42,185 nucleotides of DNA from Bacteroidales bacterium (GTDB lineage: Bacteria; Bacteroidota; Bacteroidia; Bacteroidales; UBA932), in NCBI GenBank assembly GCA_017558775.1, contig JAFYTP010000044.1, positions 1 through 42,185 of the forward strand, read 5' to 3'. The position numbers and the translations under genes are program-made. The notes under the pieces were generated by a model. The model was not told the DNA's origin, searched no databases, and saw only the letters and a list, made by a program, of their open reading frames with translations. This document shows, piece after piece, positions 1-42,185 of this stretch. Positions within the stretch are counted from its first letter, which is position 1, and every line of letters begins with the position of its first letter.

Positions 1-331
1 TCTCGTCAAGGAACTCGGTGTCCTCCTGGAGGACCACATTGAAAACGGACTGGTTTCCGACGGGAATCACCTGGGAGGCGTAACCGATGCAGGAAACTTC
101 AATGTTCGCGCCCGCGGGCACGTTAAGACGGAAAGTACCGTCAACATTGGTTACCGCGCCGATGGACGTGTTTCCGACAACCACCACGGCGGCACCGACG
201 ACCGGTGCACCGGTGGCATCGGCAACCGTTCCGCTGATGGCACGATTCTGGGCGGTCGCGACCGTTCCCAGGAGGCCCGCTGCGATGATCATCGCGGCGG
301 TCGCCATTCTTGCAAAAAATTGCCTTGTCAT
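1..331 (-). CDS. SusC-type TonB-dependent transporter, N-terminal part (runs off left edge)
   Basis: This is the first 110 codons of an outer-membrane SusC/RagA-type transporter that would import oligosaccharides with TonB energy. The start ATG is at 331 on the minus strand. Residues 1-27 form a signal peptide ending at TATAQ, followed by a carboxypeptidase-regulatory-like (CarbopepD_reg_2) beta-sandwich with the family features GTVADATGAPVVGA, a GAVTNVDGTF turn and VSCIGYASQ. The plug and barrel lie outside the window. It is divergent from HTCS-1 across a 245-bp gap, the usual layout of a regulator and its target polysaccharide locus, so a SusD and enzymes probably follow to the left. The family assignment is secure; the substrate cannot be inferred from this fragment. 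Confidence 0.9.
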   Translation of the reverse strand, partial: MTRQFFARMATAAMIIAAGLLGTVATAQNRAISGTVADATGAPVVGAAVVVVGNTSIGAVTNVDGTFRLNVPAGANIEVSCIGYASQVIPVGNQSVFNVVLQEDTEFLDE

Positions 332-576
332 AAAGCGTTAATTAGGGTTGGTATAAAAATAAATAGGGTTAAAAGTTTTTCAGGGCGTTATTTTTGTCCA
401 GGACAAATTTACCTTTTCTTGAAACCCAGCCCTTTCATTTGCTGACCGAAATACCTTAATAATCAATCATTACCAAAGAACCAACCGGAGTCCTTAGGAC
501 TTTTGAAAGATATTTTAAAAGATTTGAATCGATTTTAAATGGAAAAATTGCTAACTTGCCGTCCAAAGAATGAAAA
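332..576. promoter_or_regulatory. Divergent AT-rich control region between SusC (partial) and HTCS-1
   Basis: The 245-bp gap is markedly AT-rich. A minus-strand -7 box TAAATTTG lies at 404-411, suited to the susC gene. A plus-strand box TATTTTTG lies at 389-396. Both touch a 15-bp palindrome, TTTGTCC-A-GGACAAA, at 393-407. A second small palindrome, AGTCCT-T-AGGACT, lies at 489-501, nearer HTCS-1. I found no convincing -33 partner for either -7 box and no clear promoter just upstream of the HTCS-1 start; TAACTTGC at 552-559 is a poor match. Assignments are by pattern only. Confidence 0.5.
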
Positions 577-3500
577 ATGAAAAAGCTAGCCTTTCTGACC
601 CTTCTCATAACGTTTTTCCTGCCCGTTTCAGCCCAGGATTATCCCATACTTTTCAGGAATTACAGCACCGATGACGGCCTCCCCGACAATTCCGTCCGTT
701 CCATCTTCCAGGACAGCGACGGATTGATCTGGCTTTGCACGCGCGAAGGTATCTGTATGTATGACGGAATGCACTTCCTGCAGCTCGAGGACCCTTCCTG
801 CGACATCCTGGACGGCCTGGCGATGAGCCTCGCGGAAGACCGCCAGCACCGGCTGTGGTTCGTCACCACGCAAGGTATCGGCTACCACGACCTGGCGACC
901 GGGGAGAACAAGACGGTCCGCCGGAGTGTCTCCCGCGGCATCGTCGGCGCGGCGGATATCGCCGTGGACCGCAACGGGATGGTCTGGATCGCGAACGAAG
1001 ACATCTTCTGCTGGGACCCTTCCCGGGAAATGCTCGTGGACTACTCCCCCATCGCCCTCTTCCGGAGCAACTCCGTCGAGGCGGACAGCAACGGCAGCAT
1101 CTGGTTCCTGTCCACGAACGGGGACATGTACCGGTTCAACAACATCGCCGGGACCTTCGACCGGGTCCGCTCCAGCGGCCTGGGCGAGCGTTTTTCCCGG
1201 CAGGACCTCGCCTCTGACAACGCCGGCCACATCCTGTCCACCGCCTACGGCGGCCTGGTGCTCCAGACCGACATTTTCACCAACGCGACGACCACGCTCT
1301 ACCGGACGGACACCGGCGAAATCCGCTGCATCGTCCCCGAACGCGACGGCCGCTGCTGGCTGGGCACCGAAAGCGGCATCCTCCTGATGGACGGAAACCA
1401 GGTCCACACCTTCACCCACGACAAGACCGACCCGGAATCCCTGGCCGGCGAAGACGTCTGGTCCATGCTGCGCGACCGCCAGGGGAACATCTGGGTGGGC
1501 ATGTTCTACAACGGCCTGGCCCTGCACAAGAACCTCCGGAACCTCGTGTTCCGCCACCAGGGCCGCCAGTCGGGCGGTGACCTCTCCGGCAACATGATCC
1601 GTCCGATCATCGTCGTCGACGACGCACACATCCTCGCCGGCGCCGAGGACGGCGGCCTCAACCTGCTGAACCTGACGAACGACACCCTGGAAGACCTGAC
1701 TTTCCCGGGACCGGACGGCAAGTCGCTCAACATCCAGGGTCTCTGCCTGGACGGGAACGACCTGTGGATCGCCACGTTCGGCAACGGCATGTTCCGGATG
1801 GATTTCTCCTCCCGGAAAATCCTGAAGAACTATCTGTCCGACCTGTCCGCCGCCACGGTCTACCGCACCAAGTCCGGCGACATCTATATGGGCACGACCG
1901 CGGGCCTGTACCGCTACGACCGCGCGCAGGACCGTTTCCAGTCCTGCCCCGAATTCGGCAGCGCCTTCATCCACGCCATGTTCGAGGATTCCCGCGGCGA
2001 CCTTTGGATCGGTTCTTACGGCAACGGCGTCTGGACGGGGAAGGACGGGGAATTCCGGCACATCTCCACCGCCGACAAGGCGTTCGGGTTGACCTCTGAC
2101 TATATTACGTGCATCCGCGAGGACAGCCGTCACCGGGTGTGGGTCCTGACGGAGGCGGGCGGCGCCTGCTACGCCGGGATGGACGAGATCGCTTCCGGCG
2201 AGTTCCAGTTCCGGAACATCTCCCGCAAGACCGGTCTCCCCTCCTCCATCGCCTGCTGCATCCAGGAAGACCTGGACCAGGTCCTGTGGATCACCACCAC
2301 CCACGGCATCGTGAAACTCGCCCCGGACGACCTGACCATCCGGGAAGTGTATCTGGAGGACCGCGGAAACATGCAGAACCAGTATTCCTACGGTTCCGGA
2401 TGCTCCACGCCCGGCGGCCGGCTGTTCTTCGGTACCAGCCGCGGACTCATCGGCTTCATGCCGTCGGAGCGCTACACCCGGCGCCCGCCGCAACTGTTCA
2501 TCACCGACATCTCCGTTTCCGGCCCCACCGGCTCCTTCCCCGTGACCGGTCAAGGCCAGTCCACCATCCGGACGGAAAAGATCCGCATCAAGTACGCGGA
2601 CCTGTCGGCCCTGACCATCCGCTATGCCGCCCCGGACTTCCAGTCCTCCCGGGCCGGCATGTTCGAGACCGTGCTGGAAGGAAGGCGGAAAACCATCCGC
2701 AACATCACCTCGTCGGGCGAAGCTGTCTATACGGACCTGTCGCCGGGTGAATACCTGTTCCGCGTGAGCGGAATCGGCGCCCGGAGAGGCGCTACCCGCT
2801 CCCTGAAGATCGAGGTCGACCCTCCCTTCTACATGTCCCGGATCGCCATCCTGCTGTACATCCTGTTCCTGGGCCTGCTCCTGTTCCTGCTGGCCCGTCA
2901 GTGGGATTTCTACCGGCAGATGAAGATGACCCGGCAGGTGGAACGCCTCCAGGCCGAGACGCAGAAGGAACTCTATGACGCGAAGATCAATTTCTTCACG
3001 AACATCACCCACGAGATCCGCACCCCGCTTTCCCTGATCAAGATGCCGCTGGACAAGATCATCGCCAGCGGGAATTACACGGAGAGCAGCCAGCAGGAAC
3101 TGCTGACGATGCAGAAGAACACCGACCGCCTGCTCAGCCTGACCAACCAGCTCCTGGACCTGCGGAAGATGGAGAAGATGGAGATCAAGCCCACCTTCCT
3201 CACGAACGACCTCGGCGCCCTGGTCCGGAAGACCTGTGACCGCTTCGTCAACATGGCGGAGGACCAGCACATCCGGATGGACATCACCCTGCCGGAGACG
3301 CCGTTCCCGGTGGACTGCGCCGCCGAAATGGTGGACAAGATCGTCGCGAACATGGTCTCCAACGCCTGCAAATACGGCGACGGCTATGTGCGGGTCGCCC
3401 TGGAACCCGTTCCGAACCAGGACCGCGTCCGCATCCGCGTGGACAGCGACGGCGAACGGATTCCGGAGAACGAGGTCGAACAGATCTTCGAGAAGTTCTA

Positions 3501-4479
3501 CCAGGGTACGCCCGCCCGCCAGAGCAAGGGTACCGGACTCGGACTCCCCTATGCCCGGAGCCTGGCGGCCCTGCACGGCGGCACCCTCGTCCTGGACCGT
3601 TCCGTGAAGGAATACAACTCTTTCGTGCTGGAACTGCCCATCCATCAGGAAGCCATGGTGGAAATGCCCGCCACCCACGAGAAAGAGGCCGAAGAGACGC
3701 ACGCGCCCGTCGACAATCTCCTCCACACCATCCTTGTGGTGGAAGACGATCCCGAAATGCGGGGTTATCTCGCGAAGGAACTGTCCGAACTGTACAACGT
3801 TCTGGTGGCCGCGAACGGCGAAGACGCGCTGAAACTGGTTGAAAGCCAGCGCATTGATCTGATTGTCAGCGACATCATGATGCCTGGCATCGACGGTGTC
3901 GCCCTCTGCAACCAGATCAAGTCCACGACGGAATACTGCCACATCCCGGTCATCCTCCTGACCGCGGCCGTGGGTATGGAAACCCGCATCGAGACGCTGG
4001 ACGCCGGCGCCGACGGCTACATCGAGAAGCCGTTCGCCATCGAGCTGCTCCAGGCGAACATCGCCAACCTGTTCAAGAACCGGGAAATCGCGAACCGCCA
4101 GTTCACCCAGTCCCCGCTCACGCACTTCAACTCGATGGTGACGGGCGGCATGGACCAGGAATTCATGGAACGGCTGCATGAGACGGTGATGAAGCACCTG
4201 GCCGAACCCGACCTGAACATCGAGACGCTCACCTCCGAACTCGGCACCAGCAAATCCACCCTCTACCGCAAAGTAACGGCCAACACGGGCCTCAACATCA
4301 ATGAGTACATCCGTGTCAGCCGTCTCAAGAAAGCGGCAGAGATGCTTTCCAGTCAGAAGTACCGGATCAGCGAGGTGGCTTATATGACGGGATTCTCCTC
4401 CCCGTCCTACTTCGCCACCTGCTTCCAGAAACAATTCAACGTTTCACCTTCTTCGTTCGTTAAAGGTCTTAAAGGCTGA
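577..4479 (+). CDS. Hybrid two-component system regulator (HTCS-1)
   Basis: A single-chain sensor kinase and transcription activator of 1300 residues. Order seen: signal peptide (1-19, ending VSAQ); a periplasmic double beta-propeller sensor made of Reg_prop repeats (for example DGLIWLCTREGI, GNIWVGMFYNGLAL) to about 670; a Y_Y_Y domain to about 750; one membrane helix at about 755-775; HisKA with phospho-acceptor His812 in NITHEIRTP; HATPase with N-box SNACKYG and G2 box KGTGLGL; a receiver domain with phospho-acceptor Asp1099 in SDIMMPG; and a C-terminal AraC-type HTH (about 1215-1297). Its divergent neighbour is a susC, so it probably controls the locus to the left and perhaps GH9/GH67. 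It overlaps the convergent GH9 gene by 11 bp. The ATP-lid G1 box reads DSDGER instead of DxGxG. The ligand is unknown; by family it should be an oligosaccharide. Confidence 0.95.
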   Translation: MKKLAFLTLLITFFLPVSAQDYPILFRNYSTDDGLPDNSVRSIFQDSDGLIWLCTREGICMYDGMHFLQLEDPSCDILDGLAMSLAEDRQHRLWFVTTQGIGYHDLATGENKTVRRSVSRGIVGAADIAVDRNGMVWIANEDIFCWDPSREMLVDYSPIALFRSNSVEADSNGSIWFLSTNGDMYRFNNIAGTFDRVRSSGLGERFSRQDLASDNAGHILSTAYGGLVLQTDIFTNATTTLYRTDTGEIRCIVPERDGRCWLGTESGILLMDGNQVHTFTHDKTDPESLAGEDVWSMLRDRQGNIWVGMFYNGLALHKNLRNLVFRHQGRQSGGDLSGNMIRPIIVVDDAHILAGAEDGGLNLLNLTNDTLEDLTFPGPDGKSLNIQGLCLDGNDLWIATFGNGMFRMDFSSRKILKNYLSDLSAATVYRTKSGDIYMGTTAGLYRYDRAQDRFQSCPEFGSAFIHAMFEDSRGDLWIGSYGNGVWTGKDGEFRHISTADKAFGLTSDYITCIREDSRHRVWVLTEAGGACYAGMDEIASGEFQFRNISRKTGLPSSIACCIQEDLDQVLWITTTHGIVKLAPDDLTIREVYLEDRGNMQNQYSYGSGCSTPGGRLFFGTSRGLIGFMPSERYTRRPPQLFITDISVSGPTGSFPVTGQGQSTIRTEKIRIKYADLSALTIRYAAPDFQSSRAGMFETVLEGRRKTIRNITSSGEAVYTDLSPGEYLFRVSGIGARRGATRSLKIEVDPPFYMSRIAILLYILFLGLLLFLLARQWDFYRQMKMTRQVERLQAETQKELYDAKINFFTNITHEIRTPLSLIKMPLDKIIASGNYTESSQQELLTMQKNTDRLLSLTNQLLDLRKMEKMEIKPTFLTNDLGALVRKTCDRFVNMAEDQHIRMDITLPETPFPVDCAAEMVDKIVANMVSNACKYGDGYVRVALEPVPNQDRVRIRVDSDGERIPENEVEQIFEKFYQGTPARQSKGTGLGLPYARSLAALHGGTLVLDRSVKEYNSFVLELPIHQEAMVEMPATHEKEAEETHAPVDNLLHTILVVEDDPEMRGYLAKELSELYNVLVAANGEDALKLVESQRIDLIVSDIMMPGIDGVALCNQIKSTTEYCHIPVILLTAAVGMETRIETLDAGADGYIEKPFAIELLQANIANLFKNREIANRQFTQSPLTHFNSMVTGGMDQEFMERLHETVMKHLAEPDLNIETLTSELGTSKSTLYRKVTANTGLNINEYIRVSRLKKAAEMLSSQKYRISEVAYMTGFSSPSYFATCFQKQFNVSPSSFVKGLKG

Positions 4480-6997
4480 GATTCCTGAAGGTCTCGCCCC
4501 AGATTAAATATCCGGTGTTACCGGCGATGGTGCCCTCGTTCTGACCCCAGAGGAAGGGCCAGTCGTCGTAGTTCTCGAAGTGGTCCGGGTGGCGGAAGAG
4601 CAGGCCGGGGGCCATGTTGCCGGGGATGAAGGAGAAGTCGGCCCGGTTGTTTCCGTAGAAGACCTGCTTGGGGCGCGCCGCGCCGACGGCGGCCACCCAG
4701 GAGTAGTTGTGGTACGGATGGCAGCCGAACAGCCAGGAAGGAACCTTGTAGATGTGTTCCTTGCCGATGATGTCGGGATAGTGCCGATACGCGTTGCACA
4801 CGGTGGTGCCGAAACCGGTCACCTGGCCGCCGCCCGCCCAGTTGCCGAGGCCGATCGGAATGCCGTAGGGATTGTCCTCCTCCAGTTGCAGGATATAGTC
4901 GCGGTACTGCTCCACATAGGGGCGGAGTTTCTCCTTATACGCATCATCCAGGTACGGAATGGCCTCCAGGGCCGCGCTGATGGCGCCCATCGGCATCCGC
5001 TCCAGGGCCGGCCAGACGGCGGCCGTGAACTGGTCCAGATACTTGGGATCCTTCGTGGAAACGTATAACTGGAGGGAGGTGGAGAAACTGCCGGCCGCAT
5101 TGAAGCGACGGCGGTTGCGGGCTGTGGTATCGGTCGCCATCAGTTTCGTCCCCTCCTCCTGGAGGCGGATGGACTGCTTCAGGGCACGCTGCGCCAGAGC
5201 CGGGTCGTAGTCGGCCAGGACGCGGCTCGCGGCCGCGAACATCGTCGCCGCCTGCAGGTCCAGGCCAGGATTCCGGCTGGTGAAAGCCCACATGTCGTCC
5301 GGGGTGCCGCTGGACTTGCCGTCGGCGGACTTCTGGTAGGGTTTCAAGCGCGGGTCGTAGTGCAGGCCGTCGGTGATGCCGGCCGCATCGCCCAGGTGGT
5401 GGTAATTGTCCAGGACCGAATTCGACAGCGTCTGGGCCATGTGGCCGATCTGCTCGGCCTGCGCCACGAGGTTCAGGACGCCGTGCTCGATGTACTGGAG
5501 GATATCCGGCGTTCCGTCAGGCCGATGGAGCTCCACATAGCGCTGTTCCTCGCTGACAAAAGTCTCGTCCCGCTCCGAGCGGAACTGCTCCCACAGGGTG
5601 ATGAGGTTCATCACCACGCTGATGTTGGAGCCCGTCTCGATGTCAAAGTCGCCGGCGTCGAAGAAACCACCCACATTCAGGCCGGGAATGAGTTCCAGGG
5701 CCTTGTACTTCGTGTCGGTCGTGGGTCCCTGCCAGTGCAGGTCGAAGTGGTCCGTACTCGGCGGGGCCTGCAGATAGCCCTCCTTGAACGGCTCGCCGTG
5801 CCAGAGGCGGTAGCCCTCGTGGACGGCCATGTGGTTCAGATGGACGGGAATCCAGACATCGCTCGTCGCCACCGTGATCTTGTCGTACACGGACGGGTCG
5901 ATGATGAAGTTCCCCGTCTGCACATCTCCGTAACGGATGAAATAGACGCCGGGTTCGGACAGTTTCGAGAAATCGAACTTGGCGTAGTTGTATTTATAAT
6001 ACTCGCCCCAGACCTTCACGGGACCGGAGAAAGCCTCGCTCGCGGAACCATCGGCCTCCACCTTCCACACGGAAGCCTTGGCCTTTACCTTATCTTTCTT
6101 ATCGAGCTCAATAACGGCAACCTTCGGCTGATCAGGCACATAGCCCATCTGGGAGAAGCCCACGTTGGGTTCCCGGATCCAGCCCGGGACGGCATTCGGC
6201 TCCACGGTCCAGGTGAGGACCTTGCCGGTCTGGCCGGCCGGGAGGACGCTCCGCAGGACGAACCAGCCGTTCTGGGCGAGCATCCGGCCGTCATAGAGGC
6301 TGAGCTCGCTCTCGCTGGTGATCTTCACCATCCGCTGCGGGTCGTCCGGCGCGAGGAGGAATTCGTGGCCCGAATTGAGCGGCAGTGCCTCGATGAACTC
6401 GCCGGTGCCCCGGTCGTCATAGGTCCGGTAGCCCTTAAACTGACGGACTTTCTCTTCGTTGGGACGGGTTTTCGTGTCACTCACCGCATAGCGCGGGAAG
6501 CGGTTCGGCTTTTCATCGACCAGATAAGCCTTGTTCCAGTACTGCGAGGGAAGGAATTCCAGGTTGAAGCCCGCCTCTCCCGCCAGGGCGTCCGGCACCG
6601 GCTTGTCCAGGAAGACGGAGATTTCCACGGCCTTTCCCTTGGCCGTCACGACGACGCGGGAATCGAAGTCATACCAGTCGTACCGGAGGCCCACCTCGAT
6701 GCTGTTGGCGAGGGAGTCGACGGTGCGGGAGGTCATCGTGGGGACGAGGTCCCACTGCTCCGGGGTGGGGCTCAGGCGGACGGCGCCGCCCTGGACGGTC
6801 CGCACCCCGTGGTGCACCACCTCGATACCGGAATTCTTTTCGTCGTTGAAGCCTCCGTTGAAGGCGTTGCTGTACACCAGGACGTTCACGCCCTGGCGCT
6901 CGAAATACCCGAGATCGTTGAGCCGGAGGTCCGTAGTTTTAGGTTGACAGGCGGCCGCGAGGAGCGCGACGGCGGCAAGGAGATGGAAAGGTTTCAT
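4469..6997 (-). CDS. GH9 family glycoside hydrolase, lipoprotein
   Basis: A secreted glycosidase of 842 residues from the chosen start. The start at 6997 gives a clean lipoprotein signal, MKPFHLLAAVALLAAAC, with lipidated Cys17; an ATG at 7003 in the same frame is possible. An N-terminal Ig-like domain (CelD_N type, ending near GVYFIRYGDVQTGNF) precedes an (alpha/alpha)6 barrel. The GH9 hallmarks are DAGDF at 447-451, whose two Asp residues bind the nucleophilic water, and the proton donor Glu821 in GQNEGTIAGN near the C-terminus. Known GH9 enzymes are inverting and cut beta-1,4-glucan, mixed-linkage glucan or xyloglucan. The exact substrate is not readable from sequence, and a GH9 is not a usual xylan enzyme. 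Its stop overlaps the end of HTCS-1. Family confidence is high, substrate confidence low. Confidence 0.88.
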   Translation of the reverse strand: MKPFHLLAAVALLAAACQPKTTDLRLNDLGYFERQGVNVLVYSNAFNGGFNDEKNSGIEVVHHGVRTVQGGAVRLSPTPEQWDLVPTMTSRTVDSLANSIEVGLRYDWYDFDSRVVVTAKGKAVEISVFLDKPVPDALAGEAGFNLEFLPSQYWNKAYLVDEKPNRFPRYAVSDTKTRPNEEKVRQFKGYRTYDDRGTGEFIEALPLNSGHEFLLAPDDPQRMVKITSESELSLYDGRMLAQNGWFVLRSVLPAGQTGKVLTWTVEPNAVPGWIREPNVGFSQMGYVPDQPKVAVIELDKKDKVKAKASVWKVEADGSASEAFSGPVKVWGEYYKYNYAKFDFSKLSEPGVYFIRYGDVQTGNFIIDPSVYDKITVATSDVWIPVHLNHMAVHEGYRLWHGEPFKEGYLQAPPSTDHFDLHWQGPTTDTKYKALELIPGLNVGGFFDAGDFDIETGSNISVVMNLITLWEQFRSERDETFVSEEQRYVELHRPDGTPDILQYIEHGVLNLVAQAEQIGHMAQTLSNSVLDNYHHLGDAAGITDGLHYDPRLKPYQKSADGKSSGTPDDMWAFTSRNPGLDLQAATMFAAASRVLADYDPALAQRALKQSIRLQEEGTKLMATDTTARNRRRFNAAGSFSTSLQLYVSTKDPKYLDQFTAAVWPALERMPMGAISAALEAIPYLDDAYKEKLRPYVEQYRDYILQLEEDNPYGIPIGLGNWAGGGQVTGFGTTVCNAYRHYPDIIGKEHIYKVPSWLFGCHPYHNYSWVAAVGAARPKQVFYGNNRADFSFIPGNMAPGLLFRHPDHFENYDDWPFLWGQNEGTIAGNTGYLIWGETFRNLSL

Positions 6998-7048
6998 ATA
7001 CATGTGGTTTGACTTCCGCAAGATACGGGGATTCCGGCGGACGGTATA

Positions 7049-7061
7049 GCAACTTTGTTGC
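7049..7061. promoter_or_regulatory. Inverted repeat in the GH9/GH67 divergent promoter
   Basis: GCAAC-TTT-GTTGC is a 5-bp inverted repeat in the 153-bp gap between the divergently read GH9 (start 6997) and GH67 (start 7151) genes. Its position suggests a possible regulator site serving one or both promoters. No binding protein can be named. A poor minus-strand match to the -7 consensus (TATCTTGC) lies at 7018-7025, upstream of GH9. Confidence 0.35.
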
Positions 7062-7121
7062 AAATAGTGTCAGTTTTGACTCATGGCACCCCCGAGTGAA
7101 GGAAGGTTGCGGGGAAAAGAT

Positions 7122-7129
7122 TATCTTTG
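7122..7129 (+). promoter_or_regulatory. -7 promoter element of GH67-esterase operon
   Basis: TATCTTTG fits the Bacteroidota TAnnTTTG -7 consensus exactly and ends 21 nt before the GH67 start codon. No TTTG -33 box is visible at the usual 19-22 bp spacing, which would fit a promoter that needs an activator. Confidence 0.6.
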
Positions 7130-7150
7130 TGATATAAAGAACCACTGATT

Positions 7151-9178
7151 ATGCGCGCATTTTCCATCGCTGCTTTGGCGGGACTTCTTCTCGCCGCCTG
7201 CACTTCTTCCGCCCGTCCCGCGGAACAGGACGGAACCGACCTCTGGCTCGCCGCCGGAAGGCCTTATTCGGAGGTCCTCGCTTCGGTCCAGACCGCCATC
7301 GACCCGGCCCTGCCGGCTGAGGGATTCCACATTTATGATGTCGATGGTTCCCGCCACATCGACGCCGGTTCCGAAGCCGGCCTGCGGTACGGCGTCTATG
7401 CCCTGCAACGGGCGGAGGCGCTGGGACAGGCGGGCCCCGGCATCGACCTGCAGGAAAAACCTTTCTATGACCTGCGGCTGTTGAACCACTGGGACAACCT
7501 GGACGACACCGTGGAACGGGGGTATGCGGGACTGTCGATGTGGGAGTGGACCGCGCCGGATGTCCCGGAGGAGCGCATCCGCCACTATGGCGAGCTGTGC
7601 GCGTCCGTCGGCATCAACGGTTCCGTCCTCAACAACGTGAATTCCAATCCGCTGGTCCTGGACGCCGAGCATATCGCCCGTGTGGCGAAGATTGCGGACA
7701 TTCTGCGCGAATACGGCATCAAGACATACCTCTCCATCAAATGGACCAGTCCCATCGCCCTGGACGGCCTGAAAAGCGGCGATCCGCTGGACCCGAAGGT
7801 GCGGGCCTGGTGGAAGGACAAGGCCGCGGAGATTTACGCGGCGATCCCGGACTTCGGCGGTTTCCTCGTGAAGGCCAATTCCGAGGGCCAGGCCGGTCCG
7901 CAGGACTACGGCCGCACGCACGCCGACGGTGCCAACATGCTCGCCGAGGCCTTGAAGCCCTACGGCGGCATCGTGATGTGGCGCGCCTTCGTGTACGCTC
8001 CCACGAGCCCCGACCGCGCGAACCAGGCCGTGGAGGAATTCCTGCCGCTGGACGGCCAGTTCGCGGACAACGTGATCGTCCAGATCAAGAACGGACCGGT
8101 CGATTTCCAGCCCCGCGAGCCCTTCAGCCCGCTGTTCGGCAAGCTTCATAACACGAAGATGATGATGGAGTTCCAGATCACGCAGGAGTACCTGGGCTTC
8201 TCCAACCACCTGGCCTATCACGGTACGACCTGGGAGGAATGCCTGGACGCCGACACCTACCGGGACGGCCCCGGCTCCACGGTCGCGAAGATGGTGACCG
8301 CCATCGCGGGCGTCGCCAACACCGGCCAGGACGCCAATTTCTGCGGCTACGTGTTCGCCCAGGCCAACTGGTACGCCTTCGGCCGCCTCGCCTGGAATCC
8401 GGAACTGAGCGCGGAGGAGATTGCCGATGAGTGGGTCCGCCAGACCTTCCTGAAACCCGAGGGCCTTTCGGACAAGAAGTTCGACAAGAAGTTCGTGGAA
8501 CCCGTCAAGGGTATCCTGATGGCCTCCCGCGAGGCGGTGGTCGATTACGAGATGCCGCTGGGCCTGCACCATCTGTTCGGCGGAACGCACTACGGGCCCA
8601 TTCCTTGGGACCGGATGCCGCCCCGCCCGGACTGGCAGCCGCCCTATTACCACCAGGCCGACAGCGCCGGCATCGGCTTCGACCGGACCGACACGGGCTC
8701 CGGCAACGTGGACCAGTACAACGAACCGCTGAGATCGACCTTCGCCAATCTGGAAACCTGCCCGGAGAACCTCCTGCTGTGGTTCCACCACCTGCCCTGG
8801 GATTACAAGCTCTCTTCCGGACGGACGTTATGGGACGAGATTTGCCTGCATTACGACACGGGCATCAGCCAGGTAGAGGCGTTCAGGTCCACCTGGGAGG
8901 AGCTGAAACCGTATGTATCGGCCTCCCTCTTTGAAGAGGTCCAGACCAAGCTCCTCATCCAGCGGAACGACGCGGAATGGTGGAGGGATGCCTGTGTGGG
9001 CTATTTCCAGAAGGTTTCCGGCCTTCCGCTCCCGGCCGAAGTGCGCCCGCTGCGCGTCCCTGTGGATACCTTGATGAAGTCGCTGCTCCGCTCCGACAAG
9101 CTGGGCATGCCTGTTTTTGACGATGAGTACCGGGTGGTCATGGACAAGATGCGCCCGTTCCGTAGAAGGATGCAATAA
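7151..9178 (+). CDS. GH67 alpha-glucuronidase (lipoprotein)
   Basis: It removes alpha-1,2-linked (4-O-methyl)glucuronic acid from the non-reducing-end xylose of xylo-oligosaccharides, as known for GH67. The 675 residues match the family length. Residues 1-17 are a lipoprotein signal (LLLAAC, Cys17). The catalytic barrel carries the signature NHWDNLDDTVERGYAG, the acid Glu245 in KANSEGQ, and the two base candidates Asp318 (GPVDF) and Glu346 (TQEYLG). The spacings 245-318-346 (73 and 28 residues) equal those of the characterised Cellvibrio enzyme (292-365-393, from memory). A XynE-like esterase follows after 10 bp, so the two are co-transcribed. A GH67-esterase pair is also described as xynF-xynE in the Prevotella bryantii xylanase cluster (from memory). 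A second alpha-glucuronidase family, GH115, is encoded at 21.3 kb. Confidence 0.95.
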   Translation: MRAFSIAALAGLLLAACTSSARPAEQDGTDLWLAAGRPYSEVLASVQTAIDPALPAEGFHIYDVDGSRHIDAGSEAGLRYGVYALQRAEALGQAGPGIDLQEKPFYDLRLLNHWDNLDDTVERGYAGLSMWEWTAPDVPEERIRHYGELCASVGINGSVLNNVNSNPLVLDAEHIARVAKIADILREYGIKTYLSIKWTSPIALDGLKSGDPLDPKVRAWWKDKAAEIYAAIPDFGGFLVKANSEGQAGPQDYGRTHADGANMLAEALKPYGGIVMWRAFVYAPTSPDRANQAVEEFLPLDGQFADNVIVQIKNGPVDFQPREPFSPLFGKLHNTKMMMEFQITQEYLGFSNHLAYHGTTWEECLDADTYRDGPGSTVAKMVTAIAGVANTGQDANFCGYVFAQANWYAFGRLAWNPELSAEEIADEWVRQTFLKPEGLSDKKFDKKFVEPVKGILMASREAVVDYEMPLGLHHLFGGTHYGPIPWDRMPPRPDWQPPYYHQADSAGIGFDRTDTGSGNVDQYNEPLRSTFANLETCPENLLLWFHHLPWDYKLSSGRTLWDEICLHYDTGISQVEAFRSTWEELKPYVSASLFEEVQTKLLIQRNDAEWWRDACVGYFQKVSGLPLPAEVRPLRVPVDTLMKSLLRSDKLGMPVFDDEYRVVMDKMRPFRRRMQ

Positions 9179-9188
9179 ACCATTGATT

Positions 9189-10382
9189 ATGAAGAGGTTT
9201 TTCCTTTTTCTGGCGGTAGCTTTCACCGCTCTTGACTGTTTCGCGCAGACCCGCGACTGGGTCACCACCTGGGCCACCGCCCTGCAAATCGCCGAACCGC
9301 ACAACCGCCCGCCGGAGCCCGGCCTGGCCGCGAACTCCTTCCGGCAGATCGTGCAGGTTTCCATCGGCGGTAAAGCCATCCGGCTGCACCTGTCGAACCT
9401 GTTCAACGCGGATCCGACGGATATCCTGGGCGTGGAAGTCGCCGTGGCCAAGACGATGGGCGCGAGCCCGGAAATCGACGAAAGCACGACCGTCAAACTG
9501 ACCTTCGACGGTCACCCGTCCGTGACGATGGCGCCGGGCGCTTCCGTGGTCTCCGATCCGGTTCCCTTCCCGCTGGAAGACCGGATGAATCTGGCGATTA
9601 CGATCCAGTACGGGCGGATCTCATCGACCCTCCTGACCAGCCATCCGGGTTCCCGGACGACGTCCTATATCGCGGACGGGTACACCTCTGATTTCTCCGC
9701 GCCGATTGCCGAGACAAATCATTGGTACACCATCAGTTCCATTGACGTGAAGCCTCGCCGAAAGAGCGCCGCAATCGCCGTGCTCGGCGATTCCATCACC
9801 GATGGCCGCGGCACCACGACGAACGGGCAGGACCGCTGGACGGACCAGCTGTCCAAGTCCCTGCTCTCCGATCCCGCCACCCGGAACCTTTCCGTGCTGA
9901 ACTTCGGCCTGGGCGGCAACTGCATCCTGCGCGGCGGCCTCGGCCCCACCGGACAGAGCCGCTACGCCCGTGACCTCTTCGGCCATCCCGGCGTCAAGTA
10001 TGTCATTCTGTTTGAGGGAACTAACGATCTCGGCGGCAGCCGCAACGGCATGGCCACCGCGGAAGGGATCAAAGAGGTGTGGGCGAAGATTGTCGAGGAG
10101 GCGCACGCCATGGGCATCAAGGTCTTCGGCGCCACCGTCACGCCCGTCCGGGGCAACGGCTACTATTCCCCGGACCACGAGGCGGGCCGCGTCGCCCTGA
10201 ACGAATGGATCCGCACGAGCGGCGTTTTCGACGGGGTCATCGACTTTGACAAGATGGTGGCGGACCCGAACCAGCCCGACCGGCTGGACCCGGCCTTCCT
10301 GTACGAGAACGACTGGCTGCACCTGAATGCCGCCGGTTACGAGAAAATGGGCTGGGGCATCGACCGGAAACTATTCCGGTAA
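9189..10382 (+). CDS. SGNH/GDSL esterase, XynE-like (probable acetylxylan esterase)
   Basis: A periplasmic or secreted carbohydrate esterase of 397 residues. The start at 9189 follows GH67 by 10 bp and opens a signal peptide, MKRFFLFLAVAFTALDCFAQ. The N-terminal part begins with the RDWVTTWATALQ stretch typical of this subgroup. The SGNH blocks are all visible: GDSITDG (nucleophile Ser202), GLGGN (oxyanion Gly), GTND (oxyanion Asn), and DWLH with Asp375 and His378. The closest family I recognise is the XynE-like SGNH group, named after an esterase in the P. bryantii xylanase cluster. The likely role is to remove acetyl groups from xylan or xylo-oligosaccharides so that glycosidases can act. 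It overlaps the convergent DUF6057-like gene by 12 bp. Substrate is inferred from family and context. Confidence 0.9.
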   Translation: MKRFFLFLAVAFTALDCFAQTRDWVTTWATALQIAEPHNRPPEPGLAANSFRQIVQVSIGGKAIRLHLSNLFNADPTDILGVEVAVAKTMGASPEIDESTTVKLTFDGHPSVTMAPGASVVSDPVPFPLEDRMNLAITIQYGRISSTLLTSHPGSRTTSYIADGYTSDFSAPIAETNHWYTISSIDVKPRRKSAAIAVLGDSITDGRGTTTNGQDRWTDQLSKSLLSDPATRNLSVLNFGLGGNCILRGGLGPTGQSRYARDLFGHPGVKYVILFEGTNDLGGSRNGMATAEGIKEVWAKIVEEAHAMGIKVFGATVTPVRGNGYYSPDHEAGRVALNEWIRTSGVFDGVIDFDKMVADPNQPDRLDPAFLYENDWLHLNAAGYEKMGWGIDRKLFR

Positions 10383-11789
10383 CTGCTCGTTCATCATCCT
10401 CCAGTAGTAATACCAGTAGGTGTTCTTGAAGGCGGTCGGATTCTTTCCGAAGCGCCCCATCCGGTCCACGTTCGAGACATCGACCCCATAGCCGGCGACC
10501 TCTTCCGGGGTCAGCCGGCCTTGCTGGCTGAGCCAGATGAGGATGGCTTCGTGGTACAAGCGGGCGGGAATCCGGTCCGGCTCGTAATCCCGGATGAAAC
10601 TATCCAGGTCGTAGCACAGCAAATCATAGCAAAGCAGATAGTTGCGGGCCGTCACATTGGTGGAATCCGCTTCGAGCAGCCCCAGCAGGACGGCTCTCGG
10701 ATTCTCCGCCTGGTGGACGAAATCCTTTCCGGTCAATTTTGCCCGGTCTTCCGCCAGTTTTTCCTGAAGGGAACCATCCTGGCGTCCGGGCATCATGCGC
10801 CGGGCCCATTTCCGGTAAAACAGCGTCCCGCTGAGCATATTCAAGTATTTCTGTGCGGCGGCGTCTTCGCCCGTGATCAGGTTCACCCGGGCCAGCCGGG
10901 TGACAAAGCGGACACCCGTGTGCCGGGGAGATGCCTGCAAAGAAGTGATGGCGCTCTGCTCCGCCATCGTCATATCCCCCAGCTGGAACCAGGCCTCCCC
11001 CGCTAAAGTGTTGGTGAAAATCGCCCGGTCAGCCGAGACCGGGAAAAGGAGGGAAAATTGGTGATTCTGCGAGTGATTGAGCAGCGCGTTCCCCAAGTTC
11101 CCTTTCATCGCTTGGGCGAGATTGTAGCAGTAGCTCGCCTCCTCCATGTACAGGTCTTTCTCCGAGAGTTTCAGGACCTTGTCCCAATGCTCCCGGGAAA
11201 CCTCGATGTCCAGGCCAATCATCCGTTCGTCATCCAGCTTGGGTGTGCCCCATAGCCGACCGTATTGCGGATGATACGGAGAAGCGAGTGCCCATGCTCC
11301 GAAAGCGAGAAAAACCGCCACGGCGGCGCCCTGGAGCCAGACCCGCTTGAACTGCAGCGCAAGCAACACCAGAGAAAGATACCCTAGGACAACAAGCGTA
11401 TAGCAAGTCATATAGTTGTTGCCGGTTTCCCGCATAAATGACCACAAGAAGACGACCGCCGCGATGATCAGGGAAGGCCAATGGCTCAGGAAGCGCCGGC
11501 AGATCCGGTACATGACCATGCCGATGGCCGTCAGCAGCAGCGCCACGAGGAGTGGTCCGACGACCGGAAGGCCGAAAAACTGCTCCAGGAAATCGCCGCC
11601 CAGCCGGGCCAGCCAGCCGGCACCCCGGTAGGTCCGGGCGATATGGTCACCGTCCCAGAGGAACAGGTCCAACTGCTCCCGCCGCATCAGGTGGTAGGGG
11701 TAGGCGAACTGGAAGAAAAAGAAGCTTCCGAGGAACGCCAGGGCCGTGCAGATGGGGCCGGAATGCAATCTGTCTGCCTTCATGATCAT
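10371..11789 (-). CDS. DUF6057-like polytopic membrane protein, copy 1
   Basis: Function unknown. Residues 1-175 hold five predicted membrane helices (around SFFFFQFAYPYHLM, VVGPLLVALLLTAIGMVMY, SLIIAAVVFLWSFM, TLVVLGYLSLVLLAL and AAVAVFLAFGAWALA). About 290 helical, TPR-like residues follow (AWFQLGDMTMAEQSAITSLQ, GEDAAAQKYLNMLSGTLFY). It is clearly paralogous to the gene at 35087-36517: blocks such as RMIGLD, EASYCYNLA, LAGEAWFQ and MPGRQD are shared in order. I match it from memory to the Bacteroidales family DUF6057. Two in-frame ATGs, at 11789 and 11783, are possible starts. It lies downstream of susD but behind a terminator and has its own promoter at 11794-11824. Unlike copy 2, no CxxCH lipoprotein gene follows it; its end overlaps the esterase gene by 12 bp. 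Confidence 0.75.
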   Translation of the reverse strand: MIMKADRLHSGPICTALAFLGSFFFFQFAYPYHLMRREQLDLFLWDGDHIARTYRGAGWLARLGGDFLEQFFGLPVVGPLLVALLLTAIGMVMYRICRRFLSHWPSLIIAAVVFLWSFMRETGNNYMTCYTLVVLGYLSLVLLALQFKRVWLQGAAVAVFLAFGAWALASPYHPQYGRLWGTPKLDDERMIGLDIEVSREHWDKVLKLSEKDLYMEEASYCYNLAQAMKGNLGNALLNHSQNHQFSLLFPVSADRAIFTNTLAGEAWFQLGDMTMAEQSAITSLQASPRHTGVRFVTRLARVNLITGEDAAAQKYLNMLSGTLFYRKWARRMMPGRQDGSLQEKLAEDRAKLTGKDFVHQAENPRAVLLGLLEADSTNVTARNYLLCYDLLCYDLDSFIRDYEPDRIPARLYHEAILIWLSQQGRLTPEEVAGYGVDVSNVDRMGRFGKNPTAFKNTYWYYYWRMMNEQLPE

Positions 11790-11793
11790 GCTG

Positions 11794-11824
11794 CAAAGAT
11801 GGGCTTAATTTCGCACTTTTCAAA
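11794..11824 (-). promoter_or_regulatory. Promoter of DUF6057-like copy 1
   Basis: Read on the minus strand, TTTG (11824-11821) is followed after exactly 19 bp by CATCTTTG (11801-11794), one base from TAnnTTTG. The last G is only 4 nt from the first ATG (11789), so the transcript would be leaderless or begin within the first codons; the ATG at 11783 may then be the one used. It sits just beyond the susD terminator, so copy 1 can be expressed independently of susCD. Confidence 0.6.
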
Positions 11825-11828
11825 AGAG

Positions 11829-11857
11829 AAAGGGCGGCTTCTCCATAGCCGCCCTTT
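11829..11857 (-). terminator. Hairpin terminator behind susD
   Basis: A perfect 10-bp inverted repeat, AAAGGGCGGC at 11829-11838 and GCCGCCCTTT at 11848-11857, with a 9-nt loop. It begins 54 nt past the susD stop. On the minus strand the stem is followed by ctcttttg, a short pyrimidine-rich tail. It is the only strong intrinsic terminator I found in the window. Confidence 0.8.
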
Positions 11858-11911
11858 CCGTCCATACCAATCTATTATACCAATTATATTAACCTTATAT
11901 GGACTTGGCTC

Positions 11912-13837
11912 TTATTTGACGGGATAACCCGGATTCTGATAGGCTTCCTTCGCGGCGTCATCCATCTGCATGTTATCCAGCTGACCCTGCGGGATCGGGC
12001 GGAGATAGTGGAACTTCTGGATGGTGCGCGTAACGGTCGCCGGGGTGTGATCGGCCTTACCGGGGCCGCAGATCGTGTACTTGGCGGCGCGCTTGTCCCA
12101 AGTCTGCGTACGGACCAGGTCGAACCAGCGGAAACCGTCGCCGAAGTACTCGCGCATGCGCTCGTCGAGGAGGTAGTCGATGGTGATGGTCGACGGCGTA
12201 GCGGCGGTCAGATCAGCGCTGAAATCAGCGTCGTAAGGCTCGTCCCAGTTGACCTTGTAGGACCACTTGCCGGCGCGGGCGCGCAGGACGTTGACGAGGT
12301 CGCGGGCGGACTTGCTGCCAGTGGCACCCTTGACGGCGGCCTCCGCGGCGATGAAGAAGAACTCGGAGAACTTGGCGATGTTGAACGGACGCGTGTGGGC
12401 GGCGTTCGGCTGGCCGGTTCCGCTCGTGTTGGTGCGGTACGGGCCGAGCTTCCAGATCTTCGGGTACATCAGGCGGCTGACACCGCTCGGATTCACCACG
12501 TAGTAGTCGTAGTTGGGGCTCACGCCGAGCATGGAGATACCGGCGTCGTTGCTGTACTGCACGCTGGCGTCTTCCTCGTCAAGATACACCAGGAAAGCCT
12601 GGTTCTTGCCGATGTGGGCGTTGTTCGGGCCGACGACGTACTCCGCCGGATTGCCGCCGCGGTCCCAGTTGGTGCGGAAGACATAGACGAAGGTGCCGTC
12701 ATAGCGGGAATCCTTGTCACGGTCGATGAAGGTGGCGATGGCCTCCTGGGTCGGAGCCATACGGCTCCAGGGACGGCCGCAGTACTGCTGGTCGGTACGG
12801 AGCACCGGGTTGATGCGGGCGCCGGTGTTGGCATCGGCCTGCATGTTCGGATAGTTCCAGTTCATCATCCAGCCGGCGAAGTTGTCCATGCCGCCACCAC
12901 CGCTGTAGCTGAGGCTGGCGCCGTTGTACTGCTCGGAATCCTCGGTATGGTCGGCATAGAGCATGATCTCCTGGTTGCGGTCGTGGGCGCCGTCGCTCAC
13001 CTCATAGAAGTGCTCCATCAGGCCGTAGGGGCCCGGGTTGTTGATACCCTGCAGGGACAGGTCATAGGCCTGCTGGAAGTACCACTTGGCGTCGTGGCCG
13101 TCCGGATCGGTGCGGCTGCACTCCGGATAGGTCGGGATCTGGTTCGGGTTCTCCAGCCACCAGGCATAGGTCAGATAGGCCTTGGCCAGGTACAGGCGGG
13201 CGACGTTCTGGGTGAGGGTGCCCGTCAGACGGGGATTCACGGGAAGGTCGTTCATCGCGGTCACGAGGTCCGGGAAGATGGCCTTGGTATAAACCTCAGG
13301 CACGGTGTTGCGCACGGACTCGCGGACCGGCTTGCTGTTGAAAGCGAGTTCGCCGGCGCCCAGGTCGAGCGGCACGCCGCCGAACGTCTGGACGAGCTGG
13401 AAGTAGTCGAAGGCGCGGAAGAAGCGGGCCTCGGCGATCATCGCCTTGTCCAGGCCCACGGCCTCGGCGTTCTCGATGATGCCGCTGGCGGTGTTGATAT
13501 ACGTGAAGGCGTTGCCCCAGAGGTTGTCACTGCGGGAGGTGCTGGCGTTCAGGGTGCCGGCGTCGGACATGTCGGCGTCCTTGAAGTTGCCGTCGGCGGA
13601 CTGGCCCCAGGTGGCCTCGTCGGTACCGGTGGTCAGGATGTTATAGTAGTAACCGTTGCCGTAGAGGTAGCGGAGCTGGCCGTACAGGGCGGTCAGACCG
13701 CCTTCCACACCCATCGAGGTGGTGAAGAAATCCGGGGTATAGTTGGTCTTCGGGTGCTCCTCGAGGATCTTCGTGCAGGAAGAGAGGGCGAGGGCGGCTC
13801 CGGCGATACCCAATGCGATTTTAGCAATATTTTTCAT
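11912..13837 (-). CDS. susD: SusD/RagB-type glycan-binding lipoprotein
   Basis: A surface lipoprotein that captures oligosaccharides and forms the lid of the SusC transporter. It has 641 residues with an SPII signal MKNIAKIALGIAGAALALSSC (lipidated Cys21), then the usual SusD start (TKILEEHPKTNYTPDFFTTS). Helical TPR segments contain the family phrase AEARFFRAFDYFQLVQTFGGVPL at about residues 135-157. The C-terminal part has LLDERMREYFGDGFRWFDLVRTQTW and ends YLRPIPQGQLDNM...QNPGY, which is typical. The start lies 13 bp past the SusC stop, so the two form one operon, closed by the hairpin at 11829-11857. The genetic context of GH10, GH67, GH115 and GH43 points to xylan oligosaccharides, but specificity cannot be read from sequence. 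Confidence 0.96.
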   Translation of the reverse strand: MKNIAKIALGIAGAALALSSCTKILEEHPKTNYTPDFFTTSMGVEGGLTALYGQLRYLYGNGYYYNILTTGTDEATWGQSADGNFKDADMSDAGTLNASTSRSDNLWGNAFTYINTASGIIENAEAVGLDKAMIAEARFFRAFDYFQLVQTFGGVPLDLGAGELAFNSKPVRESVRNTVPEVYTKAIFPDLVTAMNDLPVNPRLTGTLTQNVARLYLAKAYLTYAWWLENPNQIPTYPECSRTDPDGHDAKWYFQQAYDLSLQGINNPGPYGLMEHFYEVSDGAHDRNQEIMLYADHTEDSEQYNGASLSYSGGGGMDNFAGWMMNWNYPNMQADANTGARINPVLRTDQQYCGRPWSRMAPTQEAIATFIDRDKDSRYDGTFVYVFRTNWDRGGNPAEYVVGPNNAHIGKNQAFLVYLDEEDASVQYSNDAGISMLGVSPNYDYYVVNPSGVSRLMYPKIWKLGPYRTNTSGTGQPNAAHTRPFNIAKFSEFFFIAAEAAVKGATGSKSARDLVNVLRARAGKWSYKVNWDEPYDADFSADLTAATPSTITIDYLLDERMREYFGDGFRWFDLVRTQTWDKRAAKYTICGPGKADHTPATVTRTIQKFHYLRPIPQGQLDNMQMDDAAKEAYQNPGYPVK

Positions 13838-13850
13838 GTCGCGGATTCGT

Positions 13851-16800
13851 TTAGAAGGTTAAATTCACACCGAAGAGGATGTTGCGGGTGTTCGGCGTAT
13901 TGTAGCCCACATAGGACAGACGGCTCGGGCCCGGACGGCCGGAAGCGGTGGAACCGCCGTTGGCGTTGGGTTCCGGATCGAGGCCGGTCTCGCGGGTATA
14001 GTCGGAGAAGAGCACGATGCCCGGGTTCTGCAGGGTGGTGTAGACACGGAGATTGTCGATGCCGGCGCGCTTCAGGGCAGGGATCTTGTCGAAGCGGTAG
14101 CCGAGCGTGATCGTGCGGATCTTCAGGTAGGAGCCGTCGAAGTAAGCCAGGGTGGAGGCGTACTTGGGGTTGTCGCTGCTCACGAGGGAGCCCGGACGCG
14201 GATAGTGTGCGTTCTTGTTCTCCGGGGTCCAGTAGTCGACGTCAATCTGGCCACGGCGGCCGGTGAGCATGTTCAGGTAGGAGTTGCCGCTGTGCAGGGA
14301 GGACAGCAGGATGCCGCCCGCCTGGAAGGCGCCGATGACGGAGAACTCGAGGTTCTTCCAAGTCACGTTGGTGTTGAAACCGCCCTGGAAGGTGGCCTCG
14401 GCGTTGATCGGAACGCGGTCGTTGGAGTCGATGGCGCGCACGGGGGCGCCGTTCTCGTCGTATTCGCCGTGGTACTTGACCTTGATGGTGCCGATGGCCT
14501 GCTTCATACCGTTGACTTCGGTGCTGGGCTCGAGGATGTCCATGTAGGGATCGCCCTCCTGCCACAGACCGTCGTACTCGTAGTCGTAGAGGCAGTTCAG
14601 CGGATAACCGACGAACCAGGCGTTGCCTTCGTCGCGCTCGGTACCATCGGCCAGGGCGACGAGCTTGTTGCGGTTGGCGTAGATGTTCATGCCGGCGGTC
14701 CAGGTCCAGTCACGGGTTTCGAGGATGGTGCCGTTGAGGGTGAGTTCGAGACCACGGTTCTGGGTCGCGCCGATGTTGGCGGTGGTGGAGCTCACGCCGG
14801 AGGTGGAAGGCAGGCCGAGGTTGAGGAGGATGTCCTTCGTGGCCACGCGGTAGTGCTCGAGGGTACCGCGGAGACGGCCCTTGAAGAAGCTGAAGTCGAG
14901 ACCGAAGTTCCAGGTCTGGGAATACTCCCAGCCGAGGTCCTCGTTCGGTAGGGTGGACACATAGTAACCGGTGCCGTAGTTCGAGCCGAAGTTGTACACC
15001 ATCGTGCTCAGACGGCCGAGGGTGGCGTAGGCGGCGATGGCCTGGTTGGAGGTTTCACCGTAGCCGACGCGGAGTTTCAGTTCGTCCAGCCAGCCGCGGG
15101 TGCTGCTCATGAAGGACTCGTTGTGGATGTTCCAACCGACGGAGACGGCCGGGTAGGTGTGCCACTTGTGGCCGGTGGCCAGGCGGGAGGAAGCGTCGGA
15201 ACGGACAGCCGCGGAGAACATGTAGCGGTCGTCATAGGTGTACATGAGACGGCCCATGTAGGAGATGAGGCCGGTCTGCGTGTAGCTGCCGCCGTTCACG
15301 GTGATGTCGGAGGCCACGGCGCTGCCGATGTTGTAGTACTGGAAGAGTTCGTTCGGGATGTTCTTACCGGAGATGGACTGGCCGGTGGAGGTCGTCTGCT
15401 CGGCGGAATAGAGGCCGACGGCGTTCACGCGGTGCTTGCCGAAGATCTTGTCATAGGTGAGCAGGTTCTCGACCGTCCAGTTGCGGGTGTCGTTGAAGGA
15501 CCAGGAGGCGCCGTTGGGGTTGGTGGCGGAGCCGTTCACGCCCACGCCGGTGAAGGAACCGCCCTTGGAGTTGCGGTAGTTCAGGCCCACGCTGGCCTTG
15601 TAGGAGAGGCCGTCGATCCAGGGGAAGTAGAACTGGAGATAGCCGGTGTTGTAGGTGGCGATGGACTTGGACTCGTTCACCCAGACACCCTGGGCGGTGA
15701 GGTCTACCACGCGCTCGCGCGTTACGATATATTGATCGTTATCGGAAGGCATGTTGATGCGCCACTTGAGGTTGCCGTCCGTGTCGTAGGGAACCACGAG
15801 CGGGGACTTGGACAGGGCGGCGTACATGTCGACCTGGTTACCGGTGTTGGTGGCGTAGCTGGTGTTGGTGGAGAAACCGATGCGGAACCACTGGCCGATG
15901 CGCTGGTCCACGCCGCCGCTCAGGGCGATGCGGTCGTATCCCTGGGTGGGGATGACGGCTTCGTCATTGTAATAGGTGGCGCCGAAGCGGTAGCTGCCGC
16001 TCTTGGTGCCGCCGGAAACGTTGAGGTCGTAGTTCTGGGTGTAGCCGGTGCGGTAGAGGAGATCCTGCCAATCGGTGTACTGGTCGTCGGACTCGTCCAG
16101 GGTGTTGGTGTACTGGCCGGCCATCTGACGCATCTTGATGTACTTCTCACGCGGCATCATCGGGTACTTGACGGCCTTCTTGACAGTCGCATAGGAGTTG
16201 AAGGAAATCTTCGGAGCCTGGCCCTCGACACCCTTGTAGGTGGTGATGAGGATGACACCGTTGGCACCGCGGGAACCGTAGATGGCGGTGGAGGCGGCGT
16301 CCTTGAGGATGTCCATGCTCTTGATGTCGCTCGTGGAGATGTCCGTGAGGGAACCCATGAACGGCATGCCGTCCAACACGATGAGCGGGTCGTTGGAAGC
16401 GGACAGGGAACGCTGGCCGCGGATGCGGATCTGCATCGAGGAACCCGGCTTGGAGTTGGTCTGGGTCATCTCGACACCGGCGACGCGGCCTTCGAGGGCG
16501 CGCGTGACGTCACCGGCGGGGACGGCGCGGAGGTTGTCACCGCCCACGGAGACGATGGAACCGGTCACGTCCGTGCGACGCGCGGTACCATAACCGATCA
16601 CGACGGTGGCGTCGAGCTGCTCGGCGTCATCGGCGAGGACGATGTCGATCCGGCCACGCGCCTGCACGGGAATCTGTACGGTGGTGTAGCCCATGCAGGA
16701 CACTTCTAGAGTCGCGGACGGACTCACCTGGAGGGCATACGTACCGTCGACACCCGTGACGGCGCCGGTCGAAGAGTTGACAACCATCACGGCAGCGCCG

Positions 16801-16925
16801 GGGATGGCCACTCCGCTCTCGTCCGTAACCGTACCGGTGACGCGGATGGTCTGCGCGAGGGCGAAGACCGGCAGCATCAGGGCGACAGCCAGGGACGCAA
16901 GCGTTTTCTTAAGGTTAATTCGCAT
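13851..16925 (-). CDS. susC: SusC-type TonB-dependent transporter
   Basis: An outer-membrane oligosaccharide importer of 1024 residues, a normal SusC length. The order is: signal peptide to about residue 25 (ALAQ); CarbopepD_reg_2 domain with GTVTDESGVAIPGA and VSCMGYTTVQ; TonB box and plug (TVVIGYGTARRTDVTGSI, then the plug phrase LIVLDGMPF, and SIDILKDA-like SMDILKDAASTAIYGSRGANGVI); then the 22-strand barrel ending in the C-terminal aromatic signature ILFGVNLTF. It pairs with the SusD gene 13 bp downstream. The divergent partner is HTCS-2 and the shared gap holds a -7 box and a 14-bp palindrome. By context it imports xylan-derived oligosaccharides. The SusC identity is certain; the substrate is inferred. 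Confidence 0.96.
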   Translation of the reverse strand: MRINLKKTLASLAVALMLPVFALAQTIRVTGTVTDESGVAIPGAAVMVVNSSTGAVTGVDGTYALQVSPSATLEVSCMGYTTVQIPVQARGRIDIVLADDAEQLDATVVIGYGTARRTDVTGSIVSVGGDNLRAVPAGDVTRALEGRVAGVEMTQTNSKPGSSMQIRIRGQRSLSASNDPLIVLDGMPFMGSLTDISTSDIKSMDILKDAASTAIYGSRGANGVILITTYKGVEGQAPKISFNSYATVKKAVKYPMMPREKYIKMRQMAGQYTNTLDESDDQYTDWQDLLYRTGYTQNYDLNVSGGTKSGSYRFGATYYNDEAVIPTQGYDRIALSGGVDQRIGQWFRIGFSTNTSYATNTGNQVDMYAALSKSPLVVPYDTDGNLKWRINMPSDNDQYIVTRERVVDLTAQGVWVNESKSIATYNTGYLQFYFPWIDGLSYKASVGLNYRNSKGGSFTGVGVNGSATNPNGASWSFNDTRNWTVENLLTYDKIFGKHRVNAVGLYSAEQTTSTGQSISGKNIPNELFQYYNIGSAVASDITVNGGSYTQTGLISYMGRLMYTYDDRYMFSAAVRSDASSRLATGHKWHTYPAVSVGWNIHNESFMSSTRGWLDELKLRVGYGETSNQAIAAYATLGRLSTMVYNFGSNYGTGYYVSTLPNEDLGWEYSQTWNFGLDFSFFKGRLRGTLEHYRVATKDILLNLGLPSTSGVSSTTANIGATQNRGLELTLNGTILETRDWTWTAGMNIYANRNKLVALADGTERDEGNAWFVGYPLNCLYDYEYDGLWQEGDPYMDILEPSTEVNGMKQAIGTIKVKYHGEYDENGAPVRAIDSNDRVPINAEATFQGGFNTNVTWKNLEFSVIGAFQAGGILLSSLHSGNSYLNMLTGRRGQIDVDYWTPENKNAHYPRPGSLVSSDNPKYASTLAYFDGSYLKIRTITLGYRFDKIPALKRAGIDNLRVYTTLQNPGIVLFSDYTRETGLDPEPNANGGSTASGRPGPSRLSYVGYNTPNTRNILFGVNLTF

Positions 16926-16973
16926 AGTGATTTAGAATTTAATGTTGATTAAGTTGGTCAGCTTGGGTTTTTG

Positions 16974-16981
16974 CAAAAATA
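16974..16981 (-). promoter_or_regulatory. -7 promoter element of susCD
   Basis: Minus-strand TATTTTTG matches TAnnTTTG and ends 48 nt before the susC ATG at 16925. The expected -33 position holds no TTTG. A perfect palindrome (16989-17002) instead fills the -33 to -7 interval. Confidence 0.65.
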
Positions 16982-16988
16982 GAGTCTT

Positions 16989-17002
16989 TGCAAACGTTTG
17001 CA
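16989..17002. promoter_or_regulatory. 14-bp palindromic operator candidate TGCAAACGTTTGCA
   Basis: A perfect 14-bp palindrome with central CG, starting 7 bp upstream of the susC -7 box. The form is that of LacI/GalR-family operators; the E. coli PurR site has the same GCAAACGTTTGC core. No LacI-family gene is in the window. A factor bound here would overlap RNA polymerase at the susC promoter, which suggests repression. An HTCS site is an alternative reading. Confidence 0.5.
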
Positions 17003-17044
17003 CACTCCGGATGTAACAATAGTTATAAGATTTGTTCCATGCCG

Positions 17045-17074
17045 TTTGAGAGTCGAAAAGAATTAGTATTTTTG
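17045..17074 (+). promoter_or_regulatory. Promoter of HTCS-2
   Basis: TTTG at 17045-17048, an 18-bp spacer, and TATTTTTG at 17067-17074: a full Bacteroidota promoter, ending 19 nt before the HTCS-2 start codon. A complete -33/-7 pair fits steady low-level expression of a sensor. Confidence 0.7.
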
Positions 17075-17093
17075 TACCAAACCCGAAACAAAA

Positions 17094-20000
17094 ATGAAAA
17101 AACGCCTGATTATCTTCGTCTTACTGACCGTCTTCGCCCTCCCGGCCTTCGCGCAGACATCCCGTCTATATACCTCGGAACTGGGTCTCCCCAACTCGCA
17201 GATCAACCGGATCGGCCAGGACGGGCGCGGGTTCCTTTGGGTATGTACAGAAGGCGGTCTGCTGCGTTTCGACGGCGTGAATTTCGAAGAATTCCGGCAT
17301 GACCAGAACAACGACTTCTCCCTCCTCAGCGACTCCGTCCACGACTTCTGCGAGGACGACCGCGGCGTGAAATGGGTCGGGACGGCTTCCGGGCTGGCGG
17401 TCTTCGACTCCGAGCACAGCCGGTTCGACCGCTTCGACCTGCAGGACAAGCGGCAGCCGGAGTCCCGGCAGTTCATCGGCAAGCTCATCCTCGTTCCCGG
17501 GCGGACGGGGGGCAGCCTTCTTTTCGTCATCACGGGCGGTTCGGGTATCTATGTCATCGACACGGCACAGCAGAAGGTGCTGGATGAGAAACGGGAAAAG
17601 ATTTACGCGTCCGTTCCGGACGAACATATCAGCACCGCGATCCTGGACGCCAACCGCCGGCTGTGGATCGTCCCGGACAAGAACGGCCTTCCGACCGTCC
17701 TGAATGTGGACAGCCTGGAACCCTGCACGGACGTGCGCTGGGAAGCGGATTTGATTCGGGTGGCCGATGACCTGCACATATCGGCCCTCGCCGAGGATCC
17801 GGTCACGCACAATCTGCTGATCGGGTCGGACCATGGCCTTCTCGTCTTTGATAATGGTACGGGCACGGTGCGCCACGCGCGCGGGAAGACCGCCGCGAAA
17901 ACGGCCATTTCCAGCGCCATTTTCAACAACCAGGCGCGCCCGGAAGACGGTCGCACCTTCCTGCTGGGCCACGAGGACGGCGGCCTGCTCCTGTTCGACA
18001 CCGCGACGGAAGAGGTCCGGCCGGGCATCCTCCCCTCCATGCGACGCACTTCGGAGAACTGGAAAGCGACCACGATGTTCGAGGACAACCAGGGCAATGT
18101 GTGGCTGGGCATCTACCAGAACGGCCTGCTCGTGGCGCCCAAGTCGATGTTCGGCTTCTCCTATCTCGGCTTCGACAAGAACGGGATTCCCGGGCAGAAC
18201 ACCGCCTGCGTGATGTCTCTCTATGACGACGGAAAGCGGCTCTGGGTGGGTACCGACGGCGCCGGCCTGTTCTGCACGGAACCGGGCGGGAGACAGCGGA
18301 ACTTCAACCGGGACAATTCCGGGCTCACCAATAACGCAGTCATGTGTGTCGAGGGCGACAAGCATGGAACCCTCTGGATCGGAACCTATCTGGATGGCCT
18401 GTTCTATATGGATTCCGGCGGAAACATCCGCCTCTTCCCGGAACAGAACCGCCTCGGCGCGACGAGGATCCGCACCCTGGAATACGACGCGAAACGGGAC
18501 CTGCTGTACGTGGGCACCTACGGCGCCGGACTCGTGGTCATCGACCCGAACCAGCTCAAGGTCGTTTCCTCGGTCGTCGACGAAGAGTATCTGTGGATCA
18601 GCGCTTTGCATCTGGACAAGAGCGGTCTCCTCTGGGTGGGCACTTACAACGGACCTTTCCAATACGAGGCGGAAACCGGGCAAATCGTTCCGTTCCAGTC
18701 CGAGGAAGGACGCCCGAGAATCTATTCCATCGCCAGCGACGACGAGGGGAAGATCTGGTTCGGTACGGGAGACGGCGTGGTGTGCATGGACGCGGAAGGG
18801 ACGGTCCTGAAGCGGTACACCGAAAGCGACGGGCTGGCCAACAATGTCATCCGTGATATTGTTCCCTTCCAGACGGGAAGCGTGTGGATCTCCACGGCCG
18901 GCGGTCTTTCGCGGCTGAACCCGAAGACGGGCGCCATCACTTCCTTCCATGCCTCCGACGGCCTCCAGAGCAATGAATTCCGCTCCGGCGCCGTCGCCCA
19001 GTCCGCTTCCGGATTGCTGTATTTCGGCGGCACGGGCGGCGTGACCGCCTTCTCGCCCCGACTCATCGACGGCAGCAGGCACAAAGTGCCGCAGGTGTAC
19101 CTTTCCCGCCTGCGGGAACTGGAACAGGAGATCGAATACGATCCCAACCTGGGCAGCGCCAACCTCATCGACAAACACATCTCGGAAGCCACCCGCATCC
19201 TGGTTCCGACGGGCACCGACCTGTTCTCCCTGACTTTCTCCGTGCCGGAGTACACCAACCCGATGCGAATGGCTTTTGCCAGCCGTCTCAACGGGCTCGA
19301 TTCCGACTGGAAGAACGTCCCTTCGGGCCGACGGACGGTGACTTATACCAATGTGCCTCCGGGGCACTACACCTTCGAGGTGAAAGCATATTTCGAAGGA
19401 ATGACGGAGGAGTATTCAATCAGAAGCATCGACATTAAAGTGGAAGCGCCCTGGTACCGGACGGGATGGGCCTATGCGGCATATCTGCTGCTGCTTTCGG
19501 GCATCGGCTACATCCTTTACCGCCTGTGGCGTCGCAGGGAACAGCGCAAGCAGGAAATGAAGGACGCCGAACTGAAGGAACTCCGGCTCGGGCTGTTCAC
19601 CAACCTCACGCACGAGATCCGCACCCCGCTCACGCTGGTGATGGGCCCGCTCCGCACACTGCGAGAGTCCGAGCAGGATCCCGCCCAAAAGGACACCTAC
19701 AATCTGATGTACCGTAACTGTCTCCGTATCAATCGCTTGGTAAACCAGCTGATGGACCTGCGCAAGGTCGATGCGGGGCAGATGCCGATGCATTTCCGGC
19801 AAACGGACCTAGTCTATTTCATCAAGGACATCATGAAGTCCTTCTTCACCCTGGCCAAGAGCAAGAACATCCGGTTTACGATCGATCCTGCGCGGGAGGA
19901 GGAGCTCCTATGGATCGACCAGGGCAACTTCGACAAGATCATCTACAACATCCTCTCGAACGCGTTCAAACACACCCCGGACGGCGGCCGGATCCATCTG

Positions 20001-21218
20001 TCCATCTCCGCTCCCCTGCCCAACCGCAACCTGCTGCGGGCGGATGTCCGGGAATACGTGGAGATTTCCGTCTTCAACTCCGGCAGCAAGATCGAGGACA
20101 GCTATATCAGCCGGGTTTTCGACCGCTTCGTGCAGATCGACCCGTACGACGCCAACACCGGCTCCGGCGTGGGCTTGAACCTGGCCAAAATGCTGGTGGA
20201 GCTGCATCACGGCACCATCGGCGCGGAAAACCTGGACGACGGCGTCGTGTTCCGCGTGCGCATCCCCGCGGGCAAGGAGCACCTGACCTTGGCGGAACTG
20301 CAAGAAACCACCCATCATAAGGACTTGTACGACAAAATGTTGGAGCAGCCGGATTCCCGGCTTGAGGAAGAAGCCCAGTTCATTCCGACTGTCGATGGAG
20401 AGCCGGAGAAAGCCGTCAAGGCGCGCAAGAACCTGCTGGTCGTGGAAGACGACGATGAGACGCGGGAGTATCTCCGGAAGCTGCTGCGCGGCAAGTACAA
20501 TGTGACCGTGTGCGCCAACGGAAAGGAGGCCTGGCCCGTCGTGACGACCACCCTCCCGGACGCCGTGATCACCGACCTGGTGATGCCGGAGATGAACGGC
20601 CAGGAGCTTTGCAGCAAGATCCGGCAGAACCCGTCCACGAACCACATTCCCGTCATCATCCTGACCGGCCAGGACAGCGAAAAGGAGCAGGAGGAGGCCA
20701 GCGAGAGCGGGGCCGACAAGTTCCTCTCGAAGCCCGTCTCCGTCTCCCTGCTGCTCAGTTCCATCGCCCAGGTCATTTCCGCCCGGGAGACCGTCAAGGG
20801 AAAGTTCGCCCCCGCGATGGAATACGACTACACCGGCATCAAGATGGGTTCTGCCGATGAGGCCTTGATGCGCCGCATCGTGGAAAGCATCCACAACCAC
20901 CTGGAGAACCCCGATTTCGACGTCGCGGCCCTCTGTGCCGACGTGGGTATCAGCCGCGTGCACCTCAACCGCAAGCTGAAAGAGAACGGCAACGTGCCGC
21001 CGAGCACGCTGATCAAGTCCTTCCGGATGAAGCAGGCCGCGTACCTGCTCGCCAACAACCAGGTCAATGTCTCCGAGGTGGCCTACCGCGTCGGATACGC
21101 CTCCCATTCATACTTTTCCAGCACCTTCAAGGACTTCTTCGGAATGACGCCCCGGGAATTCGTGGCCAGGTACCTCGAAAACCCCGATGATACAAATCTT
21201 AAAAAGCTTTTTGAATAG
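17094..21218 (+). CDS. Hybrid two-component system regulator (HTCS-2)
   Basis: A 1374-residue sensor, kinase and activator in one chain. Order: signal peptide (1-20, PAFAQ); Reg_prop double propeller (for example GFLWVCTEGGLLRFDG, GNVWLGIYQNGLLV, GKIWFGTGDGVV); Y_Y_Y domain ending near SIDIKVEAPWY; membrane helix at about 788-806 (WAYAAYLLLLSGIGYILY); HisKA with His840 in NLTHEIRTPLTLVMGP; HATPase with SNAFKHTPDGG and GSGVGLNLAKM; receiver with Asp1161 in TDLVMPEMNG and Lys in FLSKPVS; AraC HTH at about 1280-1365. The susC gene is divergent and adjacent, so HTCS-2 is the best candidate activator of susCD, and perhaps of the GH115 gene that follows in the same direction. The G1 box reads NSGSK. 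It is closer to HTCS-3 than to HTCS-1 (shared LIDKHISEATRI-like phrase before Y_Y_Y). Confidence 0.95.
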   Translation: MKKRLIIFVLLTVFALPAFAQTSRLYTSELGLPNSQINRIGQDGRGFLWVCTEGGLLRFDGVNFEEFRHDQNNDFSLLSDSVHDFCEDDRGVKWVGTASGLAVFDSEHSRFDRFDLQDKRQPESRQFIGKLILVPGRTGGSLLFVITGGSGIYVIDTAQQKVLDEKREKIYASVPDEHISTAILDANRRLWIVPDKNGLPTVLNVDSLEPCTDVRWEADLIRVADDLHISALAEDPVTHNLLIGSDHGLLVFDNGTGTVRHARGKTAAKTAISSAIFNNQARPEDGRTFLLGHEDGGLLLFDTATEEVRPGILPSMRRTSENWKATTMFEDNQGNVWLGIYQNGLLVAPKSMFGFSYLGFDKNGIPGQNTACVMSLYDDGKRLWVGTDGAGLFCTEPGGRQRNFNRDNSGLTNNAVMCVEGDKHGTLWIGTYLDGLFYMDSGGNIRLFPEQNRLGATRIRTLEYDAKRDLLYVGTYGAGLVVIDPNQLKVVSSVVDEEYLWISALHLDKSGLLWVGTYNGPFQYEAETGQIVPFQSEEGRPRIYSIASDDEGKIWFGTGDGVVCMDAEGTVLKRYTESDGLANNVIRDIVPFQTGSVWISTAGGLSRLNPKTGAITSFHASDGLQSNEFRSGAVAQSASGLLYFGGTGGVTAFSPRLIDGSRHKVPQVYLSRLRELEQEIEYDPNLGSANLIDKHISEATRILVPTGTDLFSLTFSVPEYTNPMRMAFASRLNGLDSDWKNVPSGRRTVTYTNVPPGHYTFEVKAYFEGMTEEYSIRSIDIKVEAPWYRTGWAYAAYLLLLSGIGYILYRLWRRREQRKQEMKDAELKELRLGLFTNLTHEIRTPLTLVMGPLRTLRESEQDPAQKDTYNLMYRNCLRINRLVNQLMDLRKVDAGQMPMHFRQTDLVYFIKDIMKSFFTLAKSKNIRFTIDPAREEELLWIDQGNFDKIIYNILSNAFKHTPDGGRIHLSISAPLPNRNLLRADVREYVEISVFNSGSKIEDSYISRVFDRFVQIDPYDANTGSGVGLNLAKMLVELHHGTIGAENLDDGVVFRVRIPAGKEHLTLAELQETTHHKDLYDKMLEQPDSRLEEEAQFIPTVDGEPEKAVKARKNLLVVEDDDETREYLRKLLRGKYNVTVCANGKEAWPVVTTTLPDAVITDLVMPEMNGQELCSKIRQNPSTNHIPVIILTGQDSEKEQEEASESGADKFLSKPVSVSLLLSSIAQVISARETVKGKFAPAMEYDYTGIKMGSADEALMRRIVESIHNHLENPDFDVAALCADVGISRVHLNRKLKENGNVPPSTLIKSFRMKQAAYLLANNQVNVSEVAYRVGYASHSYFSSTFKDFFGMTPREFVARYLENPDDTNLKKLFE

Positions 21219-21287
21219 CCCGGGCGTTTTGTTACATTTTTTAAAGTGATTGATTCCTTTGCGAACGCAGGGAAATGTCTGATTTGT

Positions 21288-21295
21288 TACTTTTG
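21288..21295 (+). promoter_or_regulatory. -7 promoter element of GH115
   Basis: TACTTTTG fits TAnnTTTG and ends 18 nt before the GH115 start. It lies within TTACTTTTGCA (21287-21297), an 11-mer found identically in the GH10 promoter, each preceded by GGAAA at the same 11-nt distance. No -33 TTTG at normal spacing. Confidence 0.6.
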
Positions 21296-21313
21296 CAGAA
21301 AAACAAACCGGAC

Positions 21314-23848
21314 ATGAATCCTAAACGCTGTACTTCCCTATTCCTCGCCTTCTTCCTGATTCTCAGCCTCCCGGCCGCGGCCATCGACCATCCCGGCATC
21401 ACCGCGACGGGCCAGGGCGCCGGACGCTTCAGTCTCATCCGCGACGGAGTACCCGCCGCCGTCGTCATCGACGCAGCCGATCTTTCGGGCGTGCGTATCG
21501 CGGCGGAGACGCTGCGCGAGGACTTCGCCCGCGTGTGCGGCGCCAAGGCCCCGGAAGCGGGGGCGCGCGTCATCTACGCCGGTACCGCGGACAGCCCGCT
21601 GATCAAGCGGCTGAGCGCGGAAGGGCGCATTGACCTATCCTCCCTCAAGGGGCAGTACGAGACTTATATCCTGAAAGTTATCGACGAGAACACCCTTATC
21701 GTCGCGGGTGCGGACATGCGCGGTACCCTCTACGGTATTTACGAGATTTCCGAGCAAATGGGGGTCTCGCCATGGTATGATTGGGCCGATGTGCCCGTCC
21801 AGCACAGCACGGACCTGTCGATGGCGCCGGGCACCTACACCGTCCCCCAGCCCGCCGTCCGGTACCGCGGTATCTTCCTCAACGACGAGGCCCCGTGCCT
21901 GACTTCGTGGGTCAAGAACACCTACGGAACCAACTACGGCGACCACCGCTTCTACGCGCGCGTTTTCGAGCTCCTGCTGCGCCTGCGGGCCAATTTCATG
22001 TGGCCGGCAATGTGGGACTGGGCCTTCTATGCCGATGACCCCGAGAACAGCCGCACGGCGGACGAGATGGGCATCATCATGGGCACGTCCCATCATGAGC
22101 CGATGGCCCGCAACCACCAGGAATGGGCGCGCAGAAGGGGCGCCGACGGAAAGTGGGACTACCCGGAGAACCAGAAGGTGCTGGACAAGTTCTTCACCGA
22201 AGGGATGGAACGCGCCAAGGATACCGAAGACCTGATCACCATCGGCATGCGGGGTGACGGCGACGCCGCCCTGGGCAAGGAGGGACAGGAAGCCGAGTAT
22301 ATCGGCCTGCTGGAAAAGATCATCAAGAACCAGCGCAAGATCATCCGCAAGGTGACCGGCCGCCCGGCGGCGGAACGGCCCCAGGTATGGGCCCTGTACA
22401 AGGAAGTGCAGCAGTATTACGACCTCGGCCTACGCGTGCCGGACGACGTGACCATCCTCCTGTCCGACGACAACTGGGGCGATGTCCGCAAGCTTCCGAC
22501 CGCGGCCGAAAGGAGCCGCAAGGGTGGCTGGGGCCTCTACTACCATGTGGATTACGTGGGCGCGCCCCGCAACTCCAAATGGCTGAATATCACCCCCATC
22601 CAAAATATGTGGGAGCAACTCCAGCTCACCTACGATTACGGCGTGGACCGACTCTGGGTGCTGAACGTTGGCGACCTCAAGCCGATGGAATATCCCATCA
22701 CCCTCTTCCTGGACATGGCCCGGCGGCCGAAGGATTTCACCGTCGACAACCTCCTCGATCACACCCGCGCCTTCTGCGCGGCGGCCTTTGGCGAGGACCA
22801 GGCCGATGAGGCCACGCGCATCCTCAACCTGTACTGCAAGTACAGCGGCCGGACGACGGCGGAGATGATGGACGCGCGCACCTACGACCTCCCCTCCGGC
22901 GAGTTCCGGCAGGTGTGCGACGATTTCGTCCGGCTGGAAGCGGAAGCCCTGCGGCAGTATCTGACGCTGGATCCGGCCTGCCGGGACGCCTATCGGGAAA
23001 TTATCCTTTTCCCCGTCCAGGCGCTCGCCAACATCTATGAAATGTATTACGCGCAGGCAATGAACCGGTCGCTCGCGGAACGCGAGGACCCGGCGGCCAA
23101 CGCCTGGGCCGACCGCGTGGAGCGCTGCTTCGCCCGCGACGCCGTCCTGATGAAGGAATACAACGAAGACATCGCCGGCGGAAAATGGAATGGTATGATG
23201 ACGCAGAAGCACATCGGCTATTTCTCCTGGAACGACAACTTCCCGGCGGACCGTCTCCCCCGCATCCAGCGTGTCGAGGATACCGCCCCGGGCGGTTTCT
23301 CCTTCCCGGCCGATCCGCGCGGCTACACCGCCATCGAAGCCGAACATTGGCAGGAAGCGGTTGCCATCGACGGAACCGCCTGGACCATCATTCCGGATAT
23401 GGGCCGCACCCTCAGCGGCGTCGCCCTGATGCCGTATACGCAGCCCACGGACGGCGCGTCATTGACCTACCGGGTGGAAATCCCGGAAGGCGTAGAGGCG
23501 GTGAAGGTCCATGTCATTACGAAGTCTACCCTCGCCTTTAACAATACGGGACACCGGTATGCCGTGGAATTTGGCGGCGAGAGCGCCGTACAGTTCTTCA
23601 ACGAGCGGCTCAATGAGGCGCCCGCAAACATCTACAGCGTCTACTATCCCACCGTGGCGCGCCGCGTGGTGGAAACGATAACCGACCTCCCCGCCTCCGC
23701 CGGTTGGCAGGAGCTTGTACTCAAGCCCCTCGACCCCGGCATCGTGTTCGAGAAGGTCGTCATCGACTACGGCGGTTATACGCCGCAGTTCCTATTCGGG
23801 AATGAATCCCCCGCCTACAGGAAGAGCGTCACGCCCAGGGCGCAGTAA
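21314..23848 (+). CDS. GH115 alpha-glucuronidase
   Basis: It removes (4-O-methyl)glucuronic acid from internal as well as terminal xylose residues of xylan, as known for GH115, and so complements GH67. The start at 21314 (MNPKRCTSLFLAFFLILSLPAAA) gives a signal peptide, and the mature protein makes about 844 residues in all, a normal length. Family phrases are GTLYGIYEISEQMGVSPWYDWADV, RYRGIFLNDEAP, ANFMWPAMWDWAF and GTSHHEPM, then YNEDIAGGKWNGMMTQKHIGY. A C-terminal beta-rich GH115_C domain ends near residue 840. It follows HTCS-2 after 95 bp with its own -7 box. Its last 34 bp overlap the convergent outer-membrane protein gene. There is no lipobox, so it is probably periplasmic. Confidence 0.95.
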   Translation: MNPKRCTSLFLAFFLILSLPAAAIDHPGITATGQGAGRFSLIRDGVPAAVVIDAADLSGVRIAAETLREDFARVCGAKAPEAGARVIYAGTADSPLIKRLSAEGRIDLSSLKGQYETYILKVIDENTLIVAGADMRGTLYGIYEISEQMGVSPWYDWADVPVQHSTDLSMAPGTYTVPQPAVRYRGIFLNDEAPCLTSWVKNTYGTNYGDHRFYARVFELLLRLRANFMWPAMWDWAFYADDPENSRTADEMGIIMGTSHHEPMARNHQEWARRRGADGKWDYPENQKVLDKFFTEGMERAKDTEDLITIGMRGDGDAALGKEGQEAEYIGLLEKIIKNQRKIIRKVTGRPAAERPQVWALYKEVQQYYDLGLRVPDDVTILLSDDNWGDVRKLPTAAERSRKGGWGLYYHVDYVGAPRNSKWLNITPIQNMWEQLQLTYDYGVDRLWVLNVGDLKPMEYPITLFLDMARRPKDFTVDNLLDHTRAFCAAAFGEDQADEATRILNLYCKYSGRTTAEMMDARTYDLPSGEFRQVCDDFVRLEAEALRQYLTLDPACRDAYREIILFPVQALANIYEMYYAQAMNRSLAEREDPAANAWADRVERCFARDAVLMKEYNEDIAGGKWNGMMTQKHIGYFSWNDNFPADRLPRIQRVEDTAPGGFSFPADPRGYTAIEAEHWQEAVAIDGTAWTIIPDMGRTLSGVALMPYTQPTDGASLTYRVEIPEGVEAVKVHVITKSTLAFNNTGHRYAVEFGGESAVQFFNERLNEAPANIYSVYYPTVARRVVETITDLPASAGWQELVLKPLDPGIVFEKVVIDYGGYTPQFLFGNESPAYRKSVTPRAQ

Positions 23849-24651
23849 TCGAACTGCACGCCACCGTCCGGGACGATGCGGGAGGTTTTGGGATAATACT
23901 TGAAGAACAGGGCGACATCCCGGAAGCCCGCCATGCCCACGAAATCGAAGGTGAACGGCCGGACCTGTCCGTCGGTGACGGAGGAGGATTCGGTGACATC
24001 GCCGGTCTCGAGCGTGAAATTCGTCCAGGAAGTCAGGTTCAGGTTGGCCTCGGCGCCCGCGCTGATCCAGAAGTAGTCGTTCAGATGCACCGTCGCCAGG
24101 ACCGGGATGGTCAAGGAGAAGGTGTGCAGCGCGCTGCGCTGTTTGCCGATCTTCGTCTCGTCGGGAAGCTCGAAGGGATCCGGCTCCTGCGTCTGAGACT
24201 GCGCCTGCGACGGGTTCTGACCCTCTGGCGAAGAACCTTCCGGCTTTTGTTCCGTCGTGGCCGGCTTCTCATCGCGGGGCCAGATGGTCACCTGGGGCAT
24301 CTTCTGGCGGTCCAGGTAGAAACGGGAATCGCGGGTCGAGAAGAACTGCCACTTGCAGTCCATGCCCACCTGGAAATTGACGTAATCCAGCGGAGCGAAG
24401 TTCAAAGCCAGGGTGTTGATGGCGAGTTCGCCGCCACCGTGGGGCGTGAAATCGTCCGAGTCCACGATGTTGTAACCGAGGAACACGTGATCCAGCAGGT
24501 TGATCGAGAACAAGCCGTCCTCAGCGGTGAAAACGACGGAGGAAAGCAGGCTGGCAGGAGAGGGGGTGGAGGGAGTGGTGGAAGCAGGCCGCTGCGCAAA
24601 AACGGGGAGTGCGAGCAGGCTCAGGACAAGGAAAGCCGTTAGTTTTTTCAT
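23815..24651 (-). CDS. Predicted outer-membrane beta-barrel protein, function unknown
   Basis: A 278-residue protein with a signal peptide (MKKLTAFLVLSLLALPVFAQ) whose start at 24651 is set by that peptide. The sequence is rich in alternating amphipathic strands (VNFQVGMDCKWQFF, YFWISAGAEANLNLTSW, VALFFKYYPK) and ends in a barrel-closing GVTLFL. A low-complexity Pro/Gln/Ser/Glu segment at about 128-165 (EKPATTEQKPEGSS, then NPSQAQSQTQEPDP) interrupts the barrel and would form a long loop. I do not recognise a named family. It lies 47 bp behind the GH10 gene on the same strand, has its own promoter (24672-24702), and overlaps the GH115 end by 34 bp. It could be a small porin or a surface protein helping xylan binding; neither is shown. 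Confidence 0.7.
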   Translation of the reverse strand: MKKLTAFLVLSLLALPVFAQRPASTTPSTPSPASLLSSVVFTAEDGLFSINLLDHVFLGYNIVDSDDFTPHGGGELAINTLALNFAPLDYVNFQVGMDCKWQFFSTRDSRFYLDRQKMPQVTIWPRDEKPATTEQKPEGSSPEGQNPSQAQSQTQEPDPFELPDETKIGKQRSALHTFSLTIPVLATVHLNDYFWISAGAEANLNLTSWTNFTLETGDVTESSSVTDGQVRPFTFDFVGMAGFRDVALFFKYYPKTSRIVPDGGVQFDYCALGVTLFL

Positions 24652-24671
24652 TTTTAAAAGACTTAGTAGAG

Positions 24672-24702
24672 CAAAGTTACATTTTTTTTCTACACTTATC
24701 AA
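24672..24702 (-). promoter_or_regulatory. Promoter of the outer-membrane protein gene
   Basis: Minus-strand TTG at 24702-24700, a 20-bp spacer, and TAACTTTG at 24679-24672, which ends 20 nt before the start codon at 24651. The -33 part lies inside the last codons of the GH10 gene. Gives a means to express this gene apart from GH10. Confidence 0.6.
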
Positions 24703-26819
24703 TCCTTGTAGGGGTTTAAGCCCGCCAGTTCGCAAAAATAGAGATAGAGCTTCTCGTAGGCGGGTTTTCGGGCGTAATTGGTGCCTTTATACAAGAGCGG
24801 CATGTTATTTTCGCCCACCCAGGAATCCTTGTCGTTGATGCCCCAGATGGTGATGCCGCCCCGCTGCTCCACCGGAACGATTTCCAGATACTTCTCGAAA
24901 ATGAATTTGTACAGATCGGCCTGGGCGACCTGGTCGGTGCACTTGATGTCCAGCTCGGAAATGCGGACTATTTTGCCCGTAGCGACGAGGTCCGTCAGGC
25001 TGGCGACAATCTGGTCCCGGGTGATTCCGGCCATATCCAGATGCATCTGCGTACCCACGCCGGTCACCTGCGGATTGCCTTTCACATAGTCGCAGAAAGC
25101 CTTTCGTTTGGGCTCGAGCGTCTCGAGGTTATAGTCGTTCAGGTACAGGACGGCCGTCTTTCCATTCCGTTCCAGTGCATCGGTGGCGTATGCGAAAGCC
25201 TTGTCCACCCAGACCTTGGTGCTCGGGTAGTATTTTCCCCAGACGAAGACATTGTCTCCGGTGGTATTCGACGCGTTACGGAAATCCGCCGGCCAGTCGT
25301 AGAAAGTCTCATTCACCACATCCCAGCCGTACACGTCGAAGTGCGCGACCATCTTGTACACCCAATCTCGATAGACAAAGCCGATGGCGTCGTTCACCAA
25401 CTCGCCCTTCAGGCTGGTGCCGGCCTTAAATGCGGGAGTTTGCCGGCGCGCAGGAGCTTGAGCCGCCGATGCGGAAGTGATCCGGATATCGTCGATATAA
25501 TAGGTCACCGCCTCGACGCCGCCGTAGAAGGCGAAGGAAAGCTCAGAGCCCGACTCGACCGTATACTCTACGCTCTGGTAGGTCCAATCGGTACCCATCT
25601 TCGGGAAGGAGCCGTACTGAGAATTCGGATACTTGACATCACCGTCTCCCCGGATATCGATCTGGAACTCAGCCGCTCTGCTCGCCCGCGCGTACCAGGA
25701 TATGCGGTACGTCTCTCCGGCTGTAACCGGGAAAGTCTTGGTCACCACCTGGATATCCCAGCTGTTACTCGCGTAACCGGAAGAATTATCCATCTTCAGC
25801 GAGAGGGAGCCGCCGTGGGCCTTCTCGCTCGTAACGGACACATAATCAGGGCCATTGACCTGTACGAAAAGACCGGAAGACATCAATTGACCGGCACCTC
25901 CGGCGGTGAGACTCTCGAAGTCGATGCCGTCGTCAAGAATGCCGCCGGAAGGCTGGCTGCCGTCGCTCGCAATGATACGGATATTGTCGATGACAACGTC
26001 CTTCGAAACAAGGAGCCGGCAGGCGAACTTACCCACGGACTCGATCGTCAGGGTGACGGTATACTTGCACCACTCAGAAGAGATGCGCGTCGGGGCTTCC
26101 TGCCCGTCTCCGGAGACGAGCTTCACGGTTCCCTCCCCCTCGAGGCTTCTGGCCCAGAAGGAGAAATCGTAGGTCTTCCCAGCCTCCAAAGCCGCATCGA
26201 TCAGTAAGGCGGCATCGTCAGAAACGGCCTTCGCGGCGTAATCACCTGCAAAGACGTCATACAGGCTCTTGACGACCTCGAACCCTTCTGTGACGAATCC
26301 GTCCAGGGTGCCGGTCTCGAAGTTCCAGTTCCGCTGGACGAGGGACGCGCTGTTGTTCGGAGCGGCGTTGGAAATCACATTGTTCAGGTAGGCGCGCTGC
26401 TGCTGGCTGTGCCAGCCCAGCGTGTGGCCGAAGAGCTCGTTTCCGAGGGATTTAGACCAGGCGGCCATATCGTCGGCCCGGGAGAAATTGTAGCGCCCGT
26501 TGGACTGCAGGATGGCATCCTGCTTCATCTCGTTGCCGAAGGTGACGGCGGCGAAGTCGCGCTGCAGGATCGAGGAGACATAGGAATTCCGTACCTCTCC
26601 ATAGGTATACGAAACGCCCAGCTTGAGACCGGCCTTCGCGGCCAGATCGCGCAGATTATACTTGTCATAGTCCACCACCGGTGTCGTCGGCTCCGGATCC
26701 GTGGGCTCCACCACGGGCGGGTCGGGTTTCACGACGGGCTCGGGGGTTTTCTCGCAGGACAGGGCTGTCACCAGGAGGACGGACAGCAGCAGGATATGGG
26801 TGGAAAGCTTCATTTTCAT
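24699..26819 (-). CDS. GH10 endo-beta-1,4-xylanase with CBM insertion (lipoprotein)
   Basis: A cell-surface endoxylanase of 706 residues. An SPII signal (VTALSC, Cys22) is followed by a Pro/Glu/Thr linker (25-48). The GH10 barrel starts at about residue 52 and shows GHTLGWHSQQ (Trp136, His137). It is then interrupted from about 160 to 470 by two CBM4_9-like beta-sandwiches (each starts with an N-FE/DFES strand and ends in IDNIRI or IDDIRI). The barrel resumes with KGELVNDAIGFVYRDWVYKM, carrying acid/base Glu504 in WDVVNETF and nucleophile Glu622 in ISELDIK. CBM insertion inside GH10 is known for Bacteroidota xylanases. It is divergent from HTCS-3. Two ATGs, at 26819 and 26813, both keep the signal. 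The -7 box TACTTTTG is at 26846-26839. Confidence 0.95.
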   Translation of the reverse strand: MKMKLSTHILLLSVLLVTALSCEKTPEPVVKPDPPVVEPTDPEPTTPVVDYDKYNLRDLAAKAGLKLGVSYTYGEVRNSYVSSILQRDFAAVTFGNEMKQDAILQSNGRYNFSRADDMAAWSKSLGNELFGHTLGWHSQQQRAYLNNVISNAAPNNSASLVQRNWNFETGTLDGFVTEGFEVVKSLYDVFAGDYAAKAVSDDAALLIDAALEAGKTYDFSFWARSLEGEGTVKLVSGDGQEAPTRISSEWCKYTVTLTIESVGKFACRLLVSKDVVIDNIRIIASDGSQPSGGILDDGIDFESLTAGGAGQLMSSGLFVQVNGPDYVSVTSEKAHGGSLSLKMDNSSGYASNSWDIQVVTKTFPVTAGETYRISWYARASRAAEFQIDIRGDGDVKYPNSQYGSFPKMGTDWTYQSVEYTVESGSELSFAFYGGVEAVTYYIDDIRITSASAAQAPARRQTPAFKAGTSLKGELVNDAIGFVYRDWVYKMVAHFDVYGWDVVNETFYDWPADFRNASNTTGDNVFVWGKYYPSTKVWVDKAFAYATDALERNGKTAVLYLNDYNLETLEPKRKAFCDYVKGNPQVTGVGTQMHLDMAGITRDQIVASLTDLVATGKIVRISELDIKCTDQVAQADLYKFIFEKYLEIVPVEQRGGITIWGINDKDSWVGENNMPLLYKGTNYARKPAYEKLYLYFCELAGLNPYKD

Positions 26820-26838
26820 CGGTTACATAGTCTGGATG

Positions 26839-26846
26839 CAAAAGTA
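26839..26846 (-). promoter_or_regulatory. -7 promoter element of GH10
   Basis: Minus-strand TACTTTTG, 19 nt before the GH10 start. It is embedded in TTACTTTTGCA, with GGAAA 11 nt upstream, exactly as in the GH115 promoter. No -33 box at standard spacing. Confidence 0.6.
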
Positions 26847-26898
26847 AGGAAAAATGTCTTTCCGTTTCGATACATCTCTTCGATTATCCGTCAATTCG

Positions 26899-26928
26899 TT
26901 TCAAAATCGGCATCTTTTGTTATATTTG
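26899..26928 (+). promoter_or_regulatory. Promoter of HTCS-3
   Basis: TTTC at 26899-26902 (one base from TTTG), an 18-bp spacer, and TATATTTG at 26921-26928. The last G is 8 nt before the ATG at 26937, so the leader can be only a few bases long. The spacing equals that of the HTCS-2 promoter. Confidence 0.6.
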
Positions 26929-26936
26929 TAACAATT

Positions 26937-29900
26937 ATGAAACATCCAATTCTAACCACACTATTCCTTTTTGCACTTCTGATACCCGCGCGCGCCCAAA
27001 TGGCGCGACTCTATACCTCCAATTCCGGTCTTCCCAGCAGCCAGGTCCACGAGATCTACCAGGATTCCCGCGGCTTCATCTGGATCAGCACGGAGAACGG
27101 CCTCGCGCGGTTCGACGGCATGGACTTCCGGACCTTCCGGTTCTCCCGCGGCAAAGCGGAGGCCCTCGCCAGCGACCTGGTCCCGGCGGTCTTCGAGGAC
27201 AGCCGCGGCACCCTGTGGGTGGGCACCTCGCGCGGCCTGCAAATCTTCGACCCGGACAACAGTTCCTTTCATAGCGTCGACCTGACCGAACCGGAATATG
27301 CGCCGTATGTCTCCGACATTTTGGAAATCAAGACCGGCCCCACCTCCACAGAGCTGTGGGTGGCGACCTCCTCCCAGGGCATCTATATCCTGGACCCGCA
27401 GACGCATGAACGCAAGGAGGACCGGCAGGATCTCCTGAACCGCAACCTCCCGTCCCTCTTCATGAACCACATCTTCCAAGACTCCGCCGGACGCGTATGG
27501 CTGGCGGGCGAGACGAGCGGTCTGTCGGTGGTGGACGCCGCGTCGCTGCAACGGGCGAGCATCTCCATCGACGAAGACATCATCGTCCGTAGTTTCGCCG
27601 AAGATCCTGACAACGGGGACATCCTGCTCGGAACGATGTCGGGACTGTTCATCTATGAGGCCAAGCAAGGCCGGATCCGCCCGTCCGCGGACCCGGGCGC
27701 CCGTTCCTGCGAGGCCGTCTCGCTGCTGCCCAACCGGGCGAACCAGCGGGCCGGGGACAAGACTTACATCGTCGGCACCGAATCCCAAGGCTTGCATATC
27801 TACGACAAGGCGACGGACCGGTTCCGGGAAGCCAGCCTGTCCCGGATTCCCTACGACATGTCCCGCTGGAAAATCCACGACGTAATGGAGGACAACCAGG
27901 GTAATGTCTGGGTGGGCGCCTACCAGACCGGCGTCCTGGTGCTGCCCAGGTCGATGTACGGCTTCGACTATCTGTCCGTCGGGCCCAGCGGCATGTACGG
28001 GCAGCAGCATGCCTGCGCCACTTCCATCGTCAGAAACCCTGCCGACGGTTCCCTCTGGGTGGGTACGGACGGCGGCGGCATCCTCCGCGTGGGCAAGGAC
28101 GGTAGCCGCGCGTTCTTCACGGCGGCGAATTCCGGCCTCACGAACGACTCCGTGATGGCCCTCACCTTTGATAAATATGGTACTTTATGGGCCGCGACCT
28201 ATCTGGACGGTCTGTTCACCTATACCCCCTCGACCGGCTTCCGGCCTTTCGCGGACCAGGACGCCATCGGCTCCCGGAACATGGTTTGTCTGGCCTATGA
28301 CACCGATAAGGATCTCCTGTATGCCGGTACCTACGGTTCCGGCTTCAGCATCATCTCCCCCGCTTCCCGGAAAGTGGAAAATGCGATCCCGCAGGACCAG
28401 GTCAAATGGGTCAGCGCCCTGATGATCGACCGGGACGGCACCCTGTGGCTGGGCACCTTCAACGGCCCGCTCTGCTACAACCACGAAATCGGCAAAATAC
28501 TAAATTACAACGTGGGAGACGTTGCCATCCAGGCCCGCGTCTATTGCTTCTACGAGGCGGAGAACGGCGTGGTGTGGATCGGCACGGGCGAAGGGCTCAC
28601 CGCCTGCGACCGCGTCCGGGGTACCACCCGTTTCTACAGCGAGGCCGACGGCCTGCCCAACAACATCGTGGGCGCCATCGAGGGAGCTGGGGACGGAACG
28701 CTGTGGATATCGACCTCCAACGGCCTCAGCCACCTGGATCCCACCAGCGGGACTTTCACGAACTATTACGCCTACGACGGCCTTCAGGGCAATGAGTTCC
28801 ACTTCGGCGCCGCCTTCCGGGACGCCGACGGGCAGCTGCTGTTCGGCGGCACCGGCGGCGTGACGCTCTTCTACCCGCAGGTCGTGAACCAGAAGCCCCA
28901 CGAGGTTCCGCCCGTGTCCTTCTCGAAGCTCACCGTCCAGAACCAGGAGGTCGATTATGACGCGTCCCGGGAGGTCAACATCCTGGACAAGCATATCACC
29001 GAGGCCACCCGCATCGACCTTCCCAACCAGAAGAACACCTTCTCGCTGGAATTCGCCGTCCTCGAGTACACGAACCCCCGCAAGATCCGCTTCGCTTACC
29101 GGCTGGACCATTTCGACACGGACTGGCGTCCGGCGTCCCAGCTCTCCCGCGTCGCCACCTACACGAACCTGCCCGCCGGGCGTTACACATTGACAGTCAA
29201 GGCCTATTTCGACGGCAACGAGGACGCGTTCTCGTCCCGGTCCATCAAGATCCGGGTCCGGTCTCCGTGGTATCTGACCGCGTGGGCCTTCCTGTGCTAC
29301 GCCCTTCTCCTGACCGCCTTCATCCTGCTGCTGCGGGAAGTCCACCGCCGGCGCGCCAGCCACAAGAAGGAGCGCAAGGCGTCTGAAATCAAGGACCTCA
29401 AGCTCCAGATGTTCACCAACATCTCCCACGAGATCCGCACCCCGCTCACCCTCCTGATGTCGCCGCTCAAGCAGATGCGCGAGGCCGAGGAAGACCCCCA
29501 CAAGAAAGGTCAATATAATTTAATGTACCGCAATTCCCTCCGGATTCTCCGACTGGTGAACCAGCTGATGGACATGCGGAAGGTCGATGAGGGCAAGATG
29601 CAGCTGCACTTCCTGGAAACGGACATCGTCTATTTCATCCGGGACATCATGCAGTCCTTCGACGACATGGCCGTCTCCCGGAACATCGATCTGACGCTGG
29701 AATCGGCCCGGAACGTGGAGAACCTGTGGATCGACCAGGGCAACTTCGACAAGATCGTCTTCAACCTCCTGTCGAACGCCTTCAAACACACTCCGGAAGG
29801 GGGCCAGATCACCATCGGCGTGAGTGCGCCGAAAGAGAACCGGGGCACCCTGCGCGAGGGCATCGCGGAGTTCGTCCGCATGGACATCACCAACTCCGGC

Positions 29901-31034
29901 TCGCACCTGCTGGAGGGCGACCAGGAGAAGATCTTCGAACGGTTTTTCCAGTCCGACGTCCTGGACGCCAAGATCGGCTCCGGCGTGGGCCTGAGCCTCA
30001 CCAAGATGTTGGTGGAACTGCATCACGGGCGTATCGAGGCCTACAACACGCAGCAGGGCGTGCGGTTCTCGGTCTACATCCCCGTCGGCTGCGACCACCT
30101 GAGCGAGCTGGAGATGTCCCATACCTCCCACCACAAGGACCTCTACACCAAGTATCCGACCTCCGACGACCTCGCGCACAGCACCGAGGACCTCGCTTTC
30201 ACTCCGACCGCGGACGCGTCGGACGAGGAGGTGAAATCGCGCTGCAATGTGGTCATTGTCGATGACGACAGCGAGATCCGCGGCTACCTCCTGAACGAGC
30301 TCCGCGGGAAGTACAACGTCAGGACTTTCCCGGACGCCGCCTCCGCCTGGGCCGATATCTCCGTCCATGTCCCCGACGTGGTGGTCACCGACTTCAAGAT
30401 GGAGGGGATGGACGGCATCGAGCTGTGCGAGAAGATCAAGCACAACCCCGGCACGAACCATATTGCCGTCATCCTCCTGACCTCCTCCGGCGACGAGACC
30501 ACCCAGCAGCGCAGCGTGGACAGCGGCGCCGACCGGTTCCTGTCGAAACCCCTTTCCATCGACCTGCTCAAGGGCTCCATCGCCAATATCCTCGCTTCCC
30601 GGGAAACCCTCCGCACCAAGTACACCGGCAGCGTCAGCTATGACTATTCCGACGTCAAGGTCGCCGCGCCCGGCGCCCTGCAGGAACGGGTGGCCGAGGT
30701 CATCAAGAAGAACCTGGACAACTCCGATTTCGGCGTGGACGACCTCGCCCGCGAGGTGGGCATGAGCCGGGTCCATCTGAACCGCAAGCTCAAGGAAGTC
30801 GCCGGCATCTCCCCCTCCAGCCTCATCAAGTCCACCCGCATGAAGCAGGCCGCCTACCTGCTGGTCCACGACAAGGTCAATATCTCCGAAGTCGCCTACC
30901 GCGTGGGCTTCTCCACCCCGTCCTACTTCTCCAGCTCCTTCCGCGACTACTTCGGGATGACGCCGAAGGAGTTCGTGACCAAATACATCAATGCGGACGA
31001 CCCGGACGCCCTGGACAAACTGTTCAAAGGGTAG
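26937..31034 (+). CDS. Hybrid two-component system regulator (HTCS-3), XynR-like by context
   Basis: A 1365-residue HTCS. The start at 26937 opens a signal peptide (MKHPILTTLFLFALLIPARAQ); the reading frame is open further upstream but there it is antisense to GH10. Domains: Reg_prop propeller sensor (GFIWISTENGLARFDG, GNVWVGAYQTGVLV); Y_Y_Y domain ending near SIKIRVRSPWY; membrane helix at about 780-800; HisKA with His831 in NISHEIRTPLTLLMSP; HATPase with SNAFKHTPEGG and GSGVGLSLTKM; receiver with Asp1152 in TDFKMEGMDG; AraC HTH at about 1270-1355. The G1 box reads NSGSH. It lies between a divergent GH10 and a downstream GPH symporter plus GH43, the same partners as XynR in the P. bryantii xyn cluster (from memory), so it probably activates these xylanase genes in response to xylo-oligosaccharides. 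Confidence 0.95.
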   Translation: MKHPILTTLFLFALLIPARAQMARLYTSNSGLPSSQVHEIYQDSRGFIWISTENGLARFDGMDFRTFRFSRGKAEALASDLVPAVFEDSRGTLWVGTSRGLQIFDPDNSSFHSVDLTEPEYAPYVSDILEIKTGPTSTELWVATSSQGIYILDPQTHERKEDRQDLLNRNLPSLFMNHIFQDSAGRVWLAGETSGLSVVDAASLQRASISIDEDIIVRSFAEDPDNGDILLGTMSGLFIYEAKQGRIRPSADPGARSCEAVSLLPNRANQRAGDKTYIVGTESQGLHIYDKATDRFREASLSRIPYDMSRWKIHDVMEDNQGNVWVGAYQTGVLVLPRSMYGFDYLSVGPSGMYGQQHACATSIVRNPADGSLWVGTDGGGILRVGKDGSRAFFTAANSGLTNDSVMALTFDKYGTLWAATYLDGLFTYTPSTGFRPFADQDAIGSRNMVCLAYDTDKDLLYAGTYGSGFSIISPASRKVENAIPQDQVKWVSALMIDRDGTLWLGTFNGPLCYNHEIGKILNYNVGDVAIQARVYCFYEAENGVVWIGTGEGLTACDRVRGTTRFYSEADGLPNNIVGAIEGAGDGTLWISTSNGLSHLDPTSGTFTNYYAYDGLQGNEFHFGAAFRDADGQLLFGGTGGVTLFYPQVVNQKPHEVPPVSFSKLTVQNQEVDYDASREVNILDKHITEATRIDLPNQKNTFSLEFAVLEYTNPRKIRFAYRLDHFDTDWRPASQLSRVATYTNLPAGRYTLTVKAYFDGNEDAFSSRSIKIRVRSPWYLTAWAFLCYALLLTAFILLLREVHRRRASHKKERKASEIKDLKLQMFTNISHEIRTPLTLLMSPLKQMREAEEDPHKKGQYNLMYRNSLRILRLVNQLMDMRKVDEGKMQLHFLETDIVYFIRDIMQSFDDMAVSRNIDLTLESARNVENLWIDQGNFDKIVFNLLSNAFKHTPEGGQITIGVSAPKENRGTLREGIAEFVRMDITNSGSHLLEGDQEKIFERFFQSDVLDAKIGSGVGLSLTKMLVELHHGRIEAYNTQQGVRFSVYIPVGCDHLSELEMSHTSHHKDLYTKYPTSDDLAHSTEDLAFTPTADASDEEVKSRCNVVIVDDDSEIRGYLLNELRGKYNVRTFPDAASAWADISVHVPDVVVTDFKMEGMDGIELCEKIKHNPGTNHIAVILLTSSGDETTQQRSVDSGADRFLSKPLSIDLLKGSIANILASRETLRTKYTGSVSYDYSDVKVAAPGALQERVAEVIKKNLDNSDFGVDDLAREVGMSRVHLNRKLKEVAGISPSSLIKSTRMKQAAYLLVHDKVNISEVAYRVGFSTPSYFSSSFRDYFGMTPKEFVTKYINADDPDALDKLFKG

Positions 31035-31111
31035 CCGAATGTGCCCGCTCCGCAAGTTTATGTAACCATTTTCGCGATTTGGTCCATTTTTTAAAAGTCC
31101 TTGAACTATTT

Positions 31112-31145
31112 TTTGACCGATTTAGCCGAAGAAAACGTATCTTTG
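31112..31145 (+). promoter_or_regulatory. Promoter of the GPH symporter-GH43 operon
   Basis: TTTG at 31112-31115, a 22-bp spacer, and TATCTTTG at 31138-31145, 40 nt before the ATG at 31186. The 151-bp gap after HTCS-3 shows no hairpin terminator, so some read-through from the regulator gene is possible. Confidence 0.65.
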
Positions 31146-31185
31146 TACTATTAACAATAACTGATAACCTGAATCTCTAATAAAA

Positions 31186-32604
31186 ATGGCAGAAAACGAA
31201 TCCAAAGGCTTCTACAAGCTCAGCTGGCTCCAGCGCATCGGCTTCGGTTCCGGTGACATGGCCCAGAACCTCATCTATCAGACCATCAGCATCTGGCTGC
31301 TCTTCTTCTACACCAACGTCTTCGGGCTCGATCCCGGCGTGGCGGCCGTCATGTTCCTCGTCGTCCGTCTCGTGGACGTCCTGTGGGACCCGATCGTGGG
31401 TACCATCGTGGACAAGGGCAACCCCAAGTGGGGCAAGTACCGTTCCTGGCTCATCCTCGGCGGTATTCCGCTCGTGGCCCTCGCCATCCTGTGCTTCTGG
31501 AACGGCTTCAGCGGCTCCCTGGTGTACGCTTACATCACCTATGTGGGCATGTCGATGTGCTATACCCTCGTGAACGTGCCTTACGGCGCCCTCAACGCCT
31601 CCCTCTCCCGTGACACGGAGGAAATCACGATCCTCACCAGCACCCGTATGTTCATGGCGAACCTCGGCGCCCTGTGCGTGAAGTCCCTTCCGCTGATCAT
31701 CGCCATCTTCGCCCCGAAGGTGCTGAATCCGGAGACCGGCAAGATGACGGCCGTGTACAACACGCCCGAGGCCGCCCCGGCCTGGTTCATCACGATGACC
31801 ATCTTCGCCCTCGTCGGCTTGCTGCTGCTGTTCTTCTGCTTCTCCCAGTGCAAGGAGCGCGTGGTGATGGACCAGAAGGAGTCCGCCAACGTGAAAGTCA
31901 GCGACCTGTGGATGGAGTTCGTGCGCAACAAGCCCCTCCGCGTCGTCGCCTTCTTCTTCATCACCGCTTTCGCAATGATGAGCGTGGGTAACGCCGCCGA
32001 CGCTTATTTCATGAGCTACAACGTGGGCGCCACCCCGCTGCTCACCACCCTGTTCATGTGGCTCGGCACCATCCCGGCCTTCATCTTCATGCCGCTCGTT
32101 CCCGCCATCAAGCGCAAGATCGGCAAGAAGGGTATGTTCTACCTGTTCCTGGGCATCGCCATCCTCGGTATGGCCATGATGTACACCTTCGTGTCCATCC
32201 CCGCCACCAAGAACAACTTCTTCCTCCTTTGCCTCGCCCAGTTCGTCAAGTCGACGGGTATCATCACCGCGACGGGCTATATGTGGGCCCTCGTCCCGGA
32301 GGTCATCTCCTACGGTGAATTCACTTCCGGCAAGCGTATCGCCGGTATCGTGAACGCCCTCACCGGCATCTTCTTCAAGGCCGGCATGGCCCTCGGCGGT
32401 GTCGTTCCGGGCCTCGTCCTCGCCTGGGTGGGCTTCAACGCCGACGCCGCCAAGCAGACCCCGCTCGCCGAGCAGGGTATCCTCTGGCTCGTGTGCGTCA
32501 TTCCCGCCGTCCTGCTGCTCCTCGCCATCTGGATCATTTCCAAGTACGAGCTCAGCGACGAGAAGATGGACGAGATCAACAAGGCTATCGAAGCAAGATC
32601 CTAA
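31186..32604 (+). CDS. GPH-family (MFS) sugar:cation symporter, probably xylo-oligosaccharide uptake
   Basis: An inner-membrane symporter of 472 residues with about twelve hydrophobic segments, of the glycoside-pentoside-hexuronide:cation (MelB/XynP/YicJ-like) family. Family features near the N-terminus are GFGSGDMAQNLIYQTISIWLLFFYT and the conserved loop RLVDVLWDPIVGTIVDKGNPKWGKYRSW (helix 2-3 loop with Asp, Asp-Pro and Gly-Lys-Tyr-Arg). It lies 23 bp upstream of a cytoplasmic GH43, so it should deliver the GH43 substrate, xylobiose-size or arabinosylated xylo-oligosaccharides. A symporter next to a GH43 is also the xynD-xynB arrangement of P. bryantii (from memory). Its promoter is at 31112-31145. 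Substrate is inferred from its neighbours. Confidence 0.9.
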   Translation: MAENESKGFYKLSWLQRIGFGSGDMAQNLIYQTISIWLLFFYTNVFGLDPGVAAVMFLVVRLVDVLWDPIVGTIVDKGNPKWGKYRSWLILGGIPLVALAILCFWNGFSGSLVYAYITYVGMSMCYTLVNVPYGALNASLSRDTEEITILTSTRMFMANLGALCVKSLPLIIAIFAPKVLNPETGKMTAVYNTPEAAPAWFITMTIFALVGLLLLFFCFSQCKERVVMDQKESANVKVSDLWMEFVRNKPLRVVAFFFITAFAMMSVGNAADAYFMSYNVGATPLLTTLFMWLGTIPAFIFMPLVPAIKRKIGKKGMFYLFLGIAILGMAMMYTFVSIPATKNNFFLLCLAQFVKSTGIITATGYMWALVPEVISYGEFTSGKRIAGIVNALTGIFFKAGMALGGVVPGLVLAWVGFNADAAKQTPLAEQGILWLVCVIPAVLLLLAIWIISKYELSDEKMDEINKAIEARS

Positions 32605-32627
32605 GATTCCATAAAACACTGATAATC

Positions 32628-33626
32628 ATGGCAGATAAAGTAAAGAAACGCTATCTCCTTCCCGCAGACTACATGGCCGATCCGTCCGTGCACGTCTTCG
32701 ACGGCAAGATCTATATCTATCCTTCCCACGACTGGGAGTCGGCCGCTCCGGACGATGACTTCGGCAGCGAGTACGACATGAAGGACTACCATGTCCTCAC
32801 CATCGAGGGTGACGATCCGATGACCTCGCCCGTCAAGGACTGGGGCGTCATCCTGGACATCAAGGATGTTCCGTGGGCGCGCCGCCAGCTTTGGGACAAT
32901 GAGGTCACGAAAGGTCGCGACGGCAAGTACTACATGTACTTCCCGGCCAAGGACAAGACCGACATCTTCCGCTGCGGCGTCGCCGTGAGCGACAGCCCCA
33001 CCGGTCCTTTCAAGGCCCTCCCGGACCCGATCCGTGGCAGCTATTCCATCGACTATGCCATCCTGCACGATGACGCCGATGACGAATACTATATGTATTT
33101 CGGCGGCATCTGGGGCGGTCAGCTGCAGCGCTACGAGGACAACCTCGCGAAGGACAACGGCACTTCCTACCCCGCTGACGGCCAGCCGGCCATCCCGGCC
33201 CGCGTCGTCCGTCTGGGCAAGGACATGACCCAGTTCGCCGAGGAGCCCAAGCCGGTCGTCATCCTGGACGAAGACGGCAGCCCCATCAAGGTGGAAGACA
33301 ACGAGCGCCGCTTCTTCGAGGCCAGCTGGATGCACAAGTACAACGGAAAATACTACTTCAGCTACTCCACCGGCGACACCCACAAGCTGTGCTACGCCAT
33401 TGGTGACAATCCTTACGGCCCGTTCACCTACAAGGGCGTGATCCTCACTCCTGTGTTCGGCTGGACTACGCACCACTGCATCGTGGAATACAAGGGCAAG
33501 TGGTACCTGTTCCACCACGACAGCGGCCCCTCCAAGGGCATCAACCGCCTCCGGAGCCTGAAAGTCTGTGAACTGAAGTATAACGAGGACGGTACGATCC
33601 GTACCATCGAAGGTTTGGACGACTAG
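32628..33626 (+). CDS. GH43 glycosidase, cytoplasmic (beta-xylosidase/alpha-arabinofuranosidase type)
   Basis: A five-bladed beta-propeller glycosidase of 332 residues without signal peptide, hence cytoplasmic. The start at 32628 (MADKVKKRYLLP) follows the symporter by 23 bp. The three GH43 acidic residues are seen: base Asp18 in YMADPSVHVFDGK, pKa modulator Asp142 in SYSIDYAILHD, and acid Glu231 in FFEASWMHKYNGKYY. GH43 enzymes of this size act on beta-1,4-xylosides or alpha-L-arabinofuranosides. Together with the symporter it would hydrolyse imported xylo-oligosaccharides. The upstream leader AAAACACTGATAATC resembles those of GH67 and araA. Its TAG stop shares the palindrome CTAG with the stop of the convergent lipoprotein gene (4-bp overlap). 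Confidence 0.93.
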   Translation: MADKVKKRYLLPADYMADPSVHVFDGKIYIYPSHDWESAAPDDDFGSEYDMKDYHVLTIEGDDPMTSPVKDWGVILDIKDVPWARRQLWDNEVTKGRDGKYYMYFPAKDKTDIFRCGVAVSDSPTGPFKALPDPIRGSYSIDYAILHDDADDEYYMYFGGIWGGQLQRYEDNLAKDNGTSYPADGQPAIPARVVRLGKDMTQFAEEPKPVVILDEDGSPIKVEDNERRFFEASWMHKYNGKYYFSYSTGDTHKLCYAIGDNPYGPFTYKGVILTPVFGWTTHHCIVEYKGKWYLFHHDSGPSKGINRLRSLKVCELKYNEDGTIRTIEGLDD

Positions 33627-35083
33627 CGGGCCTCTTCGAAGGCTTCGCTGTCCATCCCGCACATCCGCTGCGCGTCCCTGGCCGTCAGGCCGGTGGACGC
33701 GCTTCCCATATCGGGCACGTTGAAGGATTTCAAATTATAGACGTAGAAACGGGAAGACTTCTGCGGGAGGACGAAAGGCTTGGTCGTGCGGCCGTCCGCG
33801 TCCAGATGGCAGAAATAGGGCTTTCCGTACTGGCCATCGCCCCGCTTGCTGGCGAAAACGAACCAGCGGCTGTTCGAGGACCAGCTGTGGTAGGAATCGG
33901 ACTTGTCGCCCTTGATTTCCTCCATCGGCCGGACTTCTCCCGTCTGCAAATCAGCCAGATACAGGGTGCATTCAGTATGGAACAGCGGGAAGGTGCCGTA
34001 ATTGGCCACCGTGAACATCAGCCAGCGTCCGTCGGGCGAGGCCTTGGGATGGCAGACGGAGCCGTTTCCGGTCCAGACCGTATCGACCTGCTCGCCGATA
34101 TGGCCGTTCGTCACGTCGAAATCGGCCCGGACCAGGTCATATCGCAAACTCTTGATTTCCTGCGGGACTGGCAGCGTATCAGCCACGCAGTAGAAGACGG
34201 ACGAGCCGTCCGCGGAGAAGCACGGGAAGGTCTCGAACTTATCGGCCCTGGCCACATGCGCGAGATTGATCATCTCGTCCTTCTCGAAGTCCGCGACCGT
34301 GAGGTCGGAGGCCGTGTCGAACACCTCCATCCGCTCGCCTGCCACCGTGTGGAAGCTGGGGATGATGATGTTCGTGGAGAACACGCCGAAACGGCCGCCG
34401 GGATGCAGTTCCCCATAGACAGTCGGAGAAATCATCGACCCGGTCTTCAGGGTCAATTTCCGCAGCTTGCCGCCCTGGTTCAGAATGGCACCGCCTTTGG
34501 GGCCGCGGATGTAGTACAGGGAATAATCCCCGCGCTGCTGCCCATGGATATGGCAGTTCATGCAGGCGTTGTCCGTATGCTTGAAGTCCGAAATGACGGT
34601 CTCCTTGAAGTTCTCGACACAGCGTTCCCGGATGGAGACCTCGTTGTACATCTGATAGGAGGGCTCGATGAGGCGGTAAGTCAGCCAGCCGTCCATCGGA
34701 TCCTCGCTCACGAAGATGGACCAGGCGTCCGATACCGGCTTCCCGTCCACGACAGCTTCCGCTTTGACCGAAATGGTCTTTCCCGCGGCACCATCGACAA
34801 AGGCCTTCCATTTGCCCAGGCTCCATTCCACTTCCGTTCCCTTGATAGTGACGGACTTGTCGCCCAGGGTAAAGGTCGTCTTCGCCTTCCGGACGCCGTC
34901 CATCGCGTACCGGTAGTTCAGGGGGGCAATGTTCGCGGGAATGGTCACGTCCTTGTAGTCCGGATAGGTCACCAGCGGGCCCGCGCTGCCGTCTACCGCG
35001 ATGGAAACATCCCGACCCTTGCAGGCGGAAAGCACCCCCAGGAGAAGAAGCGCGAATAGCAGAATATTGAGGTTATGTCGCAT
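33623..35083 (-). CDS. Lipoprotein with CxxCH motif and TolB/PD40-like propeller, unknown function
   Basis: A 486-residue protein that I do not recognise as a characterised enzyme. Residues 1-21 form a lipoprotein signal (LLGVLSAC, Cys21). An Ig-like N-terminal stretch (about 30-130) precedes a single possible c-type haem motif, CMNCH at 174-178, within DNACMNCHIHGQ. The C-terminal half has repeated PD40/TolB-like blade phrases: FPCFSADGSSVFYC, HPKASPDGRWLMFTV and SYHSWSSNSRWFVFASKR. It would sit in the periplasm or on the surface. It starts 3 bp past the DUF6057-like gene (stop at 35087), so the two are tightly co-translated, and both follow GH97 in one operon. Redox or haem sensing, or simply a structural propeller, are possibilities. 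The motif could also be non-haem, since only one is present. Confidence 0.75.
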   Translation of the reverse strand: MRHNLNILLFALLLLGVLSACKGRDVSIAVDGSAGPLVTYPDYKDVTIPANIAPLNYRYAMDGVRKAKTTFTLGDKSVTIKGTEVEWSLGKWKAFVDGAAGKTISVKAEAVVDGKPVSDAWSIFVSEDPMDGWLTYRLIEPSYQMYNEVSIRERCVENFKETVISDFKHTDNACMNCHIHGQQRGDYSLYYIRGPKGGAILNQGGKLRKLTLKTGSMISPTVYGELHPGGRFGVFSTNIIIPSFHTVAGERMEVFDTASDLTVADFEKDEMINLAHVARADKFETFPCFSADGSSVFYCVADTLPVPQEIKSLRYDLVRADFDVTNGHIGEQVDTVWTGNGSVCHPKASPDGRWLMFTVANYGTFPLFHTECTLYLADLQTGEVRPMEEIKGDKSDSYHSWSSNSRWFVFASKRGDGQYGKPYFCHLDADGRTTKPFVLPQKSSRFYVYNLKSFNVPDMGSASTGLTARDAQRMCGMDSEAFEEAR

Positions 35084-35086
35084 AGT

Positions 35087-36517
35087 CTAATGAGATTCTT
35101 GTGGTTGCATCGCTTTCAAGTAATATAGCCAGTAGGTGTCCTTGAAAGCGACGGGATTCTGATAAAAGCGGTTCATCCGTTCCACGGTGGACTCGTCCAC
35201 CCCGAAGCGGGCGATTTCCTGTCCGTTCATGCGATCGTTCTGGCTGAGCCAGATCAGGATGGCCTCCTGGTAGAGACGTCCTTTGACCGGCTTCGCCATA
35301 TAGTCCTCCATGAACGAATCCAGGTCGTAGCGCATCAAGTCGTAGCACAGGAGGTATTGACGCGCCACATCGTTGGAAGGGTTCGCTTCCAGCAGGGCGA
35401 GCAGGATGCGACGGGGATTCTCCGACTGGTGGACGAAATCCGCGGCGGGAAGGTTCGCGCGCCGCGCGGCCAGGGAAGCGCGGACCGCCTCATCCTGCCG
35501 TCCGGGCATCCGGCTCCGGGCCCATTTGCCATAGAAGAGCGTGTGGGACAGGAGATTCAGATACTTCTGCGCAGCGCCGTCCTCGCCGGAAATCAGGTTC
35601 ACCTCCGCGAGGCGCTTGATGTAGCGGGCGCCCGTGTGGTCGGGAGACGACTGCAGGGCGACGATGGCCGCCTGTTCCGCCACGGTGACATTCCCCACCT
35701 GGAACCAGGCCTCCCCGGCCAGACAGTCCGAGAAAGCGCTCTTGTCGATGGTGACCGGCGGGAGCAGGCTGAATAATGCCATCCCCTGGGAATGATTCAT
35801 CAGGGTCGATCCCAGATCCCCCTTCATCGCATGCGCGAGGTTATAGCAGTAACTCGCCTCCACCGTATACAGATCCTTCTTAGAAAGCTCCTGGACCTTG
35901 TCCCAGTTCTCCCGGGCGACCTCGGCGTCCAGGCCGATCATCCGGTCATACCCGACTTCGGGCGTATTCCACAGCATGCCGTAATACTTGTGGTACGGCG
36001 ATCCCAAGGCCCATACTCCGATGGCCAGGAACACGATAGCGGCCACAATCTTTTGCCACGCTTTCTTGAACTGAAGCGCAGCCAAAATGAGAGACAGATA
36101 TCCCAGCACAACCACCGTGTAGCGGGTCGTATAGATGTTCCCCGTCTCGCGCAGAACGGACCAGACGAAGACCAGCGCGGCAATCCCCAGGGAAGGCCAG
36201 ACACCCAGGAAATGCCTGAGAATCCGGTATGTGACAATGCCGATGCCCGTAACCAGCAGCGCGATGACGAGGGGGCCGACCACGGGAAGGTGGAAGAACT
36301 GCTCCAGGAAATCGGTCACGAACCGCACTACAGCGCCCATCCCCCGATACGTTGCAGCGATGTAATCCCGGTCGAACACGAACAGATTGGCCTGCTCCCG
36401 TTTGATCAGGTGATACGGATAGCCGAACAGGAAGAAGCAGAAGGACGACAGGAACGCCAGGCCCGCGGCCAGGGGGCCGATGTGTTTCCGGAATCCGCTC
36501 AAGGGCTTAGCTTGCAT
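35087..36517 (-). CDS. DUF6057-like polytopic membrane protein, copy 2
   Basis: Function unknown; 476 residues from the start at 36517, which lies 13 bp past the GH97 stop and opens MQAKPLSGFRKHIGP just before the first membrane helix. Five membrane helices lie in the first 190 residues (LAAGLAFLSSFCFFLFGYPY, VVGPLVIALLVTGIGIVTY, SLGIAALVFVWSVL, TVVVLGYLSLILAAL and IVAAIVFLAIGVWAL). A C-terminal TPR-like helical domain follows (CLAGEAWFQVGNVTVAEQAAI, GEDGAAQKYLNLLSHTLFY). It is a paralogue of the gene at 10371-11789 along its whole length. The three-gene operon GH97-this gene-CxxCH lipoprotein links it to glycan use. A role as a membrane anchor for the lipoprotein, or as a signalling scaffold, is only a guess. 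Confidence 0.75.
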   Translation of the reverse strand: MQAKPLSGFRKHIGPLAAGLAFLSSFCFFLFGYPYHLIKREQANLFVFDRDYIAATYRGMGAVVRFVTDFLEQFFHLPVVGPLVIALLVTGIGIVTYRILRHFLGVWPSLGIAALVFVWSVLRETGNIYTTRYTVVVLGYLSLILAALQFKKAWQKIVAAIVFLAIGVWALGSPYHKYYGMLWNTPEVGYDRMIGLDAEVARENWDKVQELSKKDLYTVEASYCYNLAHAMKGDLGSTLMNHSQGMALFSLLPPVTIDKSAFSDCLAGEAWFQVGNVTVAEQAAIVALQSSPDHTGARYIKRLAEVNLISGEDGAAQKYLNLLSHTLFYGKWARSRMPGRQDEAVRASLAARRANLPAADFVHQSENPRRILLALLEANPSNDVARQYLLCYDLMRYDLDSFMEDYMAKPVKGRLYQEAILIWLSQNDRMNGQEIARFGVDESTVERMNRFYQNPVAFKDTYWLYYLKAMQPQESH

Positions 36518-36530
36518 AGGATGAAGGAGA

Positions 36531-38573
36531 TTAATCGTATATGAGAAGATCCGATAGCTTCTCATATACGAAGCCGCCATTGCAGGGAATCGTGACTTTC
36601 ACCTTTCCGCCCTTGTGAATAACGTGATGACGGCCACCCTGGAAAGTATCGGCCTTGGTTTCGCGCGGATTCAAAGTCAGGGGCGCCTTCTTGCCGTGGA
36701 GCTTGACAGCGGCCTTGACCGTAGCGGGATCTACGATGTCATAATAGAAGGCATAGGTCCCGCGCGGGAGATCGAACTCCACCGTGCGGGACTCGGGCGA
36801 GGCGTTGATGCCAGCGTAGTACCATTTATCGCCGGTGCGGCGCGCCAGCGAAACATACTGCCCCGGATAACCGTCGATGAACTTGACCTCGTCCCACTGC
36901 GTCGGAACCGCCTTCATGAAGTTGACGGCCCAGTCGGGCGCGTCCGTCAGATTCTCCGGGGTCATCGCGAAGTGCTGGACGTAGCTCTGGAAGAGCACGG
37001 CCGTGGCAAGGGCGAAAACATCGGAGGTGCGACGGATGGAACCGCGTTTCGTGACGTCGTTCATAGGGTTATAGACCTTGTTCAGGGTGCTGCCGCCGAA
37101 ATCCATCGCCGCCACCGTGTTACGGATGAACGGATGCAGGCATGCGCTGAAGGCCTCGCGGTCGCAGCGATACTGGCCGAAATAGAGGTTCTCGCTCGCG
37201 AGGACCGCCTCGGCGGAAGCAAAGTTCGGATACATCCGCTCCCAGCCACGCGGCAGCGTGCAGCCGTGGAAGACGCACTGCAGGCCGAACTCGTTCGCAT
37301 CGACCAGGATATCTTCATACAACTGCAGCATCACCTGCTTGTCGGAGCCGAAGAAATCGACCTTGATGCCCTTGACGCCGAGTTTCTGCAGCCAGGCCAT
37401 TTCCGCCCGGCGCGTGACGCTCCGGTTCATGATATTCCGGGGGCCCTGCGGGGCGTCGTTCCAATAACCGTTGGAGTTGTACCAGACGAAGAGCCGGACG
37501 CCCTTGGACTTGGCGTATTCGGCGAGCTTTTCCATGTTCTCCCGGCCGATCTGGGTGTCCCAGAGGGCGTCCACGAGGATGGTCTCCCAGCCCATCGCGG
37601 CGCTGAAGTCAACATACTGCAGCTGAACGGGATAGGTGGTATTGTTGTCCATCTTGAGGATCCAGCTCCAGGAGCCGCGGGAAGGCTCATAAACCTGCGA
37701 GGCCTCGTACTGCGGTTCCACGACGTCCCACGCGACGGTGGTCTCCACGATGGGCTTCAGGTCCGGGGCCACGGTGAGCGTGCGCCAGGGGGTGCAGCCC
37801 GGAACGGCCAGACCCACGGTGGAAGTGCCGTTGCCGCCGATTTCCTCCGGCATCGGGAAAGCTAGTTGATACGAGCCATCGGGGTTGCCAATGAGGCGGC
37901 CACCGCAATAGGTGCCGTTCACGCCCGTCTCAGAGAGGAGCACCCAGCCCTTGTCCCCGTTCCGGAACAGGCACGGGAAGGTGTAGCCGAAGCCGTCCCC
38001 GTTCTTGCCCAGGGTGTCATCGGCCTTATAATCCGTCTCATAGCTGGGCGTCGTGCGGGCGAATCCCGCCATCGGCGGCATCTGGGGGCAGAGGAAGGAG
38101 GTCGTGCCGTCCGGGAAGATGTAGCCCGTGGCCTCCTCCTTGACGACGCACACCTTCGTATCGGCCTTGGGCGCGTATACCTTATATCTAAAAGCGATGT
38201 CGTTCGCGCTCACCTGGATGATCAGGTCGATGGCGGGCTTTCCGTCCTTGGAGAACGAGAACACGCCCCGGTTCGCGCGATAATGCACCGTCGACACCTT
38301 GATGGTGGGGACGCTGTAATCGTCGGAGACCGCGTCGATCTTGACGCCCGTGAGGGTCAATCCCTCCGTGTAATCACCGACATCGGTCTTCAGGCCGAGG
38401 GGCGACGGGGAGAGGAATTCCACCCCGTCGTAGGTCACGCCGTAGGTAGGCGCGCCGCCCTTATCGTTCACCGTTACCACCATCCGCCCGTCCGGGCCGG
38501 CCACGCGCTCCTCTCCCGCCACCATCGGCAGCGCCAGGAGCAACATACTGAGCATCAAGGATATTTTTTTCAT
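36531..38573 (-). CDS. GH97 glycosidase, retaining type (alpha-galactosidase or beta-L-arabinopyranosidase-like)
   Basis: A 680-residue GH97 enzyme. The start at 38573 gives the signal peptide MKKISLMLSMLLLALPMVAG. An N-terminal beta-sandwich (about 25-270) is followed by a (beta/alpha)8 barrel and a C-terminal beta domain. In the barrel, GIKVDFFGSDKQ carries nucleophile Asp406. Glu461, exactly 55 residues on in EAVLASEN, fits the acid/base spacing of the retaining B. thetaiotaomicron enzyme BT1871 (Asp415/Glu470, from memory). The inverting SusB-type alpha-glucosidases lack this Asp. Retaining GH97s act on alpha-D-galactosides or beta-L-arabinopyranosides, both caps found on complex plant glycans. 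It heads a minus-strand operon with the DUF6057-like and CxxCH genes and is divergent from the arabinose operon, sharing twin operators. Confidence 0.92.
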   Translation of the reverse strand: MKKISLMLSMLLLALPMVAGEERVAGPDGRMVVTVNDKGGAPTYGVTYDGVEFLSPSPLGLKTDVGDYTEGLTLTGVKIDAVSDDYSVPTIKVSTVHYRANRGVFSFSKDGKPAIDLIIQVSANDIAFRYKVYAPKADTKVCVVKEEATGYIFPDGTTSFLCPQMPPMAGFARTTPSYETDYKADDTLGKNGDGFGYTFPCLFRNGDKGWVLLSETGVNGTYCGGRLIGNPDGSYQLAFPMPEEIGGNGTSTVGLAVPGCTPWRTLTVAPDLKPIVETTVAWDVVEPQYEASQVYEPSRGSWSWILKMDNNTTYPVQLQYVDFSAAMGWETILVDALWDTQIGRENMEKLAEYAKSKGVRLFVWYNSNGYWNDAPQGPRNIMNRSVTRRAEMAWLQKLGVKGIKVDFFGSDKQVMLQLYEDILVDANEFGLQCVFHGCTLPRGWERMYPNFASAEAVLASENLYFGQYRCDREAFSACLHPFIRNTVAAMDFGGSTLNKVYNPMNDVTKRGSIRRTSDVFALATAVLFQSYVQHFAMTPENLTDAPDWAVNFMKAVPTQWDEVKFIDGYPGQYVSLARRTGDKWYYAGINASPESRTVEFDLPRGTYAFYYDIVDPATVKAAVKLHGKKAPLTLNPRETKADTFQGGRHHVIHKGGKVKVTIPCNGGFVYEKLSDLLIYD

Positions 38574-38579
38574 ACTCCT

Positions 38580-38587
38580 CAAAGATA
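38580..38587 (-). promoter_or_regulatory. -7 promoter element of GH97 operon
   Basis: Minus-strand TATCTTTG with its last G only 6 nt from the GH97 ATG. The intervening AGGAGT looks like a Shine-Dalgarno sequence, but it would be at or upstream of the transcription start. There is no TTTG at the -33 position; that place is taken by operator copy 1 (38603-38621). Confidence 0.6.
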
Positions 38588-38602
38588 CGAAGATTTTATG
38601 AA

Positions 38603-38621
38603 AAGTGTTGTATTTACACCA
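38603..38621. promoter_or_regulatory. AraR-type operator candidate, copy 1
   Basis: AAGTGT-N7-ACACCA, a 19-bp imperfect inverted repeat that matches copy 2 (38640-38658) at 13 of 19 positions. It covers the -33 region of both divergent promoters: TTG at 38608-38610 for the regulator gene, and the -33 place for GH97. Binding of the Nudix regulator here could control both operons. The identity of the binding protein is inferred from position. Confidence 0.6.
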
Positions 38622-38638
38622 TCAATTTCCTATCTTTG
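38608..38638 (+). promoter_or_regulatory. Promoter of the arabinose operon
   Basis: TTG at 38608-38610, a 20-bp spacer, and TATCTTTG at 38631-38638, 31 nt before the regulator ATG at 38670. Operator copies overlap its -33 element and its start region, the standard arrangement for repression. Confidence 0.65.
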
Positions 38639-38639
38639 T

Positions 38640-38658
38640 AAGTGTAGTTTAAACACTT
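38640..38658. promoter_or_regulatory. AraR-type operator candidate, copy 2
   Basis: AAGTGT-AGTTTAA-ACACTT, 19 bp with perfect 6-bp arms, starting one base behind the -7 box of the regulator gene, so it covers the expected transcription start. It is 37 bp centre-to-centre from copy 1, which would place two bound dimers at 3.5 helical turns. Confidence 0.65.
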
Positions 38659-38669
38659 GCTAAGAGCCA

Positions 38670-39347
38670 ATGGCCTCCAAAGCGTATTACAGCATCCATC
38701 CCAAGTTCCACGCGGCCGTGGACTGCATCATCTTCGGCTTCGAGGAAGGTGAACTGAGCCTGCTGCTCCTCCAGCGGAATTTCGAGCCGGCCAAGGGAGA
38801 ATGGTCCCTCGCGGGCGGCTTTGTCGAGGACGGCGAGAACCTGGACGACGCGGCCCGCCGCGTGGTGGCGGACCTCACCGGGCTCGACGACCTGTACATG
38901 CGGCAGGTCCATACCTACGGCGACGTCGAGCGCGACCCCGGAGAGCGCGTGCTCTCCACCGCGTACTACGCCCTCGTGAACATCAAGAAATACGACCGGG
39001 AACTGGTCCGTGCCCATAACGCCTTCTGGGTCAGGCTTCCCGAAATCCCCCACCTCATCTTCGACCACGACCGGATGGTGGACGACGCCCTGCGTTTCAT
39101 GCAGTACCAGGCCAGCGTCAAGCCGGTGGGCATCAACCTCCTCCCGGAGGAATTCACCCTCACGCAGCTCCAGACCCTCTATGAGGCCATCCTGGGCGAA
39201 CGCATCGACAAGCGGAACTTCCGCAAGCGGATCGCCGGGATGGACTACATCGAGAAGACCGGGGGCATCGACAAAACCCTCTCCCGCAAGGGCGCGGCCC
39301 TGTACCGCTTCAACCGGGACAAATACGACGGCAACTTCAAAATCTAA
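38670..39347 (+). CDS. araR: Nudix-fold transcription regulator, AraR type
   Basis: A 225-residue regulator with an N-terminal Nudix fold (about 10-140) and a C-terminal winged helix (about 150-220: LTQLQTLYEAILGERIDKRNFRKRI then LSRKGAALYRF). The Nudix box keeps Gly50, Glu56, Arg64 and Gly71, but the metal-binding glutamates are replaced (Val65, Asp68, Leu69). The fold therefore should bind a ligand and not hydrolyse one, as in the characterised Bacteroides AraR that senses L-arabinose (from memory). It heads an operon with a symporter, AraD and AraA, which supports arabinose as effector. Twin 19-bp inverted repeats upstream suggest autoregulation. NrtR-like NAD regulators share the architecture, but the neighbours argue against that role. 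Confidence 0.88.
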   Translation: MASKAYYSIHPKFHAAVDCIIFGFEEGELSLLLLQRNFEPAKGEWSLAGGFVEDGENLDDAARRVVADLTGLDDLYMRQVHTYGDVERDPGERVLSTAYYALVNIKKYDRELVRAHNAFWVRLPEIPHLIFDHDRMVDDALRFMQYQASVKPVGINLLPEEFTLTQLQTLYEAILGERIDKRNFRKRIAGMDYIEKTGGIDKTLSRKGAALYRFNRDKYDGNFKI

Positions 39348-39362
39348 CTTTAATAACACGTT

Positions 39363-41084
39363 ATGATCAACAATCTTCTGATCGCGGCTGCGGACCTGAA
39401 CCGCATCTCGCTCGCCTCCTGGGACTGGATCGTGATCGCCCTCTTCTTCCTGGCGATGGTCTGGATCTGCTGGGACGTCTCCCGCAAGAAAAAGGAAACC
39501 TCCGGTGACTACTTCCTGAGCGGCCGTACGGCCACCTGGATCGCCATCGGCGCCTCCATCTTCGCTTCCAACATCGGCTCCGAGCACCTCATCGGCCTCG
39601 CCGGCACCGGCGCCTCCGCCGGCATGGCCCAGGCCCACTGGGAAATCCAGGGCTGGATGATCCTCATCCTCGGCTGGGTGTTCGTGCCCTTCTACGAGCG
39701 CAGCATGGTGTACACGATGCCCGAGTTCCTCGAGAAGCGCTACAACAAGGAAAGCCGTGGCATCCTCACCTGGCTGTCCCTCGCCAGCTACGTGCTCACC
39801 AAGGTGTCCGTGACCGTCCTCGCCGGCGGCCTCGCGCTGAACACCCTCCTGGGCATCAACTTCTGGGTGGCCGCCCTCGCCCTCGTGATCATCACCGCCA
39901 TCTACACCGTCATCGGCGGTATGGAGTCCGTCCTGAAGACCTCCGTCCTGCAGACCCCGATCCTGCTCCTCGGCTCCCTGGTCATCCTGTACCTGGGCCT
40001 CAAGGAACTGGGCGGCTGGAACGCGATGATGGACATCTGCGGCGCCCAGCCCGTCAATGACCTCGGCGACAGCATGACCGACCTGATGCGCTCCGGCAAG
40101 GATCCCGAATTCCCGTGGTACGGCGCCCTCTTCGGCTCCGCCATCATCGGCTTCTGGTACTGGTGCACCGACCAGTTCATCGTCCAGCGCGTCCTCTCCG
40201 GCAAGAACCAGAAGGAGTCCCGCCGCGGTACCATCTTCGGCGCCTACCTCAAGCTCCTCCCGGTGTTCCTGTTCCTCATCCCCGGCATGATCGCCTACGC
40301 GCTCACCAAGACCCCGGATTCCGCGATCGGACAGCAGCTTGCGACCGCCCTCGGTCTTCAGGCCGATGGTACCGTCTCCAACCCTGATATCGCGTTCCCG
40401 ATGCTCGTGAACACCCTCCTGCCGGTGGGTCTCAAGGGTGTGGTGATCTGCGGTATCCTCGCCGCCCTGATGAGCTCCCTCGCCTCCCTGTACAACTCCT
40501 CCGCGATGCTGTACACCATCGACATTTACAAGCGCAAGCACCCCGAGACCGAGGAGAAGAAGCTCGTGCTCATCGGCCGTATCGCCACCGTCGTCGTGGT
40601 CGTCCTCGGCGTCCTGTGGATCTTCGTCATCCAGCGCATGGGCAAGAGCCTGTACAACTACATCCAGAGCGTCCAGAGCCTCCTGGCCCCGGCCATCGCC
40701 GCGGTGTTCCTGATGGGTATCAGCTGGAAGAAGACCTCCCCGAAGGCCGGTATGTGGACCCTCATCGCCGGTCTCGTGCTCGGCGGCACCCGCCTCATCA
40801 CGATGATCATCAACCCCGAGGCCCACAACGTCTTCACCTACATCTTCAACGAGCTGAACGTCTACGCGTTCTGCGTCTGGATGTTCCTGTTCTGCATCGC
40901 CCTCTCCATCGTGGTCACGCTCCTCACTCCGAAGCCCACGGCCGAGCAGGTCGAAGGCCTGTGCTTCAGCACCGCCACCCCCGAACAGAAGGCCGAAACC
41001 CGCGCCTCCTGGGGCACCTGGGACATCATCCACACCTGCATCATCCTGGCCTTCACCGTGGCCTTCTATATCTATTTCTGGTAG
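39363..41084 (+). CDS. araP: SSS-family sodium:sugar symporter, probable L-arabinose transporter
   Basis: An inner-membrane sodium/solute symporter of 573 residues with about 13-14 hydrophobic segments. Family features: DYFLSGRTATWIAIGASIFASNIGSEHLIGLAGTGA (helix 1 with the SGLT signature region), VFVPFYERSMVYTMPEFLEKRY, and GVVICGILAALMSSLASLYNSSAMLYTIDIYK (helix 8, with the Ser-Ser residues that help bind sodium in this family). It starts 15 bp after araR and is followed by araD, so it should bring L-arabinose into the cell. The symbol rests on the equivalent position of a symporter in the B. thetaiotaomicron arabinose cluster (from memory). Sugar specificity is inferred from the operon. 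Confidence 0.9.
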   Translation: MINNLLIAAADLNRISLASWDWIVIALFFLAMVWICWDVSRKKKETSGDYFLSGRTATWIAIGASIFASNIGSEHLIGLAGTGASAGMAQAHWEIQGWMILILGWVFVPFYERSMVYTMPEFLEKRYNKESRGILTWLSLASYVLTKVSVTVLAGGLALNTLLGINFWVAALALVIITAIYTVIGGMESVLKTSVLQTPILLLGSLVILYLGLKELGGWNAMMDICGAQPVNDLGDSMTDLMRSGKDPEFPWYGALFGSAIIGFWYWCTDQFIVQRVLSGKNQKESRRGTIFGAYLKLLPVFLFLIPGMIAYALTKTPDSAIGQQLATALGLQADGTVSNPDIAFPMLVNTLLPVGLKGVVICGILAALMSSLASLYNSSAMLYTIDIYKRKHPETEEKKLVLIGRIATVVVVVLGVLWIFVIQRMGKSLYNYIQSVQSLLAPAIAAVFLMGISWKKTSPKAGMWTLIAGLVLGGTRLITMIINPEAHNVFTYIFNELNVYAFCVWMFLFCIALSIVVTLLTPKPTAEQVEGLCFSTATPEQKAETRASWGTWDIIHTCIILAFTVAFYIYFW

Positions 41085-41093
41085 TATTTCGTC

Positions 41094-41114
41094 ATTCCGG
41101 GCTTGACCCGGAAT
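41094..41114. repeat. Short palindromic REP-like element
   Basis: ATTCCGGG-CTTGA-CCCGGAAT: a perfect 8-bp stem with a 5-nt loop, in the 40-bp gap between the symporter and araD, with outer context gtcattccgggcttgacccg. This is the well-known dispersed palindrome type that is translated as 'SGLDPE' or 'PGQARND' when misannotated. Only this one copy was found in the window. No T-tract follows, so a terminator role is unlikely; it may protect or process the mRNA between the two genes. Confidence 0.7.
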
Positions 41115-41124
41115 CTCTTGAACT

Positions 41125-41859
41125 ATGTTAGAACAGTTAAAAGAAAAAGTCTGCAAGGCCAACCTGGACCTCGTGAAGCACGGCCTCGTGCTCTTCACCT
41201 GGGGCAACGTGAGCGCCATCGACCGGAAATCCGGCCTGGTGGTGATCAAGCCCAGCGGTGTCTCGTATGACGATATGAAACCCGAGGACATGGTCGTCGT
41301 GGACCTCGACGGGAATGTCGTGGAGGGCTCTCTGAGGCCCTCCTCCGACACCCCCACGCACGTGGTCCTGTACAAGGCCTTCCCGGAGATCGGCGGCGTG
41401 GTCCACACCCACTCCACCTTCGCCACGGCCTGGGCCCAGGCCGGCCGGGACATCCCGAGCCTCGGCACCACCCATGCCGACTACTTCTACGGCGACATCC
41501 CCTGCACCCGGAATATGAAAAAGTCCGAGGTGTTCGGTGAGTACGAGAAGGAAACCGGCAACGTGATCGTCGAACGGTTCAAGGAGATGAAGCCGATGGA
41601 CACCCCCGCTGTCCTCGTGCGCAACCACGGTCCCTTCGCCTGGGGAACCGACGCCGACAACGCCGTCCACAACGCCGTAGTCCTCGAAGAAGTCGCCAAG
41701 ATGGCCTTCATCTCCATGACCGTCCACAGCGACTTCCTCAGCGCCAAGCGGAACCCCTACCTGGCCGTTCCCGCCCCCACGATGAACAAACACCTCATCG
41801 TCAAGCACTACTCCCGTAAACATGGACCGAACGCTTACTACGGTCAAAAGAAAAAATAA
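41125..41859 (+). CDS. araD: L-ribulose-5-phosphate 4-epimerase
   Basis: It converts L-ribulose 5-phosphate to D-xylulose 5-phosphate, the last step of the isomerase-type arabinose pathway before the pentose phosphate route. The 244 residues match class II aldolase/AraD proteins. Seen: [11 protein letters not shown] and [23 protein letters not shown] (substrate phosphate and backbone loops), [12 protein letters not shown], the zinc ligands His94 and His96 in [13 protein letters not shown], and His168 in [22 protein letters not shown] is diagnostic of AraD over fuculose aldolases. The gap of 40 bp from the symporter holds a REP-like palindrome; araA follows after 16 bp. It is cytoplasmic. Confidence 0.95.
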
Positions 41860-41875
41860 CAAAACACTGAATACT

Positions 41876-42185
41876 ATGGCATTTGAAAACTTTGAACTTT
41901 GGTGGGTCACCGGCGCGCAGCTGCTGTACGGTGGCGACGCCGTGGTGGCCGTCGACGGCCATTCCAAGGAGATGGTCGAAGGCCTGAACGCCTCCGGCAA
42001 CATTCCGGTCAAGATCGTCTACAAGGGCACGGCCAATTCCAGCAAGGAGGTCGAAGCCGTGATGAAGGCCGCGAACAACGAGCCCAAGTGCGTCGGCGTG
42101 ATCACCTGGATGCACACCTTCTCCCCCGCCAAGATGTGGATCAAGGGCCTCCAGAGCCTGGAGAAGCCGCTCCTGCACTTCCACA
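41876..42185 (+). CDS. araA: L-arabinose isomerase, N-terminal part (runs off right edge)
   Basis: The first 103 codons of the enzyme that isomerises L-arabinose to L-ribulose. Diagnostic phrases are FELWWVTGAQLLYGGDAV at 6-23 (family WxVTGSQxLYG) and VGVITWMHTFSPAKMWIKGL at 73-92. The catalytic glutamates and manganese-binding residues lie beyond the window. It starts 16 bp behind araD, with the leader AAAACACTGAATACT that also occurs in similar form before GH43 and GH67. A ribulokinase (araB) is needed to complete the pathway and is not in the window, so it may lie further right. Confidence 0.93.
   Translation, partial: MAFENFELWWVTGAQLLYGGDAVVAVDGHSKEMVEGLNASGNIPVKIVYKGTANSSKEVEAVMKAANNEPKCVGVITWMHTFSPAKMWIKGLQSLEKPLLHFH

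Follow-up and report, generated by a model that had tools for sequence, protein, structure and literature searches.

The DUF6057-LP gene pair in the window

The window, by which we mean the whole 42,185-nucleotide stretch of a Bacteroidales contig that was analyzed, carries on its minus strand a local operon whose first gene encodes a GH97 protein by Pfam (36531..38576). This gene is followed by one for a 476-residue membrane protein of the DUF6057 family (35087..36517) and then by one for a 486-residue lipoprotein, referred to here as LP (33623..35083), in which the open reading frame (ORF), Pfam, and an alignment delineate an N-terminal region, a CxxCH segment, and PD40-type propeller repeats. 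The gaps between the three genes, 13 bp and then 3 bp, were reported in an initial annotation of this DNA and were confirmed from the ORF coordinates. The start of the DUF6057 gene was taken to be the ATG at 36517; the longest ORF begins at 36580, within the GH97 gene. The pair stands away from the window's SusC gene (13851..16925, minus strand, Pfam) and from the minus-strand gene at 11912..13837, which is SusD-like as judged from its position and which served as a reference when locus genes were labeled. After these two lies a second DUF6057 gene (10371..11777, minus strand), an orphan with no LP partner, whose product shares 63% identity with the first in the matched part. Genes for GH9, GH115, GH10 with a CBM, GH43, and three hybrid regulators are also found in the window. 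A NUDIX regulator with an NrtR/AraR-type DNA-binding domain (38670-39347) is divergent from the GH97 operon and precedes a sodium:solute symporter.

The membrane protein matches PF19529 (DUF6057) in Pfam with 390.1 bits against a cut-off of 29.8, and a simple hydropathy scan predicts five membrane helices within residues 13 to 175 (35993..36481, minus strand), as had been proposed for both family and helix number. The TPR-like tail proposed alongside them is not supported by Pfam, in which no TPR family matched the tail at an E value of 0.1 or below. The window copy is a short form, the long DUF6057 forms examined having seven to nine predicted helices. Hydropathy and the positive-inside rule predict an inner N terminus and a part of about 300 residues outside the cytoplasm; this C-terminal part of 301 residues (35090..35992, minus strand) is predicted to be periplasmic. 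The DUF6057 family has a name but no assigned function, and the protein has no NCBIfam match and nothing credible in the PDB by sequence. A role as a heme b protein or quinol dehydrogenase was considered and rejected, as no histidine reaches 90% conservation across 31 sequences, and judged from its sequence DUF6057 is not an obvious heme b protein.

In LP, the motif CMNCH was confirmed at residues 174 to 178 (34550..34564, minus strand, by ORF translation), N-terminal to the propeller repeats. Conservation of its cysteines in homologs had been named beforehand as a test, and exactly one CxxCH, at the same alignment column, is present in all 182 non-redundant full-length LPs; six partial ORFs were set aside, with the motif in four and absent from two. 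This invariance is not an artifact of selection, because the named loci were gathered by propeller motifs and not by CxxCH. The PD40-like blades are likewise borne out, with one repeat (residues 393 to 419) above the Pfam cut-off in the window LP and PD40 matches in 62 of 62 diverse homologs at a loose E value of ≤1. That LP is a lipoprotein agrees with a lipobox Cys21 kept in 99% of the 182 homologs and a lipobox-like pattern in 146 of them, export being judged by motif only. An acidic stretch after the lipid-anchor cysteine would mark surface export. Following Cys21 there are zero to two acidic residues in five positions (146 sequences) and no acidic stretch, for which reason LP is placed facing the periplasm. 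Outside the motif, His227, His369, and His399 are conserved at 96 to 100% and are candidate second iron ligands, and no conserved methionine that could act as a ligand was seen beyond position 5 of the signal region.

PD40 is the only family match of LP above a cut-off in Pfam and NCBIfam. The NCBIfam matches are all sub-threshold, the best being TolB with 20.6 bits against an equivalog cut-off of 343.15, and neither database revealed similarity of the window LP to a known cytochrome family. Stray matches of cytochrome type (Haem_bd, Paired_CXXCH_1, and Cytochrom_D1) occurred at E values of about 0.03 in one or two of the 62 homologs. Comparison with the PDB by sequence gave weak propeller matches only, with no cytochrome among the 60 matches listed.

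Co-inheritance and genomic surroundings of the pair

Among 393 genomes of the order, LP was found in 49, DUF6057 in 52, and both in 48, after 44 of 93 genomes had been dropped for LP matches under 100 bits and 12 of 64 for DUF6057 matches below the PF19529 cut-off. Thus, 48 of the 49 LP genomes have DUF6057 and 48 of the 52 DUF6057 genomes have LP, in agreement with the earlier idea of a dedicated membrane partner; in the sole genome with LP only, LP is a fragment. The adjacency holds across other genomes as well. Of the 100 LP hits listed in the order genomes, at least 77 adjoin a listed DUF6057 hit (a lower bound, up to three DUF6057 candidates having been scored per genome), with DUF6057 upstream on the same strand in 67 of these 77, downstream in 9, and otherwise placed in 1, and DUF6057 is present in 78 of the 79 named loci from the best 80 of 389 confirmed matches. 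The end of DUF6057 overlaps the start of LP at 119 of 173 junctions, with a median of -4 bp. Tandem pairs are common, and two loci, L090 and L091, hold four consecutive pairs each. In the genome from which the window comes, four LP and five DUF6057 genes were found; the three LPs outside the window all lie on one contig, each partnered by DUF6057. Named isolates carrying the pair include Bacteroides luti DSM 26991 and Breznakibacter xylanolyticus DSM 6779.

LP and DUF6057 distances are correlated at 0.93 over 132 pairs, and the assignment of partners agrees in 348 of 348 quartets from 31 loci with two or more pairs, against a shuffle mean of 0.50. Since linkage alone can produce such joint inheritance, it indicates a unit of inheritance and not contact between the proteins. 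Taken as a whole, we are in little doubt that DUF6057 and LP form a functional unit.

The surroundings of the pair were surveyed in the 79 named loci, with genes within them chosen by our own scoring; as these loci represent the best 80 of 389 confirmed matches (best-match loci below), the neighborhood counts describe closer relatives. In the same strand run as the pair, SusD occurs in 45 and SusC in 44 of the 79 best-match loci, an unassigned ~490-residue protein in 24, and GH5 in 18. The initial annotation had linked the pair to GH97, and this holds within the operon of this window; elsewhere, BLAST with the window GH97 found such a gene within 10 kb in only 1 of the 79 other best-match loci. 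The usual neighbor is SusD, and neither GH97 nor arabinoxylan is the general context of the pair.

Neighbors on the same strand, with a gap of <250 bp, longer than 90 amino acids, and unlabeled before, were scanned with Pfam for 60 of 111 upstream and 54 of 113 downstream genes, three downstream repeats of upstream genes being excluded. Among these 60 and 54 neighbors were SusD (9), DUF4369 (13 and 4), GH5 (19), GH67 (5), GH26 (3), GH130 (2), and pectate lyase (2); GH36, an epimerase, and a GDSL esterase each lie near it in single loci. The enzyme families concerned have roles in xylan, mannan, pectin, and beta-glucan breakdown, and this suggests that the surroundings serve the breakdown of glucuronoxylan, mannan, beta-glucan, and pectin, a pattern that the window's own enzymes match. 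The saccharolytic setting claimed earlier is mostly upheld, but in 38 of the 79 best-match loci none of the nine enzyme families sought was present. Oxidoreductases are few among the scanned neighbors, with FMN_bind in 1 of the 60 upstream neighbors and none seen in the 54 downstream. Hybrid two-component regulators lie within 10 kb in 8 of the 79 best-match loci, and no CcsA or NapC/NirT gene was present in any of the 79. A secondary-metabolite cluster as the context was considered and dropped, the neighbors in L060 and L090 having turned out to be miscellaneous.

Several other genes of these loci deserve mention. The DUF4369 protein, of about 200 residues (L073:7658-8251 and similar), shares the strand run of the pair in 17 of the 79 best-match loci and is a possible third component of the module. 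A chorismatase-like (FkbO/Hyg5) protein (L073:14721-15944) is found near DUF6057-LP pairs in 12 of the 79 best-match loci. In L012, a 1,208-residue SusC (14494-18117, minus strand) bears a C-terminal OmpA-family domain (PF00691, residues 1110 to 1197) after a charged linker. Of the 60 SusC genes in the loci, some truncated where a locus ends, 8 have such an OmpA-like tail (checked with Pfam in one); a literature search for OmpA-tailed SusC returned nothing.

Heme assembly proteins and cytochrome operons

If LP were a c-type cytochrome, its heme would have to be attached, and we therefore looked at PF01578, the assembly protein family, in other genomes. A sample of 200 genomes of the genus includes 60 with LP and 124 with PF01578, 123 of them above the cut-off (G396 was dropped). 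In the 79 good-quality congeners, PF01578 is present in 26 of 26 genomes with LP versus 29 of 53 without (Fisher's exact test, 1.1e-5), and in congeners of all qualities the proportions are 53/60 versus 70/140, the seven LP-bearing genomes that miss it each being <90% complete. In the order sample it is present in 39 of 40 good LP-bearing genomes, chosen on rounded completeness, versus 230 of 285 lacking LP (p 0.006). The genomes in both samples are related, and the Fisher values overstate their independence. GH10 was used as a control for a plant-fiber habit: in good congeners lacking LP, PF01578 occurs in 6 of 9 genomes with GH10 versus 23 of 44 without (p 0.49), a small control, and good LP-bearing congeners that lack GH10 still have PF01578 in 10 of 10 cases.

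A profile search of the window's own genome, which is 88% complete, did not find PF01578, PF05140 (ResB), or PF02335 (NrfA). At that completeness one missing assembly gene is not decisive, and PF05140 and PF02335 are insensitive here, neither having matched a Bacteroides control genome. Another genome, G322, is 99% complete and has an LP with the motif CLNCH and no PF01578 match. In an alignment of four CcsA sequences, a tryptophan-rich stretch, an LMPAL pocket, and fixed histidines are all retained, and PMC10663686 describes the same features for the heme site and CxxCH pocket of CcsBA. By these sequence features the assembly proteins look genuine.

In two LP-bearing congeners, G548 and G557, a cytochrome operon lies head to head with the DUF6057-LP pair, divergent and about 0.1 kb apart. 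Its order is NapC/NirT cytochrome, Gfo/Idh/MocA, TIM barrel, CcsB, and CcsA; the NapC/NirT protein has four CxxCH motifs and is fused to an FGE-sulfatase domain, and the TIM barrel is xylose-isomerase-like. The operon looks like a periplasmic sugar redox system. It is also found in LP-bearing G585 and G463, where it is not adjacent to the pair, and in four of the five LP-lacking genomes examined (G487, G492, G436, and G470, and not G509), which indicates that it does not need LP. The loci with this operon are L124 (6118-11978, minus strand), L126, L136, L143, L148, L149, L150, and L151. The head-to-head arrangement raised, by a small step in each case, our estimates that LP carries heme and that this heme serves electron transfer.

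The loci examined included those of nine top-tier genomes by CcsA profile A7, all with LP and without the NapC/NirT operon, and of five mid-tier genomes lacking LP. In those nine LP-bearing genomes, CcsB-CcsA stands without a plausible cytochrome gene in the 4.6 to 20 kb examined, and the same is true of G509, which lacks LP; short CxxCH frames in four of the nine loci were, in our judgment, antisense-like or distant. Each of the nine has a single PF01578 match, and with no plausible cytochrome beside it, this only lyase would serve a client elsewhere. LP is a candidate for that client in these nine genomes.

Other arrangements also occur. A fused CcsBA adjoins a protein with two CxxCH motifs in L129, L130, L131, and L134, the protein in L130 (1304-3088) being a di-heme oxidoreductase, DHOR (PF06537, Pfam). 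CcsB-CcsA adjoins a three-CxxCH protein in L132, where Pfam identifies it as CCP_MauG, and in L133, with L127 similar. CcsA is not generally close to LP: of 60 typed CcsA places, 5 are on the same contig as an LP, four of them within 15 kb, with about two expected by a rough estimate, and among the CcsA places near LP only those in G548 and G557 are meaningful. A CcsA subtype as a dedicated lyase was also considered and rejected. The 14 best-scoring genomes with profile A7 all have LP, as do 6 of 17 in the next tier, and the link is weak because three of the four seeds were chosen for lying on LP contigs and because related genomes share subtypes.

In light of these observations, LP probably carries heme. 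The CxxCH is kept in 182 of 182 LPs, and the possible c-type heme raised initially is supported indirectly, by PF01578 in 26/26 versus 29/53 congeners and by the operon in G548 and G557; it is weakened by the genome of the window, where no assembly protein was detected.

Proposed function and comparison with known systems

We propose that DUF6057 and LP, inherited together, make up an envelope module of plant-polysaccharide loci in which LP is a mono-heme lipoprotein and DUF6057 its partner, and we assign this reading a probability of about 0.57. Bacteroidales would attach the two-gene module to loci for the utilization of plant cell wall polysaccharides. DUF6057 would be an inner-membrane protein whose C-terminal part lies in the periplasm, LP would be a lipoprotein facing the periplasm, and its CxxCH would receive one covalent heme from CcsB-CcsA, with His227, His369, or His399 presumably providing the second iron ligand. 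DUF6057 may hold or assemble LP. In the simplest picture, a membrane protein keeps a heme-bearing propeller near the uptake machinery. The least certain step is that the heme would serve electron transfer, perhaps with a quinol cytochrome of the NapC/NirT type, in a redox step on imported sugars; electron transfer as the role of the heme is a tentative suggestion, with the balance somewhat against it. A broader proposal is more doubtful still, namely, that these are locus-specific heme c modules, copied with their loci, in which a propeller cytochrome and an inner-membrane partner exchange electrons with NapC/NirT-type quinol cytochromes and couple envelope redox to the uptake or trimming of plant cell wall sugars in anaerobes.

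The same motif might serve without heme, by binding a metal or forming a disulfide, and the pair would then be a TolB-like trans-envelope scaffold that assembles or holds SusC and SusD. The failure to find the assembly protein in the window's genome or in G322, the resemblance of LP to TolB and other propellers, the few oxidoreductases among the scanned neighbors (FMN_bind in 1 of 60 upstream, none in 54 downstream), and the OmpA-like tail on 8 of 60 SusC genes of the loci would all suit such a scaffold. We consider it unlikely, however, given the exact heme c motif with its histidine in all 182 LPs, the assembly protein in 26/26 LP-bearing versus 29/53 LP-lacking congeners, and the operon of a cytochrome and CcsB-CcsA that adjoins the pair in two congeners.

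That difference between congeners might in turn reflect shared ancestry or genome size only, the pair having no redox role. Genomes of one genus are related and the counts were made without tree correction, the cytochrome operon is found without LP too, and CcsA lies little closer to LP than expected by chance. But the link was seen in both the genus and the order samples, and the GH10 control, though small at nine genomes, shows no such link; on balance, we think this explanation improbable. A role for LP as a heme-based redox or gas sensor that tunes the expression of its own locus would fit the single heme motif, the lack of any enzyme domain found, the several copies per genome, and the hybrid two-component regulators within 10 kb in some best-match loci. 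Yet such regulators are present in no more than 8 of the 79 best-match loci, and neither LP nor DUF6057 has a recognized signaling domain, which makes a sensor very improbable in our view.

The proposed heme-bearing envelope module can be set beside several known systems. Neither Pfam, NCBIfam, nor the open-licence literature yielded an annotation of these proteins with a proven function, and a text search of that literature found no paper on the DUF6057-LP pair or on such a pair in Sus-like loci. The membrane partner is a clear member of DUF6057 (PF19529), the window copy differing from the long forms examined in having five helices instead of seven to nine. In the Tol system, TolB acts with inner-membrane partners. 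LP shares PD40 repeats with the TolB/PD40 propellers and is likewise predicted to be periplasmic beside an inner-membrane partner, but it differs from TolB in its CxxCH and lipobox and scores far under the equivalog cut-off. Cytochrome cd1 combines a heme motif and a propeller in one chain, as LP does; PF02239, however, matches 1 of 62 LP homologs, at an E value of 0.032, and in LP the CxxCH precedes the propeller repeats. CcsB-CcsA, of cytochrome c biogenesis System II, is present, as separate or fused proteins, in LP-bearing congeners and was undetected in the window's own genome. NapC/NirT (PF03264) membrane cytochromes are quinol dehydrogenases; G548 and G557 each have one in head-to-head orientation with the pair, and Pfam assigns neither LP nor DUF6057 to PF03264.

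A further comparison is with Sus-like loci, in which the pair has SusC, SusD, GH5, GH10, GH26, GH67, or GH130 nearby. To our knowledge, such loci are usually described in terms of transport, binding, hydrolysis, and regulation, without a redox component. We regard the pair as an undescribed envelope module of such a Sus-like locus, and it hints at an undescribed redox step in fiber use. If the broader proposal of locus-specific heme c modules is correct, the module would be a new class of Sus-like system component, and its conservation and repeated duplication in rumen and gut Bacteroidales raise the question of whether a cytochrome takes part in anaerobic fiber use. Compared with the Sus-like systems described so far, the distinguishing feature of the pair is a heme-type protein together with a dedicated membrane partner.
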